From Ceratodon purpureus (taxonomy: Eukaryota > Streptophyta > Bryopsida > Pseudoditrichales > Ditrichaceae), in the NCBI GenBank assembly GCA_014871385.1, contig CM026426.1, positions 61,773,906 to 61,837,905 of the forward strand: DNA of 64,000 nt. Direction: 5' to 3'. Positions 1 to 64,000 of this stretch are shown here, in pieces (positions within the stretch are counted from its first letter, which is position 1; each line of letters opens with the position of its first letter). The translations under genes and the position numbers were made by a program. The notes beneath the pieces were generated by a model that was not told where the DNA came from, made no database searches, and was given only the letters and a program-made list of their open reading frames with translations.

Positions 1-3000
1 AGAATTATATAGATAAATATGTTTATCTTTACTCCAACACTCTTCAACTCCATGCTATTGATTTTATTTTATTCCCGTTATGTCCCAAATCAATCGCCAC
101 TAGCCCTTTTTAACAAATCTTTATATTATTATATATATGTTAGAGCATTATTTGTGTCGTATGTTCAATAAAAGATTTAGATTGATTTGTTTATCTCTAA
201 TCCAACTCTCTTCGACTCCATGCTATTGATTTTATTTTATTCCCTTTATCTCTCAAATCAATTGCCTCCAGCCCTTCGTAACGGTTCTTTCTGATATTGA
301 TTATATGTATGTTAGACCATTGTTTGTGTCGTATGTACATAGAATTATATAGATTGATTTGTTTATGTCTAATCCAACTCTGTAATCGCATGGTTTGTGT
401 CGTTTGAACAATAAAATATATAGTTTGACTTGATTATCTCTAATTTAACTCCCTTCCACTCCATGTTATTGATTTTATTTTATTCCTTTTATCTCCCAAA
501 TCAATTGCCTCCAGCCCTTCGGAATAGTTTTTTATATTACTATTTAGATCTTAGAGCATTGTTTGAGTCGTATGTACAATAAAATATATAGATTGACTTG
601 ATTATCTCTTATCCAACTCTCTTCCACTCCATGGTATTGATTTTATTTTATTCCCTTTATCTTTCAAATTAACTGCCTCGAGCCCATCGTAACAGTTCTT
701 TATATTATTATTTCAATGTTAAAGCATTGTTTGTGTCGAATGTACAATAAAATATGTAAATTGACTTGATTATCTCTAATCCAACACCCTTGCACTCCAT
801 GCCATTGATTTTATTTTATTCCCTTTATCTCCCAAATCAATTGCCTCCAGCCCTTCGTAATGGTTCATTATATTATTAATTATATCTTAGAGCATTGTTT
901 GTGTTGTATGTACATAGGATTATAAAGATTGATTTGTTTATCTCTAATCCAACTCACTTCCACTGCATGCAATTATTTTAATTTAATTCCCTTTATCTCC
1001 CAAATTAATTGCCTCGAGCCTTTCTAACGGTTCTTTATAATATCAATTATGTGTTAGAGCATTGTTTGTGTCGTATGTACATAGAATTATATAGTTTGAT
1101 TTGTTTATCTTTAATCCACCACTCTTCCGCTCCATGCTATTGATTTTATTTTATTCCCTTTATCTCCCAAATCAATCGCCACTATCCCTTCTTAACGAAT
1201 GTTTATATTATAATATATATGTTAGAGCATTGTTTGTGTCGTATATTTAATAAAATATATAGATTGATTTGTTTATCTCTTATCCAAATCTCTTCAACTC
1301 CATGCTATTGATTTGATTTCATTCCCTTTATCTCCCAAATCCATTGCCTCGAGCCCTACTTAACGGTTCTTTATATTATTATTTATATGTTAGAGCATTA
1401 TTTGTATCGTATATTCAATAAAATATATAGATTGATTTGTTTATCTATATTCTAACTCTCTTCCACTCCATGCTATTGATTTTATTTTATTCCCTTTATC
1501 TCCCAAATCAATTGCCTCCAGCCCTTCGTAACGGTTCTTTATATTATTAATTATATCTTAGAGCATTGTTTGTGTTGTATGTACATAAAGTTATATAGAT
1601 TGATTTGTTTATCTCTAATCGAACTCTTTTCCACTGTATGCTCTTATTTTGATTTTATTCCCTCTATTTCCCAAATCAACTGCCTCGAGCCCTTTGTAAC
1701 GGTATTTTACATCACCAATTTTATGTTACAGCATTGTTTGTGTGGTGAGTACATAGAATTATATAGATTGCTTTGTTTATCTCTAATCCAACTCTCTTCC
1801 TTTCCATGCTATTGATTTTATTTTATTCCCTTTATCTTCCATATCAATTGCATCGAGCCCTTCGTAAGGGTTTTTTTCATTTTTAATTTAATGTTAAAGC
1901 ATTGTTTGTGTCGTATGTACATAGAATTATACAGATTGATTTGTTTATCTCTATTCTAACTCTCTTCCACTCCATGCTATTGATATTCTTTTTTTCCCTT
2001 TATCTTTCAAATCAATAGCCTTGAGCCCTTCTTAACGAATCTTTATATTATTAATTATATGTTAGAGCATTATTAGTGCGTATATTCAATAAAATATTTA
2101 GATTGATTTGTTTATCTCTAATCCAAGTGTCTTTCACTCCATTCTATTGATTTTATTAAATTCCCTTTATCTCCCAAATCAACTAGCTCAAGGCCTTTCG
2201 TAACGGTTCTTTATAATATTAATTATATCTTAGAGCATTGTTTGTGTCGTATGTACTATAAAATATATAGATTGATTTGTTTATCTCTAATCCAACTGTC
2301 TTCCCCTCCATGCTTTTGATTTTATTTTATTCCCTTTATCTCCCAAATCTACTCCATTGAGCCCTTTGTAACTATTCTTTTTATTTTTAATTATTTGTTA
2401 AAGCATTGTTTGTGTCCTATATACATACAATTATGTAGATTGATTTGTTTATCTCTAATCCAACTCTCTTCCACTCCAAGCTATTGATTTTATTTGATTC
2501 CCTTTATCTCCCAAATCAATTGCCTCTACCCCTTCGTAACGGTTCTTTATATTATTTATTATATCTTAGAGCATTGTTTGTGTTGTATGTACATAGAATT
2601 ATAAACATTGATTTGTTTATCTCTAATCCAACTCACTTCCACTCCATGCTATTATTTTAATTTAATTCCCTTTATCTCCCAAATCAACTCCCTTGAGCCT
2701 TTCGTAACGGTTCTTTATTTTATTTATTATATATTAGAGCATGGTATGCATCGTATGTACAATATTATATATAGTTTGATTTGTTTGTCTCTAATGCAAC
2801 ACTCTTCCACTCGATGCTATTGATTTTATTTTATTCCCTTTATCTCCCAAATCCATCGCCTCCTGCCCTTCGTAACATATATTTATATTATTAATTATAT
2901 GTTACAGCATTTTTTATGTCGTATGTACATAGAATTATAAAGGTTGACTTGATTATCTCTAATCCAACTCTCTTCCACTCCACGCTATTGATTTTATTTT

Positions 3001-6000
3001 ATTCCCTTTATCTACCAAATCAATTGCCTCGAGCCCTTGCAAACAGTTCATCATATTATTTATTATATGTTAGAGCATGGTCTGCGTCGTTTGTACAATA
3101 AAATATTAAGTTTGACTTAATTATCTCTAATTTAACTCCTTTCCACTCCATGCTATTGATTTTATTTTATTCCCTTCAACTCCCAAATCAATTGCCTCGA
3201 GCCATTCCTAACGGATATTTATATTATTAATTATATGTTAGAGCATGGTTTGCGTCGTTTGTACAATATTATATATAGATTGACTTAATAATCTCTAATC
3301 CAACTCCCTTCCACTCTATTGCATTGATTTTATTTTATTCCCTTTATCGCCCAAATCATCTGCGTCGAGCTCTTCTTAAGGGTTCTTTATATTATTAATT
3401 ATATGTAAGTGCATTGTTTGTGTCGTATGTACAATAAAATATATAGATTGACTTGATTATCTTTAATCCAACTCTCTTCCACTCCAAGCTATAGATTTTA
3501 TTTTATTCTCTTTATCTCCCAAATCATTTGCCTCGAGCCCTTCGTAACGGTTCGTTATATTATTAATTATATGTTAGAGCATGGTTTGCGTCGTTTGTAC
3601 AATAAAATATATAGTTTGACTTGATTATCTCTAATTGAACTCCCTTCCACTCCATGCTATTGATTTTATTTTATTCCCTTTATCTCCCAAATCAATTGCC
3701 TCGAGCCCTTGTTAACAGTTCTTTATATTATTAATTAAATGTAAGTGCATTGTTTGTGTCGTATGTACAATAAAATATATAGATTGACTTGATTATCTTT
3801 AATCCAACTCCCTTCCACTCCATGCTATTGATTTTCTTTTATTCCCTTTATCTCCCAAATCATTTGGCTCGAGCCCTTCGTAACGGTTCATTATATTTTT
3901 AATTATATTTTAGAGCATTATTTGTGTCGTATGTTCAATAAAATATATAGTTTGACTTGATTATCTCTTATTTAACTCCCTTGCACTCCATGCTATTGAT
4001 TTTATTTTATTCCCATTATCTCCCAAATCAATTGCCTCGAGCCCTTCCTAACGGATATTTATATTATTAATTATATGTTAGAGCATGGTTGGCATCGTTT
4101 GTACAATATTATATATAGATTGACTTGATAATCTCTAATCCAACTCCCTTCCACTCCATTGCATTGATTCTATTTTATTCCCTTTATCTCCCAAATCAAT
4201 TGCCTCGAGCTCTTCTTAAGGGTTCTTTATATTATTAATTATATGTTAGAGCCTTGTTTGCATTGTATGTACAATAAAATATATATAGATTGACTTGATC
4301 ACTCTAATCCAACTCTCTTCCACTCCATGCTATTGATTTTATTTTACTTTCTTTATCTCCCAAATCAACTACCTCGAGCCCTTCCTAAGGGTTCTTTATA
4401 TTATTAATTATATGTTAGAGCATTTTTTATGTCGTATGTACATAGAATTATAAAGGTTGACTTGATTATCTCTAATCCAACTCTCTTCCACTCCACGCTA
4501 TTGATTTTATTTTCTTCCCTTTATCTCCCAAATCAACTGCCTCGAGCCCTTTGTAACGGTTTTTTTATATTTTTAATTTTATGTTAAAGCATTGTTTATG
4601 TCGTATGTACATAGATTTATATAGATTGATTTGTTTATCTTTAATCCAACCCTCTTCTACTCCATGCTGTTGCTTTTCTTTTATTCCCTTTATTTTCCAA
4701 ATCAATTGCGTCCAGCCCTTCGTAACGGTTCTTTATATTATTAATTATATGTTAGAGCATTGTTTGTGTTGTATGTACATAGAATTATAAAGATTGATTT
4801 GTTTATCTCTAATCCAACTCACTTCCACTCCATGCTATTATTTTAATTATATTTCCTTTATCTCTCAAATCACCTGCGTCGAGCCCTTCGTAATGGTTCT
4901 TTATTTAATTAATTATATGTTAGCGCAATGTTTGTGTCGTATGTTCAATAAAATATATAGATTGATTTTTTGTCTCTAATCCAACACTCTTCCACTCCAT
5001 GCTATAGATTTTATTTTATTCCCTATATCTCCCATATCAATCGCCTCGAGCGCTTCTTAACGAATATTTATATTATTAATTATATGTTAGAGCATTATTT
5101 GTGTCGTATGTTCAATAACATATATAGATTGATTTTCTTATTAATATTCTAACTCCCTTGCACTCCATGCTACTGATTTTATTTTATTTCATTTATCTTC
5201 TAAATCAAATGCCTCGGGCCCTTCGTAACGGTTCTTTATATTATTAATTATATGTTCGAGAATTGTTTGTGTTGTATGTACATAGAATTATATAGATTAA
5301 TTTGTTTATCTCTAATCCAACTCTCTTCCTTTCCATGCTTTTGATTTTATTTTATTTCCTTTATCTCCCAAATCAACTCCCTCGAGCCCTTTGTAAGGGT
5401 TCTTTTCATTTTTAATTTAATGTTAAAGCATTCTTTGTGTCCTATGTACATAGAATTATACAGATTGATTTGTTTATCTCTATTCGAACTCTCTTCCACT
5501 CCATGCTATTCATTAAATTTTATTCCCTTTATCTCCCAAATCAATCGCCTCGAGCCCTTCTTAACGAATCTTTATACTATTAATTTTATGTTAGAGCATT
5601 ATTAGTGTCGTATGTTCAATAAAATATATAGATTGGTTTGTTTATCTCTAATCCAACTCTCTTCCACTCCAAGCTATTCATTTTATTTAATTCCCTTTAT
5701 CTTTCAAATCAATTGCCTCGAGCTCTTTCAAACGGTTCTTTATATTATTAATTATATGTTATAGCATTGTTTGTGTCGTATGTTCAATAAAATATATAGA
5801 TTGATTTGTTTTTCTCTTATCCAACTCTCTTCAACTCCATGCTATTGATTTGATTTTATTCCCTATATCTCCCAAACCCATTGCCTCATGCCCTAGTTAA
5901 CGGTTCTTTATATTATTATTTATATGTAAGTGCATAATTTGTGTCGTATGTTCAATAAAATATATGGATCGATTTGTTTATCTATATTCTAACTCTCTTC

Positions 6001-7625
6001 CTGTCCATGCTATTGATTTGATTTTATTTCCTTTATCTCCCAAATCAACTGCCTCGAGCCCTTCGTGACGGTTCTTTATATTATTAATTATATCTTTGAG
6101 CATTGTTTGTGTCGTATATTCCATAAAATATATAGATTGACTTGATTATCTCTTATCCAACTCCGTTGCACTCCATGCTATTGATTTTATTTTATTCCCT
6201 TTATCTCCCAAATCAATTGCCTCCAGCTCTTCGTAACGGTTTTTTATATTATTAATTATATCTTAGAGCATTGTTTGTGTTGTATGTACATAAAATTATA
6301 AAGATTAATTTGTTTATCTCTAATCCAACTCACTTCGACTCCATGCTATTATTTTAATTTAATTCCCTTTATCTCCCAAATCAACTGCCTCGAGCCCTTT
6401 GTAACGGTTCTTTACATTACCAATTATATGTTACTGCATTGTTTGTGCGGTATGTACATAGAATTATATAGATTGATTTGATTATCTCTTATCAAACTCT
6501 TTTCCATTCCATTCTATTGATTTTATTTTATTCCCTTTATCTCCCAAATCAATTGCCTCGAGCCTTTCGTAACGGTTCTTTATATTATTAATTATATGTT
6601 ACAGCATTTTTTATGTCGTATGTACATAGAATTATATTAGTTGACTTCATTATCTCTAATCCAACTCTCTTCCACTCCACGCAATTGATTTTATTTTCTT
6701 TCCTTTATCTTCCAAATCAATTGCCTCGAGCCCTTGCAAACGGTTCTTTATATTATTAATTATATGTTAGAGCATGGTTTGCTCCTTTGTACGATAAAAT
6801 ATTTAGTTTGACTTGATTATCTTTAATTTGACTCCCTTCCACTCCATGCTTATGATTTTATTTTATTCCTTTCATCTCCCAAATCAACTGCCACGAGCCC
6901 TTCTTAATAGTTTTTTATATTACTATCTAGATGTTAGAGCATTGTTTGTGTCGTATGTACAATAAAATATATAGATTAACTTGATTATCTCTAATCCAAC
7001 TCTCTTTCCCTCCATGGTATTGATATTATTTTATTCCCTTTATCTCCCAAATCAACTGCCTCAAGCCCTTCGTAACTGTTCTATATATTATTATTTCAAT
7101 GTTAGAGCATTGTTTGTGTCGTATGTACAATTAAATATGTAGATTGACTTGATTATCTTTAATCCAACTCTCTTCCTTTCCGTGCTATTGATTTTATTTT
7201 ATTCCCTTTATCTCCTAAATGAACTGCCTCGAGCCTTTCCTAAGGGTTCTCTATATTATTAATTATATGTTAGAGCCTTGATTGCTTGGTATGTACAAAA
7301 GAACATATATAGATTAACTTGATTATCTCTAATCCAACTCTCTTCCACTCCATGCTATTGAGTTTAGTTTATTCCCTTTATCTCCCAAATCAATTGCCTC
7401 GAGCCCTTACAAACGTTTCTTTATATTATTAATTATATTTAGGGCATTGTTTGTGTCGTATGTACATAGAATTATATAGATTAACTTGATTATCTCTAAT
7501 CCAACTCCCTTCCACTCCATGCTATTGATTTTATTTTATTCCCTTTATCTCACAAATCAAGTGCCTGGAGCCCTCCGTAACGGTTTTTTATATTAATAAT
7601 TATATGTTAGAGCATGGTTTGCTTG
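1..7625. repeat. Satellite array A, ~168-bp monomer
   Basis: Head-to-tail AT-rich monomers of about 168 bp, roughly 45 copies. Landmarks recur in fixed order: TTTATCTCTAATCCAACTC, CTCTTCCACTCCATGCTATT, GATTTTATTTTATTCCC, TTTATCTCCCAAATCAA, TTGCCTCGAGCCCTTCGTAA, TATATGTTAGAGCATTGTTT, GTCGTATGTACA. The unit equals 56 codons, so short chance peptides repeat with it; none is a gene. At least two monomer types are mixed: one with GTACATAGAATTATATAGATTGATTTG and one with GTACAATAAAATATATAGTTTGACTTG. The length is close to nucleosomal spacing, as in many centromeric satellites; a centromeric role is inference only. Confidence 0.95.
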
Positions 7626-7861
7626 AATAAAGGGGTCGTTGGGGGAAGTGCTACCAGAGTGGTCATTCGGACCAAGCTGGGGCGGGCTACCCTTGATGCC
7701 TTCTTTCGAAGGTGAACACTGTGGACACATCAGAGACTTTAAGACTCATCTAACGGACATTCGAGCGGAGATGGTAGGAGGAATAGGAGTAACGGAGAGG
7801 GAGGTATATGTGGATCAGAATGAATGTGTAGATGGGTGTAAATATAAACTTTATATGTATG

Positions 7862-7863
<2 letters not shown>

Positions 7864-7936
<73 letters not shown>
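7864..7936. repeat. (TA)n microsatellite
   Basis: About 35 TA units, nearly uninterrupted, 230 bp inside the 3' end of the LINE-like element. LINEs often end in simple-sequence tails, so it may descend from the element's tail. It generates meaningless Tyr/Ile ORFs on both strands. Confidence 0.95.
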
Positions 7937-7940
<4 letters not shown>

Positions 7941-8022
7941 ATATATATAGATATAAAGATAGAGTGTACGTAGTTGTGGGGGTGGGGGATGGAGAGGTGT
8001 GGTTGGATAGGAAGAGGAGGTT

Positions 8023-9480
8023 TTAATCGGGGAGGGTGGGTAATGTTTGTTTGTTCTCCACTCGCCGTTTGGTGAGGATGATATGGTGTAAACATTTGAT
8101 GGCGTTGGTATGGATTGCTTTGAGGGTTCGGTTGATTAGCGCATCATGGACTTTGAGTTGGGGGTGTTTGGAGAGGGTGTTTTTGATGTTGGCATGAATA
8201 GCACCTCGGGCTCCAGCCGTGAGGACAAGTAGGGGTGCAACATTCCAACCATGAGCGGAGATGGCTTGGAGAAGGGGGGCGTATTTGGTGGTTTTGTTAG
8301 TGATACTTTCGGGGGGGAAGCGATCATGGCAGTAAGTGAATTCAATGAATTGGATGGTGAGGTGGGGGTGAGGTTCTATAGGTGGAGGGGAGTCAAGGGG
8401 ATGATTGAGAACAAGGAGGATATCAGGGCGGAGTCGTGCCGGGCAATGGCAAGGTTGTGAAATGCATGTGCAAGGGAGGAGCCACGCGGGAACGGTGTTT
8501 TCGGAGGTGCGGGTGTGATGTTTGCCAGCGTTGATAAGGTTATAGTATCGGGTTTTTGTGTTAGACATAAACATTTTGTGTATATCCCAAACGGCATTGT
8601 TATGGCGTTTGATGCGAAGGCGGTGTATGTTTTGTTCTGGGCAGGCTAAGAGTAAATGGAGCCAAGTATCAATAGATTGAGCTGGACAGATTGTGCAGTT
8701 GATGGATGTATGTTGTGTTGGCCAGAAGAGGTGTTTGCGAGCATTGCCCATGTATTGGCCATATCTAAATTTGAGGAATTGAGTGATTTGCAAATCTGTA
8801 ATCGCGGGGTTTTCCCAGAAGTGGTTGGAGTATGTAGTGTCAATGTCGGCGTTGTTGAGCCATTTGTCTATGTATGTGAGGTTTTTGGCGGTGTCTTTTT
8901 GTTGAATGAGTTCTTCTGTCTGTAGGTATTTTTGTAAGTTGCGGATGGGGTCTTTGAAGGGATGATCAGCTTGTTTAGGGATGGCCCGATGGAGCCAGAA
9001 TGGGGCACTGTGGCCATGGTGAAATGGTTCTGTTTGGTCAAGGCGTGGTAGTAGTGTTCGGGCTTTGGCAAGGCTGTCAGCTTTTTCATTACCGGTGATA
9101 TTCATGTGGGCACGGACTTTGTGGAGAAATGTGGGTGTAGGATTTTGTTGTAGGAGGGCCAAGATGGATTGGAGGAGTAGTTTGTCAGGGTGGTTGTTTT
9201 GGAGGGAAGGTTGTGTGATGTGTGTGCTAATTAGATAAAGGGAGTTGAGACTATCGGTGAAGATGTAGATGGGTTCGGTTTGGGGGGTGGTGAGGATTAG
9301 GGTGTCATGGATAGCGGTAAGTTCGGCACGAAGAATGTTTTGAAGGCCGGGGAGGCGGTAGTGTTTATTTATGTTACGGGCCGGATTGTGTATGCCATAG
9401 CCAGCAATGTCCCCGCTACCGTCGTCCTCAGGGGGGGTAAAAGCGCCATCTGTGAAGTAGCTATCAAGGGGGAATTTATT
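8023..9480 (-). pseudogene. LINE RNase H and C-terminal region
   Basis: The open frame carries a type I RNase H fold. The first catalytic Asp is in YFTDGAF (near 9448), the Glu in RAELTAI (near 9330), the second Asp in IFTDSLNSL (near 9255), and the late motif is RAHMNITGNEKADSLA (near 9100). RNase H degrades the RNA strand of RNA:DNA hybrids during retrotransposition. Downstream is a conserved retroelement tail with FRYGQYMGN and a zinc-knuckle-like CxxC...H...C (NCTICPAQ...WLHLLLACP). The frame is open to its stop at 8023. No initiator ATG is expected because this is the end of a polyprotein. The domain looks complete, but the element lacks its polymerase core. Confidence 0.8.
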
Positions 9481-10139
9481 TTGTGGTATGTCTGTGAAGA
9501 GGGGGCATGGTGGGGTTGGAGGAGAGGGGGGGAGGAGGGGAGGGTTGGGGGCGTTTGTCCAGGCGGGGGTGGAGTTGACTTGGGTGGGGTTTATGGTGAT
9601 TTGAGGATTGCGGGTGGGTGGGGGTTGGAGGAGTTTGAGGAGGGATGTTAGGCGATTGCGGAAGTGGATTTTAAAAGGGGTGTGTGGGAAGCGGGAGGGG
9701 AGTCGGTGAACGCATAATATTTGGAAAGCAGAAGGTTCGGTGGGTGTGGGGGTGGGTTTGGTGGGGTGTTTGGGCAGGAGGGGGGTTTCATAAGGGAGGG
9801 AGTCGGCAGGGAGGTAGGTTAATACGTGGGTGTCGTTGTATTGGTGTGAAAGTGGAGTTTTGTTAGTGTACCATTGGAGGTCGGGGGTAAGTATTATGGT
9901 GTAATGGTTGGGATCATCCTGGGAAGCAAGGCGGGCCTAATGGAGGGCTTGTGTGGCTAATTCGGGTGTGTGGGGGTGGGCAAGGCCAACAGTTTGCCAT
10001 TTGTGTTGGAAGACAGGGCCTAAGGAGCCAAAGATTTGATCTCTCGGGTGAGGGGAGTTGTAATGTGAGAGTTGAAGAGGGCAGGTGATTGGAGAAGAGA
10101 ATTATGAGTGTGTTATTCCGAAAGTGGAGATGAGATAGC

Positions 10140-10631
10140 TTAGGATGTCAGGGTGGATGTGGAATTGGCTTTGTTTGTGGGAGTCATCTCTAGGATTGTA
10201 GTTGGTGTATCGTTGGTAGAGATGGACCACCTCAGATTCAAAATCCTGGAGAGGGGGGGGGTGAGAGTAATCTTTGTGGTTAAGAAGGTTTGATATTGGG
10301 ACCAGAGCCATTCGAGTCGAGGTATTGGGATGGCCAAGAGGTGTTTGCCAGTATGGTCGTACAAGTGGGCGTCGGTGGAACGTTTAATGATGAGGGGGCG
10401 AGAGGTATGGATATCCGTGTCAGGATTGCATTCGTTGATTGAGATGCGAACATGTGCAAGGTTTTTGGGGCGAGTGCGGTGGCGGGAATCAGTGGTTTGT
10501 GTGTGAAAGAAGTGTTTGGAGAGGACAGTGGAGTAGTGCTGGTGTTGACGGGTGGTATAGTATTGTTGTAGAATGAGAAGGTTATGGTTAGTGAGGGTGG
10601 GGTTGGTGTAGGGGAAAATATGTTTTTCCAA
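10140..10631 (-). pseudogene. LINE connecting region between RT and RNase H
   Basis: A 163-residue open segment in the same orientation as the flanking RT and RNase H parts. It is rich in His, Thr and Pro and has no domain I recognise. Its position between the RT thumb-like region and RNase H identifies it as polyprotein linker. About 650 bp between it and the RNase H frame (9481-10139) is read in broken frames. Confidence 0.5.
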
Positions 10632-10717
10632 GAGCCAGAGGGTGTAGGTGTGTTGAGTGGGGAGTGTCCAAGAGCATTTATATTTGTGAGAGAGGTATTT
10701 GGTGCCCGAGGCTCTGT

Positions 10718-12314
10718 CTAATCGAGTGAAGGTGGTAATGTGGTGGATGTGGGTGAGGGGAAGGTGTTTGAGGCGGGCGGGAGAGAGAACGGGGGGAGGG
10801 TTGGGGGTAAGGGGTGGGATAGAATTGGGAGGTATTGGGGGATGGGGGAGAGGGGGGGGGGGGGTGGAACGTTGGTTGGTGGTACGGAGGGAGGAGGGTG
10901 GAAATCAGGGAGGAGGGAGTTGGTAAGGTGGTGAGAAGAGCAAGGGGGGGTACATCGAGAGTGGCATGGGGCGGGGTGGCAGAACATGATTTGACAACAC
11001 AGTAAAGCGGTTTGTTGGATTTGTGTACATGTGCTGTATTTAGTTTTAAATTGTGTTTGGTTGAGGAGAGTGGTTCCTATGGGGGATGTGAGGTGGGAAA
11101 GGTGTTGTATTCCGGTTGTGTATAGTTTGTGAAGTATTTTGTTGCTAGCATGGAGTTGGGGGGGTGGAAGTTTGTGTTTGTTGGCGGTCCATAAAACTTC
11201 CAGGGGTGTAATGGAATGTGGGAAGGAATCATCAAAACTATGGATTTGTATTTCAGCTTGGTGGAGGAGAGGAATGGTGCGGGTGGTTGGAGAGTGGAGG
11301 CAGGCTCTAGTGGTAATGGGGTCAAGGGTTGTGGAGCCTTTGTGTATGGCCATGATAAAACGAACGAGGCCTCGGTATATGATGCCAAGTTGGCCAGGGT
11401 TGTTGAGGGCATCACGGAGTTGTTCGCCAATGCATTTGATGTAATCATTGGTGAAGGAGAATGCTTCAATGCCAAAGAGTTTGTTGGGAAGTTGGGTGGT
11501 AAGGTTCGGGGTGCTACGGGGGAGTTTACAGATAGTTTTGGTGGTTGCAACAATGATTTTGTCTAATTTGCGGATATCAAGTAGGGAGTAGGGGACGGCA
11601 TGAAAGCCGTAGGCAACCCCTGGGCGAAGAACAGTGTTCACAATTTTGATTTTCTGACGGAGTGTGGCGGGGGAGAGTTGGAGTTGTTGGCGTTGTTTCA
11701 GGAGTTTTTTGGTGGAAAGGTCTCGTTGGAGAGTCCATTTGAGGGAGGGGACAAGTTGGAGGCCAAGGTATTTATAGGGTTCGTTTTGGGATAGGACCGG
11801 GAGTGGGGTGTTGTTGTATGTTATATTATGGGCTTGGATGAAGGCTTTAAACGCTATTGGTGTAAGGTGGAATTTGTTGGGGCAGCCTGTAATAGCACAT
11901 TTGGAGATGCTGAGGTCCATGCCGGTAGCAGGGCGTTGGGCAGCCGAGTTGGAGATGGCCGTAATCGCGTCTGCCATCTGCTGGCGAGTGGGGAGATCGT
12001 CCAATTTGCGAGCAGCCTTGGAGGGGGCAGAGCCATAGATGCTGTGAAAATGGGTCTCAAAATCAATGAAATGCCCTAGGAATTCCATGGCCTTCTTGCG
12101 GCACCAAATGGTGTAGACTTGGGCATTGAGGCAGGTGAGAAATGCAATTCCGTTGTGTCGGTCGTCTGGGTCATGTTGTGAAAGGCTATAGCTAACTGTG
12201 ACGACGTTTTTGGGTCCGAGCAGCTTGTGTAGGGCGGAGGTGACTAAGGTCTTCGAAGCCCGCCTGGGGAGGTTTCGGATGATGATGGTCGTAGAGGTAG
12301 GGAGGCCGGGGTCT
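10718..12314 (-). pseudogene. Fused RRM-like ORF1 part and RT C-terminal part
   Basis: One minus-strand frame is open from about 12314 to 10718. Its first ~75 residues look like an RNA-recognition motif: an RNP2-like IIIRNLP near 12285 and an RNP1-like HNGIAFLTC near 12150. RRM domains are typical of plant LINE ORF1 proteins, which bind the element RNA. The same frame then runs into what is normally the region just after the RT active site (GMDLSISKCAITG, then KYLGLQLVPSLKW). Endonuclease and the RT fingers and palm are therefore absent, and the two ends are joined in frame. The C-terminal 90 residues are Pro/Ser-rich. Confidence 0.7.
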
Positions 12315-12727
12315 TCAAGGGCTCCAGTCTCTGCGGTGACGTTGCTTGCGGTGGTGGTCTCGTTCTGAATTGTCGGTGGCTAACATTGCTATTACAAGTT
12401 CGCGATATTGATTTGTCAGAGGGATGTCCATCTGTGCAAAGCGCTCCATGGCAAGGTTCTGGACTTCATCCTTCGTCATCTGGTGGTAATGGGAGTCAAA
12501 GCGGATGAGTATTGAGTATGACGGTGAGAGGTAGGTTACCGGGTCTTTCTTCACGTGTTTGGGAAGCTGGGTGAAATGGAGATAATCACCAGGAATTGTG
12601 TCTGGGCGTTGTGAAGGAAAAAGGCTTTGGGGGATCCAGGATAATGCGGTGCGGCAGTGGCGCAGTTCTTGAACCTCTGAGTCTGGCATGCCCAGGGCGA
12701 GCAGCTCCACATCAAAGCGAGGGACCC
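12315..12727 (-). pseudogene. LINE ORF1 N-terminal segment
   Basis: About 135 codons open on the minus strand, beginning where the element abuts the satellite near 12727. The first 18 residues of the longer ORF are satellite-encoded. It ends at a stop at 12315 and the RRM-like domain continues immediately in another frame, so a frameshift separates the two. No domain recognised. It probably represents the 5'-truncated start of ORF1. Confidence 0.5.
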
Positions 12728-12734
12728 AATAAAG

Positions 12735-14838
12735 TATATACTTTGACTTGATTATCTCTAATCCAACCCCCTTGCACTCCATGCTATTGATTTTATTTTA
12801 TTCCCTTTATCTCCCAATTCAATTGCCTCGAGCCCTTGCAAACGATTCTTTATATTATTAATTATATGTTAGAGCATGGTTTGCATCGTTTGTACAATAA
12901 AATATATAGTTTGACTTGATTATCTCTAGTCCAACTCCCTTGCACTCCATACTATTGATTTTATTTTATTCCCTTTATCTCCCGAATCAATTGCCTCGAG
13001 CCCTTCCTAACGGTTATTTATATTATTAACTATATGTTAGAGCATTGTTTATACCTATGTACATTGAAATATATTAATTGATTTGTTTATCTCTAATCCA
13101 ACTCTCTTCCACTCCGTGCTACTGATTTTATTTTCTACCTTTGTCTCCCAAATCAACTGCGTCGAGCCCTTCTTAAGGGTTCTTTATTTTATTAATTATA
13201 TGTTAGACCATGATTTGCGTCGTATGAACAATAAATTATATAGATTGGTTCCATTATCTTTAATCCAACTCTCTTCCACTCCATGCTATTGATTTTATTT
13301 TATTCCCTTTATCTCCCAAATCAAGTGCCTCCAGCCCTTCGTAACGGTTCTTTATATTATCAATTATAAGTTAGAGCATTGTTTGCGTCGTATGTACATT
13401 GGATTATATAGATTGATTTGTTTATCTCTAATCCATCTCTCTTCCACTCCATGCTATTGATTTTATTTTATTCCCTTTATCTCCCAAATCAATTGCCTCG
13501 ATCCCTTCCTAAGGGTTCTTTATATTATTAATTATATCTTAGGGCATTGTTTGTGTGGTATGTACATAGAATTATATAGATTGACTTGATTATCTCTAAT
13601 CCTACTCTCTTCCACTCCATGCTTTTGATTTTATTTTAATCCCTTTATCTACCAAATCAATTGCCTCGAGCCCTTGCAAACAGTTCTTTATATTATTTAT
13701 TATATGTTAGAGCATGGTTTGCGTCGTTTGTACAATAAAATATTAAGTTTGACTTAATTATCTCTAATTTAACTCCTTTCCACTCCATGCTATAGATTTT
13801 ATTTTATTCGCTTCATCTCCCAAATCAATTGCCTCGAGCCCTTGCAAACGATTCTTTATATTATTAATTATATGTTAAAGCATGGTTTGCGTCGTTTGTA
13901 CAATAAAATATATAGTTTGACTTGATTATCTCTAATTGAACTCCCTTCCACTCCATGCTATTGATTTTCTTTTATTCCCTTTATCTCCCAAATCAATTGC
14001 CTCGAGCCCTTTCTTACGGTTCTTTATATTATTAATTATATCTTAGAGCATGGTTTGCGTCGTTTGTACAATAAAATATATAGTTTGACTTGATTATCTC
14101 TTATTTAACTCCCTTGCACTCCATGCTATTGATTTTATTTTATTCCCTTTATCTCCCAAATCAATTGCCTCGAGCCCTTCCTAACGGATATTTATATTAT
14201 TAATTATATGTTAGAGCATGGTTGGCATCGTTTGTACAATATTATATATAGATTGACTTGATAATCTCTAATCCAACTCCCTTCCACTCCATTGCATTGA
14301 TTCTATTTTATTCCCTTTATCTCCCAAATCAATTGCCTCGAGCTCTTCTTAAGGGTTCTTTATATTATTAATTATATGTTAGAGCCTTGTTTGCATCGTA
14401 TGTACAATAAAATATATATAGATTGACTTGATCACTCTAATCCAACTCTCTTCCACTCCATGCTATTGATTTTATTTTACTTTCTTTATCTCCCAAATCA
14501 ACTACCTCGAGCCCTGCCTTACGGTTCATTATATTAGTAATTATATTTTAGAGCATGGTTTGCGTCGTTTGTACAATAAAATACATATTTTGACTTGATT
14601 GTCTTTAATGTAACTCCCTTCCACTCCATGCTATTGATTTTATTTTGTTCCCTTTATCTCCCAAATCAATTGCCTAGAGCCCTTTGTAACGGTTATTTAT
14701 AGTACTAATTATATGTTAGAGCATTGTTTGCGTCGTCTGTACAGTAAAATATATATAGATTGATTTGTTTATCTCTAAGCCAACTTTCTTCCACTCCATG
14801 CTACTGATTTTATTTTATTCCCTTTATCTCCTAAATCC
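12735..14838. repeat. Satellite array B, ~168-bp monomer
   Basis: The same satellite as array A, about 12.5 monomers, in the same orientation. It is mostly of the GTACAATAAAATATATAGTTTGACTTG type. A block at about 14080-14515 is almost identical to 3950-4380 of array A, including private variants such as CATTGCATTGATTC. The last recognisable satellite bases are CTTTATCTCCTAAATC near 14838, where unrelated coding sequence begins abruptly. Confidence 0.95.
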
Positions 14839-15949
14839 GTAGCAGAGAACCTCTTCGACTCCATTTCCTTTATGGAAAGTCTGTGGAATTCACGTTACGA
14901 CGAGATAGTGACCACAATGAGGCAAGAAGTACTGGACAGGAAGTGGGCAACCAAAGATGGACGAACTCTCCCGGCGAAATCCCTAGCGTGGAAACTGAGG
15001 AATGTTGTCAGCACCCTTGCGCTCCGCGCACCGGAGGCAAAGGTGAAGCAGAACCTTGGAAAATATCATATTGATGTTTCTGGAGTGACAGCAACCGGGA
15101 GCCAAATGGGAAGCCAACATACCGGACGCAGTAGGGGGAGAGCAATAGTTCCTTCACAAAGCCGGGGCGCTTCTGCAAACTCGCACACCCCTCTCACCAT
15201 TGAAGAAGAAAGGCCTCGAGAAGAAAACCGACAAGCCAAAGCCCAAGAAGGACTTGCTCTTATCTGCGGAGGACTTGGCAACAAGTTTGAACTCTGTTCT
15301 CGGGGAACTTCCAAAGGTGAACAAGGTTGGAGAGGTCCTGGACTTCGATAATGCCAATCGAATTTACCAGAATTTATTCGCTGATTGCCAGGACGAGTTC
15401 GTCTTCAAAACGAATGGGCAACAGAAGAAGTTCAGTGTGGACGTGACGCGGTGCAAGCCCGCACCGGCCCATTGGACTATCCGTGCATATGAGAAGCGGG
15501 GCATGGAGGAGATGAAGAATTACTTGGTCAACATGCCGGATAGGGCTCAGAAGCAAACCCTGTGTCTGATGCCAGGCACGAAGGCACGACCTCAACAAGA
15601 AGAGGATCTAAGGGGCTGTACATTCCACATCATCAACGGCAAACACAGCGTGGCGGCGTCCAAATCTTTCATCGAGGATAACGCCAGTGAGGAGTTGTTG
15701 AGGAACTTCAGGAGGTGGGATGCGTACATCGTTTGGACGCTTGATATACATAAGCTACGAAAGATCTCAGCATTCTATAATCGGGTGAACCATCTCGCAC
15801 CCTTTAAGCCAACTTGGGCGAGCAATATAATTGCCTCAAGAAAAGTGTGGGTGAAGTATGGTAAGCCCCAAAAGAAACATGCTGCCGCTGGTGCTGCCGA
15901 GCGCAGGAGTACAGGTCCAAAAAGTAATCCAGCGTCGAAGACGTACGAC
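14839..15949 (+). CDS. Gene A exon(s) 1: basic protein with ParB-like motif
   Basis: First part of a protein continuing at 16119. The frame is open from the satellite junction; the first ATG is at 14872, so the true N terminus may be lost. A lysine-rich stretch (KKKGLEKKTDKPKPKKD, near 15200) begins after an apparent frameshift near 15195. The clearest motif is FHIINGKHSVAASK (about 15628-15669) followed by IVWTLDIHKLRKIS and YNRVNHL. The GxHxxxAxK pattern resembles the ParB/sulfiredoxin-like fold (compare GERRxxAA in ParB); this is inference from the motif. The exon ends in phase 0 at GAC|GTAAGT. The family occurs, I believe, in non-seed-plant repeats, but I cannot name it. Confidence 0.6.
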
Positions 15950-15981
15950 GTAAGTTCACAGATTCATTAGCATTAGCAGTT

Positions 15982-15998
15982 TAGCTCGACTCGAGCTA
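15982..15998. promoter_or_regulatory. Inverted repeat 1, GCTC type
   Basis: TAGCTCGA-C-TCGAGCTA: perfect 8-bp arms with one central base, preceded by TT. It lies inside the first intron of gene A. First of eight related inverted repeats in 15.9-20.8 kb. Confidence 0.8.
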
Positions 15999-16047
15999 CA
16001 TATTGATAATCTTCTTTGTTTTCAATATTCTGGTGTATCTCGATCAA

Positions 16048-16068
16048 TTTAGCTCGAGTCGAGCTAAA
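16048..16068. promoter_or_regulatory. Inverted repeat 2, GCTC type
   Basis: TTTAGCTCGA-G-TCGAGCTAAA: perfect 10-bp arms with one central base, in the same intron as repeat 1 and about 68 bp from it. Confidence 0.85.
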
Positions 16069-16118
16069 GAGTAGTTCCGAGACAGCATCATCTAAGGTTT
16101 CTTCCTGTGCATATGCAG

Positions 16119-17372
16119 AACTTTGTGAATGCAATCAAGGAGCGCTTCGCAATGATCGATGTGGCGAAGCATCAAGCCATGGTGGCGAAGAAGGGAGGGA
16201 AGAACACTATCTCCCTAACAAACGAGCTGTTTATCATCGCATCCAGTGATGAAACATGGGACCTGTGGAAGGAGGTGATCGCCTCTGCGGCATGTGGTGG
16301 ACTCATTGATCCCGACACCGAAGCTCCTCATAAGAAATTCTATGAGAAGAAGGGGTTCGTTCTGGACAAGGATGGGACGCTTCCGAGGGAGTTCTTCAAA
16401 TGGCTCGGGAACTTGACAGAGGCAGATCACCAGAAGCTCTGTAAGCACATCCTGCATAAGTCTGGGCCCAATCGCAAGTACACATATCCGAAGGTTACCA
16501 TCAAGCAGAATACGAGTGTATTGGAGGACTGCTACTCGGTCAAGGAGTGGGCGGAGCGGAGAAAACGTAAGGCTGTAGCTCAAGCGGAGTTCAACAATAT
16601 TAATCCAACGCTCCATCTATTCAAAAGAGACGGCTTTGATGTACCCGCTTGGAAGCATTTCAAGAAGACTTACTATGTCTCCAAGGAGTCGAAGCACGTT
16701 CTGCTTGATTGGAGTATTCCAGACTCGTACTGGACTAACTCCAGAGCTACACAGTTCCGCAACAAGTCGGCCAAGGATCTCTCCCTATATGCGGTTGAGT
16801 TCTTTAAAACCTTCCTGAAGGTTCGACATGCGTTTCAGTGTCCTTCAGCTGAGATGTGGTTCCTCCCATTCATCAGGGAGCCTCGACTCGCCTTCGGATC
16901 TTGGCCCTCGGATATATGGAGGTTGGCGGGCGGCGCACTCACATTCGGAATCATCGACTTCCGGTTCCTCCCAACCTACAAGACGAGGCATAACTACACT
17001 TTGGAGAACCCCTTCTTCATGGAGTTTTTCAATATGATCGATGAGTATGGGCAGCCCCAATTTAACGATGTTCGCCACTGGCTTCTTATTTGCGGAGACG
17101 ATGAGGACTTCGCCGAGGTGCTCACTTGGGTGGAGCGAAACACCTTGAGTGGTCGTAGAAGAGTCCATTCTGAGTATTTACCCGCTCCTAACGAGCGACT
17201 CGGCAGACACCCCCCAAAGAGCAAAATCGCGATGGAACCCGTCAAACTCCTGTTTCTCATTGATGATAATGTACTTGAGAACGATGGGTCAACGCCAGAA
17301 CCTCTGAGCAAGTACACAACTCCGGACCACCCACTATACACGGACAACAGGAAGTTCAACGAAAGGAGGTAG
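16119..17372 (+). CDS. Gene A exon 2: conserved middle domain
   Basis: About 417 codons in frame with the preceding exon across a phase-0 intron. It is an even, globular-looking sequence with conserved-looking aromatic blocks (ADHQKLCKHIL, WSIPDSYWTN, FFKTFLKVRHAF, AEMWFLPFIREPRLAFG, WRLAGGALTFG). I do not recognise the domain. The frame ends at TAG (17370-17372), but the same frame continues for another 180 codons, so the stop may be a mutation within a longer protein (a C-to-T change of CAG would explain it). TAG lies inside AGGTAGGC, which could alternatively serve as a splice donor. Downstream it leads into a coiled-coil tail. Confidence 0.6.
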   Translation, partial: NFVNAIKERFAMIDVAKHQAMVAKKGGKNTISLTNELFIIASSDETWDLWKEVIASAACGGLIDPDTEAPHKKFYEKKGFVLDKDGTLPREFFKWLGNLTEADHQKLCKHILHKSGPNRKYTYPKVTIKQNTSVLEDCYSVKEWAERRKRKAVAQAEFNNINPTLHLFKRDGFDVPAWKHFKKTYYVSKESKHVLLDWSIPDSYWTNSRATQFRNKSAKDLSLYAVEFFKTFLKVRHAFQCPSAEMWFLPFIREPRLAFGSWPSDIWRLAGGALTFGIIDFRFLPTYKTRHNYTLENPFFMEFFNMIDEYGQPQFNDVRHWLLICGDDEDFAEVLTWVERNTLSGRRRVHSEYLPAPNERLGRHPPKSKIAMEPVKLLFLIDDNVLENDGSTPEPLSKYTTPDHPLYTDNRKFNERR

Positions 17373-17375
17373 GCA

Positions 17376-17918
17376 ATGTATCCATCCGAGTTAAGGATGG
17401 AGTTCTACCTGCAGGTCCACGACACTTTCTGCAAGCCCAACCCTACAGCTCGGCAAGCATCCCTGTTGGGGAGAGCCGCTCCCTCTCCGGATGTTCAAGC
17501 TCTTTTCGCAGAATTACAGGCGTCCAAGGATAGGAATAAAGCATTACAAGATCAGATGGCACAGCAGAAAATGGATATAGAGAAGACTGTGCAGGCGACA
17601 GTGCAGACGACAGTGCAGGCGGCTCTGCGAGGCTTCAGTAACCTCCCTATTTTCCCGAATGCGGGTCTAGTTCTGCCCAACGTCCAGCCCATAGGTAGCG
17701 ACCCACCTTTTCCGCGAGTACTTGAGATTTTGGGCTCCCCTACCAGTGGTGCAAAATTGCCAATGTCGGATCCGAGTCCCGCATCAGTGCCTGAGCCAAG
17801 CCATCATTGCACCGACCAGGTCATGCGTGACCCTAGTCCCAGCCCACCCCGTTCTCCCTCCGACAATCAGACTCAGGGAGATGCTCCCGAGACATCTTCA
17901 GGTCCCTCCGAAACTTAG
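17376..17918 (+). CDS. Gene A C-terminal part: coiled coil and Pro/Ser tail
   Basis: In the same frame as the preceding exon after one TAG codon. Residues ~45-80 form a short coiled coil with a small repeat (TVQATVQTTVQAA). The remainder is Pro/Ser-rich and probably disordered (SPSPPRSPSDN). It could start at its own ATG at 17376, but in-frame continuity makes it more likely the tail of gene A. It stops at TAG 17916-17918. Confidence 0.5.
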   Translation: MYPSELRMEFYLQVHDTFCKPNPTARQASLLGRAAPSPDVQALFAELQASKDRNKALQDQMAQQKMDIEKTVQATVQTTVQAALRGFSNLPIFPNAGLVLPNVQPIGSDPPFPRVLEILGSPTSGAKLPMSDPSPASVPEPSHHCTDQVMRDPSPSPPRSPSDNQTQGDAPETSSGPSET

Positions 17919-18020
17919 ATTTTTTGAACTCGGAATTTTGTAGATGAGGTGTTAATACCGGAGTAGTTCACTGAAATGTGCATTTTGTACCAAAACGATT
18001 GTAATTAATACAAATGGGCT

Positions 18021-18043
18021 GTTTAGCTCGACCCGAGCTAAAC
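18021..18043. promoter_or_regulatory. Inverted repeat 3, GCTC type
   Basis: GTTTAGCTCG-ACC-CGAGCTAAAC: perfect 10-bp arms with a 3-bp centre. It lies in the non-coding interval between genes A and B. Confidence 0.85.
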
Positions 18044-18112
18044 CGTTCATTTTATTACCAATCCCTTCTATGTCAGCTTCATTGATCACTCTCTGATGAT
18101 TCAATAGTTCTC

Positions 18113-19292
18113 TTGCAATGCCCAGGTCACGAAGTGCATGAGGAAGTGGACGATCTTCGGATCGTGGATGATGTTGTCATGGCCCAAACTGCGGACGAGC
18201 CTGTACGCACAAATATGGATTTAGATGTCACGGCCCGGTGTGCTCTGACCTTGCCAACGTGCATTGAGGTCATTCGTGACGATCAACCTCAGGATTCATT
18301 AGGGTCGATGGGTCCTGTGGAGGATCGGGATGTTGTAGAAGGTCAAGCCGAGGATGTTCAGGTATTTCATCCATCATTATATCTCGTTGCACTGTTTCCT
18401 TGGGTAATGACTTGCCTTGCAACTGTCCTCATTGTATCATTCGTATAACTTCATCCTAGTATAATATAGTAATGTCCATCTGTCATCGGTATTTCCTCTC
18501 CAGGTGCGCCAGGCATCTGGATGTGACGTAAGTTCTAGTGAAGAATTGAGTCCTGTCCCGACGCGACCTCAGAGTGGTTGGTGGAACGTTGTCCTCGACC
18601 TCAATGGAATACTCTGCTCCAGTACTCCTAATTGGCCTGGACAATCATTCGTTAGCCATGACCTTAGCATCCACTCAGCGTCCAAGCCAGCAGTCGAGGG
18701 CCCCAAGCTTGTTTGTATCAGGCCCAATTGCGCTGATTTCCTTCGTCGGTTGTCAACGTTCGCAACCATAACCGTCTGGAGTTCGATGAAGACTTCGACG
18801 ACAAAAATGATCTGCGACTATCTGTTCGGTCCTATTCGTCCTGTCTATCCGCTCAGAATTCTAGGTCAAGAGGACTGTCAGAGAGTTCCTATGGGCGTAG
18901 ATTTTTGAGGTAGTCCCGTATATATGAAGGAACCCGGGACTCAGAAGGACATCTTCCTTAAGCCGATGTCTGATGGTCTCTTTCGTAAATTTGGTGGCCT
19001 ATATTCCGAAGCCAACACCATTTTTATCGACGACAGCCCGATCAAGCACTGTCAGAATAATTCTTACAATGTCCTTTTACTCTCCACTTGGAACAACCAG
19101 AATGCCGATGCCGCAGATGATTGTTTTTTGTTGAAGAAACTTTTGCCATATCTTGTAGACCTACACCACTTTGTGGGGACAATCGCTAGATTCAGGGCCG
19201 AGCGTCCGATCGGGAAGAAAATGTATTATGATGACCGTTCTACCTGTGAACAGTACGCTAAGATTAACGAGGCAATTAGTCGTAGACCATAA
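18113..19292 (+). pseudogene. Gene B: FCP1/NIF-like HAD phosphatase
   Basis: Exon 1 (to 18361) is acidic and Asp/Val-rich. A 142-bp phase-0 intron (18362-18503, GTATTT...CTCCAG) separates it from the catalytic exon. HAD motif I is WWNVVLDLNGIL (near 18590), motif II ITVWSSMKTST (near 18770), and motif IV TIFIDDSPIKHC (near 19020). These mark the FCP1/CTD-small-phosphatase branch of the HAD superfamily, which dephosphorylates proteins. Motif I is DxN rather than the usual DxD: the second catalytic Asp is Asn, so activity may be changed or lost. One in-frame TGA (18906-18908) lies between motifs II and IV, with the same frame continuing from 18909 to the stop at 19292. A decayed paralogue lies at 47160-47994. 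Confidence 0.7.
18362..18503 (+). other. Intron of gene B (phase 0)
   Basis: GTATTTCATC donor after ...GTTCAG and CCTCTCCAG acceptor; 142 bp, phase 0 on both sides. Unlike the introns of A and C it contains no inverted repeat. Confidence 0.75.
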
Positions 19293-19435
19293 TTTGGCAT
19301 GGTTTCGGTTCTCTACTTTGTTAATAGACATTTCTGAACTGCCGCGCAGCGATTAGTATGTTGTACATCTTAACCACTTGCGTAATCTTTGTATCCAGAC
19401 TACTCCTTTTGTAATACGAAGTTCATATTTCTTTC

Positions 19436-20352
19436 TTGATCTACTCTGCCCCTTGCGACGAACCCTTATCCATTGCTGAATTATTGGTGGATGTATGTTT
19501 CTATTCGCTTAGTGTATTGCAGGATAATGCATGTCGAGCCTCTGTGGATTCTTTGAATTATGCTTATGGCTGCGGGCCCTCTCTACGTAGCAGAGGGCTT
19601 CTGTTGCAATCCGTTGCAATAGCGCAGTCCACGATGGACTACTCAACTATGGCTGTCGACGAAGGGGTTGTGGACAGCCCGGTTAACCTGTCCGTTCCCA
19701 CGACCCTCAAATCCCCTTCTCCTATGTGGCCACGGACCGTACTGCAGGTTCTATCTCCGAAACGACAGAGGTCTACCCCTACAAAGCGTGCCCTTTATAA
19801 CAATGTGGAGGACATGCCGTCACCACCACCGGCAAAGGTTGGTTTTCATTCCTCAGTATTCGCTTTTCATTCCTTTCTGATGTTTCATTCTTGTAAGTTT
19901 CTTTCATGATGTTTCATTCTGATGTCCTTATTTTAGCTCGAGGCCACCTAAAATGATTGATATTTTTATACTTTCATCTAGGTCTGGTTCTAGCTTATGT
20001 AGGCCTCCTCGTTCAAGGTCCGTTCGACCTTTACACTTGCACTCAGCAATTTAGGTCGATTCGACCTAAACCGAAATCTCTTCCCAATGCTAATTTATCC
20101 CCTTTGCAGATGCCGAGGCTACGATCAACAACTACTGGATCCAGGGCAAGGAAGTCCGCCAATTCCCACTCTAAACCATCCAGTACCCGTCGCCACTCTC
20201 TGCCTGAGTCAAGCATCGGTGACAGGCGTAGGCAGAAGTGGCAACGTCTTCTTGATAGTCCAATGATGCAGGTTGAGGGAATGTCGTGGACACGTCAGCG
20301 CCAAAGGGAATTTGTCAAGTCAAGAATTGAGGCTAACGGAGGGACTCCATAA
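19436..20352 (+). CDS. Gene C: small basic Ser/Pro-rich protein, two exons
   Basis: Exon 1 (ending 19837) has a characteristic DEGVVDSP segment followed by Ser/Pro/Arg-rich sequence (SPKRQRSTPTKRAL). A 272-bp phase-0 intron (19838-20109, GTTGGT...CTTTGCAG) leads to exon 2 (20110-20352), which is very basic: MPRLRSTTTGSRARKS..., ending KSRIEANGGTP and TAA. The true start is uncertain; it could lie near an ATG at 19634 (MDYSTMAVDEG). The sequence suggests a disordered, perhaps nucleic-acid-binding protein. No domain recognised. The same DEGVVDSP/SPSPLKRL signature is found at 48590-48700 downstream of the paralogous HAD gene, so B and C travel together. Confidence 0.55.
19931..19952. promoter_or_regulatory. 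Inverted repeat 4, hybrid of both types
   Basis: TTTTAGCTCGAGG-CCACCTAAAA. The left arm is of the GCTC type and the right arm of the ACCT type, so only TTTTAG/CTAAAA pair fully. It lies exactly between the run of GCTC-type copies upstream and GGTC-type copies downstream. Confidence 0.6.
20015..20031. promoter_or_regulatory. Inverted repeat 5, short GGTC type
   Basis: AAGGTC-CGTTC-GACCTT: 6-bp arms with a 5-bp centre, in the intron of gene C. It lacks the outer TTTA/TAAA of the other copies. Confidence 0.55.
20050..20070. promoter_or_regulatory. Inverted repeat 6, GGTC type
   Basis: TTTAGGTCGA-T-TCGACCTAAA: perfect 10-bp arms and a one-base centre, as in repeat 2 but with C and G exchanged at matching positions of both arms. 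Confidence 0.85.
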
Positions 20353-20656
20353 CCATATAGAGGATACTATGTACTGTATAGCAATGGCGCAGACAATATA
20401 GACGATTATAAGAGTCCTCTGTGTTATTTCAATGTAATTATGTTTTGAATAATACGATTGATCTGTTTGTCAAATTTTCTCGTCTGCTATTTTTGCCTCA
20501 TTGTCTTGCACACTTTTTGTGTTATTCAAATTTCCGAATGTAATTTATGTGATTGGACATTGCCTTTTATTGAAACCTTGGTTTGGAAAGGTAACGAATA
20601 GTTACTACTAAAATTACAAGGGACGTGGTATATTCTTTTTCCTTGTTTATATTGCG

Positions 20657-20677
20657 TTTAGGTGTGATCAACCTAAA
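20657..20677. promoter_or_regulatory. Inverted repeat 7, GGTC-like
   Basis: TTTAGGT-GTGATCA-ACCTAAA: 7-bp arms, 7-bp centre. It lies in the non-coding flank about 300 bp after the stop of gene C. Confidence 0.65.
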
Positions 20678-20757
20678 TGACTTAATTATCATCTCTCTAT
20701 AAACATGTTTTTAATGAATCAATGAACATTACTAAGTTTTCTCCTGTATGTTCGTGC

Positions 20758-20780
20758 ATTTAGGTCCACTCGACCTAAAT
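20758..20780. promoter_or_regulatory. Inverted repeat 8, GGTC type
   Basis: ATTTAGGTC-CACTC-GACCTAAAT: perfect 9-bp arms with a 5-bp centre, between gene C and the transposase-like gene. Confidence 0.75.
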
Positions 20781-20943
20781 GACATGGACCTCATTGTTCC
20801 TTTAAGGTGTTTTTAATGATTCAATATTGATTTCCGCAAGATTGAAGTAAATGGGAGGGGACGAATGTGGCCATTTCTCTACACGCTGATTTCCCAAATT
20901 CAAGAATATCTCCCAAAATAACGAATATGGTGTTATAACATTG

Positions 20944-22553
20944 ATGTGGGAGTCATGTGTGTGTCCAAAAGGAGAATATGATGTGTGGCATAGACTTGAG
21001 TGCCTTATGGGCGACTGTTTTGAGTGTGGTTCCATCTCCTTCCTCTAGAGTTGTCTGCTCCTAATACGGCTCTTGTGAAATGGAAGTGTTTTGAGTACTA
21101 CCAGGTGGGAGTGGATGCACGGACTAGAAAGGTGAAGAAACGGTTGCGGGAGGCTATCAGAGAGACAGCTGCCCACGAATTCCTTTCATACATGGAGAAA
21201 ACCATAACGACTTTCATCACCTACAACTTCAAAGCACAATGGCAGGATGAGCAGTGCCAACTGATGATGAAGAACGTGCCTGAGGGAGTTGTCATATCGC
21301 ATATTGACTATGCGGAGAACTATACTTTTGTTATCCAAAACGAGATCCAGAGCTTGTACTACTTGAGTACAAGTGTGACCATCTTTGTGCACATTATGAT
21401 CTGGAAGGAAGGCGAGCAGACCATGAAGCAAACCCACTTCTATATATCCGACGACAAGGCACACGACTCAGCATGTGTGCAGCACTGTTTGCTGTTGCAT
21501 TGGGATTGGCTGAGAGATTCGGGGTTGACTCCGGAGGAGCACTGGGTGTACAGTGACGGATGTAGTGCCCAGTTTAAGTGTGCAACAACTATGTATTTTG
21601 TTGCTCGGTACCCTGCGCTCACCGGTGGTTGTAAGATGCGATGGAACTATTTTGAATCGGCTCACGGGAAGGGAGAATGGGATGGGGCAGGGGCTGTGGT
21701 GTAGAGGGCGCTTGCTGCTGAACAAATTCAGAATCCCTTGAGGCCCTTACAGAATGCATCTCAAGTTGTGGAGTTCTTAGAGGAGAAGTATACAGAGCGT
21801 GTTCCCAGCTCATATGCTAATACCATAATTGCTCCTCTATCTCGAGTATTCTGGTTGATTGGCAATACAGAAGTTGATCATAGTGACAAGAGTGTAAAGT
21901 GTAACACTCTGCCAGGCTCGAAGAGTCTCTACTCAATCATGGGCTTTTCTATGACTGATCCTACCATGCTTAGAACTTGTGAGTTGTCTTGCTTCTGTAA
22001 TCCTTGCATAGACTGTGATTGGACTGAGTGTGAGAACTTGTCACATGTGCAGGAGTGGAAGGTCCAGAGGCTCTCTCCATTGAGTGCAAGTGCTGTGGCT
22101 CATCAAATTGAAGAAATTGACGAGGAAATAAACTGGGTGTATGACGGCATTTCAGAAGAGGTGGAAGACTTGGTGGACATTGGTGACAACTTCATGATTC
22201 CAGCGGAGGAAGAGATCGAAGACGGTGTAGAATTCTACATTCTACAGTGTCAAGCCAAGAAGTTTGTCTTAATAGAACCCATGACTTGCCCATGGAGGGG
22301 CGTATTCAGGGCTGGAGACTTTGTGATCAGGGCAAAATATTACAAGAAGTATGGTCGTGGAGAGAAGACATATGTATTGTGTGACAAAGCAGTTGATGCA
22401 CATATCAATGCCCATCTAGTTAGAGCTTGCAAATCTTGGATGGTTCTTGCTACACACAGGGCAAAGGGTAATCCTGTATACAAGATCTCCAGTGAAACGC
22501 AAAGGATATGTGAAGATGCCTTGCGAGAGTGGTGGGCGTTCAATGCAGAGTAA
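20944..22553 (+). pseudogene. Transposase-like gene (three acidic motifs)
   Basis: ATG at 20944 opens a Cys-rich start (ESCVCPKG, GDCFECG) that shifts frame near 21035 into a long frame. Numbered from 21024, it carries HIDYAENYTF (Asp95), VYSDGCSAQFK (Asp178) and ESAHGKGEWDGAGAVV (Asp220). The order and context resemble an RNase H-fold DD(D/E) integrase or transposase; classification is inference. A single in-frame TAG (21702-21704) follows AVV, after which the frame is open to TAA at 22553. The C-terminal half has a Cys cluster (CELSCFCNPCIDC) and an acidic segment. I associate relatives with repetitive proteins of non-seed plants and some animals, but cannot name the superfamily. Confidence 0.6.
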
Positions 22554-23429
22554 GTACAATTTGGTACACTTTGTACACTTTGTACAAGTTGGTTCATAAT
22601 TGTTTCTCATTTGACGTTGGTTTAAGAAGTACTGGTCCCGTGATGATACAAGTCAAACAAATGCTATGGAATATGTCTGACTGAAAGTGAGCTCTAGAGA
22701 TGTCCCGCTATCCAAGTGCTCCCTCTTTTTTTTGCTTCAGTCATCTACTGTCTGGCATAGTAGTCTGTGATTAAGAGAACCTGCTATCCCTTTTTTTTTA
22801 TTCTTTATAATCTTCTTCTTATAATTTATGTAGTATCACCCATTCCATATTTCTTTTTTCTTTTCGAGTCAGGTTGGACGATCATAGTTCTACATTTTGC
22901 TGGATACTAGGAACTGTAGTTTTTTTTCTTTTTGTTTTGGGCCCTTTACAAGGAGCACCGGATAGCGGTACTTCAAGAGTACACATCTGAGGACAGCAGT
23001 GACATGGTTGGTGTTGGTTGGTGTTGGTTGGTGTTTAGACAAGTACTAATACTACTCAAACAGTACCATCAAAAGTACTTTTAGGACCTAGAATATTGAT
23101 TCCCTACCTCAAATTATTGCCTTAGTTTATAAACTCAACTTAAATTCTTTCTTATTTAACTCAAGTGTGTTATGTTTGTTCTAGATGAATGCTAGTTCCT
23201 CAAGTGCTAAAAGATTTTGCAGTAAGCTGGTAGTAAGTATGATATATCAAAAAAATGTATGAAGTTTCAGTCAAGTTTATATTCAGCCCTACAAATAGTA
23301 CATAGGATAATTGTGACCTGAAAATAATTCCGGTTATACATGCACTAAGGGCAGCCGCATGAAAAAATAGAGAAGAAAGTGTAAATGTGTGCATGCTTAA
23401 CAAAGTAAACATATGACAAAATGCTGAAG
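22554..23429. other. Non-coding spacer rich in GTAC, with an inverted repeat
   Basis: No gene seen. It begins with a TACACTTTGTACACTTTGTAC run just after the transposase stop. An imperfect inverted repeat pairs CCCGCTATCCAAGTGCTCC (about 22706-22724) with GGAGCACCGGATAGCGG (about 22954-22970). A 10-bp unit GGTTGGTGTT is repeated three times at about 23006-23035. Confidence 0.6.
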
Positions 23430-24530
23430 TCATCTTCTCCTACGTGGTGTACGGGGTGGCCTTCGAACTACAAGTGGTACTGTATTGTCTCTACACTTAG
23501 TACTCTTACATTTACAAGTAAAATTAGGCAAATCTGGATCGTCTTTACAAAAATCAGTGCCATAATCCCAAGTTAGTTCCTCTCCAGGATATATATGATA
23601 CGATTAGAGAAGAATGCCACATGGTAATATCAGCGATCAACACTCTCTATTGACACTGGAATGTCCACTAGGTTAGAATCTTCACACCTGTAGTACAAAA
23701 GGTCCACTGGCAGGGCACAACGGACTGGTCACAAGGAAGGGGCGGCCGATGTATAGATAATGGAATTAGACTCTAACCTGTGGTTCAAAAATCTGGCAAC
23801 ATTCCCAAATCGAGTAGAGTCCAAGCACAAAACACTGTTGTCGTCCAAATTCCGCTATGTGGCCCAATCAGCATCAAGTTGCAAGCTATAGGACTGACCC
23901 CCTTCTACCCCCGAGTTTCTAAACATTTGCTCAGCATTAGTTAAAATCTCTCCCATCAACTCAAAAACAATCGCACCTCTAGGTATAAGCTCACATGTCC
24001 GAATCCCCCATCCCGTAAGGGCTGTGTACGAAAAACCTCTACTCGATACTTCATCCTCGGCTAAACAACACGATTGCCACAATCACCACGACACCTACAC
24101 TTAACATTGCACTCCTTAACAAATGGACGAGGCACATGACCCTCACAAACTTCATTTCCACTTAAACACCGTGAATCCGGCTTATAGTAGTTAGCATCGG
24201 TGTTGTTGAATTGATTAAGAGCCATATCTTCTAAAATTCCTCCATCGCTGTAGCCGACTCCACCTAGGGACTGCGCTTGACATGCACATGTACCACTTCC
24301 ACGGAGACATTCCGAGGAACACAAGCAGTAGTCCTCGGGGCGGAAACTCCCTAGGGTAGTAGGTACCCCGGCCTGATCATAGGGTACACTAGAGTTCACA
24401 TACTGAAAATAACGGATAGTTAGATCAGACTGACCAACAAGGATAGGCACCCTCTTGAGCCCATTAGACAAATCTTCAGGATTATACCAACTGTCGGCCT
24501 GGTTGAATCACATCCCACCAGACCACCTTC
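23430..24530 (-). pseudogene. SUVR-like SET histone-lysine methyltransferase, decayed
   Basis: Minus strand. From high to low coordinates it has DLSNGLKRVPILVG, the pre-SET Cys cluster (YCLCSSECL, TCACQ, KECNVKC, RGDCGNRVV), then SET motifs GWGIRT, GEILTN, LQLDADWAT, CLDSTRFGNVARFLNH, a 90-bp intron (23777 down to 23688) splicing NHR to CEDSN, then YYHVAFF, ELTWDYGTDF and a post-SET CKC...CRD. This is the order of SUVR1/2/4-type H3K9 methyltransferases. Decay: TAG at the conserved Gln after CGNRVV, a frameshift before TALTGWG, TAG after DADWAT, TGA at the Arg before YYHVAFF, and a frameshift before PGEELTWDYG. The N-terminal WIYLD-type region is not visible. Stop at 23432-23430. Confidence 0.85.
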
Positions 24531-24853
24531 CACAAGTCAAGATGCAAAAAAAATGAATACCAAGAAAACACCTCAGGCGGAGCAACCAAGAACCTACTAT
24601 ACAGTTATTCATTAAGGAAAATGATCAAATAATTTAACAAGGAGAAAACGCAAAGGAAAAAAAACAACGCCAAGGGAAAAAAATTGCATCTCAGCCGTGA
24701 ACAATTCTTGTTAGAGGGCCTCATAGATGAGGTATAGTAACTGCAGAACCATTCTATCCAAGCATGCTAGCGCAGGTCAATAGATGATATAGCAACAACA
24801 AAAAAAATCAAAAATAATGAAATGTGAAAACAGTCCGCACTTCAACACTCATT
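24531..24853. other. Non-coding gap between two minus-strand genes
   Basis: A-rich sequence with no open frame of note. It separates the end of the zinc-finger gene from the start of the visible SET gene, both on the minus strand. It could be an intron if the two were once one gene, but no convincing splice pair was identified. Confidence 0.4.
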
Positions 24854-26541
24854 CTATGTGTGGCCTCGCCGTCTTTTCACTGAGATAGCGCCACCTACCT
24901 TACCACCCTTCTCCTTCTCTCCTCGTTTAGAGTTACCCTTTGTCGAAGAAGGGGATTCTTCTGATGCGTGCTCCGCCTCCTTTGCAGTGCGTGCTCTCGT
25001 TCGCACCTGCCCCTCTGCAATTGCCGGGCTACCACTAACACCAGCAATCTCACTCAGTTCTTTAAAGGTGGTCTTCTCAGCCGAGTAGATGTTCTCTAGT
25101 GCAGTGTGATTCAAAGGTGTTGTGTCGTCGGACACGCTTGAACCTCGCTGCCTCTTTGCCCTCAGCTTGAAGGGCAATCTCGGACTCTCCACTATCTACT
25201 TCGCTCCCTTTGCTGCGGGCGACCCTTCTTTAGCCGCGGGCCCCCCTTCCTTTGCTGCGGGCCCTCCTTCCTCTACTGCGGGCCCTCCTTCCTTCACAGC
25301 CAGCTCCGCTTCCTTCAATTTGGGCTCCCTCTCCTTTGCCGCAGGCTCCCCTCCCTTCAATGCGGGCCCTCCTTCCTTTGCTGTGGGCTCCCTCCCCTTT
25401 GCCGTGGGCTCCCCTCCCTTCGCTGCGGGCTCTCCTTCCTTTGCTGCCAGCTCCCTTTCCTTCGTTGTGGGGTCCCTCCCCTTTGCCGCGGTCTCCCCGC
25501 CCTTTGCTATAGGCTCCCCTTCCTTTGCTCCCTTTGCTTTCCGTCCTGGCAAGCACTACGATCCTAGTCTTGCTGGGACGCTCTAGAGAGCCTGGGGCGA
25601 AGGCTCCCTGGCCTTGTCCTTGTCCTTCTCACCATCTCTCGGCTGCCGTATCAATTCTTCCCGCCCAAGGGACCCTTCCTTCGATGCCACACCCTCACGT
25701 ACGCCTCCTCCCGCTGGGCTGCCGCCCCCTTCCGCTGGACCACTAACTCCTCCCGCTGGACTGCCGCCCCCTCCCGAGGGACCCTTGACTCCTCCCCCTT
25801 TGCCGCCGCCTCCTCTTGCCGCTGGATCATCAACTCCCGCCGGACGTTCTTCTCCCGCTGGAACGCCGCCTCCTACCACTGGCCTTCCGCCTCCTCCTGC
25901 AAGTGCTCTTTCTCCCACTGGACTACCGCCTCCTGCTGTTGGACTGCCGCCTCCTACTGTTGGACTGCCTTCACCCGCTGGACCGCCGCCTTGAACCCCT
26001 AGATTGCCGCCCCCTCCTGTTGCACTGATATCCTTTGGCCGTCCTCTCCACTCTATGCCATCTCCCGCAGATGGTGTTGCTGGAGTGTCCTTAGGCAGAG
26101 CTGATAGTGAAATCTCCTGAGTCTGGACACAATGATCACCATCTTCGGGCTCCCCTTCCTCACCATCTTCCTTACCCTGGTCGGATGAAGTGCCGTCTGA
26201 GTCGGATTCCCCTTCAATACTTGTGCCCGAGCTGGAATACAGAGGAGACATCTTGATTTCTTCTTCATCCTCCGAAGATTCATCCCCACAATCCAGATCA
26301 GGTTCTTTGCCCTTCAAGGGATTTCCACCCGTCAAGCAAGCCATCACCAGAGGTTGAAGCGGCTTCCCTACACTTATCTCTCCCCATAGTCCCCGGGTCT
26401 CGGCCTTTGCCATAAGAGTCGGTGCCTCCACATAACCTTCATCATCCCGTATGAAGCAATCTCCCTGACTTGTCTCTCCCTCCACAAAGCAAACTGAGGT
26501 GTTGACTGCTGAAACAGGTGGTGCGAACCTTAAGCTTGAGC
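24854..26541 (-). pseudogene. Zinc-finger gene, last exon: acidic, Gly-rich and 7-residue repeats
   Basis: Continues in frame from the exon ending at 27509 via a 967-bp intron (27508 down to 26542). Order: a conserved-looking start (GLWGEISVGKPLQPLVMA, near 26370), an acidic region (ESSEDEEE), a Gly/Ser/Pro-rich region (GGGSPTAGGGSP), then about eleven tandem 7-residue units of the type KEGGPAA/KGGEPTA (25520-25200), and a basic end (KRRRGHT) at 24854. All lie in one frame broken by TAG codons near 25580, near 25570 and at 25193-25195. Function unknown; repeats look disordered. The plus-strand ORFs here are shadows of the GC-rich repeat. Confidence 0.6.
25196..25530 (-). repeat. 21-bp tandem repeat coding KEGGPAA-like heptads
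   Basis: About eleven imperfect 21-bp units within the last exon of the zinc-finger gene. Each encodes a heptad of the form K-E/G-G-x-P-A-A. Period is constant, residues drift, as in disordered or LEA-like repeats. Confidence 0.8.
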
Positions 26542-27508
26542 CTGCCATAACACATAACATTAGACATTGGTGATTTTGTAAACAATGTACTAAAAATACA
26601 ATTCTATATAGGATGTACTGATGAACTAGTATTATGACTACCTATAAGAACTACACTAATTGAGCGGCTGTACTAATCAAGAGTACTTAGTGTACTCCCT
26701 AAACACCACTGGATTAGTGAGAAACCTATAGGACTTAGAGTACAAATGGGATAGAATACCATACTATACCTGTTGTAGGTCCGTCTAGTATAGTGCTCAC
26801 TGCGTACAATAGAAGTTAGTACATTTTTAACCCAAACCTTGAATCTGGACTACATAAAGTACTTTCACTACTTGGTTGCATGTACCTAAATATTGCATAC
26901 TCTGTACAAAGACAAAACTGTAGTATCTACCCTAAACCGAAACGTGTTTTGCAATGTACACTACTTTGTGCATCACTTTGAAGTACATGCATCGAATACA
27001 CTTTCTCTTAGCATAGTACACTAAGACATCTCATGGTCACATACTGTAGACATTCTATTCACCCCTTTACTCTTCCATTGCAATTTAAGTACACATTCTA
27101 CATTTTCTATTGGGTGCTCACTACAACAACAAAACTCTTTGAAGCCAACAATGTACTAATCATACATCTGCCCTCGAACTTTCACAACTCAGACTTTACT
27201 AAATTACCCGCAGTCTGAAATGCACATAAGAGGATACAGAAGCAGTAGGGAGAAGGTACAATACCTACGCTCCCCATATTTCCTACAAAATAGACACCTT
27301 GCTTTGCTACCTCTTTCAATATCTAAGGTACACTGTGTACCTCACGTCAAGCCTAGACTACATACTGAAATTATCCGAGACCATAGCCATGGAACTTTGG
27401 GGACAGCAAATACTCTCAATACCGCAAAGGAACTTGGAATCTAGAACGCAAAGAATTCCGCTCTGAAATTGCACTGCAACAAAGAATGCAAAATTCACGT
27501 AAACTTAC
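26542..27508 (-). other. Intron of the zinc-finger gene, dense in GTAC
   Basis: Donor GATG|GTAAGT (27509/27508) and acceptor TTATGGCAG|GC (26542/26541), read on the minus strand, join the two coding parts in frame. The intron contains 19 GTAC tetranucleotides in 967 bp, about five times the uniform expectation. Confidence 0.7.
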
Positions 27509-27978
27509 CATCCGAGGGCGCCTTGGCCTTAGCTTCGTCTGTTCTCTCCTGCAGTAATCTCCTCCTTTCCTCGGCTGACCCCAACATCATCGCCCTTTCC
27601 AATAGCTCTGGAGATGGCTCTCCCCAACCAAAGCTCCGATGCCAATCCGGGTGAGATAACTCTCGACACCTTACTGCCACACATTTGCAACTTCGCACAT
27701 ACAACACCGAAGCACACTAGGGATGGTACAGATGCTTACATGAAGATACTACTATATCATTATGAGGAAATGGAAAATCGCACAAGCAACAAGCAGTAAT
27801 CTTTATGAACTGGCTCTCAACGGTATCACCCATCTCTAGTGTAGTCGGATCTCCTCGTCCATACACCATTGGCTGGGGGCAGAAATTAGAAGCACTCTTC
27901 CCCTGCTTGAGCAAAAACTTCTCCGCTGCAAGGGCATCGAACTGCACCTGTCCGGTTTCCAACCCTCGTGTCAGTGCT
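27509..27978 (-). pseudogene. Zinc-finger gene, RING/PHD-like exon
   Basis: Minus-strand frame beginning at the LTR target site. It has a Cys/His cluster CCLCDFP...SSCKHLYHP*CA...C...C, i.e. C-x2-C-x(n)-C-x-H-x2-H-x2-C, like a RING-H2 or PHD-type zinc finger, which would suggest ubiquitin-ligase or chromatin reading; the exact class is unresolved. An in-frame TAG (about 27717-27719) sits where Trp would be expected in HPWC. Next come DWHRSFGWGEPSPELLERA and a Glu/Arg helix. The exon ends at 27509 with GTAAGT. With the LTR element and one copy of its target duplication left out, the frame continues into 38619. Confidence 0.65.
27974..27978. other. Target-site duplication (left) GTGCT
   Basis: GTGCT directly before the 5' LTR and again at 38615-38619 directly after the 3' LTR: a 5-bp duplication typical of Ty3/gypsy integration. 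Confidence 0.9.
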
Positions 27979-29278
27979 TGTAGAGCTACTTTTTAGATTT
28001 AAGCCCAAATTCTTTAAAATAAGAAAAAAGAGCAATAGAAACTTTAAAAAATAAGAAATCAAGTGCTTTAAGTAGGATAGAATTATTAGAATGTGAAAAG
28101 GTCTTAAAAGAAACCTAGTTCACATTAGAATAAGCAAATAGTTAAAGAATAAACCTTAAGGAGAAAGGTTAAGTGTGAATGTAGTAAGAGACACACCCCT
28201 AGCTAAGAGATGTTAAGGAGTGCACCTTTATAGAGAGTCACGACCTTAAGAATAGATGTTACCTTAAAGGCACACCCATTGGGAAAGGGTGCACCCCTTA
28301 AGGATTCAAGTATATCACCATCTTCTCCAAAGTGGAGAATCACCACATTGTGAATTATGTGTGTCCTAGCTTGGAGCTAGTCTTTGTAATAAAAGAATGA
28401 GTGAATTCTTTAAAGATTGTATAAGGAATTGTGTAGAAAATGATGAATGTGTGTGTTGTGAGTTAAATGCTTGGAACATTGACTTGAGAGAAGTAATGTT
28501 GTAGCATTGTATTACTTAAAAATTAAATAGTACTTTATGAGAATTAAGGAATTACCTTAATTGCTTAAAGAGTGTTGGCAAATTATTGAATTGTAATAAG
28601 ATTGGAAGTTGAAAGAGTAATTTTAAGTACTTGAGTTGAAATTGGAAGTCAAGAAGTACTTAATGTGTGAAGGAATTAAAGATTTGTGATGAGAATTGAG
28701 TAAATTCTTATATTGTGTAAATTGAATAAGATAAAAGCATTGAATATTGAATTAATGTTTGTATAAAGCATTCATGTAATTCAATTGTGATAGAAGCTTT
28801 AATTCAATTGTATCATCAATACATTATTTACTAACTTAAGTGTGTTTTCTTAAGTTAAAGAAGGAATGGCTTGGAGTAAAGGAGATTGAAGTATCATCTT
28901 TGCTTGAGGTAAGTTGTGTGTTGATAATTCAAGTTGTTTGATGAATAGATAAGAAGTAAAGAAGGAAATTATATGGAGGAACTCCCTAGCCAAAATGGCA
29001 ATGATAAAGTCTACTTAAATGGTCAAGGACCGTAGACTTGTATCACTTGAAGCTTAAGGCTTAGTATGATTTCTTGGGGTTGGTACCTTAAGACCTAATT
29101 GGCAGAATGCCACACAAACTCAAAGATAAGAGTTATCCTTAAGACATTTTCCCTTAAAAACCTTCATCTACCTACTCAACCTTAGACATACACCAAACTT
29201 AGACGAACTTGACCCTCCCGTAGAACGAATCTAGATATTATTGGGCTTGGGTGTTGTTTAGCGAATTTCCACCTCACA
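27979..29278 (+). repeat. 5' LTR (1300 bp)
   Basis: Starts TGTAGAGCTACTTTTTAG and ends TTTCCACCTCACA. Presumed promoter and polyadenylation signals; AATAAAAGAATGAG near 28388 is a candidate polyadenylation signal. Nearly identical to the 3' LTR. Confidence 0.95.
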
Positions 29279-29310
29279 TTTTTTTGGCGACCATGCTGGG
29301 GAGGGTTCCG
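29279..29310 (+). other. Primer-binding-site region
   Basis: Immediately after the LTR comes TTTTTTTGGCGACCATGC followed by TGGGGAGGG. A TGGCG start just inside the 5' LTR fits pairing with the CCA 3' end of a tRNA that primes reverse transcription. I cannot say which tRNA. Confidence 0.65.
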
Positions 29311-29535
29311 TCATAAGGTGTCTATAGAGTAGTGTAAGAATTCTTTAAGAAATAATGTCTTAAGTATTAGCAGAGGATTCTTGGTCTTAAAGCCTAGGCA
29401 TATATGGTTCTTAAGGCAATAGAACTTAAGAAACATCATATATGTGAATTCCTTTAAAGCTAACTTATCTAGTAGTAAGTGGAGTATTGATTGTGAATGT
29501 TGAGATTAACAATCAATAGATGATGTAAGGAAATT

Positions 29536-30033
29536 ATGTCAATATTTCCTTGGGAAGTAAACCAAGAAAACGTAAATCTATTCTTTGAAGATTCCTATTT
29601 GTTTGCAGCCTTATATAGAGTTTATAGAGGTGCGTATTTTGGGCAAGGATATCAAATTTGTGGATCACATTCCAGATTTGACTTAAACCTACAAAGTAAA
29701 TTTGATCAATTACCTATTGATATCAAAAGGATAATACTATCAAAAATTTGGGATAGTGGCAAGAGGTTTAACGCTTTGATAGTTTTTAAAGGGGAATTAT
29801 TTTTGCAAAGCAATCTACACTTTTTGTTTGCCCAATACGGAAGGTTAAAAAATATAACCTCACCTTTAATCTCTAGAGGGTGTGGAGCATGGAATGGGTA
29901 TAAGATAGATTTAAAAACTTATGTCTTTAAGTATGGGCCTCAAAAATTAGATAGTCAAGTCTTAATCCCGGATTTCCTAGTTAAAGATTCAAATTGTCCA
30001 ATTTCAGTTTCATTTGGATTGCTATGTCTTTAA
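29536..30033 (+). CDS. LTR element ORF1, unknown protein
   Basis: ATG at 29536, 165 codons, aromatic-rich and globular-looking (FFEDSYLFAALYRVYRGAYF, near residue 15; FKGELFLQSNLHFLFAQYG). No similarity recognised; it is not Gag-like and has no obvious membrane segment or zinc finger. It ends at TAA 30031-30033, three bases before the ATG of the next ORF, a spacing that would suit reinitiation or coupled translation. AT-rich coding bias matches the rest of the element, so it is native rather than a captured host gene. Confidence 0.6.
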   Translation: MSIFPWEVNQENVNLFFEDSYLFAALYRVYRGAYFGQGYQICGSHSRFDLNLQSKFDQLPIDIKRIILSKIWDSGKRFNALIVFKGELFLQSNLHFLFAQYGRLKNITSPLISRGCGAWNGYKIDLKTYVFKYGPQKLDSQVLIPDFLVKDSNCPISVSFGLLCL

Positions 30034-30036
30034 AAC

Positions 30037-30336
30037 ATGGTAAGTCCTAATGAGCCTATTATTGAACAATTGGTAAGGTTAAGACGACTGTTGATAATAT
30101 ACGAGGGTGTACAAAGAAATGAAGAAGCTCTAATTCATCTTTTAGCTAAGGAGATAGATCAAATTAGTAAAGAAGGTGAAGTTGATTCTGAAAAGAATTC
30201 TTTAATAGAGCAATTGATTAGTGAGTATAATTATCCAAGGAATTTTCAGGAAGAAGAAATGGAAGAGATATTTGAAGTAGAACCCTTTACTTTAAACACT
30301 TGGATAATTTCTTGGTTTGAGACCAATAGGAGTTAG
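30037..30336 (+). CDS. LTR element ORF2, small acidic helical protein
   Basis: ATG at 30037, 99 codons. Predominantly helical and acidic (RNEEALIHLLAKEIDQISKE, FQEEEMEEIFEVEPF). It could form a coiled coil. No known family recognised. Follows ORF1 after three bases in the same frame register (distance divisible by 3), so it might alternatively be a readthrough extension of ORF1. Confidence 0.55.
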   Translation: MVSPNEPIIEQLVRLRRLLIIYEGVQRNEEALIHLLAKEIDQISKEGEVDSEKNSLIEQLISEYNYPRNFQEEEMEEIFEVEPFTLNTWIISWFETNRS

Positions 30337-30443
30337 GCTTTATTCTATGGAAAAAAGAAGCTTTGAAAAAGGTGAAGTGTATGACAAAAATAGTGAGATC
30401 TTAAGTTTTCTTTTTTTGTGTTAAAATTGGGGACAAGAATTCA

Positions 30444-31445
30444 TTGAGATTTAAGCTTCAATGCTTAAAGTCTAAATGGCATTCACCAATGTCTGGGAAA
30501 GAGAAGGAATTGAGAGAGCAACAGAATATTGCAAGAAATGAACGTCTTAAAAGAAGGTTAGAAAGAAAAGAAAAACAAGTCATAACCTTAGTAACTGCAA
30601 ACCCTGTTTATAACTCAACCCCTTCTCCTATAAGTAAAGACGAATCTAATCCATCCAACTTGAATCCTGATAATTCAACTGAGTCAGGTGAAAGTCAAGA
30701 AGTAATTTTAAATGAACCTTCTTTAAAGGAACAACAAAATGATCCTTTAAAGGAAGAATTAGAATTACATGACGAGGATTTAGTAGAAAAGGGAAAGTCA
30801 CGTTATAATTGTTGTCAATCACCTGCCTTTAGAAGATTAACTTGGGGATCTTCAAGTGAAGTTAATCCAATTAGAACTAAGCTTGAAAAGGATAAGAAGG
30901 TAGAAGAACCTATCTCACCTTCCTCTTCAGACTTAGGAAGTCCTTTTAAGGGCCCATCTGTAACCGAGGTTGGAGAATCATCTAATCCACCCGAATTTTC
31001 CATTGATAATCAACTTGACTTTGAAACACCTATAATTTATTTAGATGAGGTTGTACAAACCTTTGTTACAGGATTAGAAAGTTGGGTTAATGACATTGAA
31101 GATATTACTGAAGTAGAAACAAGTACCCCTATTAGTAATTTCATACCAGAAGTTTCATTTGAAGGCATTGGAAGGAGATGGGTAGATAAAGAATTAACTT
31201 ATCAACTTTCTTTACCAGATTCCCTTCCAACTATACAACCTTTTACTAATCCTTATGATCAACCAAGTGGGTGGAATAATGAAGACATAAGTCATTGGGG
31301 ACATCCTTCAGAGAGTCCATCAGAGAGTAGTAGTAGTGAAAGTAGTGAGTCAAGTGAGAGTGAGGACGAACCTTTAACCCCTAAACGACCACAGCCACCA
31401 AAATGGCTTTTTGCTATTTCGGGCAGCTTAGATGAAGGGGTTTAA
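30444..31445 (+). CDS. LTR element ORF3, charged Ser-rich protein
   Basis: 333 codons; the first codon of the open frame is not ATG, and the first Met is around residue 16 (MSGKEKELREQ). An N-terminal basic helix (RNERLKRRLERKEKQ) is followed by Ser/Pro/Glu-rich, disordered-looking sequence, ending with a Ser/Glu run (SESSSSESSESSESEDE) and TAA at 31443-31445. No domain recognised. The composition resembles linkers seen in retroelement polyproteins, but it lies before gag. Confidence 0.55.
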   Translation: MRFKLQCLKSKWHSPMSGKEKELREQQNIARNERLKRRLERKEKQVITLVTANPVYNSTPSPISKDESNPSNLNPDNSTESGESQEVILNEPSLKEQQNDPLKEELELHDEDLVEKGKSRYNCCQSPAFRRLTWGSSSEVNPIRTKLEKDKKVEEPISPSSSDLGSPFKGPSVTEVGESSNPPEFSIDNQLDFETPIIYLDEVVQTFVTGLESWVNDIEDITEVETSTPISNFIPEVSFEGIGRRWVDKELTYQLSLPDSLPTIQPFTNPYDQPSGWNNEDISHWGHPSESPSESSSSESSESSESEDEPLTPKRPQPPKWLFAISGSLDEGV

Positions 31446-32300
31446 ATTAATATTTTCGCCTAAGATTTTTAATAGAGACTCATTATACTGCAAAGTGTAT
31501 GTGGTAAAATTTGCAAAGCCAGATTCCAATTTTAATACCTTCATCTAGAAATTTTAGGTTTAAAGTTTCGGGCGGGCACTTTGAAATTAGGTTTTTTTAA
31601 GATTTTTTTTCTTGAAACATGTTCATAACCAAAGCACTACTCAAATTCCAAAGAGACCCCCATGAAAAAGTTTACCATTTTTACAAGGGCAGCCTCCAAA
31701 AATTACGATAACAAGCATCAAAATTTTTGAATTAATTCTTTCAAAATTTACCAAAATTTGAGATTTTGGAATTTTTCAAAAATAATTTCTTTCAAAAATC
31801 ACAAAACCATAAAGGGACCTTACCACTGTTTAGATTTTTCTAAAACCAAATATATGTAACGTCATGCATGTTTTACTATGTCGTTGTTTTCAGATCTGCT
31901 TATAGAAAATGATTTTAATGAAGGTATAAAAAGATGAATGAGTCTCTCAAATTTTTCATGGAGGTACCCAACTTGATTAGCTACATGGAAAAAAATATGA
32001 CCATGATGTTTGATGTAAAAATCTTCAACTCCTCCTTTGCACCATGAAGACAATGCCTCTTAAGCAAGGCCTAAAAAAACTTTTGAACAAACTTTGGATG
32101 TTACGATCATGCAAATGATAAACATCCAACGGTTAATTTTTTGGAAGGTAACTTGAAATAGGCTTATGTAGAGGATCTTACGGTTGAAAGTTTTAAATAA
32201 ATAAAAAAATTTGGTACATACTCCCGGGAGTGCATAGAGGTAGAAAATCGCAGTTTTGAAGTTTTAGAGCTCCAAAAACACCATGGATTTTTAGAGGTTA
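31446..32300. other. LTR element untranslated spacer before gag
   Basis: AT-rich, no coding frame of note. Ends in a (CCA/CCT)n stretch that would encode Pro/Gln in the gag frame. Confidence 0.5.
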
Positions 32301-32395
32301 AGGCGTTACCCTCAACCACCACTACCACCACCACTACCACCTCAACCACCACCACCACCACCACCTCCTCCTCCACCACTTCCAACTCCCATAAC
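32300..32395 (+). repeat. CCA/CCT proline-codon repeat upstream of gag ATG
   Basis: ACC/CCA-type triplet repeat. Read in the gag frame it gives a poly-Pro stretch with Gln and Leu that runs without a stop into the ATG at 32409, so Gag may be N-terminally longer if translation starts at a non-ATG codon or after splicing. Confidence 0.7.
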
Positions 32396-32408
32396 TTATT
32401 CATATAGA

Positions 32409-35400
32409 ATGGCACAACCTAGAATGATGAATATTGCTCCATTCCCTATTTTTTATGGTGAGCCTGGTGAAGATCCTGATGCTTACTTAGAAAGGTTCCA
32501 AGTAGTAGCTATAGCAAATGACTTACCTGAGCGAAAGTGGGCAACAAGTTTTCCAGGAAATTTGTTAGGGGAAGCTCAAAGATGGTATGCTTCCTTAAAC
32601 CCTAGACCCCAGGATTGGGATGACTTAAGGAATGCTTTCCTTAATTACTTTAGACCTAAAGCATATCATAATGCTTTACAAGACCAACTACAAGGTTCTC
32701 AAATGTACCCTGATGAGAGTATAGCAAGTTATTATACCCAACTTAAGACTTTACTTCGTAAATGGCATAATCATGGACTTCCAAATATGTGGATAACCAA
32801 TACTTTTATAAGAGGCCTATTAGATCCCATGTGCATTTATCAAGTAAAACTTTCTGATCCTCAGACCTTAACGGCAGCTTATGAAGCTGCACGTACTTGG
32901 GAAGAAGCCATGCAAAGGTCAAACATGTTGAATCAAAATAAAACATCTTCATACCATAACCCTTATATGCTTCCTTTAAGTTATCCTCCACCTATAGTAA
33001 GTCAACCTGGGATGGATAGTAGGGGTAGAGACTATTATCCTAAACCCATAGTTAATCCTACTCCTTTAGTTATGAGAGCTCCCTTAGAACGTCAAGATCA
33101 ACTTGCTTTAGTGCCAGTAACTGAGGAAGAGTCCCAAATACAAGCATTGCAAAAGCAACTTAAGGAATTGTCAGTGCAACTTGCCGAGGGTAAGAATAAA
33201 CGTCCTAAACCTAGTAACCAAAGAACCAACATTTGGTGTAGTAATTGCAAGGGTCATGGGCATTTATCCAATGAGTGTACTTCCCCAATAGGAAGCACCA
33301 TTAACCTTCGTTGCACTTATTGTGGGGCTAAAGGTCATAATATAACCACTTGTAGAAATATCAAGGAAGTTAAAGGAGTGGTGGCGTTAGTTAATGAACA
33401 ACCACCGCCACCTAAAACACCTTATCGTGTTACGTCTAAGCGTCCATTTACAAGGCCAAATAAGGGACCACCTTATGTGCCAGGAGATGGCCGACCTAGA
33501 TGGAACGACGAATATAATAAGTACCCTATTTGGAATGGACCACCAACTAATCCTAACACTCATCAATATGGACCACCTGAGAAGGGTAAAATCTTAACAT
33601 GTTATAGATGTGGAGAGTTAGGGCATTATGCGAGAGACTGCCCTAATACTAGGAAACCAGAGGACTATGTACCTTTGTGTGGAAGATGTGGGCAATCAGG
33701 TCACATTTCCACAGTATGTACAGCCATTATAACAGAGTTTCCTCCCTCCAATAGAAGCTATCCTCAAAGGAAACAAGTCCAAATTCAGGAAGGACCTCAG
33801 TCTAATAATTCCCGAAATGTGAATTACTTAGTAGTATCTGAACCATCTGATGTCTTTATAACTCGAGCACAAGCTAAGAAAGCTATTATAGAAAGTGAAC
33901 AAGCAGACAGTTCCAATAGTGATTTTCAACTACCAAAAGTGAGAGAGAAATCAGTGAAGGGTAAACCAACACCAATAACTCCAATAGTTCTAGATTCACC
34001 ACCTCCTTTACCTTTAAGGGAGTCAAGTTCTAAAGAGTCCTCAGATAAGGAGGTTGATAAAGAAGATGATTCAATACTTAAAACCCCTACTTTGGAAAAA
34101 CCTGATTCCTCTAATCCCTTAATGCCGGAACAACCTAACATATCCTCTACACCTTTGGTACAACCTACCTTTTATAGACCACCAAAGAAAATAAAGAAAG
34201 AGACACCTGTAAGTGTTAAGAAGAGAAAACACAATCGTATAATGAAGTTAACAGTAGGAATGCCTCCTTATGATATACTTAACGACTTAGACAAAATGCA
34301 ACCCCAAATCTCTTTAAGACAATTACTTGCTTTGTCTCCCCTTTGTAAAAACGAATTAACATCTTCTTTAGTGAGAAAAAGACCTAAGACAACTGAAGAA
34401 ATTAATGTTAAGACAAAAAAGGATAGATCTTTAAAGAACAAAACCCCCAAAATTGTAGATGTACATGATATATCTGTAGATCCTGGGGCACCAACAGTTG
34501 ATGTCATGATAGATGGGGCATTAATTGAAGGAGCCCAAGTGGATAGTGGGTCTAGTGTAAACCTAATGAATATAGATACTATGGAAGAGTTAGGTTTAAC
34601 CAACATGACTTCAACTCCCATTATCTTAAGAATGGCTGACCAAAGTCGTGTAGTACCTTTGGGTATCTTGAGAGGAATTATAACCAATATTGGAGGACTT
34701 AGATTTAAGATTAATTACATAGTCTTTAAAGTAAGTGAATCTATTTCAACTCATCCTATATTGTTAGGTCGTCCTTGGCTTAAGTCTGCGAGAGTTAAGG
34801 ATGATTGGGGAAAAGGAACTTTAACTATTGGGAGAGGTAGAAATAAAGTTGTTCTACCTATGTTTCCTGCTAAATATCATGGTGAGACTCAAGACGAAGA
34901 TTCAGAGTATACCACAGAGGTATCTTCTGAATCAGATTCTGAGAGTACAAATTATGTGACCCAAGAAATGCCTACCTTTAAGTGTTTAGGTCTAGGAGAA
35001 TACTTTGTATCACCTGAGCAAGCAATAGATTCAGATGCAGCCATAGAAGCTTGGCAAAATTCTTCTGTCTTTACCCTAACCATTGATAAAGAATCAGAAG
35101 AGGAATCACCATATGTATCCAATTCAAAAGAAGCATTAGGAGAGTTTAAAGAGGAAGATCCTTTTACAAGTAGACTTCCACTTAAAAATACTATAGAAAT
35201 GAATCTTAGGACAAACGAAGATCCTAAACCCATCAAAATTTATGATGGATTAAGTCCTCAAGAGTATGATGAGTGGTATAAGTTCTTTATGAGTGAAAAA
35301 GATGCATTTGCTTGGACTTATAAAGATTTAAAAAGAATCCCACCTGATGTTTGTCAACATCATATTGTCCTAGAACCTAATGTTAAGCCAGTTATACAAA

Positions 35401-35564
35401 GACAATACATGATGAACCTTAAATTTTCCTTAATGATTAAAGAAAAGATTGATAAAAAATTTGAATGTAAATTCATATATCCTGTACCATATAGTGAATG
35501 GATTTCACCTATAGTTATAGTGCCTAAAAAGAATGGAAAAAATCCGTATATGTCAAGATTTTAG
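32409..35564 (+). CDS. Gag-protease with truncated reverse transcriptase
   Basis: 1051 codons. Retrotransposon Gag domain about residues 10-175 (FYGEPGEDPDAYLERF, EAQRWYASL). Four CCHC zinc knuckles (C-x2-C-x4-H-x4-C) at about 277, 302, 397 and 424 (CSNCKGHGHLSNEC, CTYCGAKGHNITTC, CYRCGELGHYARDC, CGRCGQSGHISTVC). Aspartic protease with active-site QVDSGSSVNLMN near 711 and ILLGRPWL near 786. The final ~65 residues match the start of Ty3/gypsy RT (VPYSEWISPIVIVPKKNGK) and then end at TAG. Just after the stop, FFPLPFSDVVLDGIVG is still readable, so the break is a deletion within RT rather than a normal end. Gag packages RNA; protease matures the polyprotein. Confidence 0.9.
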   Translation: MAQPRMMNIAPFPIFYGEPGEDPDAYLERFQVVAIANDLPERKWATSFPGNLLGEAQRWYASLNPRPQDWDDLRNAFLNYFRPKAYHNALQDQLQGSQMYPDESIASYYTQLKTLLRKWHNHGLPNMWITNTFIRGLLDPMCIYQVKLSDPQTLTAAYEAARTWEEAMQRSNMLNQNKTSSYHNPYMLPLSYPPPIVSQPGMDSRGRDYYPKPIVNPTPLVMRAPLERQDQLALVPVTEEESQIQALQKQLKELSVQLAEGKNKRPKPSNQRTNIWCSNCKGHGHLSNECTSPIGSTINLRCTYCGAKGHNITTCRNIKEVKGVVALVNEQPPPPKTPYRVTSKRPFTRPNKGPPYVPGDGRPRWNDEYNKYPIWNGPPTNPNTHQYGPPEKGKILTCYRCGELGHYARDCPNTRKPEDYVPLCGRCGQSGHISTVCTAIITEFPPSNRSYPQRKQVQIQEGPQSNNSRNVNYLVVSEPSDVFITRAQAKKAIIESEQADSSNSDFQLPKVREKSVKGKPTPITPIVLDSPPPLPLRESSSKESSDKEVDKEDDSILKTPTLEKPDSSNPLMPEQPNISSTPLVQPTFYRPPKKIKKETPVSVKKRKHNRIMKLTVGMPPYDILNDLDKMQPQISLRQLLALSPLCKNELTSSLVRKRPKTTEEINVKTKKDRSLKNKTPKIVDVHDISVDPGAPTVDVMIDGALIEGAQVDSGSSVNLMNIDTMEELGLTNMTSTPIILRMADQSRVVPLGILRGIITNIGGLRFKINYIVFKVSESISTHPILLGRPWLKSARVKDDWGKGTLTIGRGRNKVVLPMFPAKYHGETQDEDSEYTTEVSSESDSESTNYVTQEMPTFKCLGLGEYFVSPEQAIDSDAAIEAWQNSSVFTLTIDKESEEESPYVSNSKEALGEFKEEDPFTSRLPLKNTIEMNLRTNEDPKPIKIYDGLSPQEYDEWYKFFMSEKDAFAWTYKDLKRIPPDVCQHHIVLEPNVKPVIQRQYMMNLKFSLMIKEKIDKKFECKFIYPVPYSEWISPIVIVPKKNGKNPYMSRF

Positions 35565-37295
35565 GATTTCTTTCCTCTACCCTTTTCAGATGTTGTTTTA
35601 GATGGGATAGTTGGCCTTTAACTACTTTCACTATAAATTGGGAGTTGAGAAACAATTTCCTTGTGTATAAAAGTATGTCAATTAGACTGGGAAAACACAA
35701 GTCAAGTTCAAGTTTGTTTAAGCAACCAGCAAAGCAATAAGCTCAAAGTCAAGTAGACAGTAAAGTGTTAAGTATGAAGATGAATTGGTCAATTAGACAA
35801 TGGGTGTCGAGTGTGTGTATAGACGAGTCAAATAGACCAAGAGAATCATCCAGAAGTTAAAAGTCCCTGTTCAAAGTGGTTTACCGAAAGAAACCAGTTA
35901 AGTTTGAGAAGCATAAGGAGAAACTCTCAAACATGTCAAGTAGACTTTGCAAAACAAAATTATCAAACTCACAAAGCACTTGATTTCCTTTAAGAGAAGG
36001 TTCATAAAACAATGTCAATTAGACTAAGTCCCAAATCAGTTAAGTCAAATAGACAGAACCAGAGTTTAGCAAGAAAGTATTTTCAAAGCTCCAATAGACA
36101 AAGCCAACCCTTAAACAAAAGTATTTTCAGAGTTAAGTCAAATAGACTTTTAAATATTTATAAGTTCATGTAGCGGTCATCTTGAAATATGTCCAATTGA
36201 AAGCTAAAAATATTCCTAAAGAAACATGATAAAAAGAAATAAAAACATGATAAAAGAACACCATTAAAATAATAAGAAAAACATGATAAATAAGAAGAAA
36301 TTAATCATAAAGAAACATGATAAATTGGACATAATAAAATAAATTAAATATTGATAAAAGAAGAAGAAAAGATGTAAAGCTTAAGGAAGCAAATTTCCGA
36401 GTGGATAGAATAAGTTTAAGAAAGTCAACCAAGTAATCAACACTCTATTTTCAAAATACAAAACTAGTAGCATGCCGAAAGGGAAAAATAAAAGAGAACA
36501 TGATAATGGAGTGAGTGAAAACTTGCAAGAAATTTGTTTGAGAGAAGAACAATTAGTACCTTGTAACTTCTTAATTTAAATAAAATAATAATAATAATAA
36601 AGAATAATGTTTAGAAGGTCTTGAGAAAAAATGAGCGTTTAAGAGTTTTTTGGAGAAGATACAAGTTTCGAGAGAAAATGAGTAGAATGGAAGAACATGA
36701 GTAAAAATGAATGAAAGAGAGAGAATGTTAAAATAAGAGTATAAGAGAAAATGAGAGATTTTAGAAAAAGTGATGATCTTAAAGAAAGAATAGAGTCAAA
36801 AAACATGATAAAAATTAAGAGAGAAAATTAAGTCAATATGGAAGTTCATTGAAAAAATTCCCGAGAAAATAATAGAATCTTGAGAGATAGTTTGAAAGAA
36901 TATCCATGAGAGAAAATTATAAATTTTTAGGTCATAAGTATTATTGATGAGAGGTTGTTAAGTTAAGTCTTTAAGTTGTTAGTTGACACAATTGTACTTT
37001 AATGAAATCAAAATTCAATGTTCAAAATAATAAAGACAAGTACAAGACTACAATCAAGAAATAAGAGATCAAAAAGAAAGTTTCAAACCAAGTTGGACAA
37101 TTTGTGAAACAATCAAAGAAGTACGTAAGGACCTAACTCAAGAATAATCCTTTAAGGGAAAATACTTAAAGCGAAAACACAGATCAAAATAGAATCTGCT
37201 TTAAAGAATGGAAGTGTCAAGTCAAGGATCTTTCAAGAAAAGAGTAACAGATATACAAATAACATTAAAGACATTTATTCGACGAGGGCGTCTTC
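35565..37295. other. Non-coding 3' region with repeated GTCAANTAGAC motif
   Basis: Replaces the RT/RNase H/integrase genes. A-rich; contains nine copies of a GTCAA(A/T/G)TAGAC-like motif between 35677 and 36148 (starts near 35677, 35748, 35788, 35827, 35935, 36014, 36044, 36090, 36137), then AACATGATAAA-type repeats (36227-36320). One 60-codon ORF (37208-37390) runs into the LTR and is probably chance. Confidence 0.75.
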
Positions 37296-37297
37296 AA

Positions 37298-37314
37298 GCT
37301 AAAGAAGGGGGCTA
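37298..37314 (+). other. Polypurine tract
   Basis: AAGCTAAAGAAGGGGGCTA ends directly at the 3' LTR. A purine run here primes plus-strand DNA synthesis in LTR retrotransposons. Confidence 0.8.
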
Positions 37315-38614
37315 TGTAGAGCTACTTTTTAGATTTAAGCCCAAATTCTTTAAAATAAGAAAAAAGAGCAATAGAAACTTTAAAAAATAAGAAATCAAGT
37401 GCTTTAAGTAGGATAAAATTATTAGAATGTGAAAAGGTCTTAAAAGAAACCTAGTTCACATTAGAATAAGCAAATAGTTAAAGAATAAACCTTAAGGAGA
37501 AAGGTTAAGTGTGAATGTAGTAAGAGACACACCCCTAGCTAAGAGATGTTAAGGAGTGCACCTTTATAGAGAGTCACGACCTTAAGAATAGATGTTACCT
37601 TAAAGGCACACCCATTGGGAAAGGGTGCACCCCTTAAGGATTCAAGTATATCACCATCTTCTCCAAAGTGGAGAATCACCACATTGTGAATTATGTGTGT
37701 CCTAGCTTGGAGCTAGTCTTTGTAATAAAAGAATGAGTGAATTCTTTAAAGATTGTATAAGGAATTGTGTAGAAAATGATGAATGTGTGTGTTGTGAGTT
37801 AAATGCTTGGAACATTGACTTGAGAGAAGTAATGTTGTAGCATTGTATTACTTAAAAATTAAATAGTACTTTATGAGAATTAAGGAATTACCTTAATTGC
37901 TTAAAGAGTGTTGGCAAATTATTGAATTGTAATAAGATTGGAAGTTGAAAGAGTAATTTTAAGTACTTGAGTTGAAATTGGAAGTCAAGAAGTACTTAAT
38001 GTGTGAAGGAATTAAAGATTTGTGATGAGAATTGAGTAAATTCTTATATTGTGTAAATTGAATAAGATAAAAGCATTGAATATTGAATTAATGTTTGTAT
38101 AAAGCATTCATGTAATTCAATTGTGATAGAAGCTTTAATTCAATTGTATCATCAATACATTATTTACTAACTTAAGTGTGTTTTCTTAAGTTAAAGAAGG
38201 AATGGCTTGGAGTAAAGGAGATTGAAGTATCATCTTTGCTTGAGGTAAGTTGTGTGTTGATAATTCAAGTTGTTTGATGAATAGATAAGAAGTAAAGAAG
38301 GAAATTATATGGAGGAACTCCCTAGCCAAAATGGCAATGATAAAGTCTACTTAAATGGTCAAGGACCGTAGACTTGTATCACTTGAAGCTTAAGGCTTAG
38401 TATGATTTCTTGGGGTTGGTACCTTAAGACCTAATTGGCAGAATGCCACACAAACTCAAAGATAAGAGTTATCCTTAAGACATTTTCCCTTAAAAACCTT
38501 CATCTACCTACTCAACCTTAGACATACACCAAACTTAGACGAACTTGACCCTCCCGTAGAACGAATCTAGATATTATTGGGCTTGGGTGTTGTTTAGCGA
38601 ATTTCCACCTCACA
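37315..38614 (+). repeat. 3' LTR (1300 bp)
   Basis: TGTAGAGC...CCTCACA, the same length as the 5' LTR and by eye differing at one position. Followed by target duplication GTGCT (38615-38619). Confidence 0.95.
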
Positions 38615-39113
38615 GTGCTTGGATCTCCTCTTCCGCGAGTTCAAGCTCCTCCTTTGTTGCTGCAACCTTCACATCCTCCTCCGCTAACTGTTCTTGGATT
38701 CCCTCCATTTTAATCTTCTCCTTGTAGACGTCGGCTCCTTGCTCCTCCAGTGTGTTGATCAGCGCTGCCTTCAGCTCCTCTTGTTTCTTCAATGTCTCCA
38801 CACCCCACTCCGATTGCTTGCTCCTCCACACGGCGCTATCAAGCCTCCCCCCGGCCTTCTTCTTCAACTCACGTTTGTGCTTCAACTCTAGGTGTAAGGC
38901 CGCCATCAAACCCTCCACAACCTGCAATCGCTCAGCTGCTACTCCCTTCGACAACACCGCGCCCCTCCCTCCAGCATGCACATCCTCCTGCAAGCAAATT
39001 CTAGACTCCCTTGCGGATTCAAGCCCACCGTCCCCCTCACCCCTTCTAATCCTTCCTCCACTACGAATTGTTTGCTCAAAGTTGCTGCGGGCACCTAGCT
39101 TCCCTCGACCTAG
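38615..39113 (-). pseudogene. Zinc-finger gene, coiled-coil exon
   Basis: Minus-strand frame between the CACTA and LTR insertions. Starts basic and Arg/Gly-rich (SNFEQTIRSGGRIRRGEGD), then a long charged coiled coil (HLELKHKRELKKKAG, LKKQEELKAALINTLEEQ, LAEEDVKVAATKEELELAEEE) that reaches the LTR target site and continues in frame at 27978. Coiled coil suggests dimerisation. GC content is far above the flanking transposons. The part upstream of the CACTA site is read in a different frame, so a frameshift lies near 39113/42363. Confidence 0.65.
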
Positions 39114-39124
39114 CACTACAAGAA
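39114..39124 (+). repeat. CACTA terminal inverted repeat, left
   Basis: CACTACAAGAA, matched by TTCTTGTAGTG at 42349-42359. Confidence 0.9.
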
Positions 39125-40239
39125 CTTAGTTGTCCTTTTGGACAAAATGATGACAGAAATCTATTAATTTAGGTGTCAATTAGGGTACCTTGATTCGGTC
39201 ACTTAGTTGACAGAATCTTGTCAGTTTGGTTGTCAATTAGGACATTTATCCACGTAGGATTGGCAATTTCCTTTCCTCCTTGCCACGTAGGATTTAACAT
39301 GTGGTTTCACCATTTACAACTTGGTGAAATATTGGCTATAATTGCCATGTCATCATTTACTTTTGAAATTTTTTAATTACTGGTTTCCATTTCACATTTT
39401 ACGTATGGTGAATTTTAGACAATGTTATCATGCTTTTACACTTTAGTAAAATCGATTTAAAGTAAGTGGTTCTGTGAATGATCTGTGGATCTTCAAAATT
39501 AATTTTTACTATAGCTCCATGCCCCTGTCCGGGTATCATTAAGGTCTGTAGTATAGCCTGGGTATCTTTGTGGTCAGTGTATCTTCGTGGTCCGGGTATC
39601 TTCGTGGTCCGGGTATCTTAAATTTATGCAGTGAAGCGTGGCTGCGTGTGGCTGGGAGTAAAATAGTGGCTGCGTGCAGATGAATGTGATTGCAAGCAGA
39701 TGAATGTGATTGCGTGCAAAATAGCGTGGGTGCATGCAAAAATAGTGTGGCTGCGTGCAAAATAGTGTTACTCAATTTCTTGAGCAAATCGATTGTCAAA
39801 ATGAACCGCCTATTTCAGAGGGGCCGTGATGCTTCGAAAACTTGTATCCATCTTGGTTGAAAGGAAAGAGCACCATAACGATTGATGTTGAGCGTACCTC
39901 CTTTGCTGTAAGACACCCTTCACATATTGCTTCTGAATACAGCCCCAGCTTTGAACTGCAGAATTCGAACACCTCTAACTCACGGGTGCAAAAGCAACAC
40001 TTAGATTCTACCGCTCGAGATGGTGCACAAACAAACCATTCCAAAAATGAAATCCTGCACAATGAACACATGAACAACTAGTCTTCAAGAGAAAGGGTGC
40101 TCAAGTTTCGAGTGAAAGCTCGATACACACAAGCATAGACTCTGGACAAATGGCACAGCTAACAGGATCCACAAACTAGAAATTCCGAAAGCCGCTCAAA
40201 ATAACTAGATGCTGGTAACTATATTGGTTTCTCCCATCT

Positions 40240-40560
40240 CGGAGGATCTGTCCTGAAGGTGCCGACAACAAGGAGGCAGCCGCAATTGCAACGGCAAAGG
40301 AGGCCTCGGAAGTACCGTAGGTGCAAGAATAAGCAGCGCTGGTGGATGCTACCCAAGTCATCGAGCAAGGCATTAGAGCATCGGAGCAGGTCACCGAGGG
40401 GAGGCGCAGAGACCCAACCGGGAACAGAGTGGTACCAGCAAGTGCGGCGGGGGGCCAAGCATCGAGGGCCGAGAGCACAACGGAAAAGGCCTTGAGGCTA
40501 CAACATCACCAGAGCCAGCTGCGACGGCTGCAGAGGCCCCCGAAGTCCCAGCAGCAAAGG
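40240..40560 (+). pseudogene. Coding-like gene fragment inside the CACTA element
   Basis: A GC-rich patch in an AT-rich element. One plus-strand frame reads GADNKEAAAIATAKEASEVP, a TAG, VQE, a TAA, then ALVDATQVIEQGIRASEQVTEG and a Gln/Arg-rich continuation. The Ala/Lys/Glu helix style is that of a plant protein, not of a transposase. CACTA elements often capture host gene pieces, so a captured exon is the likeliest reading. Source gene not recognised. Confidence 0.4.
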
Positions 40561-42348
40561 GTTGGAAGCGGCGGGGTTACGTTATCCGTAGAGCACGAAA
40601 GGTGGACCATTGCTCCTGCTTTGCAAGATCGTGCGGTTGGCTCGCTAGACTGAGGAGCTGCCGCAGGGTCCGTAGTTGAGGACAACCGTCGATTTGTCGC
40701 GAATTGTGTCAGTGGTTAGCACAAGTTTAGTTTTCAATCAACCCCGCTCCGTTTGCGGCCTAGAGTGGGGGCCAGCGGTGGGCTATCTTAAGTAACCCCA
40801 GTGCTGCTGACGGGGGAGTAGAAAAGAAAAAGACATCACCATCTCACCTTGAGTGTGTCAGTGAGTTGTTGACAAGTTTGTTGTTTCTCGTTCTCCCTTA
40901 GGCTTCCCAATTTCTTCCATCTTCTTCTTTTTTATCATATCAACTGGCATACAAGTGTTGTGTTTAGTTGCATCTCCCACACTCCTCTTGGTCGTCACCT
41001 ACGTCAGCCTGGCATTCGCTTAATCTTCGTTGTCACCTCAAAGTCGTAACGTAGATTACAAACCAGTCCACTAAGCGCCCTCTTGGCAGGCTAGAAGGAA
41101 GGAAGGGATAAAGAGCGACACGGAACTCCGCGTTCGTTTGTTCTTGGGCGGCGGTGCTTGTTTAGAGTGTGTCCGGAGATTGCCATTGCAGCAACAGACA
41201 ATGATATTATGTAGGTAGCACCTACATACAAGTGTTGTACGTGAGCTTCTTGGTAGTCATGATTTCCGCTGTTGCCGCTACGCTCACTACCGCATCAACA
41301 TCCTCTTCAACAACGCCATCGCTAGCTAGCTACAAACCCACACTAGCTCAGTACCGATATCGATCAGGTTTTGATCAGGTGCCAAGTATCAGGTATGGAT
41401 CGATTTGTTAGTGTGAGCCTGGGTGTCCTTGCTATGGGAGGATGGCATGGGGCTCTTTAATTGTGTGATGTTCGGAGCGTGATAGATTGTAGTGACTAGT
41501 GCATGTTTACTGGAAAGTCGACAATCTGGTTATATCCAATGTAGAGCCTGTCTAAGTTCATTGTAATGAGGTGGTGCTGATCATGTGGCTCGTGATTCCA
41601 GCTTTGAGGTCGTCTGCTCTGATCAGAACGAATCGGCGCGAGCTGTCACGAGCAAGTATAGTGATATTTACTGTATTTCCCATGCTCACATGTAGTGCCA
41701 GCTTGTAATATTTTGCTACATTTACTCCATAATTTATTCACTTTCAAGGTTCAGCAAAAAAATTCATGCTATTAATATTTTAGCTACATGTGATAGTAGG
41801 TAGACTTCTCACATTCTAAATATAACTTTGTGGTTGCCGTAGTATGTACTGTGTGGCGCATTGTATAATTGCTGGTTCAAATTATATGTGCCACAGAACA
41901 AGGTAAGAGAAAAGTGGTAAGAGAAAAGTGCAGCACAGTCAATGTGGGCTGGACCTCCCTACAAAATCTTACTTATTTACAAAATCAATCCCTCAACCAA
42001 AATATCCGGGGAATCATTCAGAAGATATATCGTGTTAAAACTTACGGAGTAAAACAACAATGTGTTAAAATGTAAATCAATATTTAATCTCATATCAGTT
42101 GTTACTAGAGCGTGGAATGCAAATCCAAGTCAACATAAGGATAATAAAGATTAGAGTTCAAAAAAAAGCTGAGTGAAAGGCCCATTTATGCCTCCATGCT
42201 GTAAAGTTGTATATTAGTTGACTAAAAGTTGACAAAAAGATGACAGGCATTATGTACAAGACAAAAATTGACAGAAGTCAAGTGCTTGGAACCGTTTTTG
42301 TCATTTTGGACATTTTTGTGTCAAATTTTAGTCAATTTTACACCTATT

Positions 42349-42359
42349 TTCTTGTAGTG
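42349..42359 (-). repeat. CACTA terminal inverted repeat, right
   Basis: TTCTTGTAGTG, the reverse complement of the left end; followed by target duplication TAG. Confidence 0.9.
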
Positions 42360-42362
42360 TAG

Positions 42363-43340
42363 CTCCCCTCCATCCGCTTCGTGCTCGCGATCTTCACCCT
42401 CGACCCATGCTCCACCTTGATTCCCCGCCACTCCAATCCTCGCACATCAATCTTTCCTTTTCCTTCCACAATCTTGGACTCCGCGACCTTCTTCCGAAGC
42501 TCATCCAGTTTTGAGCGATCGAGCTGGTACCGGCTTCGTTGTCGCTTATTGGTCTCCTCTCTGAAAGCACATCAGTTGACCCGACCTCCACACTCCTCAT
42601 ACTCAAGGGTGACTCCTTCCGCAAACCGCACCGTAATGAGGTTCGGGGTCTCATCTTCTCCGTGTTGGTAGAGGATTGGGTGAAGATACTTCACTCGGTC
42701 GACCACCTCCTGTACCTCGCAGTTCTGCCAGTTAAAACCACTCCTCCCACCGTCTCCATAGGGTTTCCTAAACAACTTCCGCAAGGACTCTGCTTGAATT
42801 GTACTCCTTCGAAAATGGTGCGGATTGTCCCCTTCGTTTGGCAGTCCGAACTCCTCCCGGAAATCGTGTTTCTTCAACTCTCTCGGTGGTTTCTTCAACC
42901 TCGCGATCTCCTCGTCCACGCTGTTGAAGACTCTCTCGGACCTCCCGGCTGACTTTGCTCTCTTCCTTGCAGCTGCCTTCGGAGCTCCCACGGCTTCATC
43001 TACAGCTCCCCCTCCGTCGCCCCTCACACTAGGTCTCCATTCTCTCTCACGGACCTTCAGAATACTGATTGCCCCCTTCCTTGGGGCCGCATTGTCCTAG
43101 CTGCCTTCACCTGCGGCGCCTCCTCTCACCCCCGCCTTCGCCTTCTTGCGTGCAGACCGCTCTCCACCATCTTCATCGCTTCAATCTTGCTGCCTACCCC
43201 TCGCCCTCGCTGAACTGCTTCTCCCGGCACGAGCTGAGGCTGCGCTACCTGATCTCCCGCTCATCGATCTGTCCATCATCGACTTCAACCCAAAAGCGCA
43301 CACTCTCGGCCCACAACAAATCCCTCTACCCTCCTAGCAA
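42363..43340 (-). pseudogene. Zinc-finger gene, 5' exon(s)
   Basis: Minus-strand frame from about 43340 to the CACTA site. Starts with an Arg/Ser-rich region (SMSGRSGSAASARAGR), then SDEDGGERSARKKAKAG, a lysine-rich basic stretch (APKAAARKRAKSAGRSERV), and a conserved-looking block (FNWQNCEVQEVVDRVKYLH, ITVRFAEGVTLEYEECGGR), then SRYQLDRSKLDELRKKVAE. One frame is open through all of this except TGA near 43188, TAG near 43100 and TGA at 42572-42574. No known domain recognised. The basic clusters look like nuclear localisation signals. The initiator codon is not identified. Confidence 0.55.
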
Positions 43341-43543
43341 TGGCGCTTACAGCCACCTCTTCGTCCCCTCACCCCACGCATCTCTCCCTCCCCCTAAACC
43401 CCAACTTGCATCGTGTACTGCTACATACAATCCGCCCACACACCGAGCTTCCTCGCGCGCAAGGACTTCACCCAAAAAAAACATCAACAAAGAGCGCCTC
43501 CGCTGGACTCTGCGCAGCCTTCCCTTGAGGCAAGCTGCGAGAC

Positions 43544-43762
43544 GATGGTAACCTCCGGTCACCTGTCACCAACGCTCCCATCCCTTGCAATTACCGGCGA
43601 TCACCGGTTTCTTCGACACATGGTAACAGGTGACCACCGGTTCTTAAACCTCGACGATGGTAACCTCCGGTCACCTGTCACCAACGCTCCCATCCCTTGC
43701 AATTACCGGCGATCACCGGTTTCTTCGACACATGGTAACAGGTGACCACCGGTTCTTAAACC
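43544..43762. repeat. 112-bp tandem duplication containing an inverted repeat
   Basis: Two copies (43544-43655 and 43656-43762), virtually identical. Each begins GATGGTAACCTCCGGTCACC and ends with GGTAACAGGTGACCACCGG, which is an imperfect reverse complement of the start, so each unit can fold on itself. Confidence 0.9.
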
Positions 43763-43884
43763 CCACCGGCAGTCTAAGCAATCACTTCAATTACAACAAA
43801 TTAATTCCTTCAGTTGCCAACATGCGCCTTGTAGAATGTCCACTTAGAGCTCTACTATGATTCATAGCAACCGCTGTTCCAGGC

Positions 43885-44100
43885 CCCAAAAAAAAAGGGG
43901 GAAACAAAAGGTTAAAAAAGAAACAAATTATGAGAGAAGAAAAAGAAGAAACAAAAGGAGCAAATGAGAAAAAAAATTATGATAGAAGAGAAAGGATAAA
44001 AAAAATTATGATAGAAGAGAAAGGGAAAAAAAAATTATAAAAAAAAAAAAAAAAAAAAAGAGAATAAAAAAATAAAAATAAAAATGAAAAGGAAACACGA
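43885..44100. repeat. A-rich tract
   Basis: Poly-A runs and a short repeat AAAAATTATGATAGAAGAGAAAGG (in pieces, three copies near 43925-44035). No gene. Confidence 0.8.
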
Positions 44101-44224
44101 TAGAAATGCAAGGAAAATAAAGAAGACTTTCCTTATAAAACCACAAATAACAATAATTTTTTTTATCCAAACATGTACCATATAAAATGTTTTAAAGTTG
44201 TATTTACATATAGTTCCCAAATCG

Positions 44225-44830
44225 AGGTCCTTATGTATTTGATTTTGAAATCTGATTAGTCTTTCATATTTTTATTCAATTTTCAACCCTTCCTGTGTTT
44301 TGATTTTGATAGAATCTAGGTCGCACCTTATTTCTATTTTTTGACTTCAACTCCATATGAATTTGGCCTTCCTAGTGCTCAATGTCTTTTTTCCTATTTT
44401 TATTCAATCCTTTATGTATTTGATTTTGATCGCTTATTGTGTTCTTTTCTTTACCTTTATTTTTTTCCAAATTCCTTATGTTTAATTCAACCCTACTACT
44501 ACTTGGTTGCATGTTCTTCTTATTTGTTTACTTTTTTTAACAATTCAACCCGTTATGTGTTTAATTTTGATGGCTTTTATTTTGTTTTAAAAAAAATAAA
44601 AAATAAAAATTACCCCTTGTATATTTAATTGCTTGATAGCTTATTGTTTTTTTTTTTATTTTTTTATTTTAAAAAAAAATCAGCTCTATTGTGTTTGATT
44701 ATGATAGGCCTCAATTTTACAAAAAAAAAACAAATTCAATCCCTTATGTATTTAATTTTGATAGTTTTTTGTTTCTTTATTTATTTATTTTTTCAAAATT
44801 AAACCCCTTATGTGTTTGGTTTTCCTACCT
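44225..44830. repeat. Degenerate tandem repeat, core CCTTATGTGTTTGATTTTGAT
   Basis: At least six diverged copies of a core TTCAACCCCTTATGTRTTTR followed by ATTTTGATAG (near 44230, 44287, 44410, 44550, 44740 and 44807), separated by T- and A-rich tracts of varied length. ORFs here are low-complexity Phe/Tyr/Leu reads and not genes. Confidence 0.65.
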
Positions 44831-45780
44831 TATTGTTTCTTTGCTACCAAAATTAAGATTGTGGCATAACTGTATTCAAAGAGAACACATCTATTTTATT
44901 TTATTTTTCAATAGTAGCTTTACATCCTTGTAAATATATATTTATATATGACTATTTACTTATATGCATTGTACGTTTATTTAAGAAAGTCAAGGGTTCA
45001 ATAGGTCTTATAAAATCACAACTAAAATAGAAATTGATTCCTTTTCATGGGAAATCTCAAAGAAATGAACATGTCTTTTATTCCAATTTGTAGAGAACTT
45101 CTATCTAGTATAATAAGCTCAGTTTATTAAGAACACCCAAGACATTATTAATTCATGTATTATTCTTTAAAGTTTGATGTTAGTTTTGGTAATGACAAAC
45201 ACACCTTTTTTTTAAGGCATTTTTGTAGCATAAAGCGTAAACAATAGAATGCTTTGAATAATCATGCACCTGATTTTGGATTTGAAAAAAAACTCTCTTT
45301 GTCATATGTACCTCACGTATAGAAAATAATCAGTTATACAAATATACACTATTAATACAAAGACTTAACTTCATGAGAATAATCTCTTTTGTTAATTCCA
45401 AGTATATAATAATTCATAAAAATCAATCTTAATTACTAACTAAAAAATGGATGTGCAAGTTGATGTTTTTATTATCGAGCACAATGTGCTCGAAAGCAAC
45501 TAACATTGAGAACATGGGTCAAAGTAAAAAAATAAAATTGCTTCATATAACTCTTTAGAACGCCTTTTCCTCTATCACTAGAATACTATGTAAATCCAAT
45601 CATCTTACCAAAACATTTTTCATCCCAAATTCATCCTAAGAAAAGGGTGAAGGTGTCACTTATCTATAGCTCTTGGATCTTTATTAAATCCATAGTTTTC
45701 AGAAGAAGGATGAGAATACATTATGCGTTGGACAAGTCTGTAGGTTGATAATACAGTGACACGTGGTGTAGAGAATGTAG
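44831..45780. other. AT-rich, no feature seen
   Basis: No coding frame, tandem repeat or clear terminal repeat found. Confidence 0.5.
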
Positions 45781-45904
45781 GATGGTCACAACCCCGTTCA
45801 AATCTAGATCCTACGCCCGAGGCTCGAACTCCACTCCCGCCAAGCCATAGTCTTTAAATTTCGACGGCGCCAACTCAGGTCGAGCCAGATCATAAGGCTT
45901 CAAA

Positions 45905-46234
45905 TCACGACGGATCCTTTCTGTCAATTTCGGGCGTCTTCATTGGCTGATCATAATTCCAATATCCATCCCCCGAGAAATTTGACAAACGGCTAGGATC
46001 GCCAGTGATAGTGTACAAGAAGTACTTATATGTACTCTTTGGTCCCAATAGTACAGAATTGTTTTGCCAAAACTGCACTACGTCTAGCGTACTTGAACCC
46101 CCTGCCTCTTTGCATCCGTCACCGCTATGTGTTCCGGAAGGAGAGCCTACATCAGAGCAAGAAATTGCTGATTCACGGGATACATGCGGGGAGTGCTCCA
46201 ATGAATTGAATGAATCAGTGGGCGCATTGGCCAC
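45905..46234 (-). CDS. Possible minus-strand exon, unknown
   Basis: 110 codons on the minus strand, ending ...GDGYWNYDQPMKTPEIDRK. The aromatic pattern around SGDGYWNYDQ faintly recalls the NAC-domain GSGYWKATG motif, but the surrounding NAC subdomains are not seen. A frameshift allows continuation to about 45815 (SKFKDYGLAGVEFEP). A plus-strand ORF overlaps (46005-46412); which strand is coding, if either, is unresolved. Confidence 0.3.
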   Translation of the reverse strand: MANAPTDSFNSLEHSPHVSRESAISCSDVGSPSGTHSGDGCKEAGGSSTLDVVQFWQNNSVLLGPKSTYKYFLYTITGDPSRLSNFSGDGYWNYDQPMKTPEIDRKDPS

Positions 46235-46429
46235 TGCTGGTGAGGATTATTCCCGGCCTAGAGATAATAATGCTCCTTCCTCACCTTTGAGTCCCGGTGA
46301 AGTTGTGGTCCTGTGGCAACGCAATCCGGGTCGCAGCACAAAGATGGTGCCAACTTCGTACCCGTTCTCAATGTGGATGTCGGACTTGAGATATCCTAGT
46401 ACAATGTCGTGATGAATCATCCCCGACCT

Positions 46430-46700
46430 ACGGATGATATGGACACAACCATGTTGGAAGCCGCCGTCCAACAAGACCAAGCGGTCCTCAACGAGGAGGC
46501 TGGCGACAACACTCCCTACAATACATACGCATAATCTAAAGCGCAGAAGTGCTCGAGTCCTCCGGAAAACAATGACATTGCAGGCAATGATGAGGAGCGC
46601 ATTGATTACTTGGAGAGCCCTATGGGGAGATTTCCGCATGACCATATGACAGACGCAGTTAGTACTTCCATACATGATAACCATTCTCATGGATTCTAGG
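46430..46700 (+). pseudogene. Acidic segment before the second HAD gene
   Basis: One plus frame reads TDDMDTTMLEAAVQQDQAVL, a TAA, then KAQKCSSPPENNDIAGNDEER and on to TAG near 46699. The acidic character and position match exon 1 of gene B, although direct identity is low. Probably the decayed 5' part of the paralogous locus. Confidence 0.35.
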
Positions 46701-47159
46701 AAAATGACTGATTTCTCTCATTAAGCCTTTGATCTGTATGTTTGAATCTCACTTATACGTCTATTATATCTTGCAGGAGATGGACAATTCTAGTAAATTT
46801 TGATATATTTGGAGTTGTTCACCATCCTCATGGCGCGACGAATGTTGTAGATTATGTACACAAATAGAGGCAGTTGATAGGGTAGTTTTATGTCCTCAAA
46901 AACCACACATGTACATGATGTATATCATTTTTGATGTATAATATACACACACAGTTTTTCCCCTTCATTTTCCATTGTCATTTGATTTTCCTCTATGTGT
47001 TTTGTCAATCCACTCGTGTAGAAAATGTTCCGCGCCCACGGGCCGTGAGATCGCCAATCAATTTAAATGCTCTGCCCCTAATGGCTTGGATGCAATGCAT
47101 GCCGTCGTTGAGGACTTGCGCAAATTCCAGTGTCTCTTCATTCAATTAGGTATCCTCAA

Positions 47160-47994
47160 TTTACGGTTTTCTTTGATTGCCAGGTAGAATCAGTGTTGCA
47201 ATTCAAGTGTATTCCACGGCCTAAGGTAGCCGTCCAGCAGCCGGCGCCGATTTGGTGGCTGAATGTCGTCACCGACATCAACGGAATCCTTTGTCATTGT
47301 GTGCATCTGCCATCACTTTACAAAGTATTCCGCCATTTGCAAACCTAGGGAACGGTCGTACGTGCCGGACATCCCAACGAGGATTCCTCCCAAGGGTGTG
47401 TTCTGCCGACCCGAAGTGAAGGGCTTCCTAAGGTCCCTATTCGCCCATGTTGCCAGAGTTGTGATATTGAGCTCCATCAAGAAGTCCACTGTAGAGGGTG
47501 TTATTGACTTTCTCTTCGATGGACTTTCGAAGCCCTTCAAAATCCTCGGGCAGGCATCATAGGGCTCAATTGAAACCAAGAGTGGCATCTTCTTGACAAC
47601 CCCGTCCAATAATAACAAGAAGATATTTTTGAAAACCCTGTCTTCTACGGCCTTTCCGCTTAGTGACGTGGATAACACTCTCCTCATAGACAACAGTCCT
47701 GAGAAGAGTATTTGCAACCACATTGAGAATGCCTTCTTCCTTGAGCCCCGGTCGAAGTCAAACAGGAACGACAACACCCTGTCGCCAATGGTCACGCCTT
47801 GGTTCCTTACTCTCCACGCCAATTGCAGGCCGAGCCATCTTCGGGCTTATGTAGACGCCCATAGGATAGGTGTCCCGCCCCTTAACATACATAGCAACCT
47901 CAGAAGATTCATGGTAGATGGAATGAACGAGTCTACTAGGAACGTAGAATTATCTTACGAGACGCCAAATTTTCCCTCCTCCTTCTCTACATGA
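47160..47994 (+). pseudogene. Second FCP1/NIF-like HAD gene, decayed
   Basis: Paralogue of gene B. HAD motif I is WWLNVVTDINGILC (near 47260), then a frameshift near 47350. Next are FCRPEVKGFLRSLF, motif II VVILSSIKKSTVEG (near 47460), FKILGQAS followed by TAG (47560-47562), IFLKTLSS, and motif IV NTLLIDNSPEKS (near 47680). As in gene B, motif I is DxN instead of DxD, so the substitution is shared by the family, while motif IV is DN instead of DD. The end is at TGA near 47994. Stops and frameshift make it non-functional as read. Confidence 0.7.
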
Positions 47995-48420
47995 CGTCGT
48001 GAGCTTTCTTTGTTTTGCTGTTTGGACGCAATAGGACAATCTGTGCATCGAATCTCGCTATACGGTTCAGATTGTTATAATAAAGAAGGCAACATTTGTA
48101 AAATATATCACTTTGTACATTAATGTTGATATTCACATTGGTTCCCGATACATTGTTTATTTGAAGCAAATGTGTGTTCTTGTTATGAGTTTTGTAGTTC
48201 AACATTTTATGGTATTTACATTTAATTCTTGACGGTATTTATTATGAAGTTGTATTGTTCTTCTATCACTCAGATAGTACCCGGCCCATGTACGCTTTGG
48301 TTGCCTTTTGGCTTCTGCTGCAGGTGTGTTTTTGGCCTTGTTATTACCAAACCATGGATAAAGTGTAGTATCTTTTTGATTTCACTTGCCAATTGATACT
48401 TTGTCGTTGTCTGTAATTTG
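47995..48420. other. Non-coding interval between second HAD and C-like genes
   Basis: AT-rich with no coding frame. Ends with TTGTTACTTAG, a possible splice acceptor before the C-like exon. Confidence 0.4.
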
Positions 48421-49208
48421 TTACTTAGCTCACTTCGAGCTTATCCGCCCCGGAGTCCGGTGATGACGGTGAATTGTCATACCAAACTTTAATTGATTGT
48501 TTTGTAACCGAGGGTGACATTATTTCAGCAAGTGTGGCCCTTTCTCTTGCATCAAGGCATTTTGATATGTTCAGAGCTATTGATGTGGCGTCGCCAACAA
48601 TGGGTTTTACGGAAGACAGTGTGGATGATGGTGTTGTCAATAGCCCTTCAAGTAGAGGCCCAATAAGAACCCATGTCTACTCTCCTTCTCCTCTAAAGCG
48701 CCTCTATACATCCCCATCTCGTAGGCTATCTATGTCCCCTAACATTCCATCTTGCAAGACGCCTCATCGGCTGCTGTACCCTAGGCTGCAGCATCCTGAT
48801 CCTCCTTAGCCAGTTAGAACAATGGCACCCTCGGTGATGAATGCTATTGGAATGACAATTACCCCTCAACCTCGGAATAAAGCCCTCAATAATTGTGGTA
48901 GTAGAACCACAAGTTCCCTTGGTGGTGTGCCACGTCATCGTATAGCTAGGGGAAACCCCTTGCCTCACCCAAAGTCAGTTGGAACGCGCCTCCTACCCTC
49001 AAGGCGAGCATCATACACCCACCTCCGTATCCTGCACCCAATGCATTCGCCTAACCTTTCCTTTCTTATCCCTTGTGTTCTCTTGATTATCTCCGTAGGC
49101 GTGAGGGGGAAGGTTTTGACACTTGGCTTGCACGTCGAAGTGAAACCGTGGGTACTACTAGTTGTATGGCCAACACTTATCACAATGATCTTATTTGCGG
49201 ACTTCTGA
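48421..49208 (+). pseudogene. Gene C-like partner of the second HAD gene
   Basis: Frame open from about 48431 (LTSSLSAPESGDDGELSYQT) to TAG 48807-48809, then the same frame continues to 49208. It shares with gene C the block SVDDGVVNSP (gene C: AVDEGVVDSP), then YSPSPLKRLYTSPSRRLSMSP, Ser/Pro/Arg-rich. Order (HAD gene, spacer, DDGVVNSP gene, basic tail) equals that at 18.1-20.4 kb. The last ~50 codons (after 49050) are hydrophobic and may be chance. Confidence 0.5.
48427..48441. promoter_or_regulatory. Eroded inverted repeat of the GCTC type
   Basis: AGCTC-ACTTC-GAGCT, within TTAGCTCACTTCGAGCTTA. It resembles a decayed form of the inverted repeats at 15.9-20.8 kb and lies at the paralogous locus. 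Confidence 0.35.
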
Positions 49209-52200
49209 AGCAACAAGAGTAGATGCAAAAGAATAGACTAGGTGCAAGGATATAACTACTTAGACTGCTGATTAAGGAGTTAGTCTTCTTGCAAAAGCAA
49301 ACTGAATCAGTTGGAGAAATTGGTCGCAAAACTGGAAGAAATACAAATGATTGTATATTTTTATGTGTTGGTATGCATTTCAGTATACATGTACGTCTAT
49401 ACTAATCAGATCACGGAGAAAACACAACACTTCTAGCGTCTATAATGTATTAAATTCTATCACTAATGCATCGTGTGAAGGAATTTCAAAACAAAAAGAA
49501 CATGGAACCCTGAACTGAATGACAATCATAGTAGATACTTGGAATTCTAGCAGCTCCAACAATGGGAACTACAGACTATCTTGTTTTGCAGTTCAAGGGA
49601 CTGGACACACTACACCGATACTAAAGACAACCTAAAAACGGAATAACAATGACACATATGTAAAACAAAACATCACCATGGTGCATATAGAAAGACATTT
49701 TTGACAAAACAATAGATGACAAACTGCAACACGTGAACTAAACAATGGCGTACAGTCACTAGTGCATAGAGAAATTGCAGACTAGTAGTGTAGTTCTAAG
49801 GACTTAAGACATCTAAGATGTCAATCATAATGGGCCCTTGCTAGAAACAATGGAATCATATACCCCATATCAAACTTTAAAAAGACAAGACACAGCAAAG
49901 GATGAGTAGCTCGAAGATGGTACCTCGCATATGCGGCCGATTGAGGTCCGTCCACCGAAATTCACGTGACTTTGAAACACTTCTCATCATGCCATAGCTT
50001 GGAAGATTGATCGCGAGAACCCCAAAGAAGAGTAGCTCATAGTCTGAAGATACTCTTTGGAACTCCCTTCCTACGTCTAGGGCAGAAACTACCACCACGA
50101 TGGAGGATCTACGACGGGGATTTTGTAGTTAGGTGTAAACTACAAAATCCAATTCTTAAGCTCTAGCAACCATATGTAAAAGACTTGCTCTGAAAATGAC
50201 GAAGGCTGCAATACAAGATTGACAAAAGTGAGAAGAATACACACCAACTCTCACAAGGAAAAACAATACAAGATTCTCAGAAGAATGACAAAAAATGAAG
50301 GAGGGTGGAGTGAGAGGAGAGTCAAGTCATGCATGTAATATTTTTTACATCAGAGTCAAGTAGTCGCCTTAATTCGCAAAAAGAGTTGTCAACTACGAAA
50401 ACTACATAGTTTAGTTCACGCAAAGATGTAATTATTCAAAATCGTCTAAAGAGGAGCGTAGGCCAAAATGGCATGATGGGAACCATAGTGCTATGTCACT
50501 CTCACATGCAGAATTAAGCATCTCAAGGATTCAGAGTTTCCTAATCAAAACGAGGTGGAGGACATGTATTTAAAGATACAAAAAGTAGGTTATGGTGGGG
50601 ATCAAAAAGATAGAATTGCTTAATCTAGAAGATCGGATTTTAAAACAAAATTTGAAATTAGGAAGGATAGCGACAATATTTTCATATTAAATTCAATTGA
50701 TCTATATATTGAAGTGTTGCAGCAAATAATTAGTACTCAACATTTTTAAAAAAAAATTATAAAAAAAAACTCATAAAAAAAATTAAAGAATACTAAACAT
50801 TTGTATATCGTATTCAAATTTTAGAGTAGTGGAATATATTGTAGCAATTCATTAATTAAAACTATTAGATAATGTGAGAAGGTGTGAGTAAGAGGTTTAC
50901 ATAGATTTCATCTAATTCAAATAGCACGCCATTTTGAACATCCGCACCAACGGATGATTGATGTAATACTTAAATGTGCCCTTTAATTAATTAAGAAAAC
51001 ACTTGATTTGCATTGGATATTGTAATAAATATGCAAAATTATACAAAAAAATAACAAATAATCCATTTAAAGTGTAGAAGAAGTCCTACAACTCTTCTAT
51101 TGACCCATGTATCAAAGAACCGACACATAAAGGTTTCTACAAAACCATCGATCTGTCAACAAAACATTTGATTAAACAATGAAACCCTGCAAGTATCAAC
51201 AAAACCTTGGAAATTGATGATGAAAACTTGTAACACTTATAAAAACCCTCCAACCATATAGTTCCACCATTACATTACATTACAACTTACTGAAGCATTC
51301 TTTTTATTATATATACATATAGATATATCATTTATTCTTAATTCAAACAAATTCAATGAATACTTGAATCAACATTTTTGTTGAACATATGTAACCAAAA
51401 CAAAGAAATCTATAACATGTGTGTATACCAATTCAAGTCAATGAAGGGCATCTCGTTAGAATGGCATCTATTATTTACTATTTCATATGCAAATTTGCTA
51501 GTTTCTATAACAACAATCATAGAGACTATTAAATGGATGAGACTTACTTCATATATATGGTATAACCCTTCGGAAATTGCCAATTTTTTTGGATATGTTG
51601 ATGGAGAGAAAGAGATCCGTGGTTACGTGTTATCCTTAAAAAAATTTCAACTAAGCCATCAATTATGCATGGTTGTATTTATTACCTTCGGAAAGTTCAT
51701 ATTTTTAAATATTATTTTTTAAAAACGATTATTTAAGCAAACAAACTCATTCATTTTGTTTAACAATGTTACATTTTGTATATATATATATAAAATATAT
51801 ACTATGTATTTTATATAGTATCTAACAAACAAATTCATCCATTTTGTTTAATAATATAAATGATCTTATGAAACGGATGGCCTATAAAAAACTATTACAA
51901 ACGACAATATTTGGTGTAATGTATTTTCACTCTATTTTACATTGTACGTACACATCTTTGCTATTTATTGTAATGGTAGATATTTTTACTATTCAATGGA
52001 TGGGGCATATTATTTTTTTATAAATTTTTAGTCTTCTATAACTATAGCCATGTGTCTCAATCATGTACAAGCCTAGCTGTAAAATATAATGAGCAACTAT
52101 AATATTTTTATTCAATTTGCATGGTTTGTTTGTTGTTATAAAGTAAAATGGCATTCAAAGATGTAGTCTGTGCCTTAATTATAAGATTATATCCTATTGA

Positions 52201-53100
52201 AGAATCTACTGAATTTATTTTTTTGGAAAAACTATATTACCTATCATACAGCTCTTTCATCTAAAAACTTATACTAGTTAGTGATGTGTTATATATGTAC
52301 ACATTACTTACTTTTAGATTATGCCCTTATACCTATAAAGAAGAGTTTATATATTTGCAACTTCAGTAGAAAATCCACAAAATTCATTATTGTACAACAT
52401 ATGTGTATTGATTCTTTATTCTTTTGTACCTTTTTTTTTACGCAACAAAAAGAGATATAAATATTATGAGAATAAAGTTGTACTTCACCTTTTATATTAT
52501 ACATGTTAAGCTATTATATGGAATATCATCATTAAAAGATATGCGCAAAGTATTAATCAATTCCTACAAATTTCAGATGATGCAAACAAAACAACCTTTT
52601 TAAAGAATAATTTTAGTTTTTTTTTCTCTTCTAAGCTTGCATTTCAACTCAAAACGTGGAATTAAAAATCTTTTCTTACATTCCTTTTTAAACTTATCAT
52701 GTTCTTATTGACAAATAGTTTCAACTCTTTCCCCTTATTTGAACATTAAAAATACGATTGTCTTCCTCTTGTCTTCTGTCTTATAACAATATTATTGAGC
52801 TCATAAATTCATAATCCTTTCCCGTTCATAAGATTACTTTGCTTATGGAATGGATATTTGATTGGGGGCTTGAAGTGACTTCACAGAAACGAACCTCTTG
52901 AACTTGTCCAATTAGTCAGAAACACTCTCATTTGAGGCGGCCACCATCATTCCACTCCATCTGTTCAGCTCTTCTTAGGATAACTCTTTCTCTTTCCTCC
53001 CATTTTGAGAGTGTTTCGCAAGTTCAGTGTGGCTGCAATTGAAAACATGGCATACACTCTGCACAATGTCAACTCCTGTGATTCCATCCTGTCATCGAGA
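49209..53100. other. AT-rich intergenic DNA
   Basis: No gene I can support. ORFs of 60-115 codons at 49877-50098 (minus) and 51378-51722 (plus) have no recognisable motif and typical chance composition. Contains TA-rich microsatellite-like stretches near 51780. Confidence 0.5.
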
Positions 53101-53212
53101 GTCCATAGTAGAAGTCTTATAGTGGTTGATCAATGTTCGTAGGATACATGAGCAAAGAGTTTTTCCATTTATTCCAGTTTACGGTGCAATTGTACGTACT
53201 TTGCTCAACACA

Positions 53213-53317
53213 GGCGCAACGTTTCCATGGACACCAACATGTCAATTGCAGTTTGACAATGTGAATGCCGAGATAAACGCCATAGGCGCAACGTTTCCAT
53301 GGACACCAACATGTCAA
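53213..53317. repeat. 34-bp direct repeat, 71 bp apart
   Basis: AGGCGCAACGTTTCCATGGA followed by CACCAACATGTCAA occurs at 53213 and again at 53284, exact or nearly so. Confidence 0.85.
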
Positions 53318-53547
53318 CTCCACTGCGTTCGTACCTACTATGCTCGACCAACAAGGCGGCACTTTGGCGGTAATTCCAACTCTTAATATGCCCCACCAAG
53401 CGTCGACCCCACCTCCTGTTGATCCTCCTCAACGCCGCGGCCATGGACCTTTCATCTATTCTCGGGGTAGCGTGTTTCAAGTTCCGTGCCCGCACAACTT
53501 ACATTAGTTTGAGCAAGCCCCCATATCGGCTAAACCGCAGCCGCATG

Positions 53548-53600
53548 TGGAGCACATTGCAGCAAAGTGCATGTGGAGCACAAAGTGGAGCACAAAGTGC
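53548..53600. repeat. Short tandem repeat GTGGAGCACAAAGT
   Basis: Three to four 14-bp-type units (GTGGAGCACATT, GTGGAGCACAAA, GTGGAGCACAAA) separated by AGTGCAT. No function seen. Confidence 0.7.
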
Positions 53601-54179
53601 ATCTGCTCTTCCGAGTAAGGACGTTAATGATCCCCCAATTCCGTAGTGTGTGTTAATTCCGCCCGAAGCTTCTTCACAAAGAACGTTGGAACTTGCTACA
53701 GTTGATCGTTGTCCTTCCTCGTGATGCACTTTGTCTATAACTTCCATGTCAACTTCCGTGAGTCTACTACTACGTACCATAGTTTTTTTTTTTTGTTTAA
53801 GATCAACACCTAAGGCTTGATGTACTATGCATATTTAGTTTTGGAGCTTAGTATATATCAAGCAGATCTACGTGTTTTGTACAAAGTGAGGTAGGTGTGG
53901 AGTTCAATGCGACAATTTCTGATGGAGAGGCAAAAATTGAAGTTGATATCCAGCAACCTATTCGAGTTTGACTACCTTGGGCGGAATAGCTGAACCACAA
54001 CGTATCTCTTATTAGCAGTGAAGGGGTACTTGTAGGTTTTGCTGTAGTTCAAAATTGCCATGCGGCTGACTGTGTCGATAGTCAACCACTTGGTATAGTG
54101 GATGTGGGCATTCTTGTGTTATAGTCTCTTTGTCATGACCTCATACTTACTGATTGGAAGGACTCAGATCGACGTTGGT

Positions 54180-57100
54180 CATTAAGGAATGCGACAATTG
54201 ATGGCGTCTCCTCATACGACCTCACCAAGGCCTTCGAAGAGGAAATGCAAGGACGACCAACAGGAGAGCTTCACGGGCCTAAACATTTGTATAACATTTC
54301 GCGAGTTCGCCAACGTATGCGCTTAGAAAAATTGGAGCGTTTGACCAATGACCAGACTCTGTGGGAGGTTGCTTTGAAGACATGTTGCATGAAGAGGTGC
54401 ACAAGGAGGATCAATGTCAATGTTATAAAAACTTTGCGACACGAAATGTAGTCCCCGAACAACAAGTTACGATCACACATTGAACGTGAAGTCCACAGAC
54501 ATGTTTGCCGCAGAGGGGACAGAAAGTATGTAACACTTGAAAACCACGAAGTATGCCTCAAAGGCTGGATGATTATTATGGCCATTTCTAAGACCGAGTT
54601 CTACAGGCAGCATACCAACGCTAGGTTGGATGTTCAAAGAAATCACCATGGCAATCGGGGCATGAAGAAGCATTGGACGAGTACAAGGCAAGCATCTGCC
54701 GCTTTTGCATGCATAATTAATGCATCTGTAGATCTTATGCCGTATAGATTTTGAACCCTATCTTCTGGAGAAAGTGTGGTGGAGCGCATGTTACTTGTTG
54801 GGACTAAATGGAAGAACATTCGTGACAGACTCAATGAGGTGAGTTCATGTTGTGTGTATATTTGATGAGAGGTGCCCCTACTCTTTTAGTGATATACATT
54901 ATATTAACTCAAATTTGATCATTTTCTTAATACTTCATATACATGACTTCTGTGATTAATGGACTTCATTGATGGACTTGTGTGATTAATGGGCTTGTGT
55001 AAAAATCCATATGCAGGACTTAATAGAATCACTCATACTTCCAAACCCAAATGCATATTTTCAACTTGTTCATGAAGTATTGGTGTTCAAGCTAGTGTGT
55101 GGGTGAAATTGAAGGCTGTAGATATAGTTTTAACTTGAAGTCTAACTGGTAATATACTAATATTATATTAGACTGTGGATTAAGATGTCCGCCTTAATAT
55201 GTAATATATTAATATTATATAGCCCATGTGGATTAAGATGGTCCCCTTCATTTGAGTAGGGAATTTGCTCTATTTTTTTTTCCTATCATATTATATTTGA
55301 GTCTGGATTGAGATTGTCATCTTAATCGATGGAGTGAATTTAAATTGTCTTCTTTGATTTGGCATATTATAATAGAGTATGGATTATGATGGCCACCTTA
55401 ATTTGTGGAGTGATTTTAAACTGTCTACTTTGGTCTTTCATTCGGTTCGATGTTCACAGTATTCCTGTTTATTAGCGAGGGAGAAAATAATATACACCAA
55501 TTTACAAGGATAACTAGGTCGGGAATACGTTCAATGGAAAGCATCTTCCATTGCTATTTCAGAGATGGGTTATCGTTCTCAATTTTAACAAAGTAGTTTT
55601 GAGTATCTCTAGGTAGATGGATTAAGATGACCGTCTGAATTTTGCATAGTTGCTGGATGTCCATGTTTGTAAACTTTTTAATTACAAACAACTGAGGTGA
55701 AATAAATATTCGGCATATTCATGAGCCATTGCTTTGTGCAGATGAACATTGCGTTGGGACTGCCACCTATATCTCCTTGGGCTTTGAGCTTCCTCGGCAA
55801 ATTGGAGTTTAACAAGTGTATCGTTTAACGTCGTAGGGACATGTTTGCACGCTGTGGCACATGTGATAGGAAGAAGCAACTAAGAAACGTTCATGCGGTA
55901 AGTTCCTCAGTCTATGTATATTATGCGAACACACTTCAGCGACACCTCAGTGAACAAGAAGGGCACCGTCAAGCATATTATGCGTCACGATACTTGTCCA
56001 TCACAAAACCAAATCACATTTTAACTATTATACATGACAAAACGGATCATTTAAAAACAATATCGCCATGTCTAGCTAACCAAAACAAGAATACAGAGGT
56101 GCTTATGAAACTCCTAATTTTGGTAACCAATATGATTGCACATGGACATGGTGATTTCTGATATGCTCATTACTCTCTTGTCTTGTACCCGGCCAACTCT
56201 AACCACAGTGTGGGATCCATCTCTAGACTCCTTCGCGACCTAGAGCGTCCTAAGGCTTCAACAACAGTCCAGCTCTTTGAAAATTTGAGAACAACGCAAT
56301 TGTTCACTGCCCTAGTTCAAGACAAGCTTCACTGCATTGAAGCACTAGGCCTCTGTGGAGAATTTACAGATGCAATGCCTCTGCCTCCTGTATTGCTTGT
56401 GCAATTGGACAATTTTTGGAAGGACAACAAAAGCATATACATTTTCTACTTTTGGTCACTTCTAGTTGCGAGAGGAGTTTTTGATGAAGTTTTTGTGTCC
56501 TTTCTTCTAGTTGGTCACATGCATGAAGACATTGACTCATGTTTGGAAGATGGAGCATGCAGCTGCAAGAGAGCGATCACCCAACACTTCCTTCCCTAAT
56601 GGAGTCATATATGGATATCCATGAGAATTCCGGAAAAGTGATCCCCCACTTGATCGGAAAGATCCCACATTTCAAGGCATTTGTAACACCATACATTGCA
56701 AAGGGCAACAACAAGCTGATCGGACACACTAAAGGCCAGAATTTCAAATCCACCATGCGGATAGGAGAACAAATTATGTTGTTCAAAATATTTTGCAGAG
56801 ATGATACTTAGAAACCTACAAAGGGAATCAAGCTGTGGGCTACAAATGTGTCAAGAAAGGAGAAGATTCTACAAGGTGATCCACATGCAGCTATTTTAAT
56901 TGCCATGCGAATGAAGAACGAGATTGTGAAGGGGTTGTTAGGCTTCGTAATATACTCAAAGTTGCTTGCAGCAAAAGATTTATCCGGAAGTTATTTGGAA
57001 AGACACTTGTCATTGATTAACTACTGGAAGGGTGTGAGAGACGCCTTGGCGGAGCCCGCTCGTCCAATGGCATTGGCGCGACCTATCCTTGCCAATAGAT

Positions 57101-57664
57101 TTTGACCTACATGCCAATTCCACAAAGGTGTTAATGACATTTTTAATGATAATTGGACTGTGAAGGAGAAATCTGACAAGGACGAGCACATTATTGGCCG
57201 AGCTAGAGCTCATCCGCAACCTTCTTTTTGAGTTACTCGAGATTGTGGCGAAGGATATATGTTGTTCCTACGTGGAGGCGACAATATTGGAGAACACCCA
57301 AAACCAGTCTCGGTAGCTCTTGCCCTTTTAGACCCGAGGCTATCCTCTACAATTGTGCATTATAAGCATATTAATGTGCAGTACTTCAGACCCGGTCAAG
57401 AAAGATTGTGCTTCGAAGGATTTTTACCATGAGTGAGATGTAAGTGGTAGAGCGACATTGAAGTGGAAGGCTAATTCCCGTCACCCACAATGCTTCGTTC
57501 ACACCGACTCAATTTTGGCAGCTTGGAAACCTAGAGCCACAGCCCAAAACATCACAATCCAAGAGGTACAAGTGCATGTTGCAAATGGAAACCTGGAACG
57601 TTGTACGGAGGATGATGAAGGCTCCCACTCATCGGATTTTGAATATGTTCAAAGTTCAGTTTAA
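54180..57664 (+). pseudogene. Decayed transposase of a DUF7869-like family
   Basis: Order: a Cys/Arg-rich start (VALKTCCMKRCTRRINVNVI, 54375), EVCLKGWMIIMAISKTEFYR (54550), an intron (54839-55752: GAG|GTGAGT...TTTGTGCAG), MNIALGLPPISPWAL, FARCGTCDRKKQLRN (55845), HDKTDHLKTISPCLA (56035), AHGHGDF-stop-YAHYSL, LLVQLDNFWKDNKS (56395) and FLLVGHMHEDIDS (56510), then FGRWS, a conserved C-terminal region to 57664. The Asp residues in HDKTDH, QLDN and HEDID are candidate metal ligands of an RNase H-like catalytic core. It matches a plant repeat family I recall as DUF7869-type; the name is unverified. At least six stops or frameshifts make it dead. Confidence 0.7.
54839..55752 (+). other. Intron of the decayed transposase
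   Basis: Donor AATGAG|GTGAGTTC and acceptor near TTGTGCAG|ATGAAC (about 55742). The coding similarity stops at the donor and resumes at the acceptor. AT-rich. Confidence 0.6.
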
Positions 57665-59650
57665 TTTTAAGGAGGGAGTGTGGTGGCTGAAAACTAGGGA
57701 GTATTCTTATTATCACCCAAAAGGCGGTAGTATTCAAATTGCACTGAATTAATATATCATCTAAGTTCATGAAATAATATTTTCATTTGGATAGTATGGA
57801 TAGTTTGGGTAGATTGTTGTTCCATTGATTGAGTTCAAATTACTCAGACATATTGTTTGTAGCTAAAATATTGCCAACAAGGAATGTACTGCTTTTTTGA
57901 AATTATGCTAGGTGAAATTGATGTCTTGTTCGTCACAAATTCATTTGGATCTGATTGATTTAGCGTATTAGACAATGTTCCGTGATTGCTTAGTACTGCT
58001 GGAGTGATTGTAGATAGTGTCAAGAATGCAAGCCATAGAGACATTTTATTACTACGGTTATTGTTAAACAGTCAAAGCAATCTTAGTTTTTCTAAAAAAA
58101 TATTTTTGCACTAACGGTTCTTGTATGCACTAACAATATTGATCACCTTAAACTATATGCGTGACTTTGCAACTTGGTAGGTAGGTAGTACTCCGATTTA
58201 GTTAGTGAATGACATCATGTGTGACCTTCGTCATAGGAAGTGTAAGGACTGGACGTCTCATGATATTGCATAGAAGTGCATGTGATAGGGAAGTGTTGTT
58301 TTGGTCTTAGATTTTAATGGTCACAAAGGCACAATTAACACAGATGTTTGTTACACCTCTGATCTTGACATTCTAAATTGAATCGATCACCATAGATCAT
58401 GAAGTGAATATGGTGGTGCCTTATCCTTGTTACTACCAATTCTCAAAGGTGATTTGTATACGTAGAAATTGCTAGGATTGAGGTGAGCATCTTAATCTTG
58501 TGTGGTTCTTGTCAACAAGATCAGACGACCAATTCTCATGCTATTTTTGAATTGAGAAGTAGCTAAGAGCCATTGAAATCCTTAGGTTTGTGTTTTGGCA
58601 GTTTTGAGTGGCAGTTGTGGTGTCTGGACATAGTAAGTGTCAGTTTAATCTCAAGTTATAAAGGTGTATTGCAATTTTCATCACCTTAAGTACAAAGGTG
58701 GGGACGTTGATTTGGCAAAGATAAACTGTAGCAAATGATTATGGATTCTAACAAGTAGACTATGAGTGGTCAACCTGAAGTTCATGAAATTGGAGATTAA
58801 GTCTATCACCTATTTCTTATCATGCCTTGATCTTTTTTTGATATGTTGTGCAAAACGTGACGAAGGGGAGTACAATTGTAAAAAGTGTTCTACATACTTG
58901 TGGAAGGTATCCAATGTGAAGGTAGGAACATAAGTTTCTTAATTTATTTTTCTATAGTAATATTTCACTCGATTTTGAGTCGCAAGTGTTTGGCCCATTC
59001 ATGAAGTTGGTATGTGTTCCTTTCATGGATGTTTTGTTCCCTATAAGCATGTTCCTAAATCTTGGAGAGCTTAGACTGTAGACTAGACCTAAACTACAAA
59101 TTTTTGCCTTGCTCCAAGATTTAGGTCTAGTCTTGCTCCGTACAAATTGAGGTGGTCACCTTAATTTTCTAAGATAGGGAGATAATGAGTGAGTTACTAC
59201 ATGTTACATCGAAGTGTTCACCAAAATGCATTATTACAAAGTTTTGTTGGAGATAACATCATTATGGCGCTCTCATACATTGTTCAACCTATTCTTAATC
59301 TTACTAAGTTCAAAAGTGCAATGATCACCTTAATTTTTTAGAAACTTTTGATGATTATCAAAAAATTCAATGTCTTATTTGGTGTTTAATCTTTTTCAGG
59401 GTAATCGTTATACTTATACAAATTAAGATGACCTTCTTAAATTTCTAAATGTGACTAGACCACATTCTTAATCTTTGGTAGACAAAACTCTATGTGATGG
59501 TTTTTTCTAGGATGTAAATGTGGCAATTGTAGATGAAATTGCGTAGATGTTCGGTGTTCCATTGTTAAACTGTAGCATTCATTTCCAATTTGCCATATGA
59601 GCAAAGTTGAGAACAATATATGTTAGAAAAAATACACTTCCCTATTGCCA
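57665..59650. other. AT-rich flank, no gene seen
   Basis: No coding frame. Contains the overlapping inverted repeats at 59054-59133. Confidence 0.5.
59054..59133. repeat. Two overlapping inverted repeats sharing one arm
   Basis: CCTAAATCTTGGAG (59054-59067) pairs with CTCCAAGATTTAGG (59112-59125); AGACTAGACCTAAA (59080-59093) pairs with TTTAGGTCTAGTCT (59120-59133). The two right arms overlap at TTTAGG, so only one stem can form at a time. Confidence 0.85.
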
Positions 59651-59658
59651 AGCCATGA

Positions 59659-59868
59659 GCTCAAATCTGTTGGTTGGAAGTTGGAACAAGTGTGTTTCAT
59701 ATAATCGGTCCGGGTTCAAAAGCCATCAAATCCGTTCTGAGCGATTTTATGGTATGTCATGGCTTGGCACTGCTCGGGTTAAATTCAGAGGCAAGAAATG
59801 TTGTACCAACTAACAGGGCCCATCCAAAGCCTGAGACAGAGCTTGAAAACGCACTGAGAAAGATTTAA
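59659..59868 (+). CDS. Possible terminal exon, unknown protein
   Basis: About 69 codons open from 59659 to TAA at 59866-59868. Balanced composition (VFHIIGPGSKAIKSVLSDFM, LGLNSEARNVVPTNRAHP, ELENALRKI) looks more protein-like than neighbouring ORFs. No family recognised and no ATG near the start, so it would be a 3' exon or a fragment. A hairpin follows 23 bp after the stop. Confidence 0.3.
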   Translation, partial: AQICWLEVGTSVFHIIGPGSKAIKSVLSDFMVCHGLALLGLNSEARNVVPTNRAHPKPETELENALRKI

Positions 59869-59890
59869 CAATGGCTATTGCTTCCACCCC

Positions 59891-59924
59891 AATAAAAGAT
59901 GTAGTTCTCACTACATCTTTTATT
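59891..59924. terminator. Perfect 14-bp inverted repeat
   Basis: AATAAAAGATGTAG-TTCTCA-CTACATCTTTTATT: perfect 14-bp arms, 6-base loop, 23 bp after the stop of the ORF at 59659-59868. The left arm begins with AATAAA. Could be a 3'-end structure or a tiny MITE-like remnant; role is inferred. Confidence 0.5.
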
Positions 59925-62900
59925 TGCCAATGCCTATATGAGTATCATTTGGAATTAGGGTCGTTACCTCAATGAGGTTTGTTACACAATAATTTTTTTG
60001 GTGTTACAATAATCTGTTAATTGTATACACATTACAGTGATTGGATGATTTAAATTTAAATTTTAAATTGAGGAGAATATCGTAAAACCTACGGTACGGT
60101 GATCCCTATGTTTTGAAGGTAGTTGTTACATTCCTTAAAATAATACGAGTACTCATCATTGATGCAATGCAAACATTCCAATTGCTTTGAAAATAGAATG
60201 TCACAAATGTAAGCCCAATGCCACAGAAAGTATGGCCGAAGGAAAGTTTCCTAGTATGAATTAAAGGTAAAATAATTATTATATTAATATTTTCACACAT
60301 CATTGACATAGTTCAAACTTTGCGGTCGTAAAAAGATCTGGAATGATATCAAATTTTGATAATCTTCATGACTTCGTACCATGTACCTTGAAGACAGAGC
60401 CAAAACTAGCCATTTTAGGTAAAATCTATCAAAACCAACCCGTTTATAGTCTAAAAACATTATGTAGGTGTATTTGGTAAAGCTGAAGAAATTTCTACAA
60501 GGTTTCCTTTACACACCTAGTCTTTGTTCTCCAAATGTTCCTCCAAAAGTTCCCCTAGTGTTTCCAAAGTTCCCAAAGTTTCCTGTACATTCAAAAGTAA
60601 TATGTGTCCCAGCTGATACAAGGTATATCATATTGTAGTACCACTTCTCTTGTTTGAACTATGTCAATGATGTATGAAATTCTTAGTCAATGATATGTGA
60701 AATTCTTATAGTATATACACATCTAATTATGATCAAACTGCAGGGTCCTTTGTATTTGTTGTTGCCCTCCATTTCTTATCCTCTCTCATCAACTAAATTA
60801 GTAAAAAGGGAAAATAAAACATCACAAAATTAGAAAAAACAACACATAAAAAAGAGGAGAAACACAAAAGAGACATAAAGGTAAGTCTAAAGTTGAATTT
60901 TATTAACGACTTCTAAGTACTAGTCAGATTCTGAGCCAGATCTAAGTATCATTATATATTTAAGATGTAGACTCTAGTTTAAGGTCATAGACAACGTGGG
61001 ACATGCAAAATTCCCAATTTAATGAATATATTGTCTGGTTGTTTCAATTCTTCATGGCATAGACTTTGTCACAAAAATCAAAGGCCAAAAGAAATGATTC
61101 AAAAATGAGCTAGGTGTCCCTCACAAGGGATTTCTTTCCATTCTTGGTGGCCTATATGACTGGGTTTTTTTGGAAGAAGAAATAGACAAGAGGTGGGGTC
61201 CTCAAAGGGGCAAAAACAGCTACTATATATTAACAATGAGTACTTCAAGAACGTGGCGATGAGAAACACATACAACTAAGTACATTAGCAACCTATGGGT
61301 AGTACGGTTCCCCTTAATTTTGCACTAGGGTGGATCGCAGTAGAGAAGCTTGGAGCTAACGTCATGGATTGGGCCACCTCTCCTTGTTGGAGGTTGAACT
61401 ACCATGACGGACCATTTGAAGGGTTGGAGGAAAGGGAGTTTTGAACCAGCGGCGTGTTGCTCCCAAAGCTTTGAAATCATGGGGGCGCCCAAGCCGTGAT
61501 TTGAGGGGAAAAAAACTGAATTGCTAAGAAAAAGAGGACAAAAGAGACACTTACATCATTTTTGATGAACAAGAGATTGAGTCGGACACAAATAAACATT
61601 GTCTTTATAAACCAGTGAGTGAAGTGCCCTCTAGTAGTTGCAATGGTAGATGGGCCGAAATTGTTTAAAAAGTCTTAGCTGTTTCGGAAATCATGGTATA
61701 GCCTCGTGCTTGTCCTCAAATACAGAACTTTGTTTTTTGGTAATGTAGTGGACTTTAAATGGATATATTTTAAACATAGAAGTTCTTGGATGTGATGTGA
61801 ATATGTTTTGTTTTTTTAATTTTTTATGATTTCATTAAACAAGAGTCATATTAATAATTTGAATTGTATGTGGGGTTTTGAGCAAAGAAGACATGTGATA
61901 CTAATGATTTGGCAATAAGCAAAGGAGGGTACAACAATGTCAAGGACCACAATGTGATAGCTTACGTACAGCTGGAAGAGAAGTAGAAGATAGATCATTT
62001 GGCTAATGCTTATGTCTTAAAAAATTATTAAAAAGTTGGTGCGCCAAAGTTCCAATTGGAAGGCTCTTCTAAATCCAAAGAGAAGGACACAAATAAGTAA
62101 ATCAAATGGAGTTCAACTATTTTGGATTCTTGTTCTCACTATTCTAGTTCCGGTTTTCAAATTTTGTGTTTAAGAACATAATATGATGCGGCTCCATGTG
62201 TTCAAAATGTTTAGGAGTTTCAAAATGCAGCTTCTAAATTTATTACATTGATTGAATTTCAAAATGAATTAACCAAGTAATCTTCTTTCATCAAACTTAC
62301 CAATGGCTTGATTTCTTAGGACAAGATACATTCTTAACATTGTAGTTTTCAATCGGTTGATGTGGTAATGGGTAGATAATTATGATGGTTTAGAGGAACA
62401 AGACCGGGACAAAGACATGATTGCATCTGACGACAAAGATCAACTCAAAGATGAGAGCAAGAACATAGCCAACATGAATGAAAGGCAATGTGGCGACAAA
62501 TGTTGGGATAAGTATCCGGTCCAGGAGCGCACGAGAACACACAAGAGTGCGGAAAAAGTCCATGTCGGGGATCTTTAGTGCGTATCAGTTGAAGGTGACC
62601 TCTCCCCGGGTTGGATACGTAGCAGACAAATGACGGAGCAATGTGCGGGTCTCCAATGGAAGATACAAACCTTGCCATTCATCATAAAGAAAGGGACTAT
62701 ATTTACAAGGAAGAAGTCATGAAAGACATAGAAAACCTTGCGATGTACAAACCATTGGAAGTGAAAATAAACCTTTACATGGACTTTGTGATGCCTAAGG
62801 CTAGTGATGAGGTAGGGGGAAAAAGGGAGAAATACATTAACAATGACGATATATAAATGACGGTGACCAAAAATATATCGATGGAGACGATGCTCATTAT

Positions 62901-63730
62901 GACGGAGATTCTGAAAGCGAATAAGGTGAAGAACAATCATTGGATAGATCTTCAACAACAACGTCGATTCCAACATAAATGTAAGATTAAAACAAATCTT
63001 CCACAGTTGATGAGGATGACTGTCTCTACCTCAAAAGTGATGAGAAATACTTGATCTCAGGTACACAAAGGTCATTGAAGTAGAATATGTGGAAAGCTAC
63101 AGGGAAAATTAAAATCAGACTTCTCTACATTTCAGTTATCAAAGTAAAAGTAGTTGTTCTATCCCTGTAGCATGTGTGTAACAATTTGCAATTGTGGTTG
63201 TTAAATCCTTCTTGTTCTGCAATTTTATGTTGTAGACACAAATATTAATGTTTAGTAAGCGGACAGTTTATAATTTTCATTTTTTTTGTTTTTTTTTTTC
63301 CTCTTTAATTGTCGTTAGCTATGTTCAAGAGCGGTATACATTGAAAGAGTCCAAGACATGAATGTTGAACTTTCAATTGTATAAGCTACACATTGCATTG
63401 TGAACTTAGAACACGATGGCAAACAGCTAAATACTTAAGTTCAATATGTATCCCATTAATCTGTATATAGATTACATTGTTTCTTAGTAAGCAAGTTTGA
63501 AATGTTTCATATGCGTCTTAAATGTCAGACAAAGCGTCGTTATCTATTTACGGTTGCTTTATAAGTAGAAAAAGTATCAAACTAGTGACTTTAGACTTCT
63601 CGGTCCACTCAAAACAAAACTTCACAGAGCACATTGAACTCTTCTATGACATACAAGGATTTACCTAGCATGTTTATCACCTCGCTTCTCAAATCAGAGA
63701 TTTAAAAATGCAAAGTGAAAACAGCAAGGC
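59925..63730. other. AT-rich intergenic DNA with weak coding traces
   Basis: No supportable gene. A slightly acidic frame near 62385-62580 (DGLEEQDRDKDMIASDDKD) is followed by stops, perhaps the remnant of a transposon protein. T-rich tracts near 63280. Confidence 0.4.
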
Positions 63731-63734
63731 AAAA

Positions 63735-63935
63735 CCTTGCACGCCATCACAGGCCTCATGGGGTAATTATAGCATTGTCACCCGGGGCATCAACTCCCGA
63801 TGCCGGATCTAGTGCGAGAAAAATGTCTGCCTTCCCATTGGCCATTACTCCTAGCGATTCTAGGAGTCCGTGACCAAGGAGGGTGGTACACCCCTAGGCC
63901 ACTACTCTGCACTCCCAAGAGCCAATGTTCATTGT
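63735..63935. other. GC-richer patch with short hairpins
   Basis: Distinctly more GC-rich than its surroundings. Contains ACTCCTAG-CGATT-CTAGGAGT (63847-63867), perfect 8-bp arms, and GGCATCAACTCCCGATGCC nearby (6-bp arms). No coding frame recognised and no tRNA cloverleaf. Possibly the end of another repeat continuing past the window. Confidence 0.45.
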
Positions 63936-64000
63936 AGTGTTTGTGGCATTTTGAATACCAATTAGGTTGTAAGTTTCTTCTAACTAACCTCTTGAATCTT

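What the first reader, a model, noticed from the sequence alone, without database searches (positions are those of the whole stretch)
15982..20780. Eight related inverted repeats in introns and spacers of a three-gene block
Eight copies of TTTAGSTCGA-n-TCGASCTAAA or close variants lie at 15982, 16048, 18021, 19931, 20015, 20050, 20657 and 20758. None is in coding sequence: five are in the phase-0 introns of genes A and C, three in spacers or 3' flank. A palindrome of 20 paired bases is not expected once by chance in this window, let alone repeatedly. This pattern fits binding sites for a dimeric protein, perhaps encoded by the same block, or RNA hairpins in pre-mRNA that influence splicing or small-RNA production.
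Basis: seen in the sequence. Interest (0 to 1): 0.88.

Follow-up and report, generated by a model that had tools for sequence, protein, structure and literature searches.

The report
Palindrome site arrays in moss transposon
The repeated palindromes are the element-specific recognition sites of a large DNA transposon in a moss, placed beside its genes, in its introns and near its ends, and their sequence changes symmetrically from one transposon family to the next, as expected if a protein partner reads them.

Summary
The palindromes are real and far beyond chance, but the block is not host genes. The window holds the right-hand 6.1 kb (14838-20934) of a degraded copy of an 18.9-kb DNA transposon with 27-bp inverted repeats and 4-bp target duplications (7 of 7 copies with both ends found). 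The genome is inferred to be Ceratodon purpureus. It holds 2,486 exact palindromes; of 44 listed on contig C1, 43 lie in two element copies. Copy E1 has about 30 sites: two arrays at about 47- and 52-bp spacing beside the 5' ends of two divergent genes, and others in introns, spacers and near the ends. The window's seven are all non-coding. Most array-2 spacers differ beyond recognition between copies while palindromes stay nearly intact. Two distant families carry sites at corresponding non-coding places with symmetric substitutions shared by most sites of an element, as expected of a co-evolving dimeric DNA-binding protein. The best candidate is gene A, modelled as ParB plus beta-class methyltransferase folds with altered catalytic motifs. 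Such accessory proteins are reported in algal transposons (PMC12477816, passages); my searches found no cis-sites described for them. Binding and function (self-regulation or anti-silencing) are inferred.

The parts
14838..20934 (+). Right-hand remnant of an 18.9-kb DNA transposon (homologous to the right 6.8 kb of copy E1, with an internal loss of about 660 bp)
   Evidence: blastn to copy E1 at 92.8 and 94.7% identity, window 14838-17433 and 17438-20934
20908..20934 (-). Right 27-bp terminal inverted repeat
   Evidence: window right end read; same 27 bp at the left end of E1
14838..15949 (+). Gene A exon 1 (truncated, frameshifted): ParB-fold part
15950..16118 (+). Gene A intron 1, holds two palindromes
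   Evidence: GTAAG..GCAG borders; homologous ORFs lose similarity there and many run into palindromes
16119..17433 (+). Gene A exon 2 (in-frame TAG at 17370): beta-class methyltransferase-like fold
17438..17918 (+). Remnant of exon 3 of gene A (low-complexity, coiled-coil-like by eye)
   Evidence: translation compared with E1
18116..19292 (+). Gene B: HAD phosphatase of the FCP1/NIF kind (intron 18362-18503; in-frame stop at about 18906)
   Evidence: PF03031 E 5.4e-8 for 18507-18905, 1e-13 in copy E1
19631..20352 (+). Gene C, small protein, intron 19838-20109 with palindromes (start uncertain)
   Evidence: translation and splice borders
15980..16000 (.). palindrome (fused from two)
16048..16068 (.). 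palindrome, perfect
18022..18042 (.). palindrome in spacer before gene B
19932..19952 (.). palindrome in gene C intron
20015..20031 (.). weak inverted repeat (AAGGTC..GACCTT)
   Evidence: read only
20050..20070 (.). palindrome, perfect
20657..20677 (.). degenerate palindrome, right subterminal
20759..20779 (.). palindrome, right subterminal

Best explanation
The palindromes are dyad-symmetric recognition sites (core CTCGANTCGAG) for a dimeric DNA-binding protein encoded by the transposon itself, most likely gene A, a ParB-fold plus beta-class methyltransferase-fold protein. Shown: the sites belong to the element, lie in non-coding DNA where tested, sit in arrays beside the 5' ends of the two divergent genes T and A, are kept while much of the neighbouring DNA changes, and change symmetrically and largely together from family to family. 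Inferred: A binds them; binding marks the element's own regulatory DNA, to control its promoters or to counter host silencing as VANC proteins do in Arabidopsis VANDALs. The altered catalytic motifs suggest a reader rather than an active methylase.
For: 2,486 exact sites, 0 for the reversed control; of 44 listed on C1, 43 in two copies. Arrays of 9 + 9 sites in E1 and 8 + 10 in E2; most array-2 spacers differ beyond recognition between E1 and E2/E3 (by eye) while sites are kept with 0-1 mismatch. Sites off-consensus in 40 of 2,641 cells against 236 of 5,793 in surrounding introns and 609 of 20,273 in all non-coding DNA, 13 copies. Translated palindromes in the last 80 residues of 11 of 36 exon-2 and 20 of 46 exon-1 homologous ORFs that run into introns; at most 0.045 expected per pattern in shuffles. 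Pair 3-19 is T-A in 31 of 32 sites of family 1, C-G in 8/8 and 8/10 (family 2) and 14/17 (family 3); pair 5-17 is G-C in 30/32, 7/8 and 8/10, A-T in 14/17 of family 3. 25 cells with two-sided change, 0 of 500 shuffles as high, at most 2 in slid controls. A-domain folds.
Against: No binding, methylation or expression data. The fold matches rest on models; Foldseek had no match at E <= 0.001. In one search two of five measures do not exceed shuffles (pairs with a two-sided change 4 vs 3.5, 278/500; further pair types 8 vs 7.5, 263/500), and the sites had been chosen by likeness to a palindrome. In the ten most alike copies the conservation contrast is weak (p 0.11 per cell, 0.035 per column against non-coding). 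Cells and sites are not independent; the family comparison amounts to two or three evolutionary events. Neighbouring sites do recombine, so part of the uniformity could be homogenisation.
Confidence: 0.6

Rival explanations
1. The sites bind the transposase T (DUF7869) and serve excision and integration, as subterminal repeats do in other DNA transposons; internal arrays are regulatory by-products.
For: Sites or degenerate sites lie 50, 204, 306, 521, 675 and 831 bp from the left end and two lie near the right end, with 102- and 154-156-bp spacings among them. T is the likely transposase (inference).
Against: The best-kept and densest sites are internal, beside gene starts and in introns; the three outermost left sites have 4-5 mismatches.
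Confidence: 0.2
2. The sites act as RNA hairpins in pre-mRNA that influence splicing or small-RNA production.
For: Many sites are in introns. Both arrays may lie in 5' introns, since acceptor-like sequence lies near the first ATG of T and A (seen).
Against: Sites also lie near the ends and in spacers. The 21-mer leaves a 3-nt loop at best for a 9-bp stem. Two-sided changes (25 cells) outnumber G-U pairs (5 cells), though these are few events. Array spacing is regular.
Confidence: 0.08
3. The sites are read by a host factor (repressor, insulator, origin protein) that the element exploits.
For: Same core in three families.
Against: Families 1 and 3 share the same genome but differ symmetrically at two pairs, so one host protein would have to read both.
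Confidence: 0.07
4. The palindromes are ends of a MITE or a short repeat spread and homogenised by conversion, without a reader.
For: Neighbouring sites recombine: the window's 31-bp deletion; array-1 spacers occur in both orientations.
Against: A solitary site shares only short stretches around the palindrome (mostly 24-32 bp, up to 48) with the element's sites; one solitary site among 44 listed on C1; sites in unlike flanks at corresponding places in distant families.
Confidence: 0.05

Closest known systems
ParB-like + DNA methyltransferase accessory protein of Ectocarpus transposon Sola1-1_Ec32 and algal relatives (PMC12477816, passages read)
   Same: Large DNA transposon (21.5 kb there, 18.9 kb here); ParB-like and N6A/N4C methyltransferase-like domains in one protein on the strand opposite the transposase; proposed there to bind and modify its own element.
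   Different: Moss host; methyltransferase motifs appear altered here; HAD/NIF and further genes here; cis-sites are described here, and the passages I read report none.
VANC anti-silencing proteins and YAGTATTAY motifs of Arabidopsis VANDAL elements (PMC5735166, passages read; PMC10398659, abstract)
   Same: Element-specific short motif in dense, fast-changing arrays in introns, intergenic and terminal non-coding DNA; motif and protein proposed to co-evolve.
   Different: The word palindrome does not occur in the main text of PMC5735166 and its motifs are arrayed in one orientation; VANC was not compared with A; here no methylation data.
ParB-parS / KorB-OB plasmid systems (PMC11790492 and PMC5577506, passages read)
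   Same: ParB-fold protein and palindromic operators near promoters; outer arms TTTAGC..GCTAAA of family 1 equal those of the KorB operator.
   Different: 9 bp instead of 1 bp between those arms; families 2 and 3 do not keep the arms, so the match is probably coincidence; no ParA was sought.

Membership tests
TIR DNA transposon (class II) | Terminal inverted repeats and fixed-length target duplication | tested here: met
   27-bp perfect TIR; 4-bp duplication in 7 of 7 copies with both ends found
Sola superfamily | 4-bp target duplication (recalled) | tested here: met
Sola superfamily | Transposase homologous to Sola transposases | not tested
   T matches only DUF7869 in Pfam; no Sola reference was compared
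ParB-methyltransferase transposon accessory proteins | ParB-like domain | tested here: met
ParB-methyltransferase transposon accessory proteins | N6A/N4C methyltransferase fold | tested here: met
ParB-methyltransferase transposon accessory proteins | Catalytic DPPY and SAM FxGxG motifs | tested here: inconclusive
   Alignment shows IDFR and FxGxK where these would be expected; residue-level structural register not checked
VANDAL/VANC | Short element-specific motif arrayed in non-coding DNA | tested here: met
VANDAL/VANC | VANC-homologous protein and induced loss of DNA methylation | not tested
   no VANC sequence compared; no methylation data held
ParABS/KorB | CTP-dependent clamp, HTH binding parS/OB | not testable with these tools
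   fold only

The most novel reading that the evidence does not exclude
A eukaryotic transposon has turned a bacterial-type ParB-methyltransferase into a self-recognition protein that reads a palindromic code spread through the element's gene starts, introns and ends, marking whole copies for expression or escape from silencing. Each family carries its own co-evolved version of the code, so lineages stop cross-activating one another.
Probability: 0.35. Interest if true: 0.9.

Novelty: new variant of a known kind. Interest (0 to 1): 0.8.

Why it matters
ParB-methyltransferase accessory proteins have been noted in algal transposons and proposed to bind and modify their own element (PMC12477816), but the passages I read name no target sites. 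Here a candidate cis-code is visible, with about 2,500 exact copies, several natural variants and a predicted protein partner, so the proposal can be tested directly by binding assays across matched and mismatched families. It would be a second, separately built example of sequence-specific self-recognition by plant transposons besides VANC, in a moss whose putative V sex chromosome holds many copies.

Tried and rejected
First left boundary (ATAGCTGCC...) was wrong: three further copies share E1's flank; the true end is 385 bp further left, with the TIR. Copy E2 is cut there by another repeat. Absence of TIR/TSD, and hence Helitron- or Crypton-like ideas, dropped.

KorB operator match (TTTAGC..GCTAAA): probably coincidence, since families 2 and 3 change the arms. 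The centre GANTC equals the CcrM site (recalled) and CcrM is a top fold match; left as a lead only.

Virus origin: no exact palindrome in viral contigs, no relatives of A there. PADLOC: none for three proteins. NCBIfam for the 36 members of A3: no sensible match. Sequence search of PDB with profiles A2, A3, A4: nothing convincing (best E 0.013, TFIID subunit 10). Structure of T was not predicted (both jobs went to A).

Guess that the family of P0097 lies at the start of C3 failed for T: no tblastn match to P0097 or P0085 in C3:1-40000; that stretch showed family 3 instead. The left-end count and protein searches of the whole genome did not complete, so copy number rests on right ends.

Palindrome conservation: the four-copy and 13-copy tests favour it; the 10-copy subset is weaker (p 0.11 per cell, 0.035 per column against non-coding; 0.023 per cell against introns). 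L019 (only the last 0.4 kb is element) was left out.
Full report
WHAT IS THERE. The palindrome TTTAGSTCGANTCGASCTAAA occurs at seven of the eight reported places; the eighth is weak. A gapped exact search found two perfect copies in the window and none in 100 shuffles. None of the seven is coding. In the whole genome the exact pattern (0-6 central bases) occurs 2,486 times, and 0 times when read backwards. Only the first places are listed there; C1 (29.0 Mb) seems complete because C2 follows. It has 44: 22 at 301.9-316.1 kb, 21 at 18.419-18.434 Mb, and one alone, which has a half site about 70 bp away.

THE ELEMENT. Stretches around these clusters are copies of one element. A first left boundary was an error. 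Eight more left stretches showed the true end in six (not in L027 and L033). With E1 this gives seven copies with both ends: a 27-bp perfect terminal inverted repeat and 4-bp target duplications TTGT, ATAC, CCAT, TCAT, AAGA, TTTT, CTGG, 7 of 7. Copy E1 is 18,938 bp. Ten further copies, chosen by their right-end sequence, all change to unlike flanks right after it. The right-end pattern with up to 3 mismatches has 89 + 84 = 173 places; of the 100 listed, 75 are on C6. C6 (110,524,308 bp) and C3 (25,160,467 bp) have the lengths of the contigs of Ceratodon purpureus proteins KC19_VG296900 and KC19_3G000300, so the genome is very probably that moss and C6 its V chromosome (inference). The window's copy is the right part, 14838-20934, joined on its left to a 168-bp satellite.

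WHERE THE SITES LIE. In E1 there are 34 sites at 5 mismatches or fewer. Six are near the left end (50-831). Nine are in an array at 47-48-bp spacing outside the 5' end of T. Nine are in an array, mostly at 52-53 bp, outside the 5' end of A. Three are in A intron 1, two in A intron 2, one before B, two in the C intron and two near the right end (placed by comparing). Most array-2 spacers differ beyond recognition between E1 and E2/E3 (by eye; the last one aligns, and E2 and E3 resemble each other), while sites have 0-1 mismatch; array-1 spacers occur in both orientations.

CONSERVATION. Across 13 copies, sites are off-consensus in 40 of 2,641 cells (1.5%), non-coding DNA outside them in 609 of 20,273 (3.0%), introns outside them in 236 of 5,793 (4.1%). 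Without the three most divergent copies the contrast is weaker (1.0, 1.5 and 1.8%; p 0.11 and 0.023 per cell). Cells are not independent.

OTHER FAMILIES. Homologous ORFs in metagenome data often run past the splice donor into the intron. In their last 80 residues 20 of 46 exon-1 homologs and 11 of 36 exon-2 homologs carry a translated palindrome; none has one in the rest of its length; per-pattern expectation in shuffles is at most 0.045; of 120 T homologs 0 have one in the tail and 0-2 per pattern elsewhere. DNA of distant relatives agrees. Two contigs filed under a cyanobacterial MAG but carrying the intron-bearing block (L025: A; L026: A, B and C-like; best segment 43% identical to P0004) have 8 and 8 sites at corresponding non-coding places, 0 in the exon intervals tested, about 0.01 expected, mostly TTCAGCTCGANTCGAGCTGAA or close to it. 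A third family in the same Ceratodon genome (C3:17.4-24.4 kb; exon 1 29%, exon 2 32-37%, B 45% identical) has 16 listed sites, mostly TTCAACTCGANTCGAGTTGAA, at corresponding places. Pair 3-19 is T-A in 31 of 32 (E1), C-G in 8 of 8, 8 of 10 and 14 of 17; pair 5-17 is G-C in 30 of 32, 7 of 8 and 8 of 10, A-T in 14 of 17 (the looser search there includes some chance hits). On 31 distinct sites, 91.9% of cells pair and 25 cells change on both sides (shuffles mean 9.8, none of 500 as high; slid controls at most 2); two measures, pairs with a two-sided change (4 vs 3.5) and further pair types (8 vs 7.5), do not exceed shuffles. The sites were picked by likeness to a palindrome, so the pairing percentage is inflated. 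The sites of an element thus move largely together and symmetrically, which fits a co-evolving dimeric reader; homogenisation alone is less likely, since sites lie in unlike flanks.

MECHANISM. Sites at both gene starts, in introns and near the ends, in changeable arrays, match the VANC-target pattern in VANDAL elements (PMC5735166, passages). ParB-methyltransferase accessory proteins, on the strand opposite the transposase, are reported in an Ectocarpus Sola1 element and in algae, with the suggestion that they bind and modify their own element (PMC12477816, passages). I therefore take A as reader (inferred, about 0.55) and self-regulation or anti-silencing as function (inferred, about 0.4). 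That some element-encoded protein reads the sites I hold at about 0.8.

NOVELTY. Literature searches (open-licence library only, listings seen) found no description of this moss element or of palindromic sites for such proteins. The protein type is known; the site code and its family-wise change appear new.

Noticed in passing
window 1-7621 and 12727-14837: 168-bp satellite array (about 43 and 13 copies, 83-86% matches), split by a leftward LINE-like stretch (ORFs 8023-12379, by eye).
   Followed up: no
window 21024-22553: ORF pair right beside the element with a transposase-like look (YSDGCSAQFK .. SAHGKGEWDGAGA); no Pfam match.
   Followed up: partly
window 32295-35564: Long ORF with zinc knuckles, Ty3/gypsy-like by eye.
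   Followed up: no
window 43541-43762: Two perfect tandem copies of a 112-bp unit.
   Followed up: no
L025, L026: Contigs of MAG 'Synechococcales AVDCRST_MAG81' carry this intron-bearing transposon block: the bin looks contaminated by moss DNA. P0064 (AVDCRST_MAG94, Leptolyngbya) looks alike.
   Followed up: partly
G000 C6: 75 of the 100 listed right ends lie on C6, the putative V chromosome, 30% of the assembly (73 further places not listed).
   Followed up: partly
L008-L010 (E2), L011 (E3): Another repeat with sharp end ..GGATCCCACA lies at three places in these loci and abuts and cuts two copies of the element.
   Followed up: partly
E1 element, array 1: Spacers between identical palindromes occur in both orientations, as if segments had been inverted between sites.
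   Followed up: partly
E1 element 50-831 and 18661-18763: Several subterminal sites are spaced 102 and 154-156 bp, near multiples of the 52-bp array spacing.
   Followed up: no
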